Source: a virus. Taken from it: a stretch of 64,000 nucleotides of DNA. The stretch's first letter is position 1, and each line of letters begins with the position of its first letter. Location: positions 1 to 64,000 of the IMG/VR virus record IMGVR_UViG_3300020451_000152. One strand, given 5' to 3'. Made by a program: the position numbers and the translations under genes. Shown piece by piece: positions 1-64,000 of this stretch. Under the pieces are notes generated by a model. The model saw nothing but the letters and a program-made list of their open reading frames with translations, made no database searches and was not told where the DNA came from.

Positions 1-824
1 GTGTCAACAGATCCTAAGAACTCACATTCAAACTCAACCTTAAACTGTTGTTCAGATGTGTTCTTAATAGTCTGTTCCTTCCACTTAGCATCCCTACCAG
101 GTACTTCTGACCAGTGGACTTCAGTAGCAGTGTATTCATTCTTACCTCTTTGTGCATCATGCCAATACCTATAGAAATGATTCATACCACATGGGGTAGA
201 AACCATTATGACTTTGGTTGATTTACCAGAAGTGATAGTAGGATATACTGAGGAAAAGAATGCCTCAGCAATATGATTAGGAACAAAGGCAAACTCATCC
301 AGAAAAATAATGTTAAAAGACATACCTCTAACTGCTGATGCAGAGGTAGATGCTGCAAGTATTTTAGATCCATTTTCTAACTCCATTGATCCTTTATTCC
401 ATGACAAAATACCTTGCTGCATCCACTTAGGTAAATTTTCATAGGCAGTTTGTAACCTACCTAATAGTTCCCTTGCAGTTGCTGCTTTGTTTGCCAGAAT
501 ACCTACATTAACACTATCATTAAAAACAATATAGTGCAATAGATATGAAACAGCAGTAGTGGATTTACCAGTCTGCCTTGGCATCTTACAGATATTAAAT
601 CTAGAATTATGGAAATTATTAATTAATTTTTCTTGGAAATCATACATCTTAAAGGGCACAAGACCTTCATCCAAAGATACAATTTTAATATAATTCTTTG
701 CAAAATATATTGGATCTTGTTTACATTTGATAAATTCCGCAATCTGTTTCTGACTAAACTCAACAGTTGTGTTTGCCTTTTTTAGATTGGGATTGCCAAG
801 ATAGATTTCATTTTGTGTAGGCAT
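1..824 (-). CDS. gp17: Terminase large subunit gp17 (3' part beyond window)
   Basis: This is the N-terminal 274 residues of the ATP-driven DNA packaging motor, which pumps DNA into the prohead through the portal. I translated it directly. A Walker A motif PRQTGKST lies at residues 82-89, a Walker B IIFLDE at 172-177, and a VSTP coupling motif near 208-211; these are the ATPase signatures of T4 gp17. The nuclease half lies off the left edge. The start ATG at 824 overlaps the stop of the upstream nuclease gene as TAATG, so translation is probably coupled. In T4, gp16 directly precedes gp17; here about 6.4 kb of extra genes separates them. Identification is firm; only completeness is unknown. 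Confidence 0.96.
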   Translation of the reverse strand, partial: MPTQNEIYLGNPNLKKANTTVEFSQKQIAEFIKCKQDPIYFAKNYIKIVSLDEGLVPFKMYDFQEKLINNFHNSRFNICKMPRQTGKSTTAVSYLLHYIVFNDSVNVGILANKAATARELLGRLQTAYENLPKWMQQGILSWNKGSMELENGSKILAASTSASAVRGMSFNIIFLDEFAFVPNHIAEAFFSSVYPTITSGKSTKVIMVSTPCGMNHFYRYWHDAQRGKNEYTATEVHWSEVPGRDAKWKEQTIKNTSEQQFKVEFECEFLGSVD

Positions 825-1300
825 TATTCTACTAGCGTACCGTGTGCTCTACGAATCTCTCTGAGTTCTTCAAAGTTTTTTTGTTTTGTTCCACCATCAT
901 ATGCCCAAGCGTAACCTTCTTGAATCATTAATTCGTTGAGTGATACATCAGCATCGCCAACATATATCCAACCAAGAAGCCTACCATACTTACCCATGCC
1001 ACCCTTAAGTTCGGTTCTAATAGTAAGTTCTTCATCGCCTTTAATTGTTTCTTCTAATTTTTGTTTCATCCACGCAGTAGCATCAAGACCCAATGCTTTC
1101 TCTTCTAAGTCTCTAGTTCTTTTCTCAGGAGTGTCCACACCAGCGATCCGTACCCTTTCTGTCTTCGCTATGTCAAATCCTAGATCAATAATGACATCAA
1201 TAGTGTCACCATCAACTACCTTCTTTATCTTCGTTACCCTGAAGTTGTAGCAGCTCTTCCTGCTTGGTGGTGTCATCGCTCCCATTTGGCCAAATTTCAT
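824..1300 (-). CDS. Staphylococcal-nuclease-like (SNase) protein
   Basis: A thermonuclease-fold protein expected to hydrolyse nucleic acid phosphodiesters with Ca2+. All SNase landmarks are present: VDGDT with D32, VRIAGVDTPE with R51, D56, T57 and E59, and KYGRLLG with R107, matching the D21, R35, D40, T41, E43 and R87 set of the family. No signal peptide is visible, so it should act inside the cell, perhaps in host DNA turnover; that role is inference. The first 8-20 residues are uncertain: Met1, Met6 and Met9 are all possible, none has a convincing ribosome binding site, and this stretch overlaps the end of a small membrane-protein ORF (1212-1388). Confidence 0.85.
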   Translation of the reverse strand: MKFGQMGAMTPPSRKSCYNFRVTKIKKVVDGDTIDVIIDLGFDIAKTERVRIAGVDTPEKRTRDLEEKALGLDATAWMKQKLEETIKGDEELTIRTELKGGMGKYGRLLGWIYVGDADVSLNELMIQEGYAWAYDGGTKQKNFEELREIRRAHGTLVE

Positions 1301-1388
1301 CGTACTTAAATATGTAGTAGATTACGACACCTACTAATATTAAGAGAAATGCTACCATATTGTTTACGAACCAGACAACTTCATTCAT
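1212..1388 (-). CDS. Small single-pass membrane protein (58 aa)
   Basis: A 58-residue ORF with one strongly hydrophobic segment (about residues 5-27, ending VVIYYIF) followed by an acidic, Gln/Glu-rich tail. Its ATG overlaps the stop of the upstream gene as ATGA, which favours real translation. It overlaps the 5' end of the SNase gene by up to 89 bases in another frame. It looks like an inner-membrane anchor peptide. Function is unknown; a lysis or superinfection role would be a guess. Confidence 0.6.
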   Translation of the reverse strand: MNEVVWFVNNMVAFLLILVGVVIYYIFKYDEIWPNGSDDTTKQEELLQLQGNEDKEGS

Positions 1389-1651
1389 GATACTTTACCA
1401 CCCCATTCAGAATTAGGATCTAATCTATCCATATAATTAAATCCACTGCCTTCTGGGTAAATATATTTTCCATTCTCATCAAAGTTTGGACCTACCTTCT
1501 TTGCAGGATATGTTGGATAAGGTCTCAACCCTGCTCTCATCTCATTACCCTTTCTTCTTCTCATCTCATTACCAGTCTCATAATCTTCGGGCATAGTAGG
1601 ACAAGAAGTTCCTAAAATCTTTCTGATATCTTCTTTAGTGTATCCTTTCAT
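1385..1651 (-). CDS. Hypothetical protein (88 aa)
   Basis: Unrecognised soluble protein of 88 residues, beginning MKGYTKEDIRKIL. I placed the start at 1651 because a GGAGG lies about 10 bases upstream and the ATG overlaps the preceding stop as TAATG; a longer reading has no such signal. The C-terminal half is rich in Pro, Gly, Tyr and Asn and probably extended. It belongs to a string of small overlapping genes just upstream of the large terminase. Confidence 0.65.
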   Translation of the reverse strand: MKGYTKEDIRKILGTSCPTMPEDYETGNEMRRRKGNEMRAGLRPYPTYPAKKVGPNFDENGKYIYPEGSGFNYMDRLDPNSEWGGKVS

Positions 1652-1929
1652 TAGTAATGATCCTCCAATCCTTCTTGTGGTACAGGTTTCCAATCCTTAC
1701 CATAGTATTTTTCTAAGATATTATGGTGCGGTGCATCTGTTCCTACTACTACCTTCTTAGGTGGTGGAGGTGAGAACATCTCCATCTGTATCTCAGGTAC
1801 AGAAAAGGTGTCACCACCTTTCCTGTGATGACACCAATAAAATGTACCGTCTTGTTTTTTAAATAAATGGTCTGCCTCGTGAGGACTAATCAAAACCATC
1901 TGAACTATCTTATCTCCTTTTTCAATCAC
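1651..1929 (-). CDS. Hypothetical protein (92 aa), probable GTG start
   Basis: Unrecognised protein containing a WCHH pair of histidines after a cysteine, a run of four prolines and a polar C-terminus. I prefer the GTG at 1929 because GGAGG lies 4 bases upstream and the codon overlaps the stop of the gene before it (GTGA). ATG codons at 1956 and 1944 are in frame but lack comparable signals. The Cys/His cluster around FYWCHHRKGGD could bind metal, but nothing here proves it. Confidence 0.62.
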   Translation of the reverse strand: MIEKGDKIVQMVLISPHEADHLFKKQDGTFYWCHHRKGGDTFSVPEIQMEMFSPPPPKKVVVGTDAPHHNILEKYYGKDWKPVPQEGLEDHY

Positions 1930-2221
1930 GCTGCCTCCAATCATCAGACCTTTCATTGTGGAACCAGTCTACCACATCTTGTGGATCTCCGAAACCCCTG
2001 CGATGATGAGTTGAATCGGGGTCTCCAATGTTCAACTCATTCAGAAAAGAGTCTGTCGGGTCTGTACTAATTCTTCTTGCAGTGTTTAACATACCTCTAG
2101 CAGATGTATTCGACTTTGCCAATTTCTCTGCCCATATCATATCTTCTAAACTAACTTCGACTCCAGCACCTATATCTTTGCAGATTGCGGTTAACCTTAA
2201 ACGATATTGTGTTGATAACAT
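1922..2221 (-). CDS. Hypothetical protein (99 aa)
   Basis: Unrecognised, mostly helical and charged protein with an Arg/Asp-rich C-terminus (HNERSDDWRQRD) and no membrane segment. It heads a chain of overlapping small genes running towards gp17. A TATAAATT, one base from the TATAAATA late-promoter core, lies roughly 30 bases upstream of its ATG. Codon use resembles its neighbours. Confidence 0.65.
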   Translation of the reverse strand: MLSTQYRLRLTAICKDIGAGVEVSLEDMIWAEKLAKSNTSARGMLNTARRISTDPTDSFLNELNIGDPDSTHHRRGFGDPQDVVDWFHNERSDDWRQRD

Positions 2222-2255
2222 ATGTTAATGTATGTAATTAATATAATTTATAATA

Positions 2256-2369
2256 CTATACCCATGCCTGTGCTGCAAGTGTTACTGCTAGTGATAAAGA
2301 TACTCCCATGATGGTGAGTCTACTCATCCACCACATTATCTCATGTTTGTTTTTTGTTATATTACTCAT
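2256..2369 (-). CDS. Very small membrane-type protein (37 aa)
   Basis: A 37-residue ORF with a basic, Lys/His-containing N-terminus followed by a hydrophobic stretch (about residues 17-37, MGVSLSLAVTLAAQAWV) long enough for one membrane span. The ATG overlaps the upstream stop as ATGA, which supports coupled translation. Function unknown. Confidence 0.5.
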   Translation of the reverse strand: MSNITKNKHEIMWWMSRLTIMGVSLSLAVTLAAQAWV

Positions 2370-2533
2370 GATTCTAGCAAGCAATATTCCGTTGAGTGAG
2401 GTCCGATCAAATCGGGGAGATCCTCTCTTGCAAACTGTATTGCTTGATATGCGTCATCTGCATACTCACAAATTTCTGCATGTTGATTATGATTATCGTG
2501 ATAACCAACCGTATAATGTTTAGTCAGGGGCAT
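2366..2533 (-). CDS. Small acidic hypothetical protein (55 aa)
   Basis: A 55-residue protein, MPLTKHYTVGYHDNHNQ onward, with a helix around ICEYADDAYQAIQFARED. A TATAAATA late-promoter core lies 26-34 bases upstream (2559-2567), so it probably opens a late transcript through the terminase gene. I do not recognise a characterised family. Confidence 0.62.
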   Translation of the reverse strand: MPLTKHYTVGYHDNHNQHAEICEYADDAYQAIQFAREDLPDLIGPHSTEYCLLES

Positions 2534-2558
2534 GATCTTTCAATCCCATACTGTAACA

Positions 2559-2567
2559 TATTTATAG
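2559..2567 (-). promoter_or_regulatory. T4-type late promoter (CTATAAATA)
   Basis: On the minus strand this reads CTATAAATA, the core that T4-like phages use with the gp55 sigma factor and gp45 clamp. It stands in an intergenic gap, 26 bases before the ATG at 2533, pointing towards gp17. Confidence 0.7.
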
Positions 2568-2623
2568 CATAATTTGAGTAATTTTGCTTAGTTCAGTGTG
2601 GACTCCAACACTCAGTTAGGGGA

Positions 2624-3229
2624 TCAATAAAAACCTGCATAACTGTTGTTATACTTAACATTTGGCATACATGACCTCAATCTAAAATTCATCGATATAA
2701 CAGTTCTTTTAGCATCAGTTGGTGGGACTTTATGTTTCAATAATGATGGGAAAAATATCAACATATTATTCTCTGGTTTTATCTCTAAAGAGTTTTCAAA
2801 AATTATAGGTGCACAGTTATCTTCAACATCTACAAAATATACACAAGACATAACATCAGGAAAATGATCGTGCTCTTTTGTCCAATCTCCATCAACATAT
2901 TCCACCACCCACATATTAGAACAAATTAATTCAGCATCTGCATTAAAATGTTTTCTAGATAAAAAATTACATGCTTCTGTACAGACATCAACAAAAGGTT
3001 GAAATCTAGGATCTTTTTTATGGGTAAACCAATCACTCCTCCATGCTTGAACATTACTACGATATCCTTCTGGATATTGTCTCCTATGATCTTTGATTAG
3101 ATTTTTTAATGCATTCTCTTTCGAGGCTGTTTTAACAACAGCAATCTTAGAGTTGACTGCAGCAAGTTCAAGAGTTGTGGTAAAGACTGGTATGTCTTTT
3201 GTTACATTAGAAATTTCAAAGTTTGCCAA
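2624..3229 (-). CDS. 2OG-Fe(II) oxygenase-like protein
   Basis: Probable iron and 2-oxoglutarate dependent dioxygenase of 201 residues. A double-stranded beta-helix core is suggested by HDH at 120-122, a distal His166 (LLKHKVPP) and Arg175 (KRTVISMNF), the arginine that would hold 2-oxoglutarate. The histidine pattern resembles the HxH-containing phage group rather than a classic HxD. Substrate is unknown. It follows the Lys-rich gene at 3230 without a gap, so the two share a transcript. It is one of three such oxygenases between gp16 and gp17. Confidence 0.75.
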   Translation of the reverse strand: MANFEISNVTKDIPVFTTTLELAAVNSKIAVVKTASKENALKNLIKDHRRQYPEGYRSNVQAWRSDWFTHKKDPRFQPFVDVCTEACNFLSRKHFNADAELICSNMWVVEYVDGDWTKEHDHFPDVMSCVYFVDVEDNCAPIIFENSLEIKPENNMLIFFPSLLKHKVPPTDAKRTVISMNFRLRSCMPNVKYNNSYAGFY

Positions 3230-5248
3230 TTAGCATTTCCATTTTCTGAGTGCCAATGCCTTACGAGTGGGTTCACCGTTAGGTTTTTTCATCGGTCCTT
3301 TAACACCACCCATTCTAGCACAAAAAGATTTTTTTCTAGGTCCACCTTCAGGTTGTGGTGCTTTTAAATCGCTACCAGGATTTTCTCTCTCGTAAGATTT
3401 TCTACCTTTCTCATTTAGACCACCTGTCTTGTTCTTACCTTCCTTTCTCTGCCAAGCAGATTCCATAAATGAACTGAAATTTTTACTAGGAATAGTATCT
3501 TCGTTCTTAGGGTTCTTATTGAATCCCATTGAACCATCTGGATCAGTTGCCCTCATTGCCAATTTACCTGCTGCGTTTTTAACTCCCTTAGCTCTTTTGA
3601 TAGCTTTCTTTTTACCATCACCATCAAATGCTAAACGGTTTGTTGCTTTCTGAGTATAACTTAGTAGAGTTGAAGTCTTGAGTTCATTAAGATCTTCATG
3701 TGGAATTGTATTACCATCTTTATCTTTCTGATGATGTTCTACCTTATATGCTGGAACCTTTGCTCCTTTCTTACCTCTCCTTGCCTCATGTTCTTTTCTA
3801 CGAAGATCAATGGTCTTACCTCTCTTACCTGATGGGTCAAACATACCAGGATCACCGTGACCTGGTCCTTTTCTTCTGTAGTTCCTGATAGATGCTTTAC
3901 CGTAGTCACTACGACCTTTATCTACCTTTGCTTCAGTAACTTTGTCTTTCTTATGACGATGATCTCCATAAGTGATGCAAGGATCTTGACCACATCCACA
4001 ATTCTTTTCTTTTTTCTCTTCACCGACAAACTTAACAGGTGAGGAGACTGTGCCCTTACCTTTAACATACCTTGTAGTTCTAGGATTCTTAGGATCGTCA
4101 CTCTTAAAATCTTTATGAAGTTTATTGTATTCCTTACGAGTCATTTCGATCTCTTCCTTCTTAACACCACGCCTTGCTTCGTGATCTGCTCTTCTATCTT
4201 TTCTGATACCACCACCTAGTTCATGTGATCCATGAGGATTACCATATCTCTTATCTCTAACAGTTGCTCTCTTATAGTCTGGGGTCTTCATATCAACCTT
4301 TGCTTCAGCAACTTCTGCATTTTTATCATCATTAATATAATGCTCATGCATTTCACTAACAAGACTAGTTAACTTTTTAACAGGAACATTCTTTTCTACA
4401 CCATGACTAAACAATACATCATAATGTGTGATGTCACCATACTCATCAAGAGTATGCATTTCTTTGATGCAATCACCTATACCATACTCTTCATGTTTTA
4501 CTTTAGATGAGCAATCATGCTTTACCTTTTTCTTCTTCTTTGCTGCTTCTGCTCTCTTGTCAAGAAAATTTTTCATAGCACCTTTTGGTTTGCCATCTCC
4601 TTTATACAAACCATAAGATGTTCCTTCCACATTCAGTGTCTTAGGATAATCTTTATCTCCTTTTTTAGCAGGTGCTTCACCACGCTTTCTTTTTGCATGG
4701 ATGTTGTCCCATAGACCTTTTTTCTTCCCTTCTGCAAACTCCTGTCTCAAAACTTCTGCTTTGTTTAGAATAGATTCATAGGTCATGTGTTTTTTCCCAA
4801 CTTGAGTACTAAATTCTCCTTTCTTTGCTTTGAGTTTACCTGCGGTTGCACTCTTAGACTTTCCTAGTCCACCTTTTCTAGTGGCATGTAACTTAGCAGT
4901 TGAACTGCCTTTTTGTTTAACTAGAACTGAATCTTGGTTATGCTTTGCAGCAACCTTCTTCATATCCTTTTTAAATTTTCTTTTACCTTTCTTACCTGAG
5001 GTAACAAAATAAGATCTTTCTTTAACTTTAGTTTCCTTACCAGTCTTACTATCTTTCTCAGAATATGTACCTGTTGTTTTTTTAGGACCATATCCTCTAC
5101 CACGAAGATCTTTCTCTAATTGCTTAGAACGAGCTTTATTTTCCTTTTTGGATTTGTCACCTCTCTCAGCAGACACAGTTGCATGAGATTGTTTTTTATC
5201 TTTTGCTCTACTAATTACTCTAGAGAGACCACCTTCATCTAGTTTCAT
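3230..5248 (-). CDS. Large Lys/Gly-rich multidomain protein with duplicated module
   Basis: A 672-residue, extremely basic protein (many KK and KGKK runs). The N-terminal section (about 20-150) contains RGYG, ERSYFV and QDSVLV, reminiscent of DUF3293-like phage proteins (tentative). Two copies of a module follow, each starting EAKVD, passing through an Arg-rich DYxxAxxR segment and ending HEARRGxK (about residues 300-360 and 430-500). The C-terminus, GGPRKKSFCARMGGVKGPM then ALRKWKC, matches a tail common in cyanophage proteins (DUF6321-like, from memory). The start at 5248 is an ATG; an upstream TTG at 5257 is less likely. A virion or DNA-binding role is plausible given its charge and the late promoter upstream, but unproven. 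Confidence 0.7.
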   Translation of the reverse strand: MKLDEGGLSRVISRAKDKKQSHATVSAERGDKSKKENKARSKQLEKDLRGRGYGPKKTTGTYSEKDSKTGKETKVKERSYFVTSGKKGKRKFKKDMKKVAAKHNQDSVLVKQKGSSTAKLHATRKGGLGKSKSATAGKLKAKKGEFSTQVGKKHMTYESILNKAEVLRQEFAEGKKKGLWDNIHAKRKRGEAPAKKGDKDYPKTLNVEGTSYGLYKGDGKPKGAMKNFLDKRAEAAKKKKKVKHDCSSKVKHEEYGIGDCIKEMHTLDEYGDITHYDVLFSHGVEKNVPVKKLTSLVSEMHEHYINDDKNAEVAEAKVDMKTPDYKRATVRDKRYGNPHGSHELGGGIRKDRRADHEARRGVKKEEIEMTRKEYNKLHKDFKSDDPKNPRTTRYVKGKGTVSSPVKFVGEEKKEKNCGCGQDPCITYGDHRHKKDKVTEAKVDKGRSDYGKASIRNYRRKGPGHGDPGMFDPSGKRGKTIDLRRKEHEARRGKKGAKVPAYKVEHHQKDKDGNTIPHEDLNELKTSTLLSYTQKATNRLAFDGDGKKKAIKRAKGVKNAAGKLAMRATDPDGSMGFNKNPKNEDTIPSKNFSSFMESAWQRKEGKNKTGGLNEKGRKSYERENPGSDLKAPQPEGGPRKKSFCARMGGVKGPMKKPNGEPTRKALALRKWKC

Positions 5249-5270
5249 ATTACACAATATGCTACAGATT

Positions 5271-5278
5271 TATTTATA
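5271..5278 (-). promoter_or_regulatory. T4-type late promoter (TATAAATA)
   Basis: Minus-strand TATAAATA, 22 bases before the ATG at 5248. It overlaps the 3' end of the upstream oxygenase gene (5274-5789). It would drive the Lys-rich protein and the oxygenase after it. Confidence 0.65.
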
Positions 5279-5789
5279 TTAGGTTGAACGAGAAGATAGT
5301 TCTATGTGTATCACTAGTATTGTTAGGAGCCATGTGCATTATATTTGCAGGAAATATTATTAGGTCACCTTCTACGACTGATGGACTGAAGGATTTTCTA
5401 TGCCCATGAACATCTTGAAATGGTGAGAAGAATGTAGTGCTTCCATGTTTCTTTTCATCGTACTCTGCATAGAATATAGCAGAGTATCCTACACCACCAT
5501 GATCATGTGGTTGAAAATAATCTCCTTTGTTGTATCTTTGACACCACAATGCAGTTACATCATTAAATTTGTAATCTGATTTTTTTATAAAACTTTCTAA
5601 TTCTGGTCTAACAATAGACAGAAAAAGTTCACTATATTCGGGTATGTCTTTCTTAAAATAATCTGTGAATGATATATTATGATCTCTTAATGATGTATCT
5701 CCAAACGGAACCATAGAGAGTATTTTATCTTTTGCCCAAGCCCACTCTCTACAAAAAACTTTATGGTACTCTATATAAAATAGATTCAT
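5274..5789 (-). CDS. 2OG-Fe(II) oxygenase-like protein
   Basis: A 171-residue predicted dioxygenase with the PHDHGG signature (H95, H97), distal His152 in MHMAPNN and Arg163 in HRTIFSFN. The pattern matches the phage 2OG-FeII_Oxy_5-like group. It resembles the neighbour at 5953-6564 in the HDHGG box and the final FS or SG strand, so these two may be distant duplicates. Its start overlaps the end of the small zinc-ribbon gene by 4 bases. Substrate unknown. Confidence 0.78.
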   Translation of the reverse strand: MNLFYIEYHKVFCREWAWAKDKILSMVPFGDTSLRDHNISFTDYFKKDIPEYSELFLSIVRPELESFIKKSDYKFNDVTALWCQRYNKGDYFQPHDHGGVGYSAIFYAEYDEKKHGSTTFFSPFQDVHGHRKSFSPSVVEGDLIIFPANIMHMAPNNTSDTHRTIFSFNLI

Positions 5790-5926
5790 CTAGGTGTTTT
5801 TTTGCAAAAATACTTCATGTGTCCCTGTATCATACCTTGTACTGACTTAGTTTGATGACCACAATTAGGACACTCGTAGACTGTTTCCCCTTGTTCATTA
5901 ATAATCTTCATGGGTAACCTCGTCAT
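5786..5926 (-). CDS. Small zinc-ribbon-like protein (46 aa)
   Basis: A 46-residue ORF with CPNCGH at residues 19-24, then a helix and HMKYFC (His36, Cys41). The CxxC plus His/Cys spacing suggests one zinc-binding finger. GGAGG lies about 7 bases before the ATG at 5926, and a second in-frame ATG at 5911 also has a GAGG, so the start could be either. It ends inside the next gene (4-base overlap). A DNA- or RNA-binding or regulatory role is inference. Confidence 0.62.
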   Translation of the reverse strand: MTRLPMKIINEQGETVYECPNCGHQTKSVQGMIQGHMKYFCKKTPR

Positions 5927-5952
5927 AGTGCCCTCCGATTATAGCATACGGT

Positions 5953-6564
5953 TTAGGTGTAATACAAGTTTCCTGATATTGAGACCCTATCCTCCTCAGA
6001 ATTATAAAACGGATAGACACCGTGTCGAAATGATGATGGGAAGAATAGCATGTTGCCTTCCATATCTGGGTTCATTTTGTAGATATAAGAACTTATTACA
6101 CCAGATGTATCTATGTATGACATCTCAAAGTCAGATGCTACAGAGTTATGTACCTCTTTTAGGAATCCCTGACTATTCTGTTCAGCACTGGATGTTGGTA
6201 TCTTCATCCAAACCACAAAAGAGAATACTCCACCATGATCATGGGATGGATTGAACTCATGTTGTTTTTGTCTATTAACCCAAAAACCATTTAACTTCAA
6301 TCCATCAACCTTCATATGATTTAACTTCTTTGGTGTATATGGAAAATGTTTGTTATATTGATTAGCACATCCTATTAAAATATTTGAAAAATAATTATCT
6401 TTGTCTACTAAATCTAAGCTTGAAGATATATGTCCTGCCAATTGACCTTTAGCAGATCCTGATGCTACAGAGATTCTATCCCAAAGGTAACCTATAACTT
6501 CTTTATTCAATCCAACTTCCATCCACCCTGTTACAGGTGGACAAACAGGTCTACAAGAAAACAT
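5953..6564 (-). CDS. 2OG-Fe(II) oxygenase-like protein
   Basis: A 203-residue predicted dioxygenase. Key residues are HDHGG at 108-112, distal His181 in RHGVYPF and Arg193 in EDRVSISGN. The N-terminal half is longer than in the 5274 relative and carries two Cys near the start. Neighbours are the small zinc-ribbon gene downstream and a single-span membrane protein upstream. As with the others, the substrate cannot be read from sequence. Confidence 0.75.
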   Translation of the reverse strand: MFSCRPVCPPVTGWMEVGLNKEVIGYLWDRISVASGSAKGQLAGHISSSLDLVDKDNYFSNILIGCANQYNKHFPYTPKKLNHMKVDGLKLNGFWVNRQKQHEFNPSHDHGGVFSFVVWMKIPTSSAEQNSQGFLKEVHNSVASDFEMSYIDTSGVISSYIYKMNPDMEGNMLFFPSSFRHGVYPFYNSEEDRVSISGNLYYT

Positions 6565-6567
6565 TAT

Positions 6568-6846
6568 TTAAAAGTTAGGAATACCAAATCCAACAGGACC
6601 GCCAGCAGCAGCATTCTCACCAACAGGTAGTGGTGATTGTGATGCTTGTGGTAGAGATGGCATCAAGTCATTTGATCCCAAACCTGGAATACTTGCTCCC
6701 AGAGATCCAGTAACAGCTTCCATAACTTGTGATTTAACTCCATCAACAATTGAATCTCTGTTGACATATACATATACCCCACTGCCAACAACGGCAAGAG
6801 ATACAACGCTAGACGCAACAGCAAGTACATTAATAATTTTTTGCAT
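6568..6846 (-). CDS. Membrane-anchored small protein (92 aa)
   Basis: A 92-residue protein with one N-terminal hydrophobic segment (about residues 5-27, IINVLAVASSVVSLAVV and on) and a Gly/Pro/Ala-rich tail ending GGPVGFGIPNF. The hydrophobic stretch could be a signal anchor. It lies 2 bases after the stop of another membrane protein, so the two are probably co-translated. Function unknown; I considered a lysis accessory role but see no defining motif. Confidence 0.65.
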   Translation of the reverse strand: MQKIINVLAVASSVVSLAVVGSGVYVYVNRDSIVDGVKSQVMEAVTGSLGASIPGLGSNDLMPSLPQASQSPLPVGENAAAGGPVGFGIPNF

Positions 6847-6848
6847 GA

Positions 6849-7247
6849 CTACATTTTGTAAGTTTCAGATTTTTTAGGTGACTCAGCAATTATTTTTAGT
6901 GGTGCTTGTTCTATCACAATTGTTTGTGTAGGACCACCATTTTTACCTGCACCACCATTACCATTCATCTTCATCGTTCCATCACCTTTCTTAGATGCAG
7001 TTTGAATTCCGAAGCTAGCTAAAACTCCTGTAAAAACTGAAGCTATAAAAGTTGGATCTATTTTCTGTTGAGGAACACCTGGAATGGCAACATAATTTAA
7101 AGTTAATATTCCTCCAGACCAAACCAACACCCCAAGACGAACAAATGTACTAATGATAGCAGCTTGCTCATCTTCATCGGGTAAGATTTTGTCTTTTAAT
7201 TTTCCGAGAACACCTTTTGGTTTGTCCTCTTTAACTTCTTCAGACAT
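6849..7247 (-). CDS. Putative two-span membrane protein, holin-like candidate
   Basis: A 132-residue protein. A charged N-terminus (residues 1-30) is followed by two hydrophobic segments (about 32-60 and 66-83) and a polar Gly/Asn/Lys tail. Topology and size are compatible with a holin, but many phage membrane proteins look like this and no peptidoglycan hydrolase is adjacent, so the call is tentative. A TATAAT sits only 7 bases before the ATG (7255-7260). Confidence 0.6.
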   Translation of the reverse strand: MSEEVKEDKPKGVLGKLKDKILPDEDEQAAIISTFVRLGVLVWSGGILTLNYVAIPGVPQQKIDPTFIASVFTGVLASFGIQTASKKGDGTMKMNGNGGAGKNGGPTQTIVIEQAPLKIIAESPKKSETYKM

Positions 7248-7254
7248 TGTTTCT

Positions 7255-7260
7255 ATTATA
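7255..7260 (-). promoter_or_regulatory. Possible -10 element before membrane gene
   Basis: Minus-strand TATAAT in the short gap after gp16. No good -35 and no inverted-repeat operator at the expected distance are visible, so activity is uncertain. The ATG follows 7 bases later, which would give an almost leaderless message. Confidence 0.3.
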
Positions 7261-7268
7261 ACACACCC

Positions 7269-7688
7269 CTATTTATCACCCATTAATCCTTGCTTGATGA
7301 GTTTCTGCAACTCTGCAGTGCTGCCAGTGAAAATAGCGTTATTAGTAACATTATTTGTAGTTTTATTTTTAGTCTCGTCAATTTCTTTTACCTTTTTTTG
7401 AAGATCCATCAGTTTATCTGCAATATCTGCAGTAGACTTTAATACCTGACCTGCTACTTCATATGCTCTTGGTGAACCAGAACTATCAGCAACATCCATT
7501 ACACCATTCAATACCTCTTGACCCTTTTCGATCAAAGTATATAACTGTGCTCTAGAGTATTGATAGTCTTTATCTATCTCTACACCATGATCTTTTTTCT
7601 CAGGTAGACTTTTATGTCTATTAAATTTTTGCACATACTCATGATCATCAGATGTAGTATTTAATGCATCATCTATTTCTTTAGTCAT
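7269..7688 (-). CDS. gp16: Terminase small subunit gp16
   Basis: A 139-residue, helical protein corresponding to the small terminase of T4-like phages, which recognises DNA and regulates the gp17 ATPase and nuclease. Support comes from the charged N-terminus, the QYSRAQLYTLIEKGQEVLNGVM and SPRAYEVAGQVLKSTADIADKL helices with coiled-coil character, and its place directly after gp15. The length is close to the T4 protein. Its ATG abuts the gp15 stop (1-base overlap). Confidence 0.88.
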   Translation of the reverse strand: MTKEIDDALNTTSDDHEYVQKFNRHKSLPEKKDHGVEIDKDYQYSRAQLYTLIEKGQEVLNGVMDVADSSGSPRAYEVAGQVLKSTADIADKLMDLQKKVKEIDETKNKTTNNVTNNAIFTGSTAELQKLIKQGLMGDK

Positions 7689-8494
7689 TAGACATCCTCC
7701 TGTCTAGTAGGACTGTACTTTTTAGAATCACCATACATTGTAGTGGTTTCACTGAATCCAAAGTCATCCTCAGGTCCAGCACTAATAGGATCAGGAGTCA
7801 CTGCATACCTCATCTCACGCTTAGCTGTTCTAGTATTAGTATCAGCATAGTAGTCAACCTGTGCCTTCTTAATAAGACCATCTGTGCTCTCAGCAACAGG
7901 ACCAAAGAGGTAAGTTTTAGCAGTAAAATTAAAAGTGTACATTAACACTCGTCTAGTTGTAAAGTCTCCCTCATACTCATCACTAAATGATATATTTTCA
8001 AGTACGACAGGTATATCTCTTTTTTCTCCAATAGAATCTACAAGATCAATTGTAATATTGTACGCTGGTTGGAAGAATGGAAGTATCTGTTCTACGATCT
8101 GTAACGCATCATCATTCAATTTTGTCATAACATTGAGTTCAAACCCAACATTATATGGAACTGGTAAATAAACTTTCTTTGTTTTTGTACTATCTGTTTT
8201 ATCTACTGCTTTAAAAGTTCTGGTAATACTACCTTTTCTACTAGGATCATAATTCATAGAAGACATTTCAAATGACATTCTAGGCAATGTAATAGCAGTT
8301 GCCTTTGTCAATTCTTCTTGCTGTTCAAGTTTTGCTAAAAACTTTTGCTTAGGACCATATATTAATGGAACCTTAGTTTCACTAATAGTTGCCCCACTCC
8401 TGTCATCATGGCGAACATTGATATCATTAAAAAGTGTACCAAATGAAATAACAGTCTTTCGTAAAATTTCGTGGTAAAAATAAGTACCTAACAT
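7688..8494 (-). CDS. gp15: Proximal tail sheath stabiliser gp15
   Basis: A 268-residue tail-completion protein that caps the tail at the head-proximal end and joins it to the neck. It starts MLGTYFYHEILRKTVISFGTLFNDI, typical of T4-like gp15, and its length is near T4 gp15 (272). It overlaps gp14 by one base and gp16 by one base within the gp13-gp16 string. The last 30 residues are polar and variable. Confidence 0.9.
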   Translation of the reverse strand: MLGTYFYHEILRKTVISFGTLFNDINVRHDDRSGATISETKVPLIYGPKQKFLAKLEQQEELTKATAITLPRMSFEMSSMNYDPSRKGSITRTFKAVDKTDSTKTKKVYLPVPYNVGFELNVMTKLNDDALQIVEQILPFFQPAYNITIDLVDSIGEKRDIPVVLENISFSDEYEGDFTTRRVLMYTFNFTAKTYLFGPVAESTDGLIKKAQVDYYADTNTRTAKREMRYAVTPDPISAGPEDDFGFSETTTMYGDSKKYSPTRQEDV

Positions 8495-10152
8495 TATACA
8501 TCTCCAAAGGGATTTTTCTCAGTAAAGTCGAGAAGTTCGTCTGCTGCTGCTTCAAACTCATCATTCATAAAGAATTCATCTCCTGAAGCTTGAGTACTCA
8601 AGTCATCAGAATAAGAGAACACTTGATATCTAGCAGATGATGCAGTTCCAGTAATATACTCACCAGACCTGAAATCACCTGTATTTATCGAAACTTCTAA
8701 TTTTCTATTAACAGAGTCCCAACTCTTAACATATGCTTCAGTACCAGAATCAGATCCAACTACCCTCTCATTAAGATGATATGTTCCTATACCTGTACTC
8801 AAAGGAGCAGAGATTGAAATAGTAGGAGTGTTCTCATAACCAGAACCTGCATCTGTTAGATATATTCTAAACATGCTGGAACCAGATAGAGTTGCAACAG
8901 CAGTTGCTTGTATCTGACCTGCCTTAGCACCAACCATAGCACCAGTACCAATAAAGGTTGTATTAACAGTGCCAGTACCTCCTATAGAAGTACCAATACC
9001 AATACTATTAGTACCAATAGAAGTTACAATTCCTCCACCAGAAAGTGTTACAGCACCAAGTGACTTGAAGTTAATAGTATGACCAATAGCAATATTTGCC
9101 ATAGTATTAATTCCACTGATCTGCATTGTTCCAGCAGTAGCAACACCAGTAAACTCATATTGCTTATCAACAAACTGAGGATGTTGAATAGTAATTAGAG
9201 GAGGAGTAACATAGTTAACACCTGGTTGAGTAATTCTAATAGATGAAATACCACTATTAGTTAATGTCGAAGTTGCAGCAGCACCGACACCTGGCGTACC
9301 AAATCCAATGATAGGTGGTTCAACATAAGCAAAACCAGGATTAGTTAGTGCAACGAAATCAATAGCATTTAGATTACCTTTACTTGTAGTAATAGCAACA
9401 CATTGACCCAATGATGTAGATACACCAGCAGGAGATGTCTGAACAATAACTGAAGGTGGTGTGGTATACCCAGAACCATCATCATTCAATGTAATCTTCT
9501 GTATTGAACCGTTTAGTGCAAAGGTATCAACAGATGCCTTAGCAGTCGATCCTATACCAGCAAGACTTACTGTAGTAATATATCCTTCTTCGCTTAGTCT
9601 GGTATCTATAGCAGCAACATTCGTATCGATAATTTCGTCTTGTAACTGGAAGAGTTCACATTGAAGTTCGTATGTATAGTTTTTACCTAACTGGAAAAAA
9701 GGACTCTCATGTTCTACCTGTTTAATTTCAAATAGTCTCTCTCCTAATGGGAAAAATATAAGATCTCCTTCTTTGGGTCTAGTACCAAAATCTATATCAC
9801 CGTCTAATGCACCTTGCAAGTTAGTAGAGTTAAATTGAAAAGGAGCAATAAAATCCTCAAATCTTTCTCTTGATATTGTTAAAGTAATTTCATTCTGTAA
9901 ATTTATACCAAACTTAGTCATTACATCACTACCCTTAGCATAACCCTCATAGTTGTTTAGGTATGCTTCGATAATATAATTATCGTTGAATTTTGATGAT
10001 TGAACTTCACCTAAAATATCATCAGTAACTATTTGTTTCCTAGGAATGTAGTAGCAATCTAAACCAAACATTCCAATCTGTTCATCAACAAGCTGCTGAA
10101 CTAATCGCTGCTCATCAGGTGAACCATGTTGGAAAAAAGGATTTAATGGCAT
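8494..10152 (-). CDS. gp14: Neck protein gp14 with long beta-rich insertion
   Basis: Head-completion neck protein. The N-terminal region (1-175; NPFFQHGSPDEQRLVQQLVDEQ, CYYIPRK) and the C-terminus (DEFEAAADELLDFTEKNPFGDV) carry the gp14 identity. At 552 residues it is about twice T4 gp14 (256). The extra length (about 180-480) is Gly/Thr/Ser/Ile-rich and contains four copies of a GxGYxxPPxIxI-like motif (near residues 225, 275, 312 and 437). The same motif recurs in gp8, the DUF4815-type protein and the giant protein. The insertion probably forms decorating beta domains on the neck. Confidence 0.88.
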   Translation of the reverse strand: MPLNPFFQHGSPDEQRLVQQLVDEQIGMFGLDCYYIPRKQIVTDDILGEVQSSKFNDNYIIEAYLNNYEGYAKGSDVMTKFGINLQNEITLTISRERFEDFIAPFQFNSTNLQGALDGDIDFGTRPKEGDLIFFPLGERLFEIKQVEHESPFFQLGKNYTYELQCELFQLQDEIIDTNVAAIDTRLSEEGYITTVSLAGIGSTAKASVDTFALNGSIQKITLNDDGSGYTTPPSVIVQTSPAGVSTSLGQCVAITTSKGNLNAIDFVALTNPGFAYVEPPIIGFGTPGVGAAATSTLTNSGISSIRITQPGVNYVTPPLITIQHPQFVDKQYEFTGVATAGTMQISGINTMANIAIGHTINFKSLGAVTLSGGGIVTSIGTNSIGIGTSIGGTGTVNTTFIGTGAMVGAKAGQIQATAVATLSGSSMFRIYLTDAGSGYENTPTISISAPLSTGIGTYHLNERVVGSDSGTEAYVKSWDSVNRKLEVSINTGDFRSGEYITGTASSARYQVFSYSDDLSTQASGDEFFMNDEFEAAADELLDFTEKNPFGDV

Positions 10153-10973
10153 TAGCCTATCATATCAAGAACTGGCATTTCATATGTATCTTGCATCTTC
10201 TCTTCTATTTCTCTTATCTCAAAATCAGCATCTTCGTATAATTGTCTACCATTAAGTTCTACACCACCTGGCAATTTAACACCTTGGAACTTTATAAGAT
10301 TTTGTCCCCATTGTTTTTTTGTTTTTGCTGTTAGATATTTTTTCAGGAAATGATCATTATAAACTGAACTGTAATTTGCTGGATCCATTATTCTATAACA
10401 CTCTATTAGAATGTATGTATTTTCTGTTATGGATGCCCAATCACAATCTATGTATAATCTATTATTTCTTTTATTATATCTTATTTGTGGAGTTGTTGTT
10501 AGAAGGAAATTAATATCTTCAAGATATGTTTTAGTCATTGAATAATTTAGAAGACCATTATATCCTAAATTGAATGCAATATCATTAAGGAACAATTGGT
10601 ATTTAATATTGTACATACCACTACTAATAGCATTATTATCAAATTGATGAATTCTTTCTATACCAATAACAGAGTCAGGTACAGTTATAAAATTAGAATT
10701 CTCTTCAAATGCATCAGTTCCTTGAGTTGTAGTTGTAATACCCACATCAAAACCACCACCTCTTGCTCTACCAGATCGTATATCCTCAGTGGTAATTTTA
10801 TACTTAAGTAATACCTTTTCAACTCCATCAAAATGTCTTTCATAAAACAATTGTAATGAATCATCTAATAAATCATCAAACTGTTCATCGGCAACATTGA
10901 TCTCCAATATAGGAGCACCTAATTGCCTAAAAACATAATCTTGTAATGTTAGTCTACTATTTGGTTTTGCCAT
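10152..10973 (-). CDS. gp13: Neck protein gp13
   Basis: A 273-residue head-completion protein that with gp14 closes the packaged head and allows tail attachment. It begins MAKPNSRLTLQDYVFRQLGAP and has the FDDLLDDSLQLFYERHFDG segment typical of T4-like gp13. Slightly shorter than T4 gp13 (309). It overlaps gp14 by one base and follows the fibre gene with a one-base overlap. No odd features. Confidence 0.92.
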   Translation of the reverse strand: MAKPNSRLTLQDYVFRQLGAPILEINVADEQFDDLLDDSLQLFYERHFDGVEKVLLKYKITTEDIRSGRARGGGFDVGITTTTQGTDAFEENSNFITVPDSVIGIERIHQFDNNAISSGMYNIKYQLFLNDIAFNLGYNGLLNYSMTKTYLEDINFLLTTTPQIRYNKRNNRLYIDCDWASITENTYILIECYRIMDPANYSSVYNDHFLKKYLTAKTKKQWGQNLIKFQGVKLPGGVELNGRQLYEDADFEIREIEEKMQDTYEMPVLDMIG

Positions 10974-13900
10974 TAGAAGAATCCTCCATCGATAGAGTCA
11001 GACCATGTTGGAACTCCAGCAGCGTTCGTGGTCATAACATAGTTAGAAGTAGTTAGGAATCCAACTGTACTTGCTGTACTTACTAATCTACCATCTGCTT
11101 CAAAGTAACCCATACCATTAGGACCACTGTATCCAATACCAGTGCTTCCTCCTTGATCTGAGCGATAGTATAAACCGTTCTTAAATGTAGCGTAACCAAC
11201 AACATTAAAGTTATCTTGGATTGTTACTTGACCTGATGCAGAATCAAGAACAAGTTCTCCACTATTAGTTTCAATCTTAGTACTAGAACTACCTGCACCA
11301 ATCTTGATATCAGATATAGTAGCAACTCCACTAATGACAGTTAAGTTGAGTGTACTGATACCAGTTACATTTAAGTTTCTACCTTGAACTTCATCATAGT
11401 AAACATCACCAATTACATTCAAGTTACCAGCAACAAATACATCTTGCTGGAAGGTTGCTATACCAACAAAGGTAGAGAAACCAGCAAAGGTCATCTCAGT
11501 AGCAATACCAGTTTGAATCCTAGCGTTAGTAATAGCAAAGTTAGTTGCTAAACCAGCATTAATCTTAGCGTCAAGTACATCTAGATTAGTAACATCAATT
11601 GTTGTAATTGTTGCTGCAGTACCTGTAAGAGATGTTACAACACCTACATCAATAAATGCGTTAGTTGTAATAGCAACTCTAGTCTTAAGAGTATCACTAA
11701 CATACACGCCATAGTCTGTAGTTTCTAAGCGTTTTGTATTATCGTGGAAGAGCTCTACTCTAGAATCTGTTATAAAGTTGGCAAGATTCTCTCCATTTGT
11801 TTTTTGAAGAGAGATATAGTTATCAGATTGAATAATGAACTGTCCAGTTCCATCATCTCTGATGTAACTATTATCACCCGTATGGTAGATTTTTAAATCT
11901 TGTCCATGACCAAATGTAAGATTAGCAGAGTCAGCAAAGTGACCATCAGTTGCAAATCCAACTGTACCAGCAACACCTATGACAATATCGTCAACAAATG
12001 TAGATACACCTGTGACATTTAGGTTTGATGATATGTCTACATCTGCATTGATATCAAGATCGCCACCGTATGTTGAAACACCAGTTATATTAACACGCTC
12101 AAATTGAGCAGTATCTAAAACATCAAGTCTATCTCTAGGTGATGCAGTTCCGATACCCAACTTCTGATTGGCATCAAGACGCATACCTTCAACATTATCA
12201 GTGTTAAATCTGATAGTGCCATCACTACCAGAATCATCTAGAGCAATAGAGGTGTCATTTTTCTGGAACGCATCTAACTGAATAACTGTAGCAGTTAAGA
12301 TACCTAAGATGTTTACATCACCAGTGATGTTAATATCACCAGCACCAGCAGGATCAATATTAATATCTCCTGAAGTCGATTCAATACTGTTACCAGCAAT
12401 TTGGATATTACCAAATGTACCACTGTTAGGAGTAATCGTACTGTTGTTACTACCATCAGTTATTACTAGTGAAGATAGTGCTTGTAGACTTGTTACTTGT
12501 TGTGAGAATGATACTGTACCATTTTCTTGATCAACGAAGAACGCTTCACCAACTCTGAAGTCTCCTCTTTGGTCAATACTTACATAAGATACATCACCGT
12601 TATTAACTTCAGTAACTTCGTTCGCTTGTATCGCTAAGTTAGGATCGTTTGTAATATCTGCACCAGCACCAACTTGGTTGAAGTTGAGTGCAAACATTCT
12701 TAACGAAACACCTTCACCATCAGCGATAACACCCTTTTGACCATACTCAACAGCACAACCAACTGAACGCATGTCAGCACCGAACTGACTATAATCAGCA
12801 AGGATAACCTTTGTTGCAGTTCCAATTCCACCACCTGCTTGAGTGATGCGAATATCTTGATTGCGAACTATGTTATCAGTAGTTGTACTGATACCATTAG
12901 CACCGTTAAAGTTAAGTAGTAATCTAGTATCCTTATCACCTGTTAACTCAGCAGTAGGAGCAGTGAAGTTTGCTGTGTACTTAGCAACACCATACTCTAC
13001 TCTGAAATCATCAATCCAACCTGTTACATTATTGCTTGCTCCATCAAAATCAGCACCAATTACAAGACCTTTAGATGCACCATAATCTGTAGTGTCTGAA
13101 GTCTTGATACCTCTTTGTGTACCATCAACAAATAGTCTTGTGTTTGTACCACCTCTTGCAATTGCATAGTGCTTCCAAACTCCAGTAGCAATACCAGCAC
13201 CAGATCCAGTGATAGCAGTAGTTGTACCAACTCTTAGGTCAACTTCACCAGCAGCACGATATGCAAGACTTAGACCGTTAGTATCAGATCCATTATCTCT
13301 TAAGTCAAAGAGAGTTGCACTAGAGAGTCCAGTTGTATTTGAGTATGCCCAGAATTCAACTGTGAAGTCTGTGTTAGTTCCAAATCCAAGATCTCCACTA
13401 GAAGGAACACTAATAGAATCATTAGTACCATCTAACTTAAGTGATGCAGTACCAAACTTCTTAACAGATGTGTCTAGTTGAGCACCATCATTAAATGTTA
13501 CTGTCTTAGCGGTTCTAGCGTTAAGAACTTCAAATCCAGTTTGTTTGCCAGTTACCTCTAGGTATGTGCCATCATAGTTAGCAACAACTGCAGTACCTAA
13601 ACCAGTAGTTCCATCAGTATCAAATAGAGTAACAGTGTTACCAACACCAACTGTGGTAATACCAGTTAATCTTAATCTAGTCTTACCTGCAGAGTGAATA
13701 CCAAGAGATCCAGATACACCTTTGATCGCTTCAGATGCAAAGTATGTAAATGCATTCAAGTACTCTGAACGAGCACCGTTGGTTATTACAACACCCTGAC
13801 TGTTTGGTACGATAAATGTAACCTCATTGAAGAGCATCGCTGCCTCAATGGATCCTGCTGCCATTTCAGAACCATCTATGTATGCACCAGCACCAGCAAT

Positions 13901-16900
13901 ATATGATGATGGATTAGAATCAGCAGAATTATATCCATATGGATCAGTAGCAGTTACATTGCTACCTTTATTGAATACAGTTACACGCTGTACATAAGGT
14001 GATCTAGCAGTAACAGCAATACCAGGAGCAAACTTGAAAGCAAAACCTTCATTTGCTGATGTATTGAAGTACATCTCAGCAATAGTTAAGTCTTCAACAA
14101 CTGATCTGTCATTCAATAAGAATCCATCTTTCTGCTTAGTAGCAGTAGTTGGTTTAATTTTTGTCGCTCTAAGACCACTACCTTTAACAGTCAATCCAGC
14201 AGGAACTGTTAGTGGGAATACTTCTTCATATACACCACCACCAATGGTTAGAACTTCATTCTCTCCTATAATGTTTGGTGACTTACCAACATTAAGACTA
14301 AATGATGTACTGTTTATTACAGTAACAGCAGTTGTTACACCTGCAATAGGATCAGTTGCTCTTGGATAAGTATGGTTAGATCCATTATTATCTTTTGAAC
14401 ATGTGAATGTTAATGAATTATTATCAAGAGTGATAGTATCAGCAGTTGACAATCCATGAGCAGATCCAAATGATAATGTTAATTTACCTGTACCTTGTTC
14501 GTATACAGCACCGTTAGGCGTTTTTTCGTTTCCAGACTCAGCACCACTTTGTACATTGACAGCATTACTTGCTGCAGATACAAATGTATGATCGTAAATA
14601 TTACTTATTCTTGACAGTGCATAAGCAACTGTTTTAAATGGTCTATCGTCAGTGCGTCCACGAGAAGGTGCATTGTCATCAACACCATGTTTATCAACAA
14701 ACCATACATCTGTTGCTGCATTGATAGTAGCAATACCAATCTGTGCAGGTTCACGCCATGTTATTGTTCCAGCATCATCAGTACTTAAAATATGCTGAGT
14801 ATTGATACCAACGACTCCAGTAGAGTCATATAGAGAAGTTATATAACCAGCATTGATCTTAGCAGTTAATGCATCAAGGTCAGAAACATCAATTGTAGTT
14901 ATAGATGCAGCAGTACCAACGATGTCTGTGATAATACCAGAGGTAATCTTGACATCCTTAAGATCTGCAGTCTCAGTATCAAAGGTTGTGATAGTGGCAT
15001 AAGTACCAACTATTGATGTTATAACACCAGCAGTGATCTTAGCATTAACAATATCTCCTTCTTGTACATCGAGAGTTGTAATAGTTGCTGCAGTACCGAC
15101 AACATCAGTAACAGCGATTCCAGTAAAACTTAAGTTATCAGCACTAAGAGTTGTTATATGTGCTGTTGTGATAGTTGCGTAAGTACCAACCAATGATGTT
15201 ACAACACCAGCAGTGATCTTAGCATTTACTATATCTCCTTCAGTCGCATCAATCGTTGTGATTGTAGCAGCAGTACCAACAATGTCAGTAATGATACCTG
15301 AAGTAATCTTAACATCTTTAAGATCTGCAGTCTCAGTATCAAAGGTCGTAATGGTAGCATATGTACCAACCAATGATGTAATGATACCAGTTGTAACCTT
15401 AACATCGTTAAGATCAGCAGTCTCAGTATCAAATACTGTTATAGTTGCATAAGTACCAACTTGAGATGTAATGATACCAGCAGTAATCTTAGCATCTAAA
15501 ATATCAGCAGCATCTAAATGTGCTGTACCATCAATGTAAATATCTTTCCATTCTCTATCTGTAGTACCTAGATCGTGAGTGTCATCAGCAGCAGGATTGA
15601 ATTTTTGGTTAACAGTCCAAGCACCTCTTGTTAGATCCCACTCAATAGTTTTATCAGTAGTACCTTTTAAAGTAATACCACCACCAGAAGCGGAAGCATC
15701 TGAGGCAGATCCAGAAGTGGTTACACCAAGTTCAATGTTCTTATCATTGACCTGCATGATAGCACTTTGCAGGTATGATGTTGTTCCTTCAACATCAAGA
15801 TTACCCTTTATTAAAGTGTTACCAGTAACAGTTAGTGCTCCACCAACTCTTGCATCTCTTGTAACATCTAAGTCAGTGATAGTAGAATATGTACTGACTA
15901 AAGAAGTAACAACTCCAGCAGTGATCTTGCCGTAAACGGCATCCATGTAATCAAAGTCTGCTTGAGTATAAGTAACACCAAAACCAGATAGAGATGTAAC
16001 AACACCAACCGTGATATATGCGTTAGTTGTTAGACCAACTTCATTACGGAAATAAGTTGCATCAAAGTCAGTTGCTAAACCAGCAACAATTTTTGCTTGC
16101 TCAATATCTGCGTTGATAAAATCAACATTAGTAATAGTAGCAGCAGTACCAACTGTATCAGTTACAGCAAGTCCAGTTATATTAGTTTGCTTCGCATCTA
16201 GGGTCTCAATATCAACCACACTGATAGTTGAATAAGTACCAACATAAGATGTTACAACACCTACATCAATATAAGCATTTGTTATAATACCAACTTGATT
16301 GACTAAGTTAGTTACCGCTAAATCAGTAGCAAGACCAACTGTAATTTTAATATCTTCTACATCTACATCAACAAAATCAGCTCTGGTAATTGTTGCTGCA
16401 GTACCAGTTTGATCTGTAATAATACCAGTTTGAATCTTGGCATATGTGATTGCTAGATCAGTTGCTAAACCAGCAGTGATCTTGATATCCTCAATACCAA
16501 TATCATTAACATCTAATTGAGGTATAGTAGCAACACCAGTGATGTTGACATCACCATCTACATCGAGCAACGCTGTAGGAGTTGTGGTTCCAATACCAAC
16601 CCAACCGTCACTATTACCTGAAACCCACTTAACATCACCTGAACCAATTATTAACTGATCATCTTGCTCTGGATATCTAACATCTTGTCCTTTACCAATG
16701 ATAACATTGTTATTACCAGTGTTATTAGCACCAGCAGAATTACCAATGGCAACATTATCACTACCCATTACATTGTAAAGGGCAAATGCACCAATAGCAA
16801 TATTATTACTTTGGTTGGTTGATATACCAGCACCCCATAGTGCTTGTCTACCTATACCAATGTTCTGATCGTGATCTTCCTTACCACTATTTGTTGTGAT

Positions 16901-18202
16901 ACCAGCTCTTACTACTAAGAATCCATAGGTATCAGTTAATCCAATACTACCAGTTGATAGGTAGATAGCATCGTTTAGATCAGTTAATAAAGCAAAATTA
17001 TCCTGCCCCTTAACTGTAAACTGTTGACCAATTAATTTTGCTAGATGAGCATTAGTACAAGTACCAATGTTAAATGATAGGTTGCCAGTAACAGCATTAT
17101 TAATTGTTCCTAAGTCACCAAGACTCTGGATAGCAATTGCAAAGTCACCACCTTCTAGGTTAGCAAAATTATCTGTAGTACCATATACTCTGTAAGCATA
17201 TGGATCATTTGTTAGAGAACTAGTATCAGAGAATGAAATACTACTCGCATCACCAGTCTCACCATAAGTAATGACAGATTGAGAACCTAAATCCTGTCCA
17301 ACTTTATCACCAATATAGATGTTATGTGAACCTTCTGCTTCTTGTCCAGCAAAGTTACCTAAGAAAATATTAGATTCTGCTTTAGTTTGACCACCTTTTT
17401 GGAAGGCACTGTTACCAATAGCAATGTTTCTCTTAGTATCTGCTGCTAAACCAGCTTGATTACCAGCGTAGTTACCAATGAACATACCCTGACGGTCATT
17501 ACCATCAGTCTCTAATTTACCTGCTTCTCTACCAACTCTAATTAACTGAGTTCTGAAGTCATAGTTGTTCTCAATAGTTGAGATACCACTAATAGTTAAG
17601 TTCTTAGTAGTCGTAGCATGACTTACATTAATCTGCTCAAACTGTGCAGATGTAGCATTCCAATCATTATATGTACCAGCAACACCAGCAATAGCACTGA
17701 CAAGACCAACTCTGTTTGTAAAGTATGGAGTATCAAGTGTTGATGTAATGCCAAGAGTGGCAATAGTACCAATACCATTGATCTGAATATTTCTACCAGT
17801 TACCTCGTCATATGAAATATCTCCTGTTACATTTAACTGTCCACCTACTGTTAGGTCACCAGATACAGTGGCTGCAGATCCAACAACTAAATCAGTTTGA
17901 ACATTCCAAGATACAATTTGCCCTGAAGGGTTAAGAATAACCGCTTTAGATGCAGTTGGTTTACCAAAGTCTGCAGGGTTATCGGGCAGCATTTGTGTAT
18001 AGTACTCACCACCAATCGGTATGGGAGCTGCTGTATTACCCGAAGGGTCACCAATATATAATTTCTTGTAAGACTTACCAGCACCTACATTTGTAACATC
18101 ATAGGTGTAAACTAGTTCACCAAAAGATACACCAGTTCCAACTGGTGCTGCGGTTGGTGGAGAGGTTCCTTGCGTCCTCTTAATTAGAATAGTAGCAGAC
18201 AT
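10973..18202 (-). CDS. Long tail fibre / adhesin (2,409 aa) with 30-residue repeats
   Basis: A very long fibre protein. The N-terminus (MSATILIKRTQGTSPP) resembles virion-anchoring segments of cyanophage fibres. Residues about 560-780 and 895-1115 hold tandem repeats of some 30 residues around VGTYATITT and KITAGVVTSL. A beta-helix-like region follows (about 1167-1535, starting VDKHGVDDNAP), including one HTYPRATDP module also found in the giant protein. A LamG/concanavalin-like jelly roll lies at about 1564-1755 (KLDGTNDSISVP ... WIDDFRVEYG). The C-terminal 300 residues carry phage fibre beta repeats. Probable receptor-binding role; family-level identity is inferred from these features. Confidence 0.85.
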   Translation of the reverse strand: MSATILIKRTQGTSPPTAAPVGTGVSFGELVYTYDVTNVGAGKSYKKLYIGDPSGNTAAPIPIGGEYYTQMLPDNPADFGKPTASKAVILNPSGQIVSWNVQTDLVVGSAATVSGDLTVGGQLNVTGDISYDEVTGRNIQINGIGTIATLGITSTLDTPYFTNRVGLVSAIAGVAGTYNDWNATSAQFEQINVSHATTTKNLTISGISTIENNYDFRTQLIRVGREAGKLETDGNDRQGMFIGNYAGNQAGLAADTKRNIAIGNSAFQKGGQTKAESNIFLGNFAGQEAEGSHNIYIGDKVGQDLGSQSVITYGETGDASSISFSDTSSLTNDPYAYRVYGTTDNFANLEGGDFAIAIQSLGDLGTINNAVTGNLSFNIGTCTNAHLAKLIGQQFTVKGQDNFALLTDLNDAIYLSTGSIGLTDTYGFLVVRAGITTNSGKEDHDQNIGIGRQALWGAGISTNQSNNIAIGAFALYNVMGSDNVAIGNSAGANNTGNNNVIIGKGQDVRYPEQDDQLIIGSGDVKWVSGNSDGWVGIGTTTPTALLDVDGDVNITGVATIPQLDVNDIGIEDIKITAGLATDLAITYAKIQTGIITDQTGTAATITRADFVDVDVEDIKITVGLATDLAVTNLVNQVGIITNAYIDVGVVTSYVGTYSTISVVDIETLDAKQTNITGLAVTDTVGTAATITNVDFINADIEQAKIVAGLATDFDATYFRNEVGLTTNAYITVGVVTSLSGFGVTYTQADFDYMDAVYGKITAGVVTSLVSTYSTITDLDVTRDARVGGALTVTGNTLIKGNLDVEGTTSYLQSAIMQVNDKNIELGVTTSGSASDASASGGGITLKGTTDKTIEWDLTRGAWTVNQKFNPAADDTHDLGTTDREWKDIYIDGTAHLDAADILDAKITAGIITSQVGTYATITVFDTETADLNDVKVTTGIITSLVGTYATITTFDTETADLKDVKITSGIITDIVGTAATITTIDATEGDIVNAKITAGVVTSLVGTYATITTAHITTLSADNLSFTGIAVTDVVGTAATITTLDVQEGDIVNAKITAGVITSIVGTYATITTFDTETADLKDVKITSGIITDIVGTAASITTIDVSDLDALTAKINAGYITSLYDSTGVVGINTQHILSTDDAGTITWREPAQIGIATINAATDVWFVDKHGVDDNAPSRGRTDDRPFKTVAYALSRISNIYDHTFVSAASNAVNVQSGAESGNEKTPNGAVYEQGTGKLTLSFGSAHGLSTADTITLDNNSLTFTCSKDNNGSNHTYPRATDPIAGVTTAVTVINSTSFSLNVGKSPNIIGENEVLTIGGGVYEEVFPLTVPAGLTVKGSGLRATKIKPTTATKQKDGFLLNDRSVVEDLTIAEMYFNTSANEGFAFKFAPGIAVTARSPYVQRVTVFNKGSNVTATDPYGYNSADSNPSSYIAGAGAYIDGSEMAAGSIEAAMLFNEVTFIVPNSQGVVITNGARSEYLNAFTYFASEAIKGVSGSLGIHSAGKTRLRLTGITTVGVGNTVTLFDTDGTTGLGTAVVANYDGTYLEVTGKQTGFEVLNARTAKTVTFNDGAQLDTSVKKFGTASLKLDGTNDSISVPSSGDLGFGTNTDFTVEFWAYSNTTGLSSATLFDLRDNGSDTNGLSLAYRAAGEVDLRVGTTTAITGSGAGIATGVWKHYAIARGGTNTRLFVDGTQRGIKTSDTTDYGASKGLVIGADFDGASNNVTGWIDDFRVEYGVAKYTANFTAPTAELTGDKDTRLLLNFNGANGISTTTDNIVRNQDIRITQAGGGIGTATKVILADYSQFGADMRSVGCAVEYGQKGVIADGEGVSLRMFALNFNQVGAGADITNDPNLAIQANEVTEVNNGDVSYVSIDQRGDFRVGEAFFVDQENGTVSFSQQVTSLQALSSLVITDGSNNSTITPNSGTFGNIQIAGNSIESTSGDINIDPAGAGDINITGDVNILGILTATVIQLDAFQKNDTSIALDDSGSDGTIRFNTDNVEGMRLDANQKLGIGTASPRDRLDVLDTAQFERVNITGVSTYGGDLDINADVDISSNLNVTGVSTFVDDIVIGVAGTVGFATDGHFADSANLTFGHGQDLKIYHTGDNSYIRDDGTGQFIIQSDNYISLQKTNGENLANFITDSRVELFHDNTKRLETTDYGVYVSDTLKTRVAITTNAFIDVGVVTSLTGTAATITTIDVTNLDVLDAKINAGLATNFAITNARIQTGIATEMTFAGFSTFVGIATFQQDVFVAGNLNVIGDVYYDEVQGRNLNVTGISTLNLTVISGVATISDIKIGAGSSSTKIETNSGELVLDSASGQVTIQDNFNVVGYATFKNGLYYRSDQGGSTGIGYSGPNGMGYFEADGRLVSTASTVGFLTTSNYVMTTNAAGVPTWSDSIDGGFF
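14865..15510 (-). repeat. Tandem ~90-bp repeats inside the fibre gene
   Basis: About seven near-identical units of roughly 90 bp encode 30-residue repeats (DVKITSGIITDIVGTAATIT and variants, alternating DVK/NAK and GTY/GTA). DNA similarity between units is high enough for slippage or recombination to change copy number. Related, more diverged units occur at about 15880-16500 and 11480-11650. Confidence 0.75.
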
Positions 18203-18418
18203 TTAGTATTCTCCTCCGTCAACAGTAGTGGTTGGCAGAGTGGTCTGTGTTACGAACTTAGCAGACGCTGAGTCGTAAACTAGAAAACTACCATTTGTTA
18301 AGGCATTAGCGTTTACATCGGATAGTAAAACTAGTTTACCTCCACCGCCTCCTCCTCCTAGTGATCCACTGGCAATAACCTTAACTTGGCTGCCAGTACC
18401 AATTCGTAATGATGGCAT
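18203..18418 (-). CDS. Small structural-type protein (71 aa), Gly-rich
   Basis: A 71-residue protein with a run of seven glycines (residues 21-27) joining an N-terminal SLRIGTGSQVKVIASGS strand region to KLVLLSDVNANALTNGSFLVYD, a motif resembling phage fibre chaperone or capping modules. It ends GGEY, one base before the fibre gene, which ends DGGFF in the same style. Likely a fibre-associated protein made with the 2,409-residue fibre. Confidence 0.65.
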   Translation of the reverse strand: MPSLRIGTGSQVKVIASGSLGGGGGGGKLVLLSDVNANALTNGSFLVYDSASAKFVTQTTLPTTTVDGGEY

Positions 18419-18756
18419 TACCTTGTTACCCCTGCTCTAACATTGATCATTCCTTCAACGACCTTTACTTTAGAACCAGTATTGTCTGTCAAAACAACAT
18501 CATACAAATAGCGACCTGGTCTGATATCGGTTGTTATGCTTGATGCCATAGAGATTTGTATCTCTCCATCAGTGGCACTAGATATTGTCGAGGCAAACGC
18601 AACATAGCTGTTGCTACCTGCCCACTTCCGCAGTTGTGAATTTACTGAAAAACCCGACAGATTTAGGGTAGTATTGTTATCGTTATCACCAAGAGCAAAT
18701 AAATGTTCAAATTCAGTACCCGATTCTATCTGCAAGTTAGAGACAAAAACTGCCAT
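18418..18756 (-). CDS. Putative virion protein with Ig-like beta fold (112 aa)
   Basis: A 112-residue protein of alternating beta strands (FEHLFALGDNDNNTTLNLSGF; RPGRYLYDVVLTDNTGSKVKVVEGMINV), resembling small Ig-like or BppU-like baseplate domains of phages. It has no Cys and no membrane segment. It overlaps the next gene by one base and lies among fibre genes, so a baseplate or fibre accessory role is likely, though not shown. Confidence 0.65.
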   Translation of the reverse strand: MAVFVSNLQIESGTEFEHLFALGDNDNNTTLNLSGFSVNSQLRKWAGSNSYVAFASTISSATDGEIQISMASSITTDIRPGRYLYDVVLTDNTGSKVKVVEGMINVRAGVTR

Positions 18757-18776
18757 CTTTAATGCTGACTATTATC

Positions 18777-18932
18777 CTATAAGGTATTTAGTTTCTTTAT
18801 CTCTACTAAAAGTGTATCCACCTTGTTTTCGAGTCTTTCTACACTAGCTTTTAGTATTTCTATATCATTAACTTCAGAAGGTCCAGCATCACCATAGTGA
18901 TATTTTAAAAATTCTGTGTGTCCGTCTCTCAT
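18777..18932 (-). CDS. Small coiled-coil protein (51 aa)
   Basis: A 51-residue ORF, MRDGHTEFLKYHYGDAG then a heptad-like helix (IEILKASVERLENKVDTLLVEIKKL). The ATG overlaps the upstream stop as ATGA. Together with the 65-residue protein before it, which ends in a similar helix, it could form a small coiled-coil partner for the adhesins. Function unknown. Confidence 0.6.
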   Translation of the reverse strand: MRDGHTEFLKYHYGDAGPSEVNDIEILKASVERLENKVDTLLVEIKKLNTL

Positions 18933-19126
18933 AATTTCTCTACAATTTTTGCGAGCATACTCTTTATCTCAGAGATCTCTTCTTTCATACTATCTAGTTC
19001 AGCTCTCTCAAGTTGTTTTTTATTTTTTGCTTGCATGTAGGCAGTATAAGAGGAGCTATCGGTGTTTACGATAGCTCCTGATTTCTCGTCTCTATACAAG
19101 TGTGGGTGTCCTTCAACTCTCTGCAT
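18929..19126 (-). CDS. Small protein with C-terminal coiled coil (65 aa)
   Basis: A 65-residue protein: MQRVEGHPHLYRDEKSGAIVNTD forms a short beta region, followed by a charged helix (KKQLERAELDSMKEEISEIK) with heptad character. Cyanophages commonly carry such a gene between fibre genes. Its start overlaps the end of the 2,443-residue gene by one base. Role unknown. Confidence 0.65.
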   Translation of the reverse strand: MQRVEGHPHLYRDEKSGAIVNTDSSSYTAYMQAKNKKQLERAELDSMKEEISEIKSMLAKIVEKL

Positions 19127-22100
19127 TATGCTAGTGCTAACGCCCTTACATTTTTAATGATAGGTATCTCTGCTTGATTAGTACCATTCATCACAACCTT
19201 AATAATAAATCCTGTGAAAGGTGCTAAATCGTTAGCAGTGTACTGATACTCATTCCATCTAGATTCAGGGTTAATAAACTTATCTGGATTACCGTCAGGA
19301 CCAGGTAGAGTAAGTCTTACCTTATCTCCAAACCCATCTCCATCAGTGTCTACCAAATTAAAGTAACCTGGGAAGAGATCAAATGATTGATCAACTTCAC
19401 TAGAATCACCTCTGATCAAACTATACATTACTCTGAAATCAACAGATGCAGGTCTAAAGGCATCAAAGATAACCTTTAATGAAGTTGCAGGTTGTTTGAT
19501 TTTAATAATCTTAGACATGTAATATGAAGTATGTAAATCTCCATAGATAACATTTGCTCTAGGATCAATTGAGTAATCTGCAATAGGTTTGTTAAGTCTA
19601 TTAGATGAGAATAACATCTTAGCAGTATCAAGGCATAACATTGGAGAACTCCAGAAGTTACCACCATTAGACATTGCGATTCTAGTTGTTAGAGATTTAT
19701 TTCTAAACAAACCAGTTAATTTACTTAACTCATTAACTTCAGATGCAACTATTCTTGTAGTGTCAAGTTTAGTTTCTTCATTAAGACCAACAGGAATAAA
19801 TCCAAGATCGGTGAATGAGGTCTCAGAACCATCTACACTAGTTCCACTAACAGTTCTAATGTTCACAGTAGCACTGTCAGAAGCACCAGGTGTAGTTATA
19901 TCATACAATGGGGTTATTGTATCATACTGGATGTTTTTGGACGCATGAGCAGCGATACCGCCACCAAAGACTTCCTCACTGAATGAGAGTTGAGGTACAC
20001 TGATACCAGAGATATCAACTGACCTACCTTCTCTATCAACTTTAATCAATAAATCATCCATATTTTTCTCTTGAGATTCTACATCATGTTCAGTATTAAT
20101 CTTGGTTAGAGAAACTCCACCAAACTCATACTTTTTGATAATAGAACCAGACGCATGGTTGATTGACTGGGTATTATTAATACCTCTTACAATACCACCA
20201 AGAGTATTGATACCAACGCTAGTATAAGATATAATTTCATTATTAATCAAAGCGTATGCAGTATTTGCTGCACTAACTAATACTCCTTCAAATACATCGA
20301 ATCCTGTACTATCTCCAATAGAAATATTGGTAGTAGTAGAATTGACTAAAGTAGATAATGTTGATGGTAAAGTATTAGGTTCAACGCCACTAATTGCAAC
20401 TTTGTTTCCTATACCATACATTCCGTGATTGAAGTAAGATACTCTTGCATACTCACCAGTGTAAACACTACCAGTAGCATCATATCTGTATACATCAGTT
20501 CCAGAATCAACAACTGTACCTGCCTCGTGGAAGTAAGTTAAATCACCACCAGCAGTAAACTCTTCTGCTTGAATACCAGTTAGATATAGAGTGTCAAGAC
20601 CTGCAATAGAATTGATACCGATTCTGACTCCAGAACCACTACCACTCATATCAGCAGTTACGACACCAACCATATCACCAACTTTATATCCATTACCAGC
20701 AACAGCAATTGTTGCAGCAGTAATTGTTGAGTTACCAGCACCAACTGTTACTCCTAACTTAAGTCCAGTTCCTTCACCAGTAATGTTGAAGGTTCTAACT
20801 TGTGCTATAGGTGTTCCATAATTAGATCCATTTGTGGTAATACCTACAACACCAGTTGCAGGACCACCAGCATCTTCAATAAATCCATAACGGTAACTAG
20901 CAGTGCTATCTCCTACCTTTCTACCCTGAGTGAATACTGTTCCAATCAATCCAGCATTTGTTGTGGTTGTAAAACCAACAGCAGCTTTCTTGGGAAGTGC
21001 TTCAATAGGATTTTTATTCAAGGCATTGAGTACACCATTATTAGGTCTAATTGGTGGGTTCTGGAATGTAACAACACCATCAGTAGAACTAAATTTCGCT
21101 CTATAAATCTTGAATGTCATGTCTTCAAATTGACATGGTGTCCATTCACGACCATTCTGTGACTTGTAAAGTGAACCAACTAAGAATTGGTTTGAATACA
21201 CTCTTCCAGAAGCATTAGGTAGAGATTGTGCGTTGATGGCAGTTTGACCCATTTCAGCAGTAAAGATCTCATATCCATTTGCAGGAGCACCAACAACTAA
21301 AGCATAAGGTTTAGCAGGTTCCAACCAAATTGGAGCAGGGAATGTAAATCTAGTCGCTACAGATGCATCAGTTGATACTTCTATATTTGCAGGATCTATC
21401 GATACATGTGCATCAGGCGTAAGGATTTCTCCTTTAGGGATGCCAAGTTCCATTGCTCTAATTTGAGCAAAAGGAGCACGAGTAGGATCGTTATCTTTAG
21501 TAGCAAAGAAAACATCAACAGCAGTTACATAAGCACCATGTTCATCCACAACGAATGATTGTGCAAGAGGATCATCATCCTGACTTTCTACAACAGGTAC
21601 TGGTACAGGTACTGGTACGGGAACAGGATTTGGAACAGGAACAATAACGGGCACAGGCACATTATTTGTAACCTCAACAATCTCCGTAACAGTATTATCA
21701 ATTATTGTAGTGTTCTCAATAATGACAGGAGGTGGTGGTGGAGGTGGTGGGGGCGGTCTTCGGTTAATAAAGGTCAGTCCGTAATCACGCTGTACTGTCG
21801 TAGTTTCTAGAGTTGTAACTCTAACATCAGTTTGTATTAGTCTTGTAGTTCCTACAGCAGTGTATATTGCAGATGCATTTGATATTAAACTACTACCTCT
21901 CAATCCAGTTGAGTTTGTATTACTAGATGTAATTCTAAATTCTCTTTCACCTGATCTAACTCTTGCCAATGGTATGGGTGATGAATTAGGATTTCTAATC
22001 CATACAGCTCCGTAGAGATCTCCCCAAGCATCAGTTCTTAAATCAAGATCTGAAATAGTTGCTTGAGCACCACTAGTCTCACCAGCAATAATAGTTCCTA

Positions 22101-25100
22101 CAGGTAAATATCCAAAGAAGTCTCCTTGTGCAGCATTAGTTAATGCAGCAAGGTCAATATTGATTGCAGTAGAACCTTGAGAATATGAATCAGGTAATGT
22201 CTCATCCCTGTTCAAAGGATTGGTTTCATAAGTTCTTGTTGGAGATGCAAATGGTCCTTCTTTATGATCTGGTCTGCAAAGTCTAAATCTATAAGTTTCT
22301 CCATTAACTAACGCTGTAATTGTTTCACCAACAGTGAAAGATCCTGTAACACCTTCTATTCCTATAACTTTAGGAATTACATCAACAGTGCTGATATCAT
22401 CAAAGAATATAAAGTATCTTGCAAAAGGTCTTAGACCAGTACAATCATATTGAATATTTCTAGACCTAATAAATGGATCAAATGTTTCACTTGCGATGAA
22501 TGTATTCTCAGAGCGAATATCATCTCTCTCAACACTAGATGACTCGTTGGTGCTTAGTGTCATTTCATCGTCACCAAATCCACCATCAACATTTGTTAAC
22601 GATAGTCTAGTATCATAAGAAGTTCTTCTAATAGTTTGAGTAAAGAGATTCTGTGTTCTTTCTGTATGAATCCAGTTATCACTAACAGGTGTAAGACTTA
22701 GATCACCGATAAACTTATGTACAAAGAATGGGTTTAGATTTTCAACTCTTGTAGCAAAGTTCTGCTGAACAAATAGATCATCCTCATAATCTAGTGTGAT
22801 CATTCTACCAGTCTTTCTAGTATTAGAATCTAATAAATCAAAATCTTGTGATAAATCTAACTGTTCAGGTGGTAGATTAGTTGCAGGTAGCAACTGCATA
22901 TCAATAGATTGTAAATCTCTAAGGGGTTTTAATTCTCCTCTTTCCTTATCAACATCAATAGGTGAAGATTCATCAACGAACATGGTTGATTTAAATGAAT
23001 CTGCAAAGAAACCACTCTTAAATCTATCAAGTCCATCAGCATCTTTAACTTGTAAAGTAGCAACTTTTTGTTCTAATAGAGATAGTGAAGTAACCTTTTC
23101 TAAGTTTTCTATTCTATCTTCAATCTTACCAATATCACGCATCGTATATCTACGATTGTCAATCAAATAAACTCTAACATTTTCAATATCATAGAGATAT
23201 GCTGGCATTACAATAGTTGCCAATGTCATACCTGTAGGACAATCTACTGGTGGTTTAGGATTAGCAGCAGGAGTTCCTTTTTCTACTATTAAAGCACCGC
23301 TTGTTTTTAATATTAATTTATCAATTCTACCCAAGTAATGTTTGAATCCAAATTCTGATGATTCGTTAGGAGTTGCAATCCTTCTAGGAGCATCAGCAAA
23401 TACTCTACTACCTTGATAGTAAGGAGAGAACGATGCTGAAGCAGGAGTAAAGACAGGAACTCTTGGTCTAAAATCTAGAGTGTCGCTAGATCTTGTTTGA
23501 CCTTTACCAATTCTAGGAATATCATGACTAAACCTATCTGAATCATAACTGCTGACAGTAAAGAAATCTCCAGTATCTGTAGATGGAACTTCATACCTAT
23601 CAAACACAACATATAATCTTTTAGATGGAATGTAACCATTATTAACTCTAACAATACTAGAGTAATCATAATATTGATCTTTTTGTCCTTTGTCTAAAAG
23701 ATATAGATCTGTAAGATCTTTATATTTGCCAGGTACAAATGCTTGAAGTGTAGCAACAGCATTTGACTCTTGGAAGTTTAAGGTTTCTAATAGATTGAAT
23801 TTGTCTTCAGTTTTAAATACGACTTCTATTCTACTATTACCAGAGTCAATAGATACAACTCTTGCAACAGCGTTTGTATTAGCACCTATAATATCTTCAC
23901 CAACAAGTGCTTCTGAGAATATACTATCAGTAGAAGTAAATACCAACCTATCTAAAACAGGAGCATTTTTATCTAATGATTCGTAGATAGAAATTACTTC
24001 ATTGACATCAGGATAATTTAAACATATCTTTTGATCTTGTACTCTAGTACCATATAGTTGACTATTAGTTAATCCATCATTTAAAGTTTGTCCAGCAGTT
24101 GTACCAGAACCTTCGTTATTTGAATATGTTACATCAATAGTTTCACTCTTTTGGAAGTTTTTAACTTTGTTCTTGATATTGCTCTTAGCAACAGTCACAT
24201 TAACTTTAACATTGCTTTGAGAGAAAGTTAGACCATTGATAGTTAAAGTATTAGAAGTAATTACTACTTGAGATGAATCAATCTGTGCAATAGTTTTGTT
24301 AGAATATTGTACTTGATATCTCTCTTGATCAAAGGCAACAAAAGTACAATCATCTATACCTACTGATGCAATAGGTACTACAAGAACACCATTAGCATCA
24401 GTGGATTCTCCTGTTACTTGCTCAGATAAAAGAATTTCAGATCCAGTAAAATCAAGATCAGAAATATGTTTCTTTGGTAGAGGTAAAAATAAACCAGTGT
24501 TATCTTGAGAACCTAAATCCTGAACACCTATCCTAAATTGTCCTTCATAGGTACTACCAGGCAGTCCACCATCAAATAGGTTACTAACATCATTAATTGC
24601 CACAACGGTCATATCAGAACCATCTGTAGCAACTAGAGATACAACATTCTGTCTTACTAAAGCAGAACCCTGCAATTGATATCTAATAATATCACCAGGT
24701 TTAAATCTTTCAAAAGTTCTACCAGGACAACTTACTACACCACCAGTAGTAATTCTGACTGAATCAGTAGGAGTAAATCCAAAAGGAACTTTATCAACTA
24801 ATTTTTTATTGGCAGTGAATGAATTTCCAGACTGTGAAATCTTAGAGACATCATCAATATCATAAGATTGAACTCTCTCAATAGTTCTACTAAGATTCTG
24901 TTTTCTACCATTAACAATTATTTGCTCACCTGCTTGGAAATTTCCAGATGTTTGAGTTACTGTTATTGAACTACTACCTGCACCACTAACAGCATACGCT
25001 GTAGCACCACTCTCATTACCTTCTATGAATGCAGAAACATTTACTTGATTTGCTGTTACATTATCATTCAACTCCAATACAGTATATGTTTGAACATCAA

Positions 25101-26457
25101 ATAAGAATAGATCAAAATCAGTAGATGCATTTTTATAACTATCATCTACTAAACCAAAGTTATATACTTTTGCCTCTCCAATTTTTATTGAACCACTTGC
25201 ACCATCTTGTCTTTCTAAATCAATAGTATTTCTAAATGTAGTAATACCAGCAACATTATTAACTCTGATTTGATTTCCCATTCTAAAGGAAAATGTTTCT
25301 CTATTAAAATCAGATGTAGTTCTTGGTTTATCTACATCAATAGTTTGTCCTGCTGTAGTCCATTCATAACCTTGAACATATGCTTTACCAGCAGATATTT
25401 TTACACACGCAAGATCATCATTGGGTGTATTACCTTCTTGAGTTACCTCATTATTATAGTAAATTCCATCATTACCTTGTCTATCATTGAGACTATTTTT
25501 AACATCAATAAAGAATGGATTTAGTGTATAATCACCTGACTCATCAGAAGTCCTTTTAGCAATGTAATCTCTAATTAAATTATAGTTTGTATCCTTATTA
25601 GTATGTGTTTCTACCTTACCTGCTCTGACCCTCATTATCTCAATGAAGTCAGTATCATTATAATCAAATAAATTTTTCTTAGTTAACTTAAGTTCTATTT
25701 TAAGTCTATCAGCACCTGGTGCTGCAAAGTTAGAAAATCCTTTAGCATTATCATATAGATCAGGATCATCTTTTGCGTTAACAGCACTCTCTACTACCTG
25801 CAATCCAATCCTATAAAAAGGACCATTAGAATATTGTTCTAGTATAATTGTTTGTTGATTGACCCTTACAAATGCCCCTCTTATAAAATAAACACCACTA
25901 GAAACACTCGCTGATGAACCAATAGTACAAGAGTCTAATGCAATTGTAGATGCAAATGTAGAACCTGCATTTAAAGTTGTATTACCATATATGATTGGTT
26001 CTTCTAACAATAAAAGCTCTGAGTCTTGGAAGAATGAAAAATCTCCACTAGGACCACATTGCTGATACTTGACGAATAATGTAGGTACTCCTTCATTAGA
26101 ATTACTAGAGGTTACATAGTCAACTACCTTTGCTGTAATCTGAGATGTTTCTCCTTTAATCCTTTTACCTATAAGTTGTTCTATATAAACTTCAACATCT
26201 GTTCCTAAATGTGTAGGATCTAATTTTACTGCAAAATATTGACCATCATAGGTAACACCACCAGGAACCACAACGGATCCCTCTTTAAACATATGACTAC
26301 CAAACTGCTCAACCTGATTCTGCATGATAGACTGCAGAGTCGTAAGTTCACGAGCTTGAACAGGAAATCCTGGTTTGAACAGAACTCTATGGTAATTGTC
26401 GGTTCTGTCAAAGTCGTCGTAATAGGGACTTATATTCAGGTTAGTCTGTTGTGGCAT
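19126..26457 (-). CDS. DUF4815-type baseplate/tail fibre protein (2,443 aa)
   Basis: A giant structural protein with a DUF4815-like N-terminus: SPYYDDFDRTDNYHRVLFKPG and FPVQARELTTLQSIMQNQVEQFG at residues 10-55, the region that recruits such proteins to cyanophage baseplates. Around 1567-1577 is a run of about ten prolines, then a Val/Asn-rich piece and a (PV)n stretch to about 1615, clearly a rigid linker. After it, DPLAQSFVVDEHGAYVTAVDVFF starts a separate C-terminal domain. It starts 3 bases after the gp8 stop. It occupies the place of the T4 gp9-gp12 genes; exact T4 equivalence cannot be claimed. Confidence 0.85.
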   Translation of the reverse strand: MPQQTNLNISPYYDDFDRTDNYHRVLFKPGFPVQARELTTLQSIMQNQVEQFGSHMFKEGSVVVPGGVTYDGQYFAVKLDPTHLGTDVEVYIEQLIGKRIKGETSQITAKVVDYVTSSNSNEGVPTLFVKYQQCGPSGDFSFFQDSELLLLEEPIIYGNTTLNAGSTFASTIALDSCTIGSSASVSSGVYFIRGAFVRVNQQTIILEQYSNGPFYRIGLQVVESAVNAKDDPDLYDNAKGFSNFAAPGADRLKIELKLTKKNLFDYNDTDFIEIMRVRAGKVETHTNKDTNYNLIRDYIAKRTSDESGDYTLNPFFIDVKNSLNDRQGNDGIYYNNEVTQEGNTPNDDLACVKISAGKAYVQGYEWTTAGQTIDVDKPRTTSDFNRETFSFRMGNQIRVNNVAGITTFRNTIDLERQDGASGSIKIGEAKVYNFGLVDDSYKNASTDFDLFLFDVQTYTVLELNDNVTANQVNVSAFIEGNESGATAYAVSGAGSSSITVTQTSGNFQAGEQIIVNGRKQNLSRTIERVQSYDIDDVSKISQSGNSFTANKKLVDKVPFGFTPTDSVRITTGGVVSCPGRTFERFKPGDIIRYQLQGSALVRQNVVSLVATDGSDMTVVAINDVSNLFDGGLPGSTYEGQFRIGVQDLGSQDNTGLFLPLPKKHISDLDFTGSEILLSEQVTGESTDANGVLVVPIASVGIDDCTFVAFDQERYQVQYSNKTIAQIDSSQVVITSNTLTINGLTFSQSNVKVNVTVAKSNIKNKVKNFQKSETIDVTYSNNEGSGTTAGQTLNDGLTNSQLYGTRVQDQKICLNYPDVNEVISIYESLDKNAPVLDRLVFTSTDSIFSEALVGEDIIGANTNAVARVVSIDSGNSRIEVVFKTEDKFNLLETLNFQESNAVATLQAFVPGKYKDLTDLYLLDKGQKDQYYDYSSIVRVNNGYIPSKRLYVVFDRYEVPSTDTGDFFTVSSYDSDRFSHDIPRIGKGQTRSSDTLDFRPRVPVFTPASASFSPYYQGSRVFADAPRRIATPNESSEFGFKHYLGRIDKLILKTSGALIVEKGTPAANPKPPVDCPTGMTLATIVMPAYLYDIENVRVYLIDNRRYTMRDIGKIEDRIENLEKVTSLSLLEQKVATLQVKDADGLDRFKSGFFADSFKSTMFVDESSPIDVDKERGELKPLRDLQSIDMQLLPATNLPPEQLDLSQDFDLLDSNTRKTGRMITLDYEDDLFVQQNFATRVENLNPFFVHKFIGDLSLTPVSDNWIHTERTQNLFTQTIRRTSYDTRLSLTNVDGGFGDDEMTLSTNESSSVERDDIRSENTFIASETFDPFIRSRNIQYDCTGLRPFARYFIFFDDISTVDVIPKVIGIEGVTGSFTVGETITALVNGETYRFRLCRPDHKEGPFASPTRTYETNPLNRDETLPDSYSQGSTAINIDLAALTNAAQGDFFGYLPVGTIIAGETSGAQATISDLDLRTDAWGDLYGAVWIRNPNSSPIPLARVRSGEREFRITSSNTNSTGLRGSSLISNASAIYTAVGTTRLIQTDVRVTTLETTTVQRDYGLTFINRRPPPPPPPPPPVIIENTTIIDNTVTEIVEVTNNVPVPVIVPVPNPVPVPVPVPVPVVESQDDDPLAQSFVVDEHGAYVTAVDVFFATKDNDPTRAPFAQIRAMELGIPKGEILTPDAHVSIDPANIEVSTDASVATRFTFPAPIWLEPAKPYALVVGAPANGYEIFTAEMGQTAINAQSLPNASGRVYSNQFLVGSLYKSQNGREWTPCQFEDMTFKIYRAKFSSTDGVVTFQNPPIRPNNGVLNALNKNPIEALPKKAAVGFTTTTNAGLIGTVFTQGRKVGDSTASYRYGFIEDAGGPATGVVGITTNGSNYGTPIAQVRTFNITGEGTGLKLGVTVGAGNSTITAATIAVAGNGYKVGDMVGVVTADMSGSGSGVRIGINSIAGLDTLYLTGIQAEEFTAGGDLTYFHEAGTVVDSGTDVYRYDATGSVYTGEYARVSYFNHGMYGIGNKVAISGVEPNTLPSTLSTLVNSTTTNISIGDSTGFDVFEGVLVSAANTAYALINNEIISYTSVGINTLGGIVRGINNTQSINHASGSIIKKYEFGGVSLTKINTEHDVESQEKNMDDLLIKVDREGRSVDISGISVPQLSFSEEVFGGGIAAHASKNIQYDTITPLYDITTPGASDSATVNIRTVSGTSVDGSETSFTDLGFIPVGLNEETKLDTTRIVASEVNELSKLTGLFRNKSLTTRIAMSNGGNFWSSPMLCLDTAKMLFSSNRLNKPIADYSIDPRANVIYGDLHTSYYMSKIIKIKQPATSLKVIFDAFRPASVDFRVMYSLIRGDSSEVDQSFDLFPGYFNLVDTDGDGFGDKVRLTLPGPDGNPDKFINPESRWNEYQYTANDLAPFTGFIIKVVMNGTNQAEIPIIKNVRALALA

Positions 26458-26460
26458 TTT

Positions 26461-28032
26461 TTAGAACTCTAATACGATCTTGATGTCTTCTTTTTGACGA
26501 ACATTTCTTGTAATAGCAGGTCTATTATCAAGGTAGATGATCTCTCCACTTCTTTTATTTATCTCAGCATTTGCAACACCGTTCGTGAATTGCACACCGA
26601 GATCAACAACCTTACCAGAAGGTGTTGTTGTAGATATACCACTAAAGGTTTGATCTACATTGACACTGAATGAAGTACTAGTAACAGCGTCAGCAGTTGA
26701 TTGGAATTCCAATACTGGTGCTTGACCAGCAACATTAACACTATCCGTATTATCAAAGGTAGATTGGTTGAACACCAAACTTTGATCTTGGAAGTATTTA
26801 ATCACCTTAGTATCAATATCATATGATGCAACATAACCTCTAGCAGTTCCAACGCCAGAAATATTTTGTGTAATTGCTGTGCCAACTCCTAATACCTGTG
26901 AAACATCTCCTGTAAACTTAAATGCTTTTAGAGCAGAGAATTCAGAAGTTTGTAAGAAGTTTGTACCAGCAGCACCAATAGCAGTTGGATTTCTAATCAA
27001 TCCAACCTGTGCAAATATAGTATCACTTGCAAAATCATATGATGAAGCATCAAACCTAGTATAAATCAGAACTTTATCAGTTCCTAATTCCTTATAAAGA
27101 TCAAATCCATGACCCTTAGAAGGAGGAATAATAGGTGTTAATCTAGAAAACTTTGTGGCACTACCATTAATAGAAGAAAGGTCAACTCTTCCATAACTAT
27201 AACCTTTACCACCATTAGTTACTTGAGCAGAAATAACTTGACCATTTGTATTAGTCAAGATTCTAACTTTTCCTCCAGAACCATCACCAATAATATCAAC
27301 TTCGATAGGACTAGATAAGAAACTATATCCAGTACCAGTTTCATCAATTGATACGACCTTAATTTGATTGTTGTTAGTATCAGAATCACCATTGTCTCTA
27401 ACAACTGAAATATCGTTATTAGTTGATGTGCTCCATTCATTAGGAACAGCAATATATTCCGTAGAGTCAAATTTGACGATATCTGCAGGAGGAACCGTGA
27501 ACAAATATTTCCAAAGATAACCGTCACCACTAACACCAGCAGCAGATGGTTCTAGATCAGTGAATGTGGGTTCATCAAGAGATGCACTTGCAAGACTTGA
27601 TATACCAGCAGATCCATTATTGATACAAATATAGATTCTATAGTCCCTATTCATCACATAGTAGTTTGACGAATAAAGTCTACTAGAGTTAGAAACTAGC
27701 GATCTGTTATTTGTATTATAATCATGTCGATACATGTCATAGGATGTACCCTTTGTCCATGTAATCTTTTTGACTAATCTTCTAACATCACCAGGAAAAA
27801 CTTTACGACCAAAAAGCATAGTATCATACACATGGTTATTGTATTGAATACTATCCGTAGGTGATGGTGGTTGTAAAGTTGTACTATTCCATGTATCAGT
27901 CCGACCAAATCCAGCATATGTTGGGTTTGCTAGTCCTAAAAATGCATAGTAAGAATTATTTCCTGCCGTAACATCTTCCATGAAGTTATTGGCATTTATA
28001 ATTCTAAATTGGTCGGTTATAATTGCTGCCAT
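26461..28032 (-). CDS. gp8: Baseplate wedge protein gp8
   Basis: A 523-residue protein starting MAAIITDQFRIINANNFMEDV, characteristic of cyanophage gp8, followed by YAFLGLANPTYAGFGRTDTWN and FPGDVRRLVKKITWTKGTSYDMY. Its position directly after the gp6 and giant genes matches T4 order 6-7-8. T4 gp8 is 334 residues; the extra length includes GTGYSFL and GGKGYSYG repeats of the module seen in gp14. A late promoter lies 34-41 bases upstream. Confidence 0.85.
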   Translation of the reverse strand: MAAIITDQFRIINANNFMEDVTAGNNSYYAFLGLANPTYAGFGRTDTWNSTTLQPPSPTDSIQYNNHVYDTMLFGRKVFPGDVRRLVKKITWTKGTSYDMYRHDYNTNNRSLVSNSSRLYSSNYYVMNRDYRIYICINNGSAGISSLASASLDEPTFTDLEPSAAGVSGDGYLWKYLFTVPPADIVKFDSTEYIAVPNEWSTSTNNDISVVRDNGDSDTNNNQIKVVSIDETGTGYSFLSSPIEVDIIGDGSGGKVRILTNTNGQVISAQVTNGGKGYSYGRVDLSSINGSATKFSRLTPIIPPSKGHGFDLYKELGTDKVLIYTRFDASSYDFASDTIFAQVGLIRNPTAIGAAGTNFLQTSEFSALKAFKFTGDVSQVLGVGTAITQNISGVGTARGYVASYDIDTKVIKYFQDQSLVFNQSTFDNTDSVNVAGQAPVLEFQSTADAVTSTSFSVNVDQTFSGISTTTPSGKVVDLGVQFTNGVANAEINKRSGEIIYLDNRPAITRNVRQKEDIKIVLEF

Positions 28033-28065
28033 TGCAATTTTTCTCTAAAGGTCTTACTATTTTGG

Positions 28066-28073
28066 TATTTATA
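28066..28073 (-). promoter_or_regulatory. T4-type late promoter (TATAAATA)
   Basis: Minus-strand TTATAAATA, 34 bases upstream of gp8. It overlaps the last codon and the TAA stop of the 4,898-residue gene. It gives gp8 and the downstream adhesin genes their own late start after a 14.7-kb gene. Confidence 0.65.
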
Positions 28074-31000
28074 ATGTTTTTCCAAGTGCTCCTGTATTAC
28101 GAAGACCAGTATTGGTTCTCTTTACAACAGGATAGTTATCTAAATCAGGGTTATAATCTAATCCCTTAACAGTTAGGGCAAGTGGGTATCCTACATTTCT
28201 AGTAGCACTAGAGAAGCGACCCCATGTAAATCTAGCAGCAGGGAAGGCAGTTGATCCAACACCAACTAATCCTGTAACATCAGTACCAGAGTGGATATTA
28301 CAAGTTATAACACCTGTTCTAGCACTTCCGTCCCAATGCAATCCATGTGCATAGTATATATTGTCAAGTTCAAAGGTACTAATACCAATTGAATCAGAAT
28401 CATGAGAGTCAACACTGGTTATCACACCAGCAGCAGGATTGATACCAGATGCAAATAATTTGAATGGATATCCTTCTTGGAACTGCTGAACATACGCTGC
28501 ATTTTGAGAGTTGACCAAAGCATTCATATCTAACTGGAATACTAGACCTAAATCAGTACCAATACCAGCAGATGTTGTAATACCAGTAACAACACCAGTA
28601 TAACCTTGAACATCTGTGTTCAATGGATCAATATCATTCCAAACTTCCCAGTTAACACCTGCTGTTGCTGTTGTTCCAATACCAACACCAAATACATAGA
28701 GTCCAAAATCACCAGTTAACTGACCATCAAGGTCTCTAAATCTTTCTACATGATCAACAAATAATTCTGTTGCAGTAGCAGCATAACCAGAAAGAACATT
28801 GGCAGTAGGAACAATCTGTGCTTCTAAAGTATCTCTTGCTTTAGAAACTAGAGCACCACCAAATATTTTATCTTCTTTTTGTTTATTCCATCTGAATGGT
28901 TTAAAGTTATCAGGGTTAACACCTGAACCTTGATAGAATGGAGTTTCTAAAACTGATGCACTTGTGATGTTAACGGCAATTCTTTCTTCTTGTTGTGCAA
29001 AGTTGGATGCATCAACAGCAACTCTATTCAATTCAAGTTCCTCACTCTTGAATAATTCTAGTGAGTCACCTATCTTAATAACTTCATTTACATCAAATAG
29101 TACACTATCATTACCTACTGTTCCTCTGTAGAAGAATATAAAGACATCATCCTCAACTGTAGGTGCAGTCTCAAAACTTACCGATGTACCACCATTGAAG
29201 GTATAGTGTACATTGGGTTCTTGAAGGATACCATTCACAAAAATCATAAGAACTGGTGCTAGATCAATTTCTCTAGAATCAGGATCATTATTATCAATCT
29301 CAAAACTAACTAGTTGATCTTGATAGTAAAGAGGATATCTTAGTCTATCTCCATCTTGGAAAGGTTTGATATTATCAATGTAATCAATATTACCAAACTG
29401 CCACGCAGATATATCATCATTAAAGATATCAATAACTTCAATTTCAAATGGTTCAAAAAGATCTCCTGCCTTTGGATCTGTAGATAGACCTGCTAACTCA
29501 AACTTATCACCTTTCTTAAATCCATAACCAAACTTAGTCATCTTCCAGATGTAAACTTGATTCAAGGAGAATTCTGGACTTGTTGACATACCAACATAGG
29601 TAGTTGATACACCAATAATATCTACTGTAATAGAAGCACCAACACCAGTAAGGGTAGTGCTACCAATACCTTCTCTATATTTTCCAATAATGCTAAGATC
29701 GCTTCCATTAGGATCTCCAACATCTAAAGATGCCGTATCACTGTAATTTGTTCCACCAGAACCAATATGATAAATTAATGTTCCACCAATACCAATAGTT
29801 GCAGTTATTGAAGCGTCAGTTCCAATACCACCATAATCATGTGTACATACTTCTAATTCTCCCATTAACTGATTATATCCAGAACCAAATGTTAGGTTAT
29901 ACCAAGGAGCAGCAGTACCACCAGTCACATAGTAGTGAGGTATAGTACTAACTCCAGCATTGACTCTAAATGTCTTAGTAGAAACAATTCCTGTAATATC
30001 TAATTCTTCATCGTAATCTGGGAATATATTGGTTGTAATACCAATTCTAACTTCACCACCACTTACATATTGATGTGCAACAGTCGATATACCAACACTA
30101 GTAGTAAACTTAGTAGAGTTGGTAACATTTCTAACTGTATAGAAATAACCTTGTACACCGCTAGGATAAGTTTTAGCACCATACACACAAGTTACTCCAA
30201 TTCCACTCAACTTAAAGTTTGATGGATTTACTAATCCATGATTCTCAGCAGTAATTTGTAAGACTCCTGATGTAGGATTGTACACTGCGTTTGTTGGAGT
30301 CAGAGCAGCACCAGACCAAGAATCAATGTAAATTGTACTTGATGCAGCACTGACAAATGTGTGAGCATAATTACCACCACGAACAACTGCTCCAGTTAAA
30401 GCACTTTGGAAACTATGGGCGTATCCACCACCAGTTATAACAGCGTTACTTGCTTCGTGTCCTGCCATAATATCATAACGATGCTCACTAGTATCAGTTG
30501 AAACACCAACTTGTAAAGTAACATATCCAGTCTGCTTTTTAATACCACCAGTAGTAGCACTAGAGAATATATGCTCGTATTGATCATTAGGTCCAGACTT
30601 TCCAACATCTACTGCAAATGTATCAACAGTAGTGCTTGCAATAGATACCCACTTAGCATGAACTGGATCTGATACACGAGGATATGCATGAGCGATTCTA
30701 TATCCATCTCTACTACACTTAAGTGATATTGCTCCAGTATCAAACTTAACTCTATCACTATTCATAAATCCATGACCAGCAACAGTAACTGTCATGATAC
30801 CTACATTAGGATCATACACTGCATTAGTTGCTGTATGAGAAGTTGATCCAACAGAATGAATACCAATAGGAGCATCAAACGCCTGATCTCTCTTCTGATC
30901 CATACTACCAACACCTGCTGCTTGGAAGGTATGAGTGTAAGGACCACCACCAACAATTTGTGATCTTGTAATACCACTTGCTATACCAGAAGAGAATATA

Positions 31001-34000
31001 TGATCTGATTTGTCAGGAGATACTCCAATATTTACTCTAAATGTATTTGTAGTAACATGTGATACCTGTGTCCACTTACCACTATAAGGATCAGTCTCTC
31101 TAGGATATGCATGTGTTGTGCAGTAGTTATCTTTAGCACAAGTAAATGTAACCGAACCAGTCTCAAATCTAACCCAATCACCGTTACTTAGATTGTGATT
31201 AGCAGATGTAACAGTCATGATACCTACAGTACCATCATACTGTGTACCAGTCTCAGCAGTTAATCCTGTATTTGGAACAAAGTGATGTGTAGAAATATTT
31301 GTAGAAGGTTGTGATGCTAAAACTTGGAATGAAATACTATCAGCAGTTGTTGAAGCAATTGAAACTGCAGTATTGTAACCAACAGTGTCAGTTGATCTTG
31401 GATAGTAATGTAGACTTTGATAAGTATCAAGACCACATCTAAATGCAAATGATTCAGGAGATAATCTTATACTTACTCCAGTCATGAAGTTATGATCACC
31501 AATTGTCGCAGTTACTATACCAGCAGTAGGATCGTAGATAGCACTAGAAATACTAAATGGTTCTGCAGTAGACTTACCAACATCAACTGAGAAACTAGTT
31601 GTTGTAATGCCTGTTATAGGTAACCACTTACCACTGACAGGATCAGATGCTCTTGGATATGTCTTAGTTGATGTACCTCCATCCATATCACACTTAAATG
31701 ATATTGAATCATTATCAAACTTGATCCAATCACCATCACCAAGTAATCTACCGCCAGGTACAACTGTTACTGTCATGATACCTGCATTGGCATCATAAGT
31801 TGCACCATTGACAGTTTGCGTATCAATAATATTTCTAGGATAGGTGTGAGTTGATATGTAACTATCTGTATTACATCTAAAGATCAAACCACCTTCTTTC
31901 AGTTTAATATTTGTGCCAGTTGCTAATCCATGCTGACCAATATTAAGATCAAGGAATCCAGTAGTAGGTGTATAAGTTGCAGTAGTAATACTGTAGTTAA
32001 CAATAGGAGATGTTCCTACAGTTATAGCAATACCAGTAGCAGTAGTAGAAGCAACAGATATTGCAGTGTCAAATACAGGATCAGTAATTCTAGGGTAAGA
32101 TTTAGTCTGACTATTACCATCCATATCACACTTGAAGAAGAGTGAATTATCTTTAATCTTGATGCTAGTACCAGCAACAATATTATGATTAGGAATAGTC
32201 ATTGTCATGATGCCAGCATTAGCATCATAGATTGCATTGGTAGGAGTAAATCCTACATTTGTTGTGATACCTACAAACACATCAAAAGTATCTGTAGTAA
32301 CATTCCTTACCTCAAGGAACTTATTATCCGCAGGATCACCTGCTCTTGGATAAGTGTGATTTGTATATTGACCATCCATCTCACATGTAAATGTAAGACC
32401 GTCTGTAGTAATAGCAACTTGACTAGGATCAGTAAATCCATGTGCAGCATCTGTTATGATTGTAGCAATACCACTAATATGATCATATACGAATGATGTT
32501 ATACCAAGAGTATTACCATATCCAGTACATGCAAATTCAAGTCCTTCTAACTTGACAGGATCACCAATTAAGAAACCATGATCACAGTCTGTACTTATTT
32601 CAATAATACCATTAATATTATTGTATGTGGCAGTACTAATACCAATTTTATGTCCTGATGTAGGGACACCTACAATATCAATAATATTACCTGCAGAGTT
32701 TATAACAGGTCTTACTTTCGCACCTACAAATGGAGCATATCCTCTACCTGGCGTAGATGCCACAGAAATTATAATACCACCCCTAGGCAATTGATTTTCG
32801 TTAATATCCCCTATGTCTATAATTGGATCCGTGAATCCAAAGGAACTAATACCAGTAAACTGCACACTAGCAATTCCAGCATTTTCAATTATCTTAAAGT
32901 TTGCATTAACATTATTTTCACTAAATGGTGCTTGGAAGATATTATTGATGAACAATACACCATTACCACCAGTAGTACCAATACCAGTTACGGCAGCACC
33001 AATAGAGGTAAGTGGATAAGTTGTTTCTAACCCATCAAAACTTTCAGATAGATCATCAAACAGTTGGTTCTTACTATAGTCATTTCTTAAGAATGTTCTA
33101 CCACCAAATGTTGCTCTAGCAAAAGGTAGATTATTAGGATTCAAAATACCAGTGTCACCACCAAGAGGTGCTTGAGTAAAATGAACCTGACTGTCTAGAA
33201 TCTGGAATGATCCTCTAAAGAGTCTTACTGTCTCTCCAGCAGCGTGTGGAGTAGCAGCAGTACCAACTGCTCCTCTTTCCACTTCAACGAGTGTCCAAGT
33301 ACCAATACCAACAGCAGGACCAATAGTAGTTGTACCAAATCCAACAGTTTTTACTATGGAATATTCATCTTCAATCTTAAGAAGATCACCAGATGTAATA
33401 GATGAAATACCACTCAATACAAATGCAGTTACAAAACCAGCAACAGGGACATCCAATTCATAACTTATAGATGTATATGATATTGGTTTTTGTACAAGAC
33501 CACTTAGAGATAACATAGATTTAGAATCTCTCTTTCTCATAGAGATTCTATGCTGGTTACCTGCACCAGAATCAGGAACAAAGGTTACTGCAAATCCTGC
33601 TCTAGCATCACTTTCTGATAATGCTAATCTAAACTGTCTGTTATTATCTTTGATACAGTAAACTGTTTCAGGAAGACGAGCAGTACCAACACCTGTATAG
33701 TATACAAGACCAGTTCCAGCAATACCAATAAGGTTAGAATCTGCCTTATAACTTAATTGCTCAAAGTTCATAAAGAAATGTTCTTGCTCAAATCTACCAA
33801 ATCCGTAGTTGATCTGAGAAGGATCAGAAATATTTGTCTCACGAGCATAAACTGGTACGCCTTTATATGTAAGATCAAATGATTTAATATCTCTATTGTT
33901 AATACCTAAGTATGTGTTTTGTGAAACAGATTCATATACTTGACCATAATTTAATTCTCCAACACCATCTAATGTACCATTAGGATCTTTCTCTTTATAA

Positions 34001-37000
34001 AGAATTTCATTATACGCTGTAATACTAACGATACCAGAAACAGAAGGATGGAACTCTAGGTTAAGGTGACCATCTGTTCTGTAGGTAGAACCAAATGTAC
34101 CAACTCCAGTTGTACTTCCAATAGCAGCAACTGCATATTCTGATATGAAAGATTGACTCTTTTCGGGATCAGATAATAAGTATATTTGATGAATTGATTG
34201 TGTCTCACCTATTGCAACATGGACTGTTGATTTTACACTCAAATCTCTAATACTTGCTATACCAACAATTGTTGATATACCTGCTTTTGCTTGACTAGTA
34301 ACTTCTAATCTACCTGTTCTTTCAGTTCCATCGGGTGTGAATGGAATCTTAAATCTATAATTTGTGTTTACTCCAACAGCAGAAGGATCAATAGCAATGG
34401 TCTTAAATTTAACATTTACATTTCTTTGACGACCATTTTCAAAGTTAAGTTTAAGAACACCACTATCAATCTCAGAACTAAATGTACCAATAAACTCAGG
34501 AGCAGATAATCCACTTAAATTTTGCTTAGTATTGAACGCTCCTAACTCAGTCAAATAAGTATCGGTTCCATCATGCATTACTGCATATTCTAGATAATCA
34601 ACTTGTTTTGTAGCAGATGAACCAGCACCAGGATTATCAATCGCTAAGAACTGCACAAGAGCAGCTTTCATGCTTGTAGTTGTTACACCTATAATATTTG
34701 TTGTACTACTAACTCCAAGTGTAGACGCAGCACCTGCCTGAACCAAACCACCATCTAATCTAATATGTCCAAACGCAGTTGTCCCAACACCCACAGAATC
34801 GGCAAAATTAGTCTGTAATGATTTGACTTCATAGTCAGTATCGAATGGTTCATTAGGTCTGAATATAAGTCTTGTTTTTGAGACACCAGCATCATACCGT
34901 GTATCAAATTCAGCATATCCTGTTCCTAAACCAACTTGATCAAAATTCTTAAGTTCTGCCTTCTGCATCAAGAATGTATCTTGATCTAGGGTAATAGAAA
35001 TAAATTCATTTATTTGATAATGATTTTTTCTAGGATCTTCCGCTTTGAAAACAGTTTGGGTTAAGAATCTTTGGAAATACCTTCCTGCAGGATATTGAGC
35101 GACTACTCTAAAATCACTTAGATCATTAGACTCATTAGACACAAATTGAGAACTAATATCGTCAAGATTTAAAACACGGTTAGTTTTGTTTAAAATAAAG
35201 TCAGATAGTCTAGTATTTCTTAATTCTACAAATTTGGAGATATTTCCAACTGATAAGAAGTCTCTAGCAAGGTCATATGGATATATTGAGTCCAGTCTCA
35301 TTGGATCTCCAATAAAGTCAAGAACTAGACCACCAGCATCTTCTGCAGGTTGTATAAAGTCACCAGGTGTACCTTCTGTTACAATCTCAGTATTTGCAAA
35401 GTTTTTAAGTCCAGTTGGGTGTACTATATCATTAACATAGTTAATTAAGTCTTCATATGTCTTAGGACTCTCAATAGCATAAGACATGTTCTGATAGTAG
35501 TCATTATCAGGTAATACTTGATTGGTATCGTTAATAATACCAATATTGTCTCTCCAACCAACTAAAGTCTTAACAGAAGAAGATAAATTAAAACTTCCAT
35601 CAAATTCAGTAATTTGAACAACTCTTGCTTCAGATCCACTTAATTTACCACTCAATACATCAGTAACTTCAATTGGTTCAGCACCACTAACAACTATCCT
35701 TGCACTATTGCCATCAATAAAGTCTAATTGTATATCAGCGTCTGCTTTATTATTTTTCTTGAAAGGTTCATTAGTTATGAATGTAGAATCAATTTTTATT
35801 GCTTCAAATCTAGCAACAAAATCATTTTTAACTAATTGACCAAATCCAAATGATACTGTAGCACCTGTGCCAGGATTTGTACTAATTCCATTTAAATCAA
35901 AGGTTACCTGCCTTGGGTTAACTGCATCATTATAATCTGTTACTGTGAATGGTGCAAATTTATAATCACCCGAATTATATCCATCACCAGATCCAGCATC
36001 AAAAGTTATACCTTCAACTAAGACTGCATCACCAATAGCAAATGGTTCTTCATCATATCCCAAAACAGGAGTACTAATCTTACAAGTTAACACACCTACA
36101 TCGGTCTGTACACTCATAATACTAATACCATTACTATTTCTTATTGGTGCAATGCCAAAATCATTATTTGACAATCCAACAGGTGATACGGAAACTTTTG
36201 CACTTACAACAGCAGAATCACTTAACTCGCAAGTTATAAGACCGTTATCTAAGATCTCACCAGTTGCTTTATCGTACAATGCTAGAGATGGAGCATTAAC
36301 ATAGAATTTACCACCAAAGAGAACATTAACTTGACCAATAGTTGCAAAATTATCAATATCAATTATTCTAGGAATAAATGCATCAGGTTTAAGAGTATTG
36401 TCTGAAGGATATCCATAAACATCTTCAGGAACACGCATTTCTTCCAATCTATTAATAATTGTTGATTCTGGTATTAATGTTGCGTTAATACCATTACCAC
36501 TAATACTAGAAATGCCAGGTAACTTAGAATACCCAAAACCACCACTAACTAGGTTAACAGTAGAGATACCACCAGTTGCATTGCTTGATTGTGTGTCATA
36601 TTCCAATATTTCACAATCAGAATTTTTATACTGTAAACTTTCTGGTGAAGATTTTAGATTAAAGGTAAATTCAGTATTTCCTATTGAAATAACACTATGA
36701 GTCCCATTATAGTTACTATCAACATATTTGATTTCACTTCCATTAATAACTGTTCTATCTGCAGTAGATAATCCGCTAGGACCAAAAACATTGTAATATA
36801 GAGTCTTAATATTATCAGAATAATTTAATTTTACTGTTGGATGACCATCAGAGTCAATTGCAGTGGATGCAATACCAACAGTTGCCAAAGTAGTGACTCC
36901 AACAACTTCAAATCCAAGACTTGTACCAGATCCAACAAATTCATTGAAGAAATTAGTGTCATAGAAGAACTTCAAATCATATCCACTCATGGATGGATGA

Positions 37001-40000
37001 CTCAAATCAAAATTAAGAGTATTATTCTTAAATGGTCTTATTTGAGGGTTAATTGGGTTGATACTCCAACCACCACTACCAGTGCTTGTAAAATCAATAA
37101 CTTCTGGTTTTTTAGCAATTGCTTGTTTTAATGTATCTGCTATTTGTAATGTATCATCATCAATTTTGATTACATAGTATTCTCTTTGCTCTACTCCACC
37201 TGGTAGATTACTTCCATAGTAGTAAACTCTATCACCAGTAATCAATCCATGATTTATTGAAGTAATTCTATTGGTACTAGTGTTAATACCAGATGCAGCA
37301 ACATTTAATGGATTGACAATCAAATAGTCATCAAGTATCTTTAATGCAACAGAAGAAGTTGTTCCAATACCAGTTGTTAGACCAGGTTTTACAATTAGAT
37401 CAATTCTGTCATCATCTTCTAATTCATGACTCTCTGATGTCTGGATAGTTCCAGTAATTCTTTGTGTTTTACCTGTAACTTGTGTATATTGTTTTTCTAG
37501 TAGATAATCATACGCATCACTACCACCACTGATAAAATGCAATTCATTTGATGATTTAGTGGTCTTTAGTCCAATAGTATCATCAGTTTTCCTTACAGCA
37601 TAGACAGTAGATGGTAAAGTAAAGGTTCCAGCATATATTGCTGATGTGGCAACAGATATGTTTGTTCCACCTGAAGGAATACTAAACTCAAGTGTATCAT
37701 TGGTTTTAAAACCATGATTCTCCAAAAATATTGATTGGGTAAGAATAGATCTATCAGCAGTAACTCCAAGATACTGATATGCCTTTGTTATAGTCTGTCC
37801 TACAGTTGTACCAAATCCTACTGCCTCTGATGGGTTGAAAAATACCTTTTCATCGGGATCAGACTCAAAATAATCAGTTCTAACTAAAACTTCGTACTGA
37901 TCAGGAACAAAGGATACTCCAATACCTAATTGACCTGTAGTTGCAACTCCAACTGATCTACGAATTCGTAATACACCATCATCATGATATACATTAAGAA
38001 CTTTAGCAGTTTCTGATCCAATACCAGCAGTTGTACCAAATCCAATAGTAGAACCTATGGATATTGATGCTGGAATAGATTGTACTCTAATATCAGTTAC
38101 AACTCCAACAAATCCATCATCTAAAAGTTTTGTACTAAACTCAATTTGATTAATTATATGACTACCATTCAATTTGTCAACTGCAGTTGATAAACCAGCA
38201 ATAACAATATCATCTTTTAACTTAAGATCATGAGATGGTTGAATATATCCAGTTACCCTATCTGCTCTCCATTTAAATACAGTATTTTCATAATTTAAAA
38301 ATTCTGTAGTAATTTTATTAATAGTTTTGCCAGATAATCTTTCAATATATGCACTTGCACCTGTACCACCAGTATCACTATTATCAAAGATAACATTTGA
38401 TCCAACACTATAACCTGTACCTACTGATGCTATTCTTACACCTGTTATAGGACCAGTTTGAAGTTTATCAGGTCTTGCAACTTGAGAAACAAAATTATAT
38501 GGTTGATATACAAAATCATAACCAGCACCCTCCCCAAACATCTTGTATGGGAATGTATTTCTTACTAATTTGGAATTTTCAAAATCAAATGTTGTTTGCT
38601 TGATTTTTTCACCAGCAACAGTATTAATTCTGATAGGACTTCCTCTAAATGTATCACCAATGTAGTATGGATACTGTGGATCATTATTTACATCTACAGA
38701 AGCATAATATGCATATATTCCATTAGGAAAATCAGGTGTTTTAGCAAATCTACCGTTATGTTCATCTAGATCACCAGAGGTATCATAATAATAGTCTTCA
38801 ATAAATGATCCTGCAGGCCAATCTGCTGTAGAAGGTCTATTATAAACTCTAGTTGAATCTAACTTATAAGATGTCAGTAATTTTCTTGATGAAGACTGAA
38901 TATCATCAATATCATCAAAACCATATGGTCCGTAAATGGGTATACCATCATATGCCCATCCAATAATAGGAGAATGACCACCACCATTGTCATTAAATGA
39001 TTCTCTAATGGTTTTACCATATCCTATTGACTCAACCGCCAAACCATCTTCTACTGGACCTAGATATTCACCATTTGTAGTTCCTGAGGTGGCATACTGG
39101 TTAGTAGATAGTCTTCTAACTCTTGTAGAGAATGTAGCAGCATCACCAGGTGATTTAACACTAACAGTAGTCCCTCCTGCAGTATAACCAATACCTGAAG
39201 ATATTACAATTACACTACCAATAGAATCTCCGTCCATAACAGCACGAAGTTCAGCACCAAATGCAGTTCCTGCTCCAACTACAGATATATCTGGAGGTCC
39301 ATCGTAATCTATACCACCACTTTGTACAAATGCGTCTAAAATTCTACCATTTATTATAGTTAAACCTATCTGACCAAATCTTCCAGATCTAATAGAAACT
39401 GAAGGTGCTTTTTCAAAATTAATTATATCTGAACCATAATTTAGACCTCTATCATACATGATAGTGTCTGTAATAGTACCACGAACTATTGGTGTTACAT
39501 TTAATGTTAATTGAGAGTCTAAATTAGTGATAACATTAAGATCAACTGTTACAGGAGGATAGAAGAAGTCCTGATAATCAGATCCTGAATCACCAAATCT
39601 TATATACTCTTTATTAGAGTAATTTGTAGTATTTGGAACTCTAGCAGTAGCGACACCTGACTCACACAGTCTAAATTTGTCAGTATCAATAGTTAATACC
39701 TGATATTGTGCGGTAGTTGATAATCCACTAATAACAGTTCCCCCAGTAGAAGAAATTCCGTAATGAACTACTTCTCCATCTTTGAATCCGTGGTTATCAA
39801 ACTGGATAAAATCTCGTGCTGTACTAATACCTGCAGGTAAGACTGATATCTTCCTGTTAGCATATCCTTCTCCACCATCGAGAACAGTAACACGAGAAAT
39901 TCTTCTCTTTGTTTCAAAATCCCTAAAAGCGTGAATTCCTGAATTTAGGTTAACAGCATCTGTGTTAAACCCAACAGTATTTACTCCAGCAACAGAGTCT

Positions 40001-42765
40001 GCTTTAGATCTGTATATTTGGAATATGGTAGAACTAGTGATACCAATATAATATGACTGATTTTCTACTAAACAAGTATCAATTCCAACATTAGCAGTAG
40101 TTGCTAAACCAACAGGATTATTATTATTTGGATTGTAGATTACTCTATCGCCAGTTTGATAAAAATGATTTTTGTTTAGAATAAATCTATTATCTACAGG
40201 ATCAATCGTACCACCATCATAGAAGGACTTTGCATTGAATTCAAATGTTCTATAATTTAATTCAGTGACTGCTTGTGCTTTAGCACCTTTACCATTACCA
40301 CCATGAATATCAACTGAGACTACTTTCTTAATTTCAAACTCTACTGGATCGATTTGAATACCAGTTATTGTACCAGCAATAGAAACTCTAGCAAAAGCAG
40401 TATTGACTCCAGTAGTATTATCCTCGATAGTTAGTAAGGGAGGATTTAATACATCATAGTTAGTACCTGAGTTAACTACATCTAATGCTTTTAGAGGTCC
40501 AAAAAAGATTGATTTGTCTGATTTATAATTACGAATCTCAACACCATTTATCAACATTCCAGTATTACCTGAAAGTGTCCTATCTGATGTTGTTCTTTGT
40601 TCTCTACCTACAGTAAGATCTTGCTCTAGAATATATTTCTTAAGTTTTCTACCTGGAAATATAGATCTTCTTGCTTGTTCTACTGAAACAAAATCATGTG
40701 TACCACTAGTTTTAGGAGCAACAAATTCTTGAGCAATACCCGATGGAATAAATGATCTAGATTGATATAACTTAATTTGGTTAGAAGGACTTAATACTTC
40801 AACAAAATAAGAGTTTCTATCTAATCCAGCAATAGGATCAGATCCAGATGAAGGGATATATACAATTTCATCACCAGTTCTAAATGGTACAGGATTAGTA
40901 AATGATATGATTGTAAATTTATCAGTTAATGTGTTATACCCTTGGAAGTTGCCACCAGATACTGTAGGATCTATTAATATAGAGTGAATTTTATCACTAT
41001 CAATTTGATATGAAGGTAAAGAGTTTGCAGCAACATACGCTTCTGCCTTTGTACTCTCGGTTTTGTTCTTATCTACAATATATGTGTTACCAATATCAGT
41101 TAAGATTTGATTTTGACCACCAATGATGGGAACTATACTACTAGTTGCTTTACTTTGTACTCTTCTAACATCATAAGATAATCCTTCTACTGTAGTGAAG
41201 GTTCCAGAGACATTTATAGAATTATTTGGAATATTTACATAAGATACGGTTAAATTGGATGCTTGAACAGTTTCTGTATTTCTAACAAGCAATTCAATCG
41301 AATCGCCAATCTTTAAACTAGAATCATAGATGATACCAGTCAAAGTAAATGTAGATCCAGTTAAATCTGATATTTCATACCTAGCACTAGTGTTATAAAT
41401 CCAAGAATTGAAGAATACCTGCTCATAAGTTTTTGTTAGTCTAGGATTAGTGATAAAGCGTCCTAAATTTTTAACTTTGATTCTAGATTCAGGATTTAGA
41501 CCAAATAAATCTTGATTGCTGTCAAATTCTCTTAAAACAGCAGTAATTCTCATGTTGACCCTTTTAGTTAGGTCGTTATCTTCAAAACCATAAACTACAG
41601 TTGGAGTAAAGACATTTGTAGTCGAAGGAATGTCAATACTAGTGGTTGTAACACCAATAAACTGGTTTACAGTCTTCTCAGAGTAATCTAATTTTTGATA
41701 ATGACTATCTGATACTTGACCAACTTCAAAACTACCAGTTTGACCAAAACCAATTGTGGAATCAACTGTTAATACAGTTGCACCTAGTCCAACTTGACCA
41801 ATAACCTGAGTTCTACCTGGAACAATGAATGTTCCTTGAATTAAAGCTCTCTCATCATAACCAATGAACACAGAAAGACGATAATAGTTGTCTCTAATCT
41901 GTACAACCTCTGAAATAGGTCCACTGGCAGCATTTATGTTAGGATTATTGATTTCATTGTCTTGAAATAGAGTTTGACCAATTAATTTCTCTGGATCACC
42001 TGATACCAACTCAACAGCAAAAGATTCCCTTCTTAGATAGTTTGCATAGGAGGGTTTTATGAGGTATTTTTCAAGATCATTGATTTTTGGTTCAATACCA
42101 AATAATGCTTTGAATAAAATCTTGAAAGATTCGTCTGTACCCTTAGATTCGTATAAACTTCTTGCTTCTTTGACAAAATTAACAACATCTAACTCAGGAC
42201 TTAATGGTACACCTTCTAAACCAGGTGTATACATCGATTTCAAGTTAGTGTATATCTCTGTTAGAAATAATGCACTTAAATTTTGTACCTTAGAGGACTC
42301 TGTATGCTCTCCAGCGACTGATTGAGACCATTCAAGATTACTAGGATCATTTATCTTGCGGTATGTAGTAATACCACTAAAACCCCTAACACAACCAGTG
42401 AAGGAGTTTGTAGTAAGACCACTATATGTAATAATCTCGTCATCAACCTTCAGTAGACCCCATTGATTAGGAAATCCTTTGGTACTAAATGTTCCAATAC
42501 CTATTTCAGTCTCTGTTGCACTAATACTAGATGCTAAGGCAACTTCTCCATGTATAACATCTCTAGTTAAGTTGTCAATACGAATATATTTGTCAATATT
42601 CTCTGCTATATCTACAACACCACCCTGAAACTCTTGAGATATGTAATATTGCTCAAGAAAATCTTCTAACAGAGGATTTTCTGTTAATGCAAATTCTGGA
42701 ACTGTATCCGCAACTACCTGATGAGTCTTGACTCTCGAAGATAGGGGACTATAGGTTTCTATCAT
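28069..42765 (-). CDS. Giant baseplate/fibre protein in gp7 position (4,898 aa)
   Basis: The largest gene in the window (14.7 kb). The N-terminal 280 residues (MIETYSPLSSRVKTHQVVAD; NPLLEDFLEQYYISQEFQGG; LFKALFGIEPKINDLEKYL) look like a wedge-anchoring domain. Its place between gp6 and gp8 is that of T4 gp7 (1,032 residues). Most of the rest is beta-rich and repetitive: GxGYxxPP modules (about 900-1500), many IGVGTT/GIGT segments, and seven YPRxxDP modules at about 3430-4075. The C-terminus (about 4500-4898) contains a DIDNIKPFQDGDRLRYPLYY region. It probably combines a wedge function with an elongated exterior arm; the gp7 equivalence is inference from position. Confidence 0.82.
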   Translation of the reverse strand: MIETYSPLSSRVKTHQVVADTVPEFALTENPLLEDFLEQYYISQEFQGGVVDIAENIDKYIRIDNLTRDVIHGEVALASSISATETEIGIGTFSTKGFPNQWGLLKVDDEIITYSGLTTNSFTGCVRGFSGITTYRKINDPSNLEWSQSVAGEHTESSKVQNLSALFLTEIYTNLKSMYTPGLEGVPLSPELDVVNFVKEARSLYESKGTDESFKILFKALFGIEPKINDLEKYLIKPSYANYLRRESFAVELVSGDPEKLIGQTLFQDNEINNPNINAASGPISEVVQIRDNYYRLSVFIGYDERALIQGTFIVPGRTQVIGQVGLGATVLTVDSTIGFGQTGSFEVGQVSDSHYQKLDYSEKTVNQFIGVTTTSIDIPSTTNVFTPTVVYGFEDNDLTKRVNMRITAVLREFDSNQDLFGLNPESRIKVKNLGRFITNPRLTKTYEQVFFNSWIYNTSARYEISDLTGSTFTLTGIIYDSSLKIGDSIELLVRNTETVQASNLTVSYVNIPNNSINVSGTFTTVEGLSYDVRRVQSKATSSIVPIIGGQNQILTDIGNTYIVDKNKTESTKAEAYVAANSLPSYQIDSDKIHSILIDPTVSGGNFQGYNTLTDKFTIISFTNPVPFRTGDEIVYIPSSGSDPIAGLDRNSYFVEVLSPSNQIKLYQSRSFIPSGIAQEFVAPKTSGTHDFVSVEQARRSIFPGRKLKKYILEQDLTVGREQRTTSDRTLSGNTGMLINGVEIRNYKSDKSIFFGPLKALDVVNSGTNYDVLNPPLLTIEDNTTGVNTAFARVSIAGTITGIQIDPVEFEIKKVVSVDIHGGNGKGAKAQAVTELNYRTFEFNAKSFYDGGTIDPVDNRFILNKNHFYQTGDRVIYNPNNNNPVGLATTANVGIDTCLVENQSYYIGITSSTIFQIYRSKADSVAGVNTVGFNTDAVNLNSGIHAFRDFETKRRISRVTVLDGGEGYANRKISVLPAGISTARDFIQFDNHGFKDGEVVHYGISSTGGTVISGLSTTAQYQVLTIDTDKFRLCESGVATARVPNTTNYSNKEYIRFGDSGSDYQDFFYPPVTVDLNVITNLDSQLTLNVTPIVRGTITDTIMYDRGLNYGSDIINFEKAPSVSIRSGRFGQIGLTIINGRILDAFVQSGGIDYDGPPDISVVGAGTAFGAELRAVMDGDSIGSVIVISSGIGYTAGGTTVSVKSPGDAATFSTRVRRLSTNQYATSGTTNGEYLGPVEDGLAVESIGYGKTIRESFNDNGGGHSPIIGWAYDGIPIYGPYGFDDIDDIQSSSRKLLTSYKLDSTRVYNRPSTADWPAGSFIEDYYYDTSGDLDEHNGRFAKTPDFPNGIYAYYASVDVNNDPQYPYYIGDTFRGSPIRINTVAGEKIKQTTFDFENSKLVRNTFPYKMFGEGAGYDFVYQPYNFVSQVARPDKLQTGPITGVRIASVGTGYSVGSNVIFDNSDTGGTGASAYIERLSGKTINKITTEFLNYENTVFKWRADRVTGYIQPSHDLKLKDDIVIAGLSTAVDKLNGSHIINQIEFSTKLLDDGFVGVVTDIRVQSIPASISIGSTIGFGTTAGIGSETAKVLNVYHDDGVLRIRRSVGVATTGQLGIGVSFVPDQYEVLVRTDYFESDPDEKVFFNPSEAVGFGTTVGQTITKAYQYLGVTADRSILTQSIFLENHGFKTNDTLEFSIPSGGTNISVATSAIYAGTFTLPSTVYAVRKTDDTIGLKTTKSSNELHFISGGSDAYDYLLEKQYTQVTGKTQRITGTIQTSESHELEDDDRIDLIVKPGLTTGIGTTSSVALKILDDYLIVNPLNVAASGINTSTNRITSINHGLITGDRVYYYGSNLPGGVEQREYYVIKIDDDTLQIADTLKQAIAKKPEVIDFTSTGSGGWSINPINPQIRPFKNNTLNFDLSHPSMSGYDLKFFYDTNFFNEFVGSGTSLGFEVVGVTTLATVGIASTAIDSDGHPTVKLNYSDNIKTLYYNVFGPSGLSTADRTVINGSEIKYVDSNYNGTHSVISIGNTEFTFNLKSSPESLQYKNSDCEILEYDTQSSNATGGISTVNLVSGGFGYSKLPGISSISGNGINATLIPESTIINRLEEMRVPEDVYGYPSDNTLKPDAFIPRIIDIDNFATIGQVNVLFGGKFYVNAPSLALYDKATGEILDNGLITCELSDSAVVSAKVSVSPVGLSNNDFGIAPIRNSNGISIMSVQTDVGVLTCKISTPVLGYDEEPFAIGDAVLVEGITFDAGSGDGYNSGDYKFAPFTVTDYNDAVNPRQVTFDLNGISTNPGTGATVSFGFGQLVKNDFVARFEAIKIDSTFITNEPFKKNNKADADIQLDFIDGNSARIVVSGAEPIEVTDVLSGKLSGSEARVVQITEFDGSFNLSSSVKTLVGWRDNIGIINDTNQVLPDNDYYQNMSYAIESPKTYEDLINYVNDIVHPTGLKNFANTEIVTEGTPGDFIQPAEDAGGLVLDFIGDPMRLDSIYPYDLARDFLSVGNISKFVELRNTRLSDFILNKTNRVLNLDDISSQFVSNESNDLSDFRVVAQYPAGRYFQRFLTQTVFKAEDPRKNHYQINEFISITLDQDTFLMQKAELKNFDQVGLGTGYAEFDTRYDAGVSKTRLIFRPNEPFDTDYEVKSLQTNFADSVGVGTTAFGHIRLDGGLVQAGAASTLGVSSTTNIIGVTTTSMKAALVQFLAIDNPGAGSSATKQVDYLEYAVMHDGTDTYLTELGAFNTKQNLSGLSAPEFIGTFSSEIDSGVLKLNFENGRQRNVNVKFKTIAIDPSAVGVNTNYRFKIPFTPDGTERTGRLEVTSQAKAGISTIVGIASIRDLSVKSTVHVAIGETQSIHQIYLLSDPEKSQSFISEYAVAAIGSTTGVGTFGSTYRTDGHLNLEFHPSVSGIVSITAYNEILYKEKDPNGTLDGVGELNYGQVYESVSQNTYLGINNRDIKSFDLTYKGVPVYARETNISDPSQINYGFGRFEQEHFFMNFEQLSYKADSNLIGIAGTGLVYYTGVGTARLPETVYCIKDNNRQFRLALSESDARAGFAVTFVPDSGAGNQHRISMRKRDSKSMLSLSGLVQKPISYTSISYELDVPVAGFVTAFVLSGISSITSGDLLKIEDEYSIVKTVGFGTTTIGPAVGIGTWTLVEVERGAVGTAATPHAAGETVRLFRGSFQILDSQVHFTQAPLGGDTGILNPNNLPFARATFGGRTFLRNDYSKNQLFDDLSESFDGLETTYPLTSIGAAVTGIGTTGGNGVLFINNIFQAPFSENNVNANFKIIENAGIASVQFTGISSFGFTDPIIDIGDINENQLPRGGIIISVASTPGRGYAPFVGAKVRPVINSAGNIIDIVGVPTSGHKIGISTATYNNINGIIEISTDCDHGFLIGDPVKLEGLEFACTGYGNTLGITSFVYDHISGIATIITDAAHGFTDPSQVAITTDGLTFTCEMDGQYTNHTYPRAGDPADNKFLEVRNVTTDTFDVFVGITTNVGFTPTNAIYDANAGIMTMTIPNHNIVAGTSIKIKDNSLFFKCDMDGNSQTKSYPRITDPVFDTAISVASTTATGIAITVGTSPIVNYSITTATYTPTTGFLDLNIGQHGLATGTNIKLKEGGLIFRCNTDSYISTHTYPRNIIDTQTVNGATYDANAGIMTVTVVPGGRLLGDGDWIKFDNDSISFKCDMDGGTSTKTYPRASDPVSGKWLPITGITTTSFSVDVGKSTAEPFSISSAIYDPTAGIVTATIGDHNFMTGVSIRLSPESFAFRCGLDTYQSLHYYPRSTDTVGYNTAVSIASTTADSISFQVLASQPSTNISTHHFVPNTGLTAETGTQYDGTVGIMTVTSANHNLSNGDWVRFETGSVTFTCAKDNYCTTHAYPRETDPYSGKWTQVSHVTTNTFRVNIGVSPDKSDHIFSSGIASGITRSQIVGGGPYTHTFQAAGVGSMDQKRDQAFDAPIGIHSVGSTSHTATNAVYDPNVGIMTVTVAGHGFMNSDRVKFDTGAISLKCSRDGYRIAHAYPRVSDPVHAKWVSIASTTVDTFAVDVGKSGPNDQYEHIFSSATTGGIKKQTGYVTLQVGVSTDTSEHRYDIMAGHEASNAVITGGGYAHSFQSALTGAVVRGGNYAHTFVSAASSTIYIDSWSGAALTPTNAVYNPTSGVLQITAENHGLVNPSNFKLSGIGVTCVYGAKTYPSGVQGYFYTVRNVTNSTKFTTSVGISTVAHQYVSGGEVRIGITTNIFPDYDEELDITGIVSTKTFRVNAGVSTIPHYYVTGGTAAPWYNLTFGSGYNQLMGELEVCTHDYGGIGTDASITATIGIGGTLIYHIGSGGTNYSDTASLDVGDPNGSDLSIIGKYREGIGSTTLTGVGASITVDIIGVSTTYVGMSTSPEFSLNQVYIWKMTKFGYGFKKGDKFELAGLSTDPKAGDLFEPFEIEVIDIFNDDISAWQFGNIDYIDNIKPFQDGDRLRYPLYYQDQLVSFEIDNNDPDSREIDLAPVLMIFVNGILQEPNVHYTFNGGTSVSFETAPTVEDDVFIFFYRGTVGNDSVLFDVNEVIKIGDSLELFKSEELELNRVAVDASNFAQQEERIAVNITSASVLETPFYQGSGVNPDNFKPFRWNKQKEDKIFGGALVSKARDTLEAQIVPTANVLSGYAATATELFVDHVERFRDLDGQLTGDFGLYVFGVGIGTTATAGVNWEVWNDIDPLNTDVQGYTGVVTGITTSAGIGTDLGLVFQLDMNALVNSQNAAYVQQFQEGYPFKLFASGINPAAGVITSVDSHDSDSIGISTFELDNIYYAHGLHWDGSARTGVITCNIHSGTDVTGLVGVGSTAFPAARFTWGRFSSATRNVGYPLALTVKGLDYNPDLDNYPVVKRTNTGLRNTGALGKTL
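30655..32365 (-). repeat. Seven YPR modules within the giant gene
   Basis: Seven repeats of about 65-90 residues, each with a strand pair around AGIMTVTI, a KFDNDSISFKCDMDG-like segment and a TYPRxxDP box, then STTxxSFxVxVG. An eighth copy is in the 2,409-residue fibre. It looks like a beta-sandwich domain array. Confidence 0.7.
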
Positions 42766-42768
42766 TCT

Positions 42769-44691
42769 TTATTTTCGCCTAGTGATGGTTCCGTTAGAGT
42801 AACTAGAGGTTACCTTGTATCCAATTCCAGATATTTGTTGTCCAGAAGAAATGGTGTCTCTCACGATATTTATCTTAGTATTTGACATGTCTAATTGAAG
42901 GTATAAATCCTTCAATCCAATAATATCATTAGATTCTGGATAAACTTGTATTTCAATCAATCCAGATGCAAGAGAAGACTCCGTAATCTTGATTGTATTG
43001 ATAATAATTTCACCTTTTACATAATCTACAGTACCAGCATTAGGAACAACAACCGTTGTTAGAGATTGTTCGATATCTGATAGTTGAACTACCGCAAGAT
43101 TACCAGTTTTTAGGTCTTCATTAGGAATATCAGAGAAATAAAGTGTTTCGTTATTACCTTCAACCTTAAATCCTGTACTTTTTATGTTTTTACCCCTAGG
43201 ATCAACATGAAATTCATTTCCAAAGCATAATTCATACTGAGCATAGGCATTTAGTATTGGTTTTAGATCTCTCCTAATCGTTAATTTAGTAATATTAGAT
43301 GTAATCGCAGAATTTGCATTATCAATGATAGATTGTGCTTCAGAATATTTAAATCTACCACCAAATGCGTTCAAATTAGTGTCAGTTCCATATGAAGTGA
43401 TAGCATTGATAACTTGTGCCTTCAATCCTTCAGTATCACTGTAAACATTTGGATTATAATATGCATTGACATTCAATTCAACATAAAGAATCTTAAGATC
43501 AACAATTCTTTGGTTTATTCCAGCAATTGCATAACTTTTTAGTCGTTCTAATATCAAAGACTTACTAAAGTCAGACAAATATGTAGCATTTCGAGGTTTG
43601 ATGCTCAATACTACGGTTCCAAATTCAGGTGGATCCAATTCTTCACCACCAATAACAGAAACAGACTCTGCATCAGGGAATATGCTCTGTATAATTGCTT
43701 CATAATCCTTTGTTGTAACCGCCCTGTACTGCGATGAATAGATTCTAGGTGCAATGTACTTAATAGACTCTACATCTTCGATCTCACCGCCTCCTTTAGC
43801 GGATTGAACAGTAGATACTACAACAGTTGTAGAAGAATCTATAGAATTACCAGCATCATCTACAGCATTACCACTATAGGCAAAGAATTTTCCGTCATTA
43901 CCTTCTTTTCCATCAGTGATAATATAGGTTACTTCAATAACATCACCACTATCGAGTTTTTTACCAAATAAACCATCACCAAACATCAATTCATATTGCT
44001 CATCCTTAACTTCTTGGATTAGGAATATGTTAGACTTCTCGTTAATGCCTGTAATGTTGTCTAAAAGTGAATATTCTAGTCCAGCACTCGCTCCTGCCTT
44101 AGTAACAAAGACTCTAATACTATCTGTATCAACAAATGAGTTCTGTAAGATAAATCTTTGATCTCTTGTTCCATCTACATTGAAAGTTTTCTTTAATAAT
44201 GTTCCCTGAAAGACATTTAGATTATTAAATGTAGCAGTTCTAGGAGGATTTATCGTAGTAGTGCTATTAGAATCAATAGGAGCAGGTACTGATACATCAT
44301 CTGGGATAGAAAATGTAAAAGATGTATTATCCTGAGCACCAACACACACCAAACCCTTCTTCAAAGTGACAGTATTACTATTTCCGTTAAATTTAAAATC
44401 AAAATTTATGATTGCCTTAGACGATTTGCGTGATCTAGGGACATATCCTATGTTTCTTGCTAATGAAACAACATTTTCTCTCAGTGTTGCTGAATCCAAG
44501 AAGGATTCATTGACCACCATGTTGCTATTGAACGCTGTAATATAAGTATTATACGCTAAAATGTCGATCAATACCGACATGTTTGACCCTTCATAGTCAA
44601 AATCAGTAAAATTTGAATTCGCACGAAGATAATCTCTTATTTGAGACTTAATTTGATCAAAATCTAAGTTTGTAAACTTCGTTACTGCCAT
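42769..44691 (-). CDS. gp6: Baseplate wedge protein gp6
   Basis: A 640-residue wedge subunit, close to T4 gp6 (660), which forms the inner ring of the baseplate with gp25 and gp53. It starts MAVTKFTNLDFDQIKSQIRDYLRANSNFTDFDYEGSNMS (here split as seen at residues 1-39), typical of the gp6/J-like fold, and contains the IIQSIFPDAESVSVIGGEE segment. It follows gp25 after 4 bases. No anomalies. Confidence 0.92.
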   Translation of the reverse strand: MAVTKFTNLDFDQIKSQIRDYLRANSNFTDFDYEGSNMSVLIDILAYNTYITAFNSNMVVNESFLDSATLRENVVSLARNIGYVPRSRKSSKAIINFDFKFNGNSNTVTLKKGLVCVGAQDNTSFTFSIPDDVSVPAPIDSNSTTTINPPRTATFNNLNVFQGTLLKKTFNVDGTRDQRFILQNSFVDTDSIRVFVTKAGASAGLEYSLLDNITGINEKSNIFLIQEVKDEQYELMFGDGLFGKKLDSGDVIEVTYIITDGKEGNDGKFFAYSGNAVDDAGNSIDSSTTVVVSTVQSAKGGGEIEDVESIKYIAPRIYSSQYRAVTTKDYEAIIQSIFPDAESVSVIGGEELDPPEFGTVVLSIKPRNATYLSDFSKSLILERLKSYAIAGINQRIVDLKILYVELNVNAYYNPNVYSDTEGLKAQVINAITSYGTDTNLNAFGGRFKYSEAQSIIDNANSAITSNITKLTIRRDLKPILNAYAQYELCFGNEFHVDPRGKNIKSTGFKVEGNNETLYFSDIPNEDLKTGNLAVVQLSDIEQSLTTVVVPNAGTVDYVKGEIIINTIKITESSLASGLIEIQVYPESNDIIGLKDLYLQLDMSNTKINIVRDTISSGQQISGIGYKVTSSYSNGTITRRK

Positions 44692-44695
44692 GTTT

Positions 44696-45091
44696 TTACC
44701 TGGTTGCTTCTAATAAGAAGGAAAATTCTGTTATTGGTATCTCTTCACCTACAATATCAAAGGCAATTTTGATCTCAAATGCATTTTCATCGGGTCTGGG
44801 AACCGCTTGCACCTTAGTATTAGTCACTCTAGGTTCAAAAACCTTTAAAATATCAATAATTTGAGTTGCAATTATACTACCAGTTGCAACATCAACAAAA
44901 CCAAATAGACTATTAGTGACATCTGACCCCAAATCGGAATAAAATCTTTCTTTTAGACCAGTCTGAACCAAATTACGCACACTACGAACAATCGCTCTCT
45001 CATTTTTTAGTACATTTAGGTCTCCTGTAACAGGATTTGGTACAAATGAAAGATCTATATCCTTATATGAGCGAGATTTTAAGGTCGTCAC
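44696..45091 (-). CDS. gp25: Baseplate wedge protein gp25
   Basis: A 131-residue gp25/lysozyme-like wedge protein (T4 gp25: 132) that initiates sheath assembly at the baseplate. Motifs: SRSYKDIDLSFVPNPVTGDL, NERAIVRSVRNLVQTGLKER, and VFEPRVTNTKVQA (the EPR signature of the family). A TATAAATA late promoter starts 26 bases upstream, so gp25 opens the whole baseplate transcript. Confidence 0.95.
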   Translation of the reverse strand: MTTLKSRSYKDIDLSFVPNPVTGDLNVLKNERAIVRSVRNLVQTGLKERFYSDLGSDVTNSLFGFVDVATGSIIATQIIDILKVFEPRVTNTKVQAVPRPDENAFEIKIAFDIVGEEIPITEFSFLLEATR

Positions 45092-45116
45092 CAGTATTAA
45101 TAACAGGTATCAGGTT

Positions 45117-45124
45117 TATTTATA
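45117..45124 (-). promoter_or_regulatory. T4-type late promoter (TATAAATA) before gp25
   Basis: Minus-strand GTATAAATA in the 43-base gap between the Ycf35-like gene and gp25. It is the first late promoter of the structural block. Confidence 0.7.
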
Positions 45125-45134
45125 CGCTATTTTC

Positions 45135-45512
45135 TCAATTCCATCTAGTGACAGTTAATTCAATGCTATTATCATCCATCTCCCACTCCTCTACTACCTG
45201 CCATCCTTCTTCCTTCATAGTATTATGTACAGTCATTCTGGCATATTGTTGAGTTACCTTCTCAATAAATCTTTTTGGTGGTACAGGACTTTTCCAAGTC
45301 TGTATATCTGCTACTAATTCATACTCTGTACCATTCCAACGGAATCCAATATCATTACCTATTGCTAGATCAACCTTTACCTTTTCATGTTGATGATCTA
45401 TAGGGTTAATTAATAGTTGATCCTCCTGTACATCGTACTGAAGGATCTCTAGTGCTTCGATTAAAGCAGGTTTATTTGTTATCTTAGTCTTTATCTTACT
45501 GAAATGCGACAT
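45135..45512 (-). CDS. DUF1257 / Ycf35-like protein
   Basis: A 125-residue homologue of the cyanobacterial and plastid Ycf35 family: MSHFSKIKTKITNKPALIEALEIL at the start, DIGFRWNGTEYELVADIQTWK in the middle. The start ATG at 45512 overlaps the upstream stop as TAATG; an earlier TTG is less likely. Family function is unknown in hosts too. Presence beside a DUF2997 gene repeats the arrangement familiar in cyanobacteria and cyanophages, and is the strongest host marker in the window. Confidence 0.88.
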   Translation of the reverse strand: MSHFSKIKTKITNKPALIEALEILQYDVQEDQLLINPIDHQHEKVKVDLAIGNDIGFRWNGTEYELVADIQTWKSPVPPKRFIEKVTQQYARMTVHNTMKEEGWQVVEEWEMDDNSIELTVTRWN

Positions 45513-45718
45513 TAGCAACCTTCTGAGTCGTGTACAAATTCTTCAACTGTTTCAGTCTCGTAAAAGGCAGGAGTAAAATCCCTAAACAATACATTACCAA
45601 GTTCATCTTCTACACCTTTAGTTATTTCTAAACATTGACTACCAGTTACACCAGATGTCTCTACTGAGACTACACCATCTTGACGAATGGAATACTTGAC
45701 TGTTTGTTGTTTTGACAT
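45512..45718 (-). CDS. DUF2997-family protein
   Basis: A 68-residue protein, KQQTVKYSIRQDGVVSVETSGVTG then CLEITKGVEDELGNV, matching small DUF2997 proteins. It ends with HDSEGC one base into the Ycf35-like gene. The pair is probably translated together and may act together. Function unknown in any organism, as far as I know. Confidence 0.82.
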   Translation of the reverse strand: MSKQQTVKYSIRQDGVVSVETSGVTGSQCLEITKGVEDELGNVLFRDFTPAFYETETVEEFVHDSEGC

Positions 45719-45747
45719 AACTAAAAAAGTGGATGTGTGTTATTTAG

Positions 45748-45909
45748 TCACCAAGTTTTAGAGTGAGTGTTTACATCACCTTCAACATGGTTATGATCTA
45801 TCTCATCTATGTGAGCGTGTTCTATATTGAAATGCTCTAAAGCATTTGCAATTCGTTCGAGTGCATCAGCAATGCGAACTATTTCAAGTGTTTGATAATC
45901 TCCACTCAT
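45748..45909 (-). CDS. Small hypothetical protein (53 aa), His-rich tail
   Basis: A 53-residue ORF: a helix (QTLEIVRIADALERIANALEHF) followed by an acidic, His-rich tail (IEHAHIDEIDHNHVEGD) that could bind metal. ATG overlaps the preceding stop as ATGA. The repeated ADALERIANALE pattern suggests an amphipathic coiled coil. Function unknown. Confidence 0.6.
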   Translation of the reverse strand: MSGDYQTLEIVRIADALERIANALEHFNIEHAHIDEIDHNHVEGDVNTHSKTW

Positions 45910-46115
45910 GAATTTGCTTCCTTCAATGCTTCAACTATAATTCTTTTAAGTTGATTTGCTTTTTTCTTACCAAGTCCTGCTCTTGTGTCTATCTTTACTT
46001 TGACCCAATAGAGTCCTATAAGAACAAGTACAAAAGGAATAGAATCTTCCCATGAGATTTCATTCCATGCTTCCACGACATTCAACATTGCCATGTATTC
46101 ACCTGGTCCAATCAT
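45906..46115 (-). CDS. Small single-span membrane protein (69 aa)
   Basis: A 69-residue protein with a hydrophobic stretch (about residues 24-40, DSIPFVLVLIGLYWVKV) followed by a strongly basic tail (RAGLGKKKANQLKRIIVEALK). The positive tail would stay cytoplasmic. An AAGGAAA precedes the ATG. Unknown function; phage small inner-membrane proteins often act on lysis or exclusion, but nothing specific is visible. Confidence 0.6.
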   Translation of the reverse strand: MIGPGEYMAMLNVVEAWNEISWEDSIPFVLVLIGLYWVKVKIDTRAGLGKKKANQLKRIIVEALKEANS

Positions 46116-46184
46116 TTTCCTTGTCCTCTATAAGGTTTACGAGCCGAGTTTCGGGCGGTAGGGGAATTTTTTGTATTCTTAGAA

Positions 46185-46409
46185 TTACCCTGTCTGGTCT
46201 TCTTTTGATGAGTTTGAATATGAGTCCCTGTTGGACTCGTGTACATTGTTGCCATAAGTTTCGTGTGAAATAGAATCTGGGTGTGGATACCCTACCTCAT
46301 AATAACATTGAGATAGTTCCACCATTTTATCCATAAAATCCTCTTCAGAGAGATCTGTGTAGACCTCTCCGTCCTTGATAGTAATCTTATATAACTCGTT
46401 GCTTTTCAT
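46185..46409 (-). CDS. Hypothetical protein (74 aa)
   Basis: An acidic protein beginning MKSNELYKITIKDGEVYTDLSEEDF, then YYEVGYPHPDS. The start at 46409 overlaps the end of the glycosyltransferase gene by 23 bases; a longer in-frame reading to 46433 would overlap more. The KITIKDGE start suggests a small beta domain. Between this gene and the next (46116-46184) I see no further feature. Confidence 0.55.
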   Translation of the reverse strand: MKSNELYKITIKDGEVYTDLSEEDFMDKMVELSQCYYEVGYPHPDSISHETYGNNVHESNRDSYSNSSKEDQTG

Positions 46410-47142
46410 GTCCCACTCTAATACGAGGGTCACACCAGATCTCGAATCCTGCTTCTAGAGCATCGAGACAGAATGATACATCTTCTCCACACATATCTTG
46501 TACCTCTCCAGACTCAAAGACTTGCATCTTAGGTGCGAACCAAGGATACTTCATCTCTTCATGTTCCCATACACCATTCTTGATGAGTACCCAACCAAAT
46601 CCTGTATAGTCTACAGTAAAAGGTTTGCGTCTCTTAGACATAGTTTCTCCAGTCTCATGATTCATAACTCCACCGTTGTTACGGAAGTTATCCTCATCCA
46701 ACCAGTGTGCTACAGAGGTAGTCTGACCATCTTCGGTCATATACCATCCTGCTGCGATATCCTGATCCATGAGAACGAGTTGAAGGAACTTCTCAGTGTT
46801 AAAGACAATATCACTATCGATCCATAACTGGTAGTCGTACTTAAGTTTACCATCCCAAGGAATCTGGTCTGGTCCTCTTAGTACATTTGCTCCAAGACAC
46901 TTACAACGAGCAAAGTTAACCATGCTGCTATAGTCTTGGGATATCTGAATACTAACTCCATGCTGAACTAAGTCAAAGCAGAGTTGTACAAAATTCTTTA
47001 AGAATACATATGAACACCCACGACCAGGCATGCAGAATACTAGGTTTTTACCCTTTAGCTTCTCCCATGCCAGATCATAGTCCCATTCTTGTTGTTGTTT
47101 CTTAGGCGGGTTTTTCGCCTTAACAGTAAATCCTTTAGCCAT
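46387..47142 (-). CDS. GT-A type glycosyltransferase-like protein
   Basis: A 251-residue protein with a nucleotide-sugar transferase layout: LVFCMPGRGCSYVFLKNFVQL near the start, a DxD motif as DSD at 109-111 (YQLWIDSDIVF) for metal and sugar-nucleotide binding, and a C-terminal CGEDVSFCLDALEAGFEIWCDP acceptor-side segment with an ED pair. It could glycosylate DNA bases, virion proteins or host glycans; the sequence does not say which. A TTGACT-N17-TATAAT promoter precedes it, so it is likely expressed early. Confidence 0.82.
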   Translation of the reverse strand: MAKGFTVKAKNPPKKQQQEWDYDLAWEKLKGKNLVFCMPGRGCSYVFLKNFVQLCFDLVQHGVSIQISQDYSSMVNFARCKCLGANVLRGPDQIPWDGKLKYDYQLWIDSDIVFNTEKFLQLVLMDQDIAAGWYMTEDGQTTSVAHWLDEDNFRNNGGVMNHETGETMSKRRKPFTVDYTGFGWVLIKNGVWEHEEMKYPWFAPKMQVFESGEVQDMCGEDVSFCLDALEAGFEIWCDPRIRVGHEKQRVI

Positions 47143-47164
47143 AATGTTTTACTAGGACATCATT

Positions 47165-47193
47165 ATTATAACAGATTATATATGCCTAGTCAA
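47165..47193 (-). promoter_or_regulatory. Sigma-70 promoter TTGACT-N17-TATAAT
   Basis: Minus strand: -35 TTGACT (47188-47193) and an exact TATAAT (47165-47170), spacer 17 bp. It lies just upstream of the glycosyltransferase and overlaps the stop of the preceding small gene. Recognisable by host RNA polymerase without phage factors. Confidence 0.78.
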
Positions 47194-47357
47194 TATGACG
47201 CTTCATCGTAGTCATCTTCGGTTAACTTCACAATAGTAAGTTCATCATATTTGTTAACTCGCTCTTTAAGTTTTTGTATTAACTGATCTTCATCTAGATT
47301 AATTAGATCACTAACTGGAGTGCTATCCTTATCGTAGACATGGAATGAAGTATTCAT
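47190..47357 (-). CDS. Small acidic protein (55 aa)
   Basis: A 55-residue ORF, MNTSFHVYDKDSTPVSDLIN then DEDQLIQKLKERVNKYDELTIVKL. Its ATG overlaps the upstream oxygenase stop as ATGA. Acidic, helical middle and a beta-like end; no family recognised. Its last codons overlap the -35 box of the glycosyltransferase promoter. Confidence 0.58.
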   Translation of the reverse strand: MNTSFHVYDKDSTPVSDLINLDEDQLIQKLKERVNKYDELTIVKLTEDDYDEASY

Positions 47358-47821
47358 TTTAGTTTAAACGCTAGTGTGATTCTCATGGGGCATGCTTGGT
47401 GCGAGAATGAATATCCTTTGTGAGGAATATTGCCGTCAAAGACTATGAGACGGTTCTGTACAGGTGGAATAATAATTTGTTCACTACCTTGAAGTAGTTG
47501 TGTGAATCCACCCCATTCAGGCAAACAAGGTACAATGTATAATAACACGGTTTGCTCACAATTATCTATATGAATAGTACCATCTCTACCTGGCCATTGT
47601 CCATTGAAGTATATCCTCTCTAATCTATTAGGTGTCTTAACAACTTTATCAATTTGCCCCTTTAAGTAACTATTATAATATTCTTGATCTGTAACATCAT
47701 ACTCTAAGAAATCTAAACCTGTACCATTGCTAGTTTGAATTCGCCATTGAACATCATTCGTATCTTCTATTACTCTCTCTAAATCTTTCGTACTTAAGAA
47801 GTTGTCATATTGTTCAATCAT
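47354..47821 (-). CDS. 2OG-Fe(II) oxygenase (prolyl-4-hydroxylase-like)
   Basis: A 155-residue compact dioxygenase with a classic HxD: HID at 84-86, distal His134 (PHKGYSF) and Arg147 (MRITLAF). The order and the spacing of about 48 residues between HxD and the distal His fit the prolyl-4-hydroxylase-like superfamily. It is among the shortest versions and lacks extra domains. It overlaps the small upstream gene by 8 bases. Possible targets include protein prolines, nucleic acid bases or small metabolites; none can be picked. Confidence 0.8.
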   Translation of the reverse strand: MIEQYDNFLSTKDLERVIEDTNDVQWRIQTSNGTGLDFLEYDVTDQEYYNSYLKGQIDKVVKTPNRLERIYFNGQWPGRDGTIHIDNCEQTVLLYIVPCLPEWGGFTQLLQGSEQIIIPPVQNRLIVFDGNIPHKGYSFSHQACPMRITLAFKLK

Positions 47822-47999
47822 CAGTCTCTAGATAAACACCATCACCTTGGAGTGATATAAAGATATCGGTATCTTCGTACCAATTCATTTCATTAACTAT
47901 TTGTTCTGGAATAGAAAGTATATATTCATCTGTTACTGAATCGACCCTGAGAGATATTTGTATTTTGGAATATTTTTTCACTATATCGTGGACTGACAT
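47814..47999 (-). CDS. Small protein, possible AbrB/MazE-like fold (61 aa)
   Basis: A 61-residue protein. The segment YILSIPEQIVNEMNWYEDTD followed by IFISLQGDGVYLE resembles the swapped-hairpin strand-helix-strand of AbrB/MazE-type DNA-binding proteins (IP, W, D positions). The similarity is short and I rate it as tentative. It is the first gene after a perfect consensus promoter (48236-48264), with a leader of some 230 bases, which suits an early regulator. Confidence 0.6.
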   Translation of the reverse strand: MSVHDIVKKYSKIQISLRVDSVTDEYILSIPEQIVNEMNWYEDTDIFISLQGDGVYLETDD

Positions 48000-48235
48000 T
48001 ATGTTTTTATATATCAGAAATTTTTTTTATAGATTGATATCACTCTCTCGAATTGGGTCGTTTATAGCTTAAGAAGGTTCCTTCGTTTTAAACACGATAT
48101 AACATAAGAACGAAAAACACTGTGGTTCGTTGATACTTAGTGCGTCTCACAGTTCTTATAACATAAGACTGCTAATCACATAATGCTCGGTGTTACTTAG
48201 AGTGTCATGATTACCTCTGTTGTTTGTTATACTTT

Positions 48236-48264
48236 ATTATAACATAATACTCACAGACTGTCAA
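48236..48264 (-). promoter_or_regulatory. Perfect consensus sigma-70 promoter TTGACA-N17-TATAAT
   Basis: Minus strand TTGACA (48259-48264), 17-bp spacer, TATAAT (48236-48241), with an extended TGT before the -10. This is the strongest host-type promoter in the window and should be a very early start. The first ORF downstream begins at 47999. Confidence 0.88.
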
Positions 48265-48449
48265 CAACTGTGCAGGTCTTATGTATTAACAATTGCATAA
48301 GGATTTAAAGGACTGTGTGTTACAAACTGTGTGTCCCCTACTTGACATTCTGCGATCCTCATGTTACGCTCCCTTAACTAACAACATAATGACGCAATTA
48401 GACCCCTTAGAGTGTCATTTAGTGACCTTACAGTTAATAACAATAAACA

Positions 48450-48522
48450 ACGCATATATGTTTATTTAAGTATTTAAAATAAATGCGTAGTTTTCCACAG
48501 ATACTTATTACATTGTGGAAAA
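48450..48522. repeat. AT-rich palindrome next to inverted TTTTCCACA boxes
   Basis: 48450-48488 is an imperfect 39-bp inverted repeat with ACGCAT/ATGCGT ends and a nearly pure AT interior. Directly beside it, TTTTCCACA (48491-48499) and TGTGGAAAA (48514-48522) form a 9-bp inverted pair. Each matches the DnaA-box consensus TTWTNCACA. It could be an origin, an operator or an RNA hairpin. Confidence 0.6.
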
Positions 48523-48557
48523 CACTTATTGTTACTTAGTGGGGCAATCTCTCAAAC

Positions 48558-48830
48558 TCATTGTGTATCAAGGGGTCTGTACATTTGAGACTTATATGCA
48601 CTTAGTGTGGAATCTTCTGCGGTATTGTTGTTAACAACTAACTCGCAATCCTTCCATTGGTGAGTATACACTAGCATAGCAACTTTACAAGTTGGGAATA
48701 AACTATGCTCACAATGTGATGGTCTTTCACTAACACAAAAGGTTATGTAATCGTCTCCAACAAATTGTACATCACCTATAATATTATCATACTTGATTGT
48801 TACTCCGATTTGGAATTGTTCTCTCTGCAT
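48558..48830 (-). CDS. Hypothetical protein (90 aa)
   Basis: Mostly beta protein: FQIGVTIKYDNIIGDVQFVGDDYITFCVSE then a Cys/His-containing loop (SHCEHSLFPTCKVAMLV). The three Cys/His positions might bind metal. The end (YKSQMYRPLD) is polar. It overlaps the upstream gene by 31 bases. Unrecognised family; last gene before the non-coding region. Confidence 0.65.
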   Translation of the reverse strand: MQREQFQIGVTIKYDNIIGDVQFVGDDYITFCVSERPSHCEHSLFPTCKVAMLVYTHQWKDCELVVNNNTAEDSTLSAYKSQMYRPLDTQ

Positions 48831-48994
48831 GTTACTAACTGGTGTAAGGTAGATGATAATAAGTCTTCAACATGTGCAGGTAATGTTGTACCTTTTCCAT
48901 TCCAAATTGTTTGGTATTGTAGTAAGATAGCGTGGGTAAATGACAATTGATTGTGTGATAATTCAACTGTGTAATTAGATGTTTTAGATGTCAT
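48800..48994 (-). CDS. Hypothetical protein (64 aa)
   Basis: A 64-residue protein, MTSKTSNYTVELSHNQLSFTHAILL then a Gly/Thr segment and HVEDLLSSTLHQL. It is linked to the genes on both sides by overlaps (ATGA upstream; 31 bases downstream). No family recognised; soluble and probably helical. Confidence 0.58.
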   Translation of the reverse strand: MTSKTSNYTVELSHNQLSFTHAILLQYQTIWNGKGTTLPAHVEDLLSSTLHQLVTCRENNSKSE

Positions 48995-49155
48995 TTAGCA
49001 CTCCTATTCTTATAGGTATCATAATCGTTAGGGGGCGAAATCGGGCGTGACTCGGTGTTACTAACTGGATCATAGATATGATCTGGAAAGTGTTTAAAAT
49101 ACTCTAGGATTTGATCATAGTTAGTAATAAGAACTCGATCAGGATTAGTGTTCAT
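48991..49155 (-). CDS. Small hypothetical protein (54 aa)
   Basis: A 54-residue ORF starting MNTNPDRVLITNYDQILEYFKHFPDHIYDP and ending in a Pro/Ser/Tyr-rich disordered tail. Its stop overlaps the next start as ATGA, which supports translation. No obvious promoter or ribosome binding site upstream. Function unknown. Confidence 0.55.
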   Translation of the reverse strand: MNTNPDRVLITNYDQILEYFKHFPDHIYDPVSNTESRPISPPNDYDTYKNRSAK

Positions 49156-49190
49156 AGATTGTTAATTAGTTTAATTAATTAGTGTGTGAT

Positions 49191-49224
49191 TGATAATAAT
49201 AAAGAGGGGGCAATATGCCCCTCT
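49191..49224 (-). terminator. Rho-independent terminator
   Basis: Minus strand: stem AGAGGGGCA/TGCCCCCTCT with a short loop followed by TTTATTATTAT. It closes the transcript of 49228-49524. Confidence 0.72.
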
Positions 49225-49227
49225 AAA

Positions 49228-49524
49228 TTAACTCTCTGATAATGATTTTAACTCTAGGTTAATAACATCGAAGTCATTACTCATTATATCACATAGTTGG
49301 TTTAATTGCTTAACCCCACTAGCATATAAGTGAAACAATTGATCAACCTCGTCATCATCATCAACCATCACTATGTTACAATCTTCCTGCTCATATTTAG
49401 AAACAAAGTTAATAATAGATGCAGTAGATTTGTCATAGAAATCAACAAGAATCTCAGCACAATAACCATCAAAAAAGTTAATGTCTTTTGATAATTTGTC
49501 GAGGGTTAAAGAGTTTCTAGGCAT
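49228..49524 (-). CDS. Hypothetical acidic protein (98 aa)
   Basis: An acidic helical protein: SLTLDKLSKDINFFDGYCAEILVDFYD and a run of Asp residues (MVDDDDEVDQLFHLY). It ends just before the terminator at 49191-49224, so it is the last gene of the operon driven from the repeated promoter at 50094. Function unknown. The acidic stretch hints at DNA mimicry, but the protein is not uniformly acidic. Confidence 0.62.
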   Translation of the reverse strand: MPRNSLTLDKLSKDINFFDGYCAEILVDFYDKSTASIINFVSKYEQEDCNIVMVDDDDEVDQLFHLYASGVKQLNQLCDIMSNDFDVINLELKSLSES

Positions 49525-49528
49525 GTAA

Positions 49529-49639
49529 TTACTCTCCTACAAGTTCATTTAGTACTCGCAATACATCTTCACCAGTTTTACACTCATAGAAGAATGATTC
49601 AATGTCGATGTTAGCGAAAGGAACAGATTGTGCGAACAT
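49529..49639 (-). CDS. Very small protein (36 aa)
   Basis: A 36-residue ORF, MFAQSVPFANIDIESFFYECK then GEDVLRVLNELVGE, ending 4 bases before the next ATG. The C-terminal helix is regular and the codon pattern resembles the neighbours, so I think it is real despite its size. The 105 bases upstream (49640-49744) hold nothing clear except a weak stem followed by T7. Confidence 0.5.
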   Translation of the reverse strand: MFAQSVPFANIDIESFFYECKTGEDVLRVLNELVGE

Positions 49640-49744
49640 GATAATAAAATGAAACAACAAAAAAACTGGACTTACACTCAATGATTGTTGGCAATGCTAA
49701 CTCCTTTGCGAAGTCTAATTATGCCCCATTGGATGCCAGAAGAG

Positions 49745-50062
49745 TTAGTTTAAACCTAACTCAAAACCATTTACGAAATCTTCAGTAAGGTTCTTGTAAC
49801 CTACGAACCACTCAAATTGCTTTTGAAATACTCTAGCACCATAAGAAAACTCATCTAATAGTGCATTGAGTCTAGACTTAGTGGTGACTGACTGCCAACC
49901 GCCATCGAATAAAAGAATCGAATTGTCTTTAACTGTAGCAATGTGGTTACCATGAAGATAGATCATTGAACCAGTCTCATCAGATTTTACCATAGTGTTG
50001 GATGATGAGAAGTTAGAACGGTTTCTAACTGCTGAATTCATTTGTCTTTCGATCTTTCTCAT
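49745..50062 (-). CDS. Hypothetical protein (105 aa)
   Basis: A basic N-terminus (MRKIERQMNSAVRNRSNF) then a beta-rich core (GSMIYLHGNHIATVKDNSILLFDGGWQSVTTKSRLNALLDEF) with a helix, and an aromatic end. The core has the look of a small phage DNA- or protein-binding domain, but I do not recognise it. It is transcribed from the repeated operator promoter at 50094-50151 with a leader of about 25 bases. Confidence 0.65.
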   Translation of the reverse strand: MRKIERQMNSAVRNRSNFSSSNTMVKSDETGSMIYLHGNHIATVKDNSILLFDGGWQSVTTKSRLNALLDEFSYGARVFQKQFEWFVGYKNLTEDFVNGFELGLN

Positions 50063-50093
50063 AGAGTTGTGAATGATGTTTGTTTATACTATT

Positions 50094-50151
50094 ATTATAG
50101 TGGGTTTTGGGGGTCAGTGGGGTGAGTGTGTACCACTTTGTCCACTGGCAC
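50094..50151 (-). promoter_or_regulatory. Repeated operator promoter, copy A
   Basis: TATAAT at 50094-50099. The inverted repeat (50130-50151) has half-sites GTGCCAGT and GTACCACT around a 6-bp centre; distance 30 bp. No -35. The transcript start region reads TAGTATAAAC, shared with copies D and F. Confidence 0.75.
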
Positions 50152-50152
50152 A

Positions 50153-50467
50153 CTAGACCCCTTGGTCTAGCAATAAATCTTTAAGATAGTCCTCGGCACA
50201 CTCTTGTGCTTCGTAGATATCATAAAATTGACCTAAGTGCACACTGTCACCAGTTAAGCAACCGTTATAAGTGTAGTTCATTGTCTGAACTACAAAACGA
50301 TCTGCACCATAGTGGTAGATCGCTAGATTTGGATCTAGATCATTATTTCTAGTATATTTGTCAAACATATTTGAAGAGAATGTTTTCTCATACTCAAAAT
50401 TGAGATAGTCATCAGTTAAATCGATTGACTGAGAGAAGAGAGATTTAGTTGTATTTGAATTGTTCAT
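50153..50467 (-). CDS. Hypothetical protein (104 aa), possibly leaderless
   Basis: Acidic, aromatic protein with SIDLTDDYLNFEYEKTFSSNMF and YDIYEAQECAEDYLKDLLLDQ. A longer frame exists to 50581, but it would run through the promoter (copy B), so the true start is the ATG at 50467. That ATG is only 6 bases after the TATAAT, placing it at or next to the predicted transcript start. No family recognised. Confidence 0.66.
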   Translation of the reverse strand: MNNSNTTKSLFSQSIDLTDDYLNFEYEKTFSSNMFDKYTRNNDLDPNLAIYHYGADRFVVQTMNYTYNGCLTGDSVHLGQFYDIYEAQECAEDYLKDLLLDQGV

Positions 50468-50473
50468 ATCTCT

Positions 50474-50532
50474 ATTATACACACAAAAGGGGTCAGTTTG
50501 GGGGATTTGTGTGCCACTTTGTGCACTGTCAC
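50474..50532 (-). promoter_or_regulatory. Repeated operator promoter, copy B
   Basis: TATAAT at 50474-50479, inverted repeat at 50511-50532 (half-sites GTGACAGT, GTGCCACT), distance 31 bp. The operator overlaps the stop codon of the upstream gene. Confidence 0.75.
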
Positions 50533-50768
50533 CAACAGGGGTCATCTTCCTCCTCAAATGATATAGGATTAAAAGAATCAAACTCTAGTTTGTATCCTAT
50601 AACTTTTGCATCTTCATATAGTTGGGTGTTCTTATCATAGTATGAAACATTACTATCAAGATATTCCTGGATATGTTTGCATAGTTGATAGGGGTTAATC
50701 TTATGATCATCGTTATCATTATTATCTAATGATATTCTTACATTAAGATTAACAAAATTGTTACTCAT
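50529..50768 (-). CDS. Hypothetical protein (79 aa)
   Basis: Begins MSNNFVNLNVRISLDNND; GGGAGG lies 9 bases upstream of the ATG at 50768, which decided the start over a longer frame to 50792. Ends in an acidic tail SFEEEDDPCW. Mostly polar with one amphipathic strand. No family recognised; its 3' end is part of operator copy B. Confidence 0.62.
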   Translation of the reverse strand: MSNNFVNLNVRISLDNNDNDDHKINPYQLCKHIQEYLDSNVSYYDKNTQLYEDAKVIGYKLEFDSFNPISFEEEDDPCW

Positions 50769-50931
50769 TAACAGCAACCTCCCACATATCACAATAAACT
50801 GTTAACCAGTTTCTTTGATCTTCTGTTAGAGTATCATCAGTGCATAGTAAATCATCAGCACTAATAAACTCTTTATTTTCTAAAGTGCACCAGTCTGATA
50901 ACACTTCAGTCATAAATTCCATTTTGCTCAT
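50761..50931 (-). CDS. Small hypothetical protein (56 aa)
   Basis: An acidic 56-residue ORF, MSKMEFMTEVLSDWCTLENKEF then a DDTLTEDQRNWLTVYCDMWE helix. Linked to the gene upstream by ATGA. It carries the ribosome binding site of the next gene in its 3' end, which suggests coupled expression. Function unknown. Confidence 0.58.
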   Translation of the reverse strand: MSKMEFMTEVLSDWCTLENKEFISADDLLCTDDTLTEDQRNWLTVYCDMWEVAVNE

Positions 50932-51110
50932 TGACATAAATCCTCAAATCGTTTGGTGGTTTCTATCTCAATATCAGGGATAGTGCCTGTTTTTGAATTT
51001 TGTTCAAGTGCATATAACTGGTCATCGGTTAAATTGTTCTTGTTTCTATATTCTATCCATACTTCATCATAGATTGTTTCTAATAGTGTTTCATGATGTA
51101 GAACTGACAT
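50928..51110 (-). CDS. Small hypothetical protein (60 aa)
   Basis: Helical, acidic, MSVLHHETLLETIYDEVWIEYRNK then LTDDQLYALEQNSKTG. The repeated x-D-D-Q-L-Y type segment is shared in style with its neighbour (TEDQRNWL). The ATG directly follows the stop of the previous gene (no gap). No family recognised. Confidence 0.58.
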   Translation of the reverse strand: MSVLHHETLLETIYDEVWIEYRNKNNLTDDQLYALEQNSKTGTIPDIEIETTKRFEDLCQ

Positions 51111-51326
51111 TTATGCAACCTCCATAGTTCGATAGTCATTGACAACAGTTTTTTTACCATAGTTATCAATCAGAATTGTTCGATTAGTCTTAGGGGTGTA
51201 ACCATGTTTGTCAGTTTCCCCTATGATGTAATTTACTAAAACTAAATGCTCTGTTTTGTAACCAGTTTCATCAGTCATAATAACAACATCACCAACACCG
51301 ATCTCTTTAGGTGAATTGTATTTCAT
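51111..51326 (-). CDS. Small beta-rich protein (71 aa)
   Basis: Reads like a small beta barrel: IGVGDVVIMTDETGYKTEHLVLVNYIIGE then RTILIDNYGKKTVVNDYRTMEVA. The SH3- or KOW-like rhythm of strands suggests a nucleic-acid or protein-binding fold, but this is a guess from pattern. It overlaps the upstream stop by one base. Confidence 0.6.
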   Translation of the reverse strand: MKYNSPKEIGVGDVVIMTDETGYKTEHLVLVNYIIGETDKHGYTPKTNRTILIDNYGKKTVVNDYRTMEVA

Positions 51327-51544
51327 TATGCAACCTCCCTGATATATCCATTTTCTGATTTTATGAACTGGTCTAGCATAGGAATATGTAGATCTGGATC
51401 ATCAAAATCGATCTTAGCACATCCATCAACACCCCACTCTGCTAACTCTTGAACGAACTCATCCCAATTAGCACAACAGCATGCCATATTTTGAAAATTG
51501 TCAACTTCGAGGATTCTGTTGATGATTGTTTGAGTTTTTGTCAT
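51326..51544 (-). CDS. Small Cys-containing protein (72 aa)
   Basis: Starts MTKTQTIINRILEVDNFQNMACCCANWDEFVQELAEWGVD; the ACCCANW run of three cysteines is unusual in such a short phage protein. An in-frame extension to 51616 would overlap the promoter (copy F), so I used 51544. No family recognised. First gene of a five-gene chain down to 50529. Confidence 0.62.
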   Translation of the reverse strand: MTKTQTIINRILEVDNFQNMACCCANWDEFVQELAEWGVDGCAKIDFDDPDLHIPMLDQFIKSENGYIREVA

Positions 51545-51570
51545 AGTTTCTGAATTTCTTTGTATACTAT

Positions 51571-51628
51571 TATTATAGTGTATTTTGTGACCTATGCGAG
51601 GGATGTTGTGACACATATTTAACTGTCC
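51571..51628 (-). promoter_or_regulatory. Repeated operator promoter, copy F
   Basis: TATAAT at 51571-51576, inverted repeat at 51607-51628 (right half-site GTGACACA; left AGGACAGT, weaker), distance 30 bp. The initial transcript TAGTATACAAA resembles copies A and D. Confidence 0.65.
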
Positions 51629-51888
51629 TAAAAGAATGATGGTGTTTTAGGTGTTACTGGTAATTCTACCTTAGTAAATAATCTGTTCATGATATCTCTA
51701 ACTCTCTCTCTGTCTAGTGAATCACCATTGCCCCATGTATAATCGGTTACATGATCTGATGCACACATATCTAAGTGCATTAAAGTAGCGTATGCAATTT
51801 GTTCTTTAGTTCTCTGGTTCTCAGGGTAGATGCCATCTTTACCATAGAATGAAAGTACATAGTCAAGAAATTCTGCAAAGTTGTTCAT
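51628..51888 (-). CDS. Hypothetical protein (86 aa)
   Basis: Helical protein with MNNFAEFLDYVLSFYGKDGIYPE at the N-terminus and DHVTDYTWGNGDSLDRERVRDIMNRL in the middle. A strong AAAGGAG precedes the ATG. It is the sole gene between promoter copies C and F. No family recognised, though the DSLDRERVRDIM helix is conserved-looking. Confidence 0.65.
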   Translation of the reverse strand: MNNFAEFLDYVLSFYGKDGIYPENQRTKEQIAYATLMHLDMCASDHVTDYTWGNGDSLDRERVRDIMNRLFTKVELPVTPKTPSFF

Positions 51889-51912
51889 GTTTCTCCTTTG
51901 TTTGTTATCTTA

Positions 51913-51970
51913 ATTATAAAGGACTATGTACTAAATTAGTGCTATGATGTGACACTTTGATGACTGGCAC
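51913..51970 (-). promoter_or_regulatory. Repeated operator promoter, copy C
   Basis: TATAAT at 51913-51918, inverted repeat at 51949-51970 (GTGCCAGT, GTGACACT), distance 30 bp. The operator is inside the last codons of the upstream gene. Confidence 0.75.
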
Positions 51971-52115
51971 TAGATGCTGCTATTTTATCAAGTTTGGTGA
52001 TAATATCCTCTAGATCATCAAGTTCAACTTCAGTCAAATCTATTGCCATTTGTTCAATACACCATAGCAAGAGATCCGCTTGATTTCGATCAACAGTGAT
52101 TTCTGTTTGTGACAT
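51942..52115 (-). CDS. Small acidic protein (57 aa; could start at 52160)
   Basis: An acidic helical protein, MSQTEITVDRNQADLLLWCIEQM then LTEVELDDLEDIITKLDKI. An in-frame ATG at 52160 overlaps the upstream stop and would give 72 residues, but a TATAAT at 52149-52154 lies inside that extension. If that promoter works, translation must begin at the later ATG, 52115. The C-terminal codons double as operator copy C. Function unknown. Confidence 0.58.
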   Translation of the reverse strand: MSQTEITVDRNQADLLLWCIEQMAIDLTEVELDDLEDIITKLDKIAASSASHQSVTS

Positions 52116-52148
52116 TTGGTGATTTACCTGATTTTTGATTGAGTTTGT

Positions 52149-52207
52149 ATTATACATCATAAGAACTCAAATATCAAGTAGTCCAGTGTAACATTTAATT
52201 GTTTACA
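52149..52207 (-). promoter_or_regulatory. Weak tenth candidate of the operator promoter family
   Basis: TATAAT at 52149-52154, with a degenerate GTGTAACA half-site 31 bp further out (52186-52207). The second half-site is poor, so I list it only as possible. Confidence 0.35.
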
Positions 52208-52288
52208 TTGAACTTCAAAATGTTCAAGTGATTCGATGTTAGTTTCTAGATCAAAATGATCTGTTTGAATAATAAATTCACTAGGCAT
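52157..52288 (-). CDS. Very small protein (43 aa)
   Basis: A 43-residue ORF, MPSEFIIQTDHFDLETNIESLEHFEVQ then LNVTLDYLIFEFL, overlapping the upstream gene by 7 bases and the next start as ATGA. Helical and hydrophobic at the end, though without a membrane span. Unknown. Confidence 0.52.
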   Translation of the reverse strand: MPSEFIIQTDHFDLETNIESLEHFEVQCKQLNVTLDYLIFEFL

Positions 52289-52517
52289 GATTAGACCAGT
52301 AAATTGCATTAACCTCGGCAATGTTTAGATAATCTTTATCATGATAGGTCATTACATCAACATCTTCATAATCAAAAATGAACTCTTCACAAAAATGCTC
52401 AACAGATGCAAGTTTTTGATGTTCAATACATCTTAGCATTTCACCTATTTGATAATCATCCATGTCACATTCATCGATGCAAAATGCAATGTTTTTCTCT
52501 AATTGTGTTGTGTTCAT
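52281..52517 (-). CDS. Hypothetical protein (78 aa)
   Basis: Starts MNTTQLEKNIAFCIDECDMDDYQIGEMLRCIEHQK, an acidic helical protein with four cysteines, two in CIDEC. I placed the start at 52517 because it overlaps the previous stop as ATGA; an ATG at 52532 is also in frame. The N-terminal helices resemble those of the 119-residue gene only loosely. Unknown function. Confidence 0.6.
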   Translation of the reverse strand: MNTTQLEKNIAFCIDECDMDDYQIGEMLRCIEHQKLASVEHFCEEFIFDYEDVDVMTYHDKDYLNIAEVNAIYWSNHA

Positions 52518-52873
52518 TGATTTGCAAGACATAAAAGTTTACCTAGTAAGAGTGAATTAGTACGACAAGTTTCATCATCTTTGTATTCTTTTTTAATCTC
52601 ATTGAATACAAGTTCAATTAACTTTTCATACTCATCAATCTGTAGATCAGTGGAATCATCAAAGATTTGCTGACTCCATGCGAACTGAGTTTGTTGATCA
52701 GTTGGTTTCATTAGTTCCTCAATTACTACTTTATCAATATACTCGTTATCGGGTGAGTATTCAACCCCTCTTGTGTCAGTTTGTTGACTGTCATCAGGTG
52801 GCATCCAAATTCCCTCTCCTGTCATATAATAACCTGCATCTATCATTTCTTGATACGATGATACTTTAGTCAT
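52514..52873 (-). CDS. Hypothetical acidic protein (119 aa)
   Basis: MTKVSSYQEMIDAGYYMTGEGIWMPPDDSQQ, then a long acidic helical part (NEYIDKVVIEELMKPTDQQTQFAW; IDEYEKLIELVFNEIKKEYKDD). No membrane segment, no recognised family. It sits in the chain of genes transcribed from promoter copy D. Confidence 0.62.
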   Translation of the reverse strand: MTKVSSYQEMIDAGYYMTGEGIWMPPDDSQQTDTRGVEYSPDNEYIDKVVIEELMKPTDQQTQFAWSQQIFDDSTDLQIDEYEKLIELVFNEIKKEYKDDETCRTNSLLLGKLLCLANQ

Positions 52874-52877
52874 GATT

Positions 52878-53009
52878 TTAGTAGGTTAGTTTATCAAAGA
52901 ATGTTTCAATCTCTTTAGGTAGATCATCAATCATACCGTTATCTCTCAAGAGATCATATAATTTAATGAGTTGATATTGCTCATCAAATGTAATTTCAAA
53001 TGTGTTCAT
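52878..53009 (-). CDS. Very small protein (43 aa)
   Basis: A 43-residue ORF, MNTFEITFDEQYQLIKLYDLLRD then DDLPKEIETFFDKL, starting with a TAATG overlap and ending 5 bases before the next gene. The regular helix pattern (EITFDEQYQLIKLYDLL) supports coding. Unknown function. Confidence 0.55.
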   Translation of the reverse strand: MNTFEITFDEQYQLIKLYDLLRDNGMIDDLPKEIETFFDKLTY

Positions 53010-53236
53010 TATGCTCCTTTAAATGATATTGAGTTTGAGTAATTTAGTTTATTAAATATACACGATTGATGTATATTAAAGAGTAAATCGAAGTTAACTC
53101 CCTCCCAATCTGTCCACTCTGAAACATAATCAGTGACATCAAAATCACCTGTTCCGTTAACATTTAGTGGGCATGATTTGAAATCATTGTTATCATCAAC
53201 CCAGAATAATCTACCGAATTGTTCACTACTATACAT
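53009..53236 (-). CDS. Hypothetical protein (75 aa)
   Basis: MYSSEQFGRLFWVDDNNDFKSCPLN then a DVTDYVSEWTDWEGVNFDLLF section; polar, beta-rich. The start at 53236 follows a GGAGGG by 11 bases, which lies in the 3' end of the upstream membrane gene, suggesting coupling. A TTG at 53254 is less convincing. No family recognised. Confidence 0.6.
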   Translation of the reverse strand: MYSSEQFGRLFWVDDNNDFKSCPLNVNGTGDFDVTDYVSEWTDWEGVNFDLLFNIHQSCIFNKLNYSNSISFKGA

Positions 53237-53238
53237 GA

Positions 53239-53385
53239 TTAATTGTCCCTCCAAGGTGAATTAAAGTATGCTTTATTTACAGTATAAATTGTGAAGATTG
53301 CAACAACAATACCAGCGAAACCAAGTAGTAAAATTGGGGATTTGGGGATGTCATACTGAGGAATAGAGGTGAGTAAAATGTTCAT
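53239..53385 (-). CDS. Small single-span membrane protein (48 aa)
   Basis: A 48-residue ORF with one hydrophobic span (about residues 16-35, SPILLLGFAGIVVAIFTIY) and a short basic end. It carries the ribosome binding site of the next gene. Likely an inner-membrane peptide; function unknown. Confidence 0.57.
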   Translation of the reverse strand: MNILLTSIPQYDIPKSPILLLGFAGIVVAIFTIYTVNKAYFNSPWRDN

Positions 53386-53421
53386 TGAATGTTAATTAAG
53401 GTTTGCAATTAGTGGTGATGA

Positions 53422-53832
53422 TTATCTCAAATAGAGATAACCACCTGCCCAATCTGTAAAGTTTGGATCATGTAATTTAGCACGATCATTAATAACTCTC
53501 ATGTCAAATCGTACATACTTTGTGTGAGGTGATTTCCATGATGCTGGTTTGTAAACTTGACCAGTCTCTTTATTAACAAATGCGTGTACACTACCATCAC
53601 GATACTCATTTCTATTTTGAAATGTATCAAAATCTTGCTGAATGATTTTGTAGTATTTTCTACCTGACTCAACTTTGAATCTCATCAAGTTTTCACGATC
53701 TGTGTAACCTTGACGAGTATGATACAGTCTATAATTTTCTGTAATGGTCGCAGCATATCTTTCTGTCCATTCTTGTACTCTTGTTGTGAGTGTTTTTGTT
53801 TCATACTCGGCACTTGTAAGAGTTGTAGTCAT
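53422..53832 (-). CDS. Hypothetical protein (136 aa)
   Basis: A well-formed soluble protein: MTTTLTSAEYETKTLTTRVQEWTERYAATITENYRLY, a basic core (GYTDRENLMRFKVESGRKYYKIIQQDF) and an aromatic C-terminus (KYVRFDMRVINDRAKLHDPNFTDWAGGY). The ending resembles conserved cyanophage proteins of unknown function. It is the first gene after promoter copy D, with a leader of some 20 bases. Confidence 0.7.
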   Translation of the reverse strand: MTTTLTSAEYETKTLTTRVQEWTERYAATITENYRLYHTRQGYTDRENLMRFKVESGRKYYKIIQQDFDTFQNRNEYRDGSVHAFVNKETGQVYKPASWKSPHTKYVRFDMRVINDRAKLHDPNFTDWAGGYLYLR

Positions 53833-53858
53833 GTAGTTCTCTGTTTGTTTATACTACT

Positions 53859-53916
53859 ATTATACATCCCCTAGAGCATCAGTGAGTGCGTTTTGTACCA
53901 CTTTGTTAGTTGGCAC
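53859..53916 (-). promoter_or_regulatory. Repeated operator promoter, copy D
   Basis: TATAAT at 53859-53864 contains the TAA stop codon of the methyltransferase gene; inverted repeat at 53895-53916 (GTGCCAAC, GTACCACT), distance 30 bp, inside the same gene. Confidence 0.75.
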
Positions 53917-54834
53917 ACGCTCATCGATTAGTGTAGAATATTCTTCATGCAGTTCACATCCTATGTAATGCCTACCCAAATCTTTAGCAACCATCGCAGT
54001 GGTTCCCGATCCTATGAACGGATCTAATATAATATCACCTTTTTTGCTCCCTGCCTTAATGCAAGGTATAATTAAATCAGGTGGATATACTGCAAAATGT
54101 GCACCTTTATAAGGTTTGTTTGTTATTGACCAAACAGACCGCTTGTTTTTTGTAGGATAAGACTTGGATAACCCACTATGAGGAACCAGACCAGTGCCAG
54201 GATTATGGTACTTACCTTTAGTGCGGTCTCTTGTACCCCAGTCTTTTGCTGGTTCTTTGATTGCTTCATTGTCATAATAGTATTTTTTGTTTTTACTTAG
54301 TAGGAACAAATATTCATGTGATTTAGTACATCTATCTCTAACAGATTCTGGCATAGGATTAGGTTTATGCCAAATAATATCTTGCCTTAAATACCATCCA
54401 TCTTGCCTTAATGCAAATGCTAACATCCAAGGGATGCCGATTAAATCTTTCTCTTTTAATCCATCTAATTTATTACCTCTACGAGCACATTTATCTGGTA
54501 GATCTTGTTTAGTATTAGAAACAGTTTGTTTAACTAATGCTTGACCTTTTCCTGGTCTATAGTTATAATAACTATCACCAATATTCACCCATAATGTACC
54601 ATCATCAGTTAAACAGTTTCTAACTTCTCTGAATATATCTACTAGATTAGATATATATTTTTCTGGTGTATCTTCCTGACCTATTTGTTTATCTTCACCA
54701 CCATAATCTCTTAGTCCGTAGTATGGTGGTGATGTAATACACATCCTAGGTTTATCACATATACCAGTAGTAATGTGTCCTTTTAAAATGTCAAGAGTGT
54801 GACGACAATCACCATATAATATAGTATCTTTCAT
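53860..54834 (-). CDS. Beta-class DNA methyltransferase (N4-cytosine or N6-adenine)
   Basis: A 324-residue enzyme that transfers a methyl group from S-adenosylmethionine to an exocyclic amino group. Motif IV TSPPYYG (34-40) precedes motif I DPFIGSGTT (271-279), the beta-class order; TSPPY is more usual for N4-cytosine than N6-adenine. The RRGNKLDGLKEKDLIGIPWMLAFALR segment and DIIWHKPNPMPESV are standard for this class. No nuclease is fused. It may protect phage DNA or mark it. It shares a transcript with the SF2 helicase. Operator copy D lies in its last codons. Confidence 0.9.
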   Translation of the reverse strand: MKDTILYGDCRHTLDILKGHITTGICDKPRMCITSPPYYGLRDYGGEDKQIGQEDTPEKYISNLVDIFREVRNCLTDDGTLWVNIGDSYYNYRPGKGQALVKQTVSNTKQDLPDKCARRGNKLDGLKEKDLIGIPWMLAFALRQDGWYLRQDIIWHKPNPMPESVRDRCTKSHEYLFLLSKNKKYYYDNEAIKEPAKDWGTRDRTKGKYHNPGTGLVPHSGLSKSYPTKNKRSVWSITNKPYKGAHFAVYPPDLIIPCIKAGSKKGDIILDPFIGSGTTAMVAKDLGRHYIGCELHEEYSTLIDERVPTNKVVQNALTDALGDV

Positions 54835-54983
54835 CAGTTAAGATTCACTCTCTTGATATCTACATCACCATATTGTTCTCTTACTGTTCTCTCAGCAGCA
54901 GCATAATTTGTTGCTGGAACTTCAACATCAATTAAACCCATATCGTTACGATAAAATGTAACTGTAGCAGTACGATAAGACAT
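54834..54983 (-). CDS. Small protein (49 aa), paralogue of the next gene
   Basis: A 49-residue protein, MSYRTATVTFYRNDMGLIDVEVPATNYAAAERTV, clearly of the same design as the 58-residue gene upstream (MSY, then a strand pair, then an alanine-rich helix and a final strand). Ends directly on the methyltransferase start (TGATG). Function unknown; the fold looks like a beta-beta-alpha-beta unit. Confidence 0.62.
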   Translation of the reverse strand: MSYRTATVTFYRNDMGLIDVEVPATNYAAAERTVREQYGDVDIKRVNLN

Positions 54984-54985
54984 AG

Positions 54986-55162
54986 TTAGTTAGAAACAGG
55001 GGGAACAGTTGTTAAACATTTAATTACTTCAATCTCAGTACCACCAAGATTAGTTTGAATTAAATTCTTTGCAGCATTTGGTGTGCTTGCAGTAACTTCT
55101 TCAGTAAAATGTTTTCTACCATTTGGAAGTTTACGATAGGTTACTTGTTGAACATAAGACAT
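54986..55162 (-). CDS. Small protein (58 aa), paralogue of the gene after it
   Basis: A 58-residue protein, MSYVQQVTYRKLPNGRKHFTEEVTAS then NAAKNLIQTNLGGTEIEVIKCL. AAAGGAG precedes the start. It and the following 49-residue gene look like a tandem duplication that has diverged. Unknown function. Confidence 0.63.
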   Translation of the reverse strand: MSYVQQVTYRKLPNGRKHFTEEVTASTPNAAKNLIQTNLGGTEIEVIKCLTTVPPVSN

Positions 55163-55188
55163 AGTTAGATTCTCCTTTAATGTAATAT

Positions 55189-56361
55189 TTATCGGGTTAC
55201 AGTTGATATTGCTGGTAACCCTTGATTGAAAATAGTATCAACAACTGCTTCAACTTTTCTTGCAGTGCTAATACCAACTTTTGAATAAACTGGTACACAT
55301 ACCATACCATAGACCTTATCAGCATTGCCTGTACGGATAACTCTACCTATTGTTTGACTGATACCTATGTAATCCATAGATCTCATAAACAACACTGCTT
55401 CAAGTCCATTGACATTGATACCTTCTGATAGTATGCTATGATGCAATACAACAAACTTTGTATTGTCAGCACCCCATGTATTCAATGTTTTAAAGAATAC
55501 ATCACGAGATACTTTCTTACCATTGATGACTGCACCAGTTTTGGATGTAATATACATCCAAGAATAACCTCTATTTGATAACTCAATACAAAAATCTGAT
55601 TGAGATACTAATTGAGTAATTTGTTTTGTAGATTTAGCACATATTAGTACTTTATCTTTTTCTAAATTATCAATTGCCTCTAGCATATTGTCAGATTCTA
55701 CCTCTGCATAGATCTCATCTTTTTTCATTAGATCTCTTTTGTATACTTCAACTTTTGGTGGTAGAATGTAACCCTGCTCAACTAATTGAGGTGCTGGTAC
55801 ATTACAAATAACATCACCAAAAATATCAGTGTCATTCATACCTATTTTGAATGGACTCAAACTATGCTTAGGTGTAGCAGTAAAGAAGTATGATCTCTTA
55901 GCATATATTGAAAGATGCTCAACTGCTTCAATAAAGTTTTTTTGTACACTATTGTGTGCTTCATCAAAGTATATTGTATCAACTTCAATATCAAGTGATT
56001 CAGATACTCTATGCAATGAATGATATGTTGTGAATATCAATAGATTATTTCTGCTATTGTTATACCAGTGCTCCAATTCATCAGTTTTTGTTGTACTATT
56101 ATACTTTGTATCACCACTATGTACATGAATAACTTCTGCATCAATAAACTGTAGAAATTCTTCACATAATTGATGTGCTAATAGTATACGAGGTGCAACA
56201 ACTACTACAGTATGTGCAAACTTCTCATTTCTAGCAAATAGTCTTTTAGTATCTTCAATCATACACATTGTTTTACCACCACCTGTAGGAATGATAACCT
56301 TACCTTTAGGTGTGTTTGACATTGAGTCTAGAGCGTCAATTTGATGTGGTCTTAGTTGCAT
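55189..56361 (-). CDS. SF2 DEAH helicase (restriction/UvsW-like)
   Basis: A 390-residue DNA translocase or helicase. Motif I PTGGGKT (25-31), motif II DEAH (133-136), motif III TATP (161-164) and motif VI QTIGRVIRT (336-344) are complete. LRPHQIDAL at the start is the Q-motif-like region of Type I/III restriction and UvsW-type helicases. It is shorter than T4 UvsW (503) and lacks its N-terminal domain. I used the ATG at 56361 because the longer reading starts with TTG. Driven by promoter copy H. Roles could be recombination, origin unwinding or a restriction-type system. Confidence 0.88.
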   Translation of the reverse strand: MQLRPHQIDALDSMSNTPKGKVIIPTGGGKTMCMIEDTKRLFARNEKFAHTVVVVAPRILLAHQLCEEFLQFIDAEVIHVHSGDTKYNSTTKTDELEHWYNNSRNNLLIFTTYHSLHRVSESLDIEVDTIYFDEAHNSVQKNFIEAVEHLSIYAKRSYFFTATPKHSLSPFKIGMNDTDIFGDVICNVPAPQLVEQGYILPPKVEVYKRDLMKKDEIYAEVESDNMLEAIDNLEKDKVLICAKSTKQITQLVSQSDFCIELSNRGYSWMYITSKTGAVINGKKVSRDVFFKTLNTWGADNTKFVVLHHSILSEGINVNGLEAVLFMRSMDYIGISQTIGRVIRTGNADKVYGMVCVPVYSKVGISTARKVEAVVDTIFNQGLPAISTVTR

Positions 56362-56381
56362 AATGAATTTCAATTACCTTA

Positions 56382-56438
56382 ATTATAGCATAAAAAAAGA
56401 CCCCCGAAGGGGTCTTGTGACAGTTATTTGATTGCCAC
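56382..56438 (-). promoter_or_regulatory. Repeated operator promoter, copy H
   Basis: TATAAT at 56382-56387, inverted repeat at 56417-56438 (GTGGCAAT, GTGACAGT), distance 29 bp, overlapping the stop of the upstream gene. A terminator is placed inside the spacer. Confidence 0.72.
56391..56416 (-). terminator. Terminator with UUCG tetraloop
   Basis: Minus strand: AAGACCCC-TTCG-GGGGTCTT followed by a T run. An 8-bp stem with an extra-stable loop, in the spacer between operator H and its -10. Confidence 0.9.
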
Positions 56439-56723
56439 TCTCTCTGGAACTTTAACATCTAGATTTTGTAGGAAATTAACTACAAATGCTTCCAGATAGA
56501 TCAAAGGGAGTATAACAAAATCAATACCTCTAAGTTTTGTGAATTTAGAGTAATCAACTGTTTTAACTTCTTCATTGACATTTAGTGTCAATGTTTCTGC
56601 TTTAACTTCTTCAGTCACAATTGGTTTAGCAACTGGAGTATTTAGAGTTTTAGTAACAGTTGTTTTACGAGTGCGTCTTTTGCGAGGAGTTGTAACTTTC
56701 TTCGCTGTAGATGCAGTTGGCAT
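56424..56723 (-). CDS. Hypothetical protein (99 aa), basic N-terminus and membrane-like end
   Basis: MPTASTAKKVTTPRKRRTRKTTVTK is a strongly basic, disordered start; the middle is acidic and the end has a hydrophobic segment (about residues 67-83, GIDFVILPLIYLEAFVV). Could bind nucleic acid and the membrane. The start at 56723 is the first ATG. It is preceded by the 385-nt structured leader, which may regulate it. No family recognised. Confidence 0.6.
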   Translation of the reverse strand: MPTASTAKKVTTPRKRRTRKTTVTKTLNTPVAKPIVTEEVKAETLTLNVNEEVKTVDYSKFTKLRGIDFVILPLIYLEAFVVNFLQNLDVKVPERVAIK

Positions 56724-57108
56724 AGAATAATAATGCAATGGATGGGCGAAACATTAAGGGTAATGTAATTTTAATTCAACATCATGTCTCTACTTCTTGT
56801 TTGAGAGGAGTGGGGCAATGATCTGGGTTTCACCCAGTTGCCCAAATTTACCTACTGGGAATCGCTTACACCTGTACCCCCAAACTTAATCGGGGCAGTA
56901 GAACCACATATCCAAATGGGACTTACAACTTCAAAACTGTCTTTTCAGATGTCCGAGGACATCAGCAGTACTAGAGGTCTCCAAACATAAAGAGCAGTTA
57001 TCCACAGCGTGATCAAAGATCATCTGAATTGTTGCTCACCCCTGCCTAGCGTTTGCCCATTCTCAAAACTGTTAGAGTAGTTGAACCCTTAACTGTTTCG
57101 CTCTTCTA
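56724..57108 (-). ncRNA. Candidate structured leader or small RNA
   Basis: A 385-bp stretch without a convincing gene but dense in RNA stems on the minus strand. They include GGGCAA/TTGCCC enclosing CTGGGT-GAA-ACCCAG (56813-56843), CUACUG/CAGUAG enclosing a C4-G4 hairpin (56852-56901), GATGTC/GACATC (56948-56963) and GAGCA/TGCTC enclosing TGATC-TTT-GATCA (56992-57037). Transcription would start near 57102 from copy E, giving a leader before the 99-residue gene or an independent RNA. I do not match it to a known class. Confidence 0.6.
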
Positions 57109-57165
57109 TTATAACGCATCTAGGTCACTGTGCAATCGTCGTTGTGACACTTTATCAACTGGTTC
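57108..57165 (-). promoter_or_regulatory. Repeated operator promoter, copy E
   Basis: TATAAT at 57108-57113, inverted repeat at 57144-57165 (GAACCAGT, GTGACACT), distance 30 bp. Unlike the other copies it also has a fair -35 (TTGCAC, 57130-57135, spacer 16). It lies within the end of the upstream gene. Confidence 0.75.
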
Positions 57166-57285
57166 TTCAATGAATGTTCTTTCTTTACCATCTTCAGTGA
57201 GAATAACCCTAGATCTTTCTGTACTACCTGCCTCCCTTACATATATTGTAATGCCACCATCGGGTGATTCATAAATTTTTGGCAT
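57109..57285 (-). CDS. Small hypothetical protein (58 aa)
   Basis: A 58-residue ORF, MPKIYESPDGGITIYVREAGSTERS then VILTEDGKERTFIEEPVDKVS. It reads like a small beta hairpin protein with acidic ends. TAATG overlap with the upstream stop. Its 3' end carries promoter copy E and its stop codon lies in the -10. Unknown function. Confidence 0.62.
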   Translation of the reverse strand: MPKIYESPDGGITIYVREAGSTERSRVILTEDGKERTFIEEPVDKVSQRRLHSDLDAL

Positions 57286-57485
57286 TAGTAAAACCTCGGT
57301 GCAGTTGGATAATTTCTTAATTCTAATTCAATTTCATCAAATATTCTATTGAGTGATCTTGCATAATCTCTATATGCACTACCAACATAAATTTGACCTG
57401 CTACAACTGAAAATGTAGCAATGCCCCAGAATAGATAGTAAAATTTACTTTTTACTTGTGCTCTTAGTTTTTCTTTAACTTGCAT
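57285..57485 (-). CDS. Small membrane protein (66 aa)
   Basis: A 66-residue protein with MQVKEKLRAQVKSKFYYLFWG, then a hydrophobic segment (about residues 14-34, FYYLFWGIATFSVVAGQIYVG) and a polar C-terminus. GGAG lies 7 bases before the ATG at 57485, which decided the start over 57497. A TTTACA-N17-TATAAT promoter lies just upstream. Inner membrane; function unknown. Confidence 0.65.
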   Translation of the reverse strand: MQVKEKLRAQVKSKFYYLFWGIATFSVVAGQIYVGSAYRDYARSLNRIFDEIELELRNYPTAPRFY

Positions 57486-57504
57486 GATTGTCTCCATCCC
57501 CGAT

Positions 57505-57533
57505 ATTATACCATTTTATGAGATGGATGTAAA
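57505..57533 (-). promoter_or_regulatory. Sigma-70-type promoter TTTACA-N17-TATAAT
   Basis: Minus strand -35 TTTACA (57528-57533) and TATAAT (57505-57510), spacer 17. It has a -35 and lacks the inverted-repeat operator, unlike most neighbouring promoters. Confidence 0.7.
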
Positions 57534-57541
57534 CCCTATCG

Positions 57542-58258
57542 TTATTTGTTGTAATTAATATTGTAGATATGGAACATCATACCATGATAACCAGAATTAT
57601 ACTTTTTACCACTACCTTTCATTTGTAGATGAAATAGTTTTCTACCATCCTCTAATCTAAACTCTAGTGTAGTATTATTTAATGTCCATCTACCCTTCTC
57701 AACTTGTTTCTCCATCATATTTACTGCTACCATCCTGAGTAAATCAGATCCTTTAGTATGCCATATAATAGTATCAACTGCATCACCTTCAAATCCTCTT
57801 CTAACAATAACATCAAATATTGAACACTTGTTTTTATTCATCCATGTTACAAATGAACTGCAAACTTTCTTCTCTATATTATTTTTATACACCCTATTTT
57901 GATGTATCTCTTTTTCACTAAGATTTAAATCAGGATGTCTCTCTTGTACAATAGATTTTAATTCTGGATTAGGATAACCAAAGAACATTCTAAGGAATGA
58001 CTCACTATGTCCTTTAATCTTAAAGTGTTTGATAAACTTCTCAGTTGATAGTAATGCTACTTGAGTATGATTCTTTGATATACTCTTGATAGAATATTTT
58101 CTCTTACTAGTCTCTTCATACATATCTACCTTAGTTTGTGGTCTCCCATCAACTTTATGCTCACCACCAAATAATTGGTCGAATAGAGCAGCAAGTTTAT
58201 GTTCAAACTCATGCCCTGCTTTCTTTGCTTTTTTACCAGCAGTTATAGATGCAGTCAT
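57542..58258 (-). CDS. PD-(D/E)XK-like nuclease candidate
   Basis: A 238-residue protein resembling Type II restriction endonucleases. A basic lead (ITAGKKAKKAGHEFEHKLAALFDQLF) contains a conserved-looking Glu; then VDMYEETSKRKYSIKSIS gives an Asp before a strand and SIK in place of (D/E)xK, a variant seen in some restriction enzymes. The frame opens at 58282, but that ATG lies within a -10 box, so I placed the start at 58258. Possible DNA-cleaving role; the catalytic set is not proven. Near a methyltransferase and helicase. Confidence 0.6.
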   Translation of the reverse strand: MTASITAGKKAKKAGHEFEHKLAALFDQLFGGEHKVDGRPQTKVDMYEETSKRKYSIKSISKNHTQVALLSTEKFIKHFKIKGHSESFLRMFFGYPNPELKSIVQERHPDLNLSEKEIHQNRVYKNNIEKKVCSSFVTWMNKNKCSIFDVIVRRGFEGDAVDTIIWHTKGSDLLRMVAVNMMEKQVEKGRWTLNNTTLEFRLEDGRKLFHLQMKGSGKKYNSGYHGMMFHIYNINYNK

Positions 58259-58280
58259 TTCAGATCGTTTAGGTATCTTC

Positions 58281-58338
58281 ATTATATTCTATTAGTATTG
58301 AATAAACAATGGATGTGTGACAGTTATTTGATTGACCT
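58281..58338 (-). promoter_or_regulatory. Repeated operator promoter, copy I
   Basis: TATAAT at 58281-58286, inverted repeat at 58317-58338 (right half-site GTGACAGT, left AGGTCAAT), distance 30 bp. The sequence shares 18 consecutive bases with copy H. It overlaps the stop of the halogenase-like gene. Confidence 0.72.
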
Positions 58339-59682
58339 TATATCAAATGTTAGTTCACCATGTACCTCATTTAAATCTACATGAGGTGCTAATAATGGGA
58401 ACTTGTCAGCATAATCAGCACCCATACCATAAGACCACTCTACAAAATCTTTATAATTACCTGCAAAGTTAGGTAGGTCATGTCCAATATAATCATGTAT
58501 TTTACCATAGATAAAATCTTGAGTCAATTTAGGGTCATTTGCAATAATATTATAAAAGTCATCGGTAAAGTTTTGATCTTTATTTAATATACTGAAATTC
58601 ATAATTTCTTTAGTGTTTAATAAATTCTTAGAATCTTTAACAATATTTCTCCAGAATGGTGAATCATACTTAGAACCAAAATGATATATCCATGCCATAT
58701 TTTTATACCAGTCATCAACAACTGTTTCATAATACCAGTCATTCAAATGATTAACTAGATCTTGATCATGAGGATTCCCAGTAAGTGCATAATCACATAT
58801 TTGATTTGAAATATAATCATAATACATACCTGCCAAAGATTCTAATGGATCAATAAATCCAATAGCATTGCCATTACGAATATATCTACCACTATGATGC
58901 ACCATATACTTTGATAGTCTAGGTGTCCATTTAAATTTCTTGTATGGATAACCTAGTGCTTCAGGTATTATAGTTCTAAAATCTTTTAATGCCTCCTCCT
59001 CAGTTGTAATATTATCATTATAAGCATATCCAAATGTTCTCCTTGATTGTAATGGTATTCCAAACATCCACCCATTTTGATGAGCATATGATATAGTACA
59101 ACCCCAATCTGCTGTTTCAGGTAATCTTAATGCTAATACACTATTTACAGTTACTAATATAGAATCCAAATAATTATTATCATTCAGCAGTGATTTACCA
59201 CCAGTACAATCAATAACAAAATCAAATCTTTGTTGATATAATTCTGACTTAGATGATGATAGATATACACCATCATGAGTAAACTTAATATCTTTTATAC
59301 TCTCATCCCTTAGTGTCAAATTAGGTGTAAATTTTGGTAGGTAATCTAAAAAGAATTCACTAAAATATTTTGTATCAAAGTGCATACCCACTGAGTGTGG
59401 GTCTAACCATCTAACAAAATTGTGTTTTTTACCCCATCCAATAAACTTATTACCAAACTTAACTGTAGTATCAAAATATTTCTTAAAATGAGGTACTGCT
59501 AGTGTTGTAGTATGTGCTATTTGTGATGGTAGGTCAGGTGTAGTTGACTCACCTATACCAAATATATTGACATCGGAGTCATATATCCATGTCAATTCTG
59601 TATCAATATCTCTCTCATCAATTAACCTTAATAGACAATTGATGCCAACAACACCTGCACCTATTACTGCTATCTTTTTCAT
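58324..59682 (-). CDS. Flavin-dependent (tryptophan) halogenase-like protein A
   Basis: A 452-residue FAD enzyme. GAGVVG at 8-13 is the dinucleotide loop, FGIGESTTP at 41-49 the GEST motif, VKFGNKFIGW places Lys75 where the family's catalytic lysine lies, and GWMFGIPL is a WxWxI variant with Phe for the second Trp. RYIRNGNAIGFIDPLES is the conserved flavin-lid region. These fit the tryptophan halogenase family, which also includes non-halogenating members. Adjacent paralogue B lies 2 bases upstream. Substrate unknown; free tryptophan, indoles or a protein residue are conceivable. Confidence 0.83.
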   Translation of the reverse strand: MKKIAVIGAGVVGINCLLRLIDERDIDTELTWIYDSDVNIFGIGESTTPDLPSQIAHTTTLAVPHFKKYFDTTVKFGNKFIGWGKKHNFVRWLDPHSVGMHFDTKYFSEFFLDYLPKFTPNLTLRDESIKDIKFTHDGVYLSSSKSELYQQRFDFVIDCTGGKSLLNDNNYLDSILVTVNSVLALRLPETADWGCTISYAHQNGWMFGIPLQSRRTFGYAYNDNITTEEEALKDFRTIIPEALGYPYKKFKWTPRLSKYMVHHSGRYIRNGNAIGFIDPLESLAGMYYDYISNQICDYALTGNPHDQDLVNHLNDWYYETVVDDWYKNMAWIYHFGSKYDSPFWRNIVKDSKNLLNTKEIMNFSILNKDQNFTDDFYNIIANDPKLTQDFIYGKIHDYIGHDLPNFAGNYKDFVEWSYGMGADYADKFPLLAPHVDLNEVHGELTFDIRSIK

Positions 59683-59683
59683 A

Positions 59684-61069
59684 CTAATATGTTTTATATC
59701 CTATGGTTCCAAATTCCTCTGGTGAATAGCAATGATCTAACATATTAAAACGATCTGCATATGGAGCACCTAGTCCAGTTGCTAATTCAGAAAATAATGT
59801 ACGATCATTCATTATCACAAATGGCACAACTCTTTGTCTACCACCTATATCTTCAACATCATTATCAATGTGAATGAGTTTTTTATAATCCTCATCAGTC
59901 CATTCATCATTCAACACTTCATCTAACCAAGGTTTTCCTGGAAAAAATGCAGGATGTAAATATCTCTCTTGAGATAAGAACTTTCTTGCTTCTACTTTAA
60001 TATCTTTCCAAAATTTTGTATCAAATCTTGAACCATACATGTACATGAATGATAGGTGTGATTGATAATCCATTGCCAATAGTTCATAATATGTCTCTTC
60101 AACATGTTCTTTAATTTTCTCTATCCCCGATCCATCTTTATGAATGAAATGAGTGTACATTGCAATTGACTCACACATAACATGAACGCACTCATGATGA
60201 CATGCAGTTAGTGGCATAATATCAATCAATGACGACCCATTTCTAATATATCTACCAGTAGTGGGACAAATAACATAATTAGATACTTTAGGAACCCAAT
60301 TTCTTTTCTTAAACTTCCATGTACTCACATCATCATCAGGAAATGCTTCCTGAATATCTTTCATAATTTCTTCATCAGTTGTATCTTTACGATGTATTGA
60401 ATCATACATGTAAATCCATAACTGTTTACTCTTAAGAGGAATACCAGTCATGTGACCATATTTACCTGCATATTCAATACAATAATCCCAGTGACCTGCT
60501 TCTGGTTTTTCTAGAATGATAGCAGTATTTACTGGTCTAAGACTAGGATCACCATAAGCATTACTATCAAAGAGTGGATTTTTCTCTGTACAATCAATAA
60601 CATAATCATAATTAACACCATTGATAATTGCAGCATCAGGATTAATTAAAACAGAATCAATTTTTTCCTCTATAATCTTTACACCATCACCAAAACATTT
60701 ACCACCATCTTTTACCATTGCAGTTCTAAACATTTCAATATCAAAGAACTTTGCAGTTTGTGAATGAAATGATAATTGAAAATTCTTATCACTTTGACCC
60801 CATCCAATATATTTGTACCCATGACAATCTTTAGCATCAGCATATTTTTCCATCCACCTTTTAGTCACATTTGACAATACTTGTAGACCATCAAAAAATG
60901 CAGGATTTGTACCTGACATCATTTCAGGGTAAACTTTATCAGGATCATGTATTAATACATACTCATCATCTTTAAACATAGAGTATAAATTATATTTTGT
61001 GAGTTGTAACGATGCTAACTGTACAAAACCTGCTGCACTAGCACCCACCACTGCAATTTTTCTTGTCAT
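59684..61069 (-). CDS. Halogenase-like paralogue B, active-site degenerate
   Basis: A 461-residue relative of protein A, with matching RYIRNG and GWG segments and similar length. The loop is GASAAG rather than GxGxxG, the GEST motif is replaced by MMSGTNPAFFD, the aligned catalytic-lysine position is Cys82 (DCHGYKYIGW) and the WxWxI becomes HMTGIPL. It could still bind flavin or act as a structural or regulatory partner. It overlaps the upstream oxygenase by 4 bases. Confidence 0.72.
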   Translation of the reverse strand: MTRKIAVVGASAAGFVQLASLQLTKYNLYSMFKDDEYVLIHDPDKVYPEMMSGTNPAFFDGLQVLSNVTKRWMEKYADAKDCHGYKYIGWGQSDKNFQLSFHSQTAKFFDIEMFRTAMVKDGGKCFGDGVKIIEEKIDSVLINPDAAIINGVNYDYVIDCTEKNPLFDSNAYGDPSLRPVNTAIILEKPEAGHWDYCIEYAGKYGHMTGIPLKSKQLWIYMYDSIHRKDTTDEEIMKDIQEAFPDDDVSTWKFKKRNWVPKVSNYVICPTTGRYIRNGSSLIDIMPLTACHHECVHVMCESIAMYTHFIHKDGSGIEKIKEHVEETYYELLAMDYQSHLSFMYMYGSRFDTKFWKDIKVEARKFLSQERYLHPAFFPGKPWLDEVLNDEWTDEDYKKLIHIDNDVEDIGGRQRVVPFVIMNDRTLFSELATGLGAPYADRFNMLDHCYSPEEFGTIGYKTY

Positions 61070-61620
61070 TTTGAATAATTTATACTTGGGGTATTTAGAT
61101 AGTTGATATTTAATAGTAACCTTCTATCTGTAGTTGGTGGTGAACCAGCATGTAATACATTTGAAGGGAACATAATTAATCTACCTTGTTTAGGTGTTAC
61201 TGAGTCAAGTATATTATGGTTGTGATCAAACATAAATGTGTTACCAGTAGCATCATGTGGATAGTATATAAAACTATATGCTTTATTATTAGTATTATCT
61301 ATATGTGGAATATAATGCTCTGGTTTATCTGGAACTGGTGTCTGTAATATTGCTCTAGTTCTATAATGATATCCTTGAGGACATAATTCATCTTTAATTT
61401 TAGATAGTAACCCACATATTAAATTGTGTAGTAAATGGTCATTAACATTCTGCTCTTTATCATATACTGCATGTACAAATTGTGAATAACCTTTATTATT
61501 CTCATCCATGTATGGTTGATAACACCAATGTGTCTCAGGACTCATTATAAAATCCCTGATAACAGATTGATATGTTGGTGTTATAAAATCATCAAATACT
61601 TTAAACTTAAGAGGGGTCAT
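61066..61620 (-). CDS. 2OG-Fe(II) oxygenase (HxD type)
   Basis: A 184-residue dioxygenase: HID at 106-108, distal His157 (LHAGSPP), Arg166/Arg167 (DRRLLLN). Start at MTPLKFKVFDDFITPTY, which is the natural N-terminus of such proteins; the in-frame extension upstream overlaps the previous gene and has no signal. It lies immediately upstream of the two halogenase-like genes and probably works with them. Substrate unknown. Confidence 0.8.
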   Translation of the reverse strand: MTPLKFKVFDDFITPTYQSVIRDFIMSPETHWCYQPYMDENNKGYSQFVHAVYDKEQNVNDHLLHNLICGLLSKIKDELCPQGYHYRTRAILQTPVPDKPEHYIPHIDNTNNKAYSFIYYPHDATGNTFMFDHNHNILDSVTPKQGRLIMFPSNVLHAGSPPTTDRRLLLNINYLNTPSINYSK

Positions 61621-61879
61621 CCTTTTTATATAATGAATTGATAGGTATGATCTTATCGTCAAGTAAGAAATCAAAATTACGATCAGGATCTTCAAAGTTC
61701 TCTTCTACATTATCAATGAATCCTTTTAAGTCTCTAATTAATTCCCAACATGAGTCTACCTCAAGTCTCTCCTCAGGTGATAGATCATCAAATCTACCCA
61801 TACGAGCATAATAATTATATTTGGCAGTAATGTACTCCCTGACTTTAATAAAGTCTTTAAATGTTGCTACTGCTGCCAT
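61607..61879 (-). CDS. Hypothetical helical protein (90 aa)
   Basis: A 90-residue acidic helical protein, VATFKDFIKVREYITAKYNYYARMG then LSPEERLEVDSCWELIRDLKGF. Overlaps by 14 and 13 bases with the genes on either side, so it is part of the same operon. The long helices and ERLEVDSCWELI suggest a small coiled-coil adaptor. No family recognised. Confidence 0.6.
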   Translation of the reverse strand: MAAVATFKDFIKVREYITAKYNYYARMGRFDDLSPEERLEVDSCWELIRDLKGFIDNVEENFEDPDRNFDFLLDDKIIPINSLYKKDDPS

Positions 61880-63033
61880 TGTTTTACTACTGTAATGTTT
61901 GCTTTTCTAAAATCGTCATCGACAAACTTTAGTGCTGTACCGTTATATGATACCACATAACCCTCTGGTTGTGAAGGTCTATTGTCAACAAATGTCTTGA
62001 TATCAGTAACCTTATTAAGTTGATTGATAATCATTTTCTTTGCTAAACGAATTGATAGATATGATGCAACGGTAAAATATATATCCATTTCATACTTAGC
62101 AATGAACGCAATACCCATACTCTTCATATGCTCATATCTTTTCTTACCCTTTTCTGATTTCTTACTAGCAATCTCCTCATCCATCTTAGTTGAGTAGAAC
62201 TTAGCAAACTGTTGAGCAACATTTCTAACACTACCTAATCCTTTACCTGATCTGATAACCTGATTAAAGAACTGTTTGAATAATGTTGCCATCACAAATT
62301 TAGACTCACCATACTCTTGAATGATATCAAGAAACTTAGATGAACGCTTGAGTGATCCTTGTGCTTTGTTGATGATAGCAGTATACTTTGCTGAATCTCT
62401 AACATCAAAGTTTGACATACCAGTATAAACAGAACTAGCAACCCATACATCTTTAGTGCTATTGTATTGTGGTGCTTTATTATATACTGCAGTAGATCCA
62501 GCGATAGTATCACCTTGATATACTGTATGGAATACTATACCTAACTCAGATGGTATAACTTGCTCACCTAATGGTGTGTTTGCCTGTATAGCATATCTTA
62601 GAGCGTTAGGTTGAAATGTAACATATTGAGTATCACCTATACTACCCCATGAACAATCACCTTGAGTGAATAATAAATCACCTTGAATAATACCTTTAAT
62701 ATTAAGTTGAGGAAGATATTTAAGACAAGTCTTTAGTTTATCTCTCAATATATTTGACTGATAGTATCGATCAATATCTGTATCATCATAACATACTTTA
62801 GGTGTAACTTTATTGAATACAGATTTAGTACCAACAAAGAATCTACCAGTAACAGGATCAGTGCCACATACAATTGCTGGTGCACCATCCCATTTAGTAC
62901 TGATAGTTAGAGTGCTCTTTCTACCTGATAAAACATAACCAAATTGTCTTAGTAAATCTACAACCTCAATACCACCAGCAGTGCCAGTGTTAAGAATATT
63001 ATCTTCGAGGTGCTCTAGGTGTGTGTTTTTCAT
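61867..63033 (-). CDS. DUF6267-type covalent nucleotidyltransferase (ligase-like)
   Basis: A 388-residue protein of the nucleotidyltransferase superfamily (DNA/RNA ligases and capping enzymes). Motif I is KWDGAPA with Lys47 as nucleotide acceptor; IIQGDLLF (115-122) and GIVFHT (165-170) correspond to motif III/IIIa; EGYVVSYN (357-364) and ALKFV (367-371, Lys369) to motifs IV and V. A mostly helical insertion of about 180 residues separates IIIa from IV. THLEHLEDNIL is typical of DUF6267 phage proteins. The start at 63033 is 6 bases after a TATAAT (copy G). Target nucleic acid unknown. Confidence 0.76.
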   Translation of the reverse strand: MKNTHLEHLEDNILNTGTAGGIEVVDLLRQFGYVLSGRKSTLTISTKWDGAPAIVCGTDPVTGRFFVGTKSVFNKVTPKVCYDDTDIDRYYQSNILRDKLKTCLKYLPQLNIKGIIQGDLLFTQGDCSWGSIGDTQYVTFQPNALRYAIQANTPLGEQVIPSELGIVFHTVYQGDTIAGSTAVYNKAPQYNSTKDVWVASSVYTGMSNFDVRDSAKYTAIINKAQGSLKRSSKFLDIIQEYGESKFVMATLFKQFFNQVIRSGKGLGSVRNVAQQFAKFYSTKMDEEIASKKSEKGKKRYEHMKSMGIAFIAKYEMDIYFTVASYLSIRLAKKMIINQLNKVTDIKTFVDNRPSQPEGYVVSYNGTALKFVDDDFRKANITVVKQWQQ

Positions 63034-63039
63034 ACCCTT

Positions 63040-63096
63040 ATTATAGTGCATGACAGGGTTTTTGGGGGGTTTTGTGGACAGTTTGTAATGTGTCAC
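63040..63096 (-). promoter_or_regulatory. Repeated operator promoter, copy G
   Basis: TATAAT at 63040-63045, inverted repeat at 63075-63096 (GTGACACA, TGGACAGT), distance 29 bp. It drives the nucleotidyltransferase, oxygenase and halogenase-like operon. The ATG at 63033 is 6 bases after the -10. Confidence 0.68.
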
Positions 63097-63644
63097 CGAA
63101 ATGCTTTCCCTGCTAAGTGTGCAACCATAGATCTCCTGATACCACGAGTAACAGGTGTAATCCTATGCAAACAAAAACTAGGAAATACAATCAATGTACC
63201 CTTATCTCTAGGTAAATCATCAAACAACTCTGTGTGATGTATTTGTAGATCACCACCATCATATTCATTACCATTACTAAGTTGTAATGAGAATCCAATC
63301 TTTCTTTGTGGTGCATCATCACTCAAATCATTATCTACATGCCAATTATAATGACAACCATCATCTTCATATCTTATATATTGTAAATTCTCAAATCCTT
63401 CAGCATCAAAATGATACCATCTACTATTAATCTCTCTAGCAATATCACCAATACGATTATAAATCCACTCTACATCTTTATCAAATGCTATAAATGAGTT
63501 CCAAGATTTACGAATAGGATTAATAGAACTGACATCAATTCCTGACATTTTGACACCAATATCCTCACCAATTTGTGTTATTTTATCACACTCTTCATTG
63601 GTAAAAGCATTTGGTATGCAATGTGGATCTAATCTTGGATTCAT
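63093..63644 (-). CDS. 2OG-Fe(II) oxygenase, PKHD-like
   Basis: A 183-residue dioxygenase: HVD at 102-104 (NWHVDND), distal His160 (LHRITPV), Arg170/171 (RGIRRSMVAHL). GGDLQIHH and RKIGFSLQLS are characteristic of the PKHD/PiuC-type group. It is a tandem relative of the next gene, with the shared LHxxTPVTRGxRRS end and ATGA overlap. Substrate unknown. Its 3' end abuts operator copy G. Confidence 0.84.
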   Translation of the reverse strand: MNPRLDPHCIPNAFTNEECDKITQIGEDIGVKMSGIDVSSINPIRKSWNSFIAFDKDVEWIYNRIGDIAREINSRWYHFDAEGFENLQYIRYEDDGCHYNWHVDNDLSDDAPQRKIGFSLQLSNGNEYDGGDLQIHHTELFDDLPRDKGTLIVFPSFCLHRITPVTRGIRRSMVAHLAGKAFR

Positions 63645-64000
63645 TTAAATGGTGGTCCCACTAACCATACTACTAAACTTCTTCTAACACCTCTAGTCAC
63701 TGGTGTGACCTGATGTAAAACATAACTTGGAAATACAACTGTTAAACCTTTTTCTTTAGGTGCAGTTGCTAACCTAGTTCCATGCAATTGGAAATCTCCA
63801 CCATCATACTCTGTTGGATCTGACAATTGAATTGTCAACGACAACTTACGAGGTGGTGCATCACCTTTGACCGCACCATCTGTGTGCCATCCATAGAATG
63901 AACCTGAGGAATCATACTTAGTGAACTGTAGGTCTTCATTAAACCCACTTATTTCAAATCTCCAGTGCAATCCATTCAGATTTCTAGATATACTCGCAAT
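63641..64000 (-). CDS. 2OG-Fe(II) oxygenase, PKHD-like (N-terminus beyond window)
   Basis: C-terminal part of a second PKHD-type oxygenase, open to the right edge (about 119 residues visible). WHTD gives the HxD; LHQVTPVTRGVRRSLVVWL gives the distal His and Arg. RKLSLTIQLSDPTEYDGGDFQLHG matches the 63093 gene closely. Its stop overlaps that gene's start. The two arose by duplication. Confidence 0.82.
   Translation of the reverse strand: MASISRNLNGLHWRFEISGFNEDLQFTKYDSSGSFYGWHTDGAVKGDAPPRKLSLTIQLSDPTEYDGGDFQLHGTRLATAPKEKGLTVVFPSYVLHQVTPVTRGVRRSLVVWLVGPPFK

Follow-up and report, generated by a model that had tools for sequence, protein, structure and literature searches.

The dyad promoters in the window

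The window, i.e., the entire 64,000-nucleotide stretch of viral DNA that was analyzed (positions 1 to 64,000 of the IMG/VR virus record IMGVR_UViG_3300020451_000152), carries on its minus strand nine copies of an inverted repeat, each located upstream of a TATAAT box. Behind these dyads lie small ORFs, a helicase gene and the like, in a variable region of early type; that the nine could control nearly all genes from 49.2 to 63.0 kb, as the first-pass annotation proposed, would depend on operons. The nine copies had been reported in a first-pass annotation and were all found where it had placed them, with an exact TATAAT 29–31 bp past the end of the repeat as drawn there in 9/9 cases. They were described as dyads of ~22 bp with six central nucleotides; the inverted repeat is real, but it extends over 24 bp, of which four form the centre.

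The dyad TGTGCCAGTGGACAAAGTGGTACA (50129–50152) precedes a TATAAT at 50094–50099 with a predicted transcription start (+1) at ~50087, and would drive the gene at 49745–50062 (phrog_554). The next one, GGTGACAGTGCACAAAGTGGCACA (50510–50533; TATAAT at 50474–50479), has its predicted +1 at ~50467, on the A of the start codon (ATG) of the ORF at 50153–50467, and the transcript is, therefore, predicted to be leaderless. Two further dyads, TAGGACAGTTAAATATGTGTCACA (51607–51630; TATAAT at 51572–51577, +1 at ~51565) and AGTGCCAGTCATCAAAGTGTCACA (51948–51971; TATAAT at 51913–51918, +1 at ~51906), would drive the genes at 51326–51544 (phrog_9580) and 51628–51888 (phrog_7799), respectively. Within the 3' end of the methyltransferase gene lies TGTGCCAACTAACAAAGTGGTACA (53894–53917), with a TATAAT at 53859–53864, a predicted +1 at ~53852 and, downstream, a gene for a homologue of a DUF7717 protein (53422–53832). 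The helicase ORF (55189–56361) is preceded by AGTGGCAATCAAATAACTGTCACA (56416–56439; TATAAT at 56382–56387, +1 at ~56375), and here the 28-bp gap between the dyad and the −10 box is filled by a hairpin plus T-run resembling an intrinsic terminator, AGACCCCTTCGGGGGTCTTTTTTT (56388–56415), on the same strand.

Behind the dyad AGAACCAGTTGATAAAGTGTCACA (57143–57166; TATAAT at 57108–57113, +1 at ~57101), a non-coding stretch would be transcribed first. Downstream of this promoter, two conserved non-coding modules, 56925–57070 and 56796–56917, were recognized on the minus strand (56796–57070 together). In several relatives, each of these modules is located behind a dyad promoter of its own. The dyad AAGGTCAATCAAATAACTGTCACA (58316–58339; TATAAT at 58281–58286, +1 at ~58274) is followed by a first ATG at 58258, which opens an ORF extending to 57542; this ORF, called nuclease-like in the first-pass annotation, showed a weak match to a PHROG of unknown function and nothing more. 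The ninth site (63074–63097; TATAAT at 63040–63045) is a divergent copy with one additional base in the proximal arm, ACTGTC-CACA. Its predicted +1 at ~63033 coincides with the A of the ATG of a DUF6267/phrog_455 gene, again predicting a leaderless transcript. The matrix scan missed this site as such, and it was accepted because the same gene family is preceded by good dyads in P-SSM2 and P-TIM40.

The reported lack of a −35 box at eight of the nine sites also held, as at most 3/6 matches were found at those eight; the only site with 4/6 matches is the one at 57144 (TGCACA, spacing 15). The placement of the dyads is not random. When up to one mismatch was allowed in the half-site, eight pairs of half-site and TATAAT at 28–30 bp were found in the window, against 0.11 expected (the mean of 300 second-order Markov sequences, with a maximum of 1). 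Over the remaining distances, up to 90 bp, there is a single such pair in the real sequence. In an exact-pattern scan of the whole 74-kb record, dyad promoters were confined to 50–58 kb, with the divergent site at 63 kb in addition.

Consensus, spacing and start site in relatives

The consensus reads TGTGMCAGTT-N4-AASTGKCACA, followed after 28–30 bp (mode 29) by TATAATA, with a promoter-proximal arm that is far stronger than the distal arm. The loci used to train the matrix were picked by their half-site and TATAAT and, hence, this selection itself accounts for part of the conservation of the proximal arm and of the −10 box; it does not account for the distal arm, the distribution of spacings, the start signature or the taxonomic restriction. 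At a low threshold, the matrix did not separate real from shifted spacings because strong palindromes pass on the dyad score alone, and in later scans the dyad and the −10 box were scored separately.

The spacing is kept in relatives; random placement and loss of the spacing in relatives, two of the outcomes that the first-pass annotation had named as refuting the class, are thereby contradicted. In 80 IMG/VR loci (0.95 Mb) around relatives of the methyltransferase of the window, an exact TATAAT follows at 29 bp in 57 cases, at 30 bp in 25 and at 28 bp in 14, vs. 0–3 at each of the other distances up to 74 bp. Together, 486 unique promoters were collected from relatives, with gaps of 29, 30 and 28 bp in 348, 85 and 53 cases, respectively, and they support the proposal of a repeated promoter class with a dimer-type site at a fixed spacing. 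The gap and the flanks vary between copies, and the arms, the spacing and the −10 box are kept. Most copies are found in the variable ORF region. On one contig (L029), there are about eight similar copies, and some neighbouring copies are alike.

Seven nucleotides after the TATAAT, where the first-pass annotation had expected transcription to start, a start signature was indeed present, with YA at the predicted −1/+1: the predicted +1 is a purine in 462/486 promoters and the predicted −1 a pyrimidine in 376/486. The median distance between the −10 box and the start of the ORF is 24 nt in the 486 promoters, and most ATG codons are located ~15–21 nt beyond the predicted +1. The predicted start is, thus, where sigma70 would normally place it. 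A −35 box is weakly enriched (TTGAC in 19/486, TTG in 108/486 promoters), above the level in shuffled gaps but low. As these weak to moderate −35 boxes exceed the shuffled background, some of the dyad promoters may function without an activator. Recurrent first genes encode a helicase, the DUF7717 family and the MKN[TK]H family, represented in the window by the DUF6267/phrog_455 gene; two further families were assigned by sequence, one as an AAA ATPase and the other as metallopeptidase-like.

The arms of the dyad are symmetric on average. An analysis of their covariation revealed no complementarity beyond that of shuffled pairing at any arm position, and the dyad is located upstream of its own predicted +1. 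Therefore, a protein dimer on DNA is a likelier reading of the symmetry than an RNA hairpin; an attenuator or riboregulator was rejected for the lack of compensatory changes in the arms. A hairpin of another kind was found in the gap: 118 of the 486 promoters contain a terminator-like hairpin plus T-run within the 28–30 bp between dyad and −10 box, vs. 9–17 in shuffled gaps. Where a terminator is embedded in this way, e.g., at 56416, transcription arriving from upstream would stop within the promoter that follows.

Distribution among phages

It had been suggested to scan the complete genome and related cyanophages with a matrix, and this revealed 10–36 dyads per carrier, vs. 0–2 per simulated genome. 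Dyads scoring >18 bits number 10 in the window contig, 11 in Syn9, 16 in P-TIM40, 28 in P-SSM2, 13 in P-SSM4, 20 in S-PM2, 12 in P-HM1 and 36 in the freshwater phage S-CRM01, in counts that cover both strands, so that a near-perfect palindrome may count twice. The carriers, thus, comprise seven T4-like cyanophages. No dyads >18 bits were found in the T4-like Pelagibacter phage HTVC008M, in P-SSP7 or in Syn5, and the T7-like cyanophages examined do not contain them. An exact-pattern scan of PSS2, Ma-LMM01 and T4 gave at most a stray match. The −10 boxes differ between carriers. The dyads of P-TIM40 are strongly paired with TATAAT. In Syn9 and S-CRM01, few dyads have a −10 box above the threshold used, and most of them precede weak or variant ones (TATTCT, TATGCT), often with a gap of 29; in Syn9, this is mostly TATTCT.

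S-TIM5 belongs to another lineage infecting marine Synechococcus and is placed outside the Kyanoviridae by its record. It contains six promoters of the same geometry, but with a systematically changed half-site, [CG]TGGCCCA (one of them GTGGCACA), with the core GGCCCA, at a gap of 30 and with TATA-like −10 boxes. All six are located at 163.8–170.9 kb, where the annotation lists an anti-restriction protein and a Dda-like helicase. Scans of IMG/VR for this variant returned one clear S-TIM5-like contig (L412) and otherwise mostly chance matches.

The scan of IMG/VR for the proximal arm and a gap of 29 returned at least 120 stretches, and a control with a gap of 20 returned 93 in all. The distal arms, which were not part of the search pattern, score well above the gap-20 control in the gap-29 matches listed. 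Among these matches, 119 of the 121 loci found by the pattern only encode relatives of T4-like cyanophage proteins, vs. 36 of the 80 control loci; the remaining two are fragments of ~1 kb. In a set of 84,980 prokaryote species genomes, the exact promoter was not found except in two contigs of one metagenome bin, and it was in no cyanobacterial genome of that set. These two contigs probably come from phages and ended up in the bin of a bacterium, since they belong to the set of 121 loci with its relatives of T4-like cyanophages.

A proposed mechanism and its alternatives

From the sequence, spacing, conservation, taxonomic range, start signature and embedded terminators, which the sequence analysis establishes, we infer that a dimer activates these promoters, that the class acts early, and what this dimer may be. 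The dyads, then, probably define an activator-dependent promoter class, most likely early, of T4-like cyanophages (the Kyanoviridae and their close relatives). The host RNA polymerase, carrying its primary sigma factor, would read the near-perfect TATAATA and start transcription at the YA located 7 nt downstream of TATAAT. Its weak contact with the −35 region would be replaced by a homodimeric activator bound to the 24-bp palindrome at approximately −65 to −42 (centre ~−53.5), of which the proximal half-site would matter most, and the bound dimer would hold the polymerase, always from the same side of the helix. Less in keeping with this are the lack of dyads in T7-like cyanophages and the weak or variant −10 boxes that most dyads of Syn9 and S-CRM01 precede.

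As to the nature of the binder, a host DNA-binding protein that is already present at injection is slightly favored, at about even chances. A cyanobacterial host factor would fit, as HTVC008M does not contain the dyad. Somewhat below even odds stands an activator encoded by the phage or delivered with the virion, with an unfamiliar fold or a fast-evolving sequence, that has co-diverged with its sites. The absence of the exact promoter from the species genomes, cyanobacterial ones included, apart from the two contigs of one bin, and the shifted half-site at a spacing of 30 in the shared geometry of S-TIM5 favor such a phage-specific binder over a host protein. However, no phage protein family tested fits, and the activator would have to be injected if the dyad class is the first one transcribed. 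There is a small chance that the binder is neither a host nor a phage protein.

Several phage candidates were considered. Five DNA-binding Pfam families were searched for in the phages, and none is present in all dyad carriers: Crp, RHH_1 and GerE gave no match in the phages tested, HTH_3 gave one weak match, in P-SSM2, and MazE/AbrB matched in just three of the eight phages with the dyad or its variant. All five were, therefore, rejected as the dyad regulator. Among the core cyanophage proteins missing from HTVC008M, no recognized DNA-binding regulator domain was found; they are PsbA, Hli, ThyX, MazG, a methyltransferase, a DUF3110 protein or proteins of unknown function. Also phrog_507 was rejected, being absent from S-CRM01, the phage with most dyads, as were the DUF7717 protein, which is missing from P-HM1, and the 47-amino-acid basic protein phrog_516, a homologue of which is encoded by the dyad-less HTVC008M.

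The activator reading has to be weighed against others. The dyads might mainly be recombination or packaging signals, or mobile promoter-terminator cassettes like the PeSLs discussed below, and serve as promoters secondarily. The hairpins plus T-runs in 118 of the 486 gaps, the location of most copies in the variable ORF region and the similar copies on L029 would suit that idea, which is nevertheless unlikely given the rigid spacing to the −10 box, the YA start signature and the ORFs starting ~24 nt past the −10 box; moreover, neither end of the 9.5-kb deletion in S-PM2 (5,799–15,339; PMC4503421) is a dyad. Even less likely is a repressor operator used in host defense or in the shut-off of early genes by the phage. 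Repressors typically bind palindromic dimer sites, but this one ends at −42, upstream of the entire core promoter, and a repressor needs neither a rigid spacing to the −10 box nor a poor −35 box. Chance, or the common descent of a few intergenic duplicates, which the similarity of some neighbouring copies within L029 might evoke, is already contradicted by the data and has a negligible probability, as gaps and flanks differ while the arms, spacing and −10 box stay and simulations give almost none.

On the activator reading, one dimeric activator outside the recognized phage regulator families might launch the infection of a whole family of picocyanobacterial viruses, marine and freshwater, at promoters in which the terminator of the upstream operon is folded between the activator site and the −10 box, a tentative proposal that we consider possible rather than probable. 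If true, the activator would be a protein of the host, captured at sites that the host does not use in such a form, or a phage-delivered one of a new type. The 24-bp site at its fixed spacing offers a bait for the activator and a promoter predictor in environmental cyanophage contigs, and the dyad promoter can serve as a sequence tag for T4-like cyanophages (119/121 among the pattern matches listed). Should the binder prove to be a host protein, many phages would have it in common as their entry point, and it might be a resistance locus.

Comparison with known systems

Activators of the class I/II type, such as CRP and NtcA, also bind as dimers to a palindrome that lies a fixed distance ahead of a sigma70 −10 box. 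Their sites are centred at −41.5 or −61.5. In contrast, the dyad is centred at ~−53.5, and its consensus is neither TGTGA-N6-TCACA nor GTA-N8-TAC. A CRP/NtcA site was, therefore, rejected on the consensus, and there was no match to the Crp family in the phages tested.

The PeSL cassettes of T4-like phages combine a terminator and an early promoter between variable genes (Arbiol 2010; Comeau 2014), and the dyad promoters, if early, would resemble them. In the dyad class, however, the terminator is part of the promoter itself, lying downstream of the activator site and upstream of the −10 box, and occurs in only about a quarter of the copies. Puxty et al. reported few PeSLs in S-PM2, and the stem-loop at 11369–11391 listed by them falls within the gap of a dyad promoter.

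The first-pass annotation had stated that cyanophages lack MotA and AsiA, and the literature agrees on the absence of motA and asiA in cyanomyoviruses (PMC2984593, PMC5780444). They do not contain alt, modA, modB, motA or asi, and how T4-like cyanophages begin transcription without Alt, ModA, MotA and AsiA, and control early and middle genes, was called unclear in 2010 (PMC2984593). Also T4-like middle promoters are lacking in cyanomyoviruses (PMC5780444). The MotA box is asymmetric and bound by a monomer; it lies 12 bp before the −10 box, centred at −30, where it replaces the −35 box (PMC2988021). The dyad promoters resemble T4 middle promoters in having a good sigma70 −10 box and an activator site instead of a −35 box and in forming a phage-specific class, but in the 486 promoters the proximal arm ends 28–30 bp, not 12 bp, before the −10 box. 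A MotA-type box was rejected on this position, and the palindrome centred at ~−53.5 does not suit the suggestion that the family replaces MotA at middle promoters. The genes concerned belong to a variable, early-type region, which also speaks against middle promoters, and a replacement of MotA there is less likely.

In 2016, Doron and co-workers reportedly described a novel regulatory element for early genes in Syn9, with similar results in P-TIM40, and are said to have assigned host-like promoters to the middle genes. Since that element is reportedly early, the middle-promoter framing is weakened further. The dyad is found in the same phages, upstream of −10 boxes in both Syn9 and P-TIM40, and it is probably the early element of that study. 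What is new here is its span across the Kyanoviridae, the variant in S-TIM5 and the terminators embedded in the promoters.

Non-coding modules and a stem-loop near dyad promoters

Two conserved non-coding modules (window 56925-57070 and 56796-56917, minus strand) lie downstream of the dyad promoter with its TATAAT at 57108-57113. The second module shows 91% identity to an unannotated stretch of the cyanophage P-SSM2 (56706-56817), and five of its pairs are kept despite changes on both sides. In three loci from relatives (L012, L189 and L050), the modules are separate, and each one is preceded there by a dyad promoter. Rfam gave no meaningful family match for the segment 56796-57070. The modules are candidates for one or more new cyanophage RNAs.

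In S-PM2 (NC_006820), the gap between the dyad and the -10 box of a dyad promoter (11347-11405) contains a stem-loop (11369-11391), which is an entry in the list of PMC4503421.

Predicted leaderless mRNAs

At window positions 63033 and 50467 (minus strand), an ATG coincides with the predicted +1, and leaderless mRNAs are predicted to start there. For the MKN[TK]H family (in the window, the DUF6267/phrog_455 gene), P-SSM2 shows the same arrangement, as do several loci from IMG/VR and P-TIM40; in P-TIM40 the protein begins with the similar sequence MAKNTH. Overall, 31 of the 486 unique dyad promoters collected from relatives have an ATG at this position, a total for which the common AT at +1/+2 may partly account.

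Distribution and neighboring genes

Among prokaryote genomes, the exact promoter was found only in two contigs (L296 and L297), both from the Flavobacteriales bin TMED113. Since both match cyanophage proteins by tblastn, this bin probably contains cyanophage contigs.

Within window 58324-61069 (minus strand), a tryptophan-halogenase-family gene (58324-59682) adjoins a 461-aa ORF without a Pfam match; in Syn9, two adjacent genes are annotated as tryptophan halogenases. The basic 47-aa protein phrog_516 (46112-46255, minus strand) is conserved in every T4-like cyanophage examined and in S-TIM5, which carries a variant dyad, and a homologue is also present in HTVC008M, a T4-like pelagiphage without the dyad.
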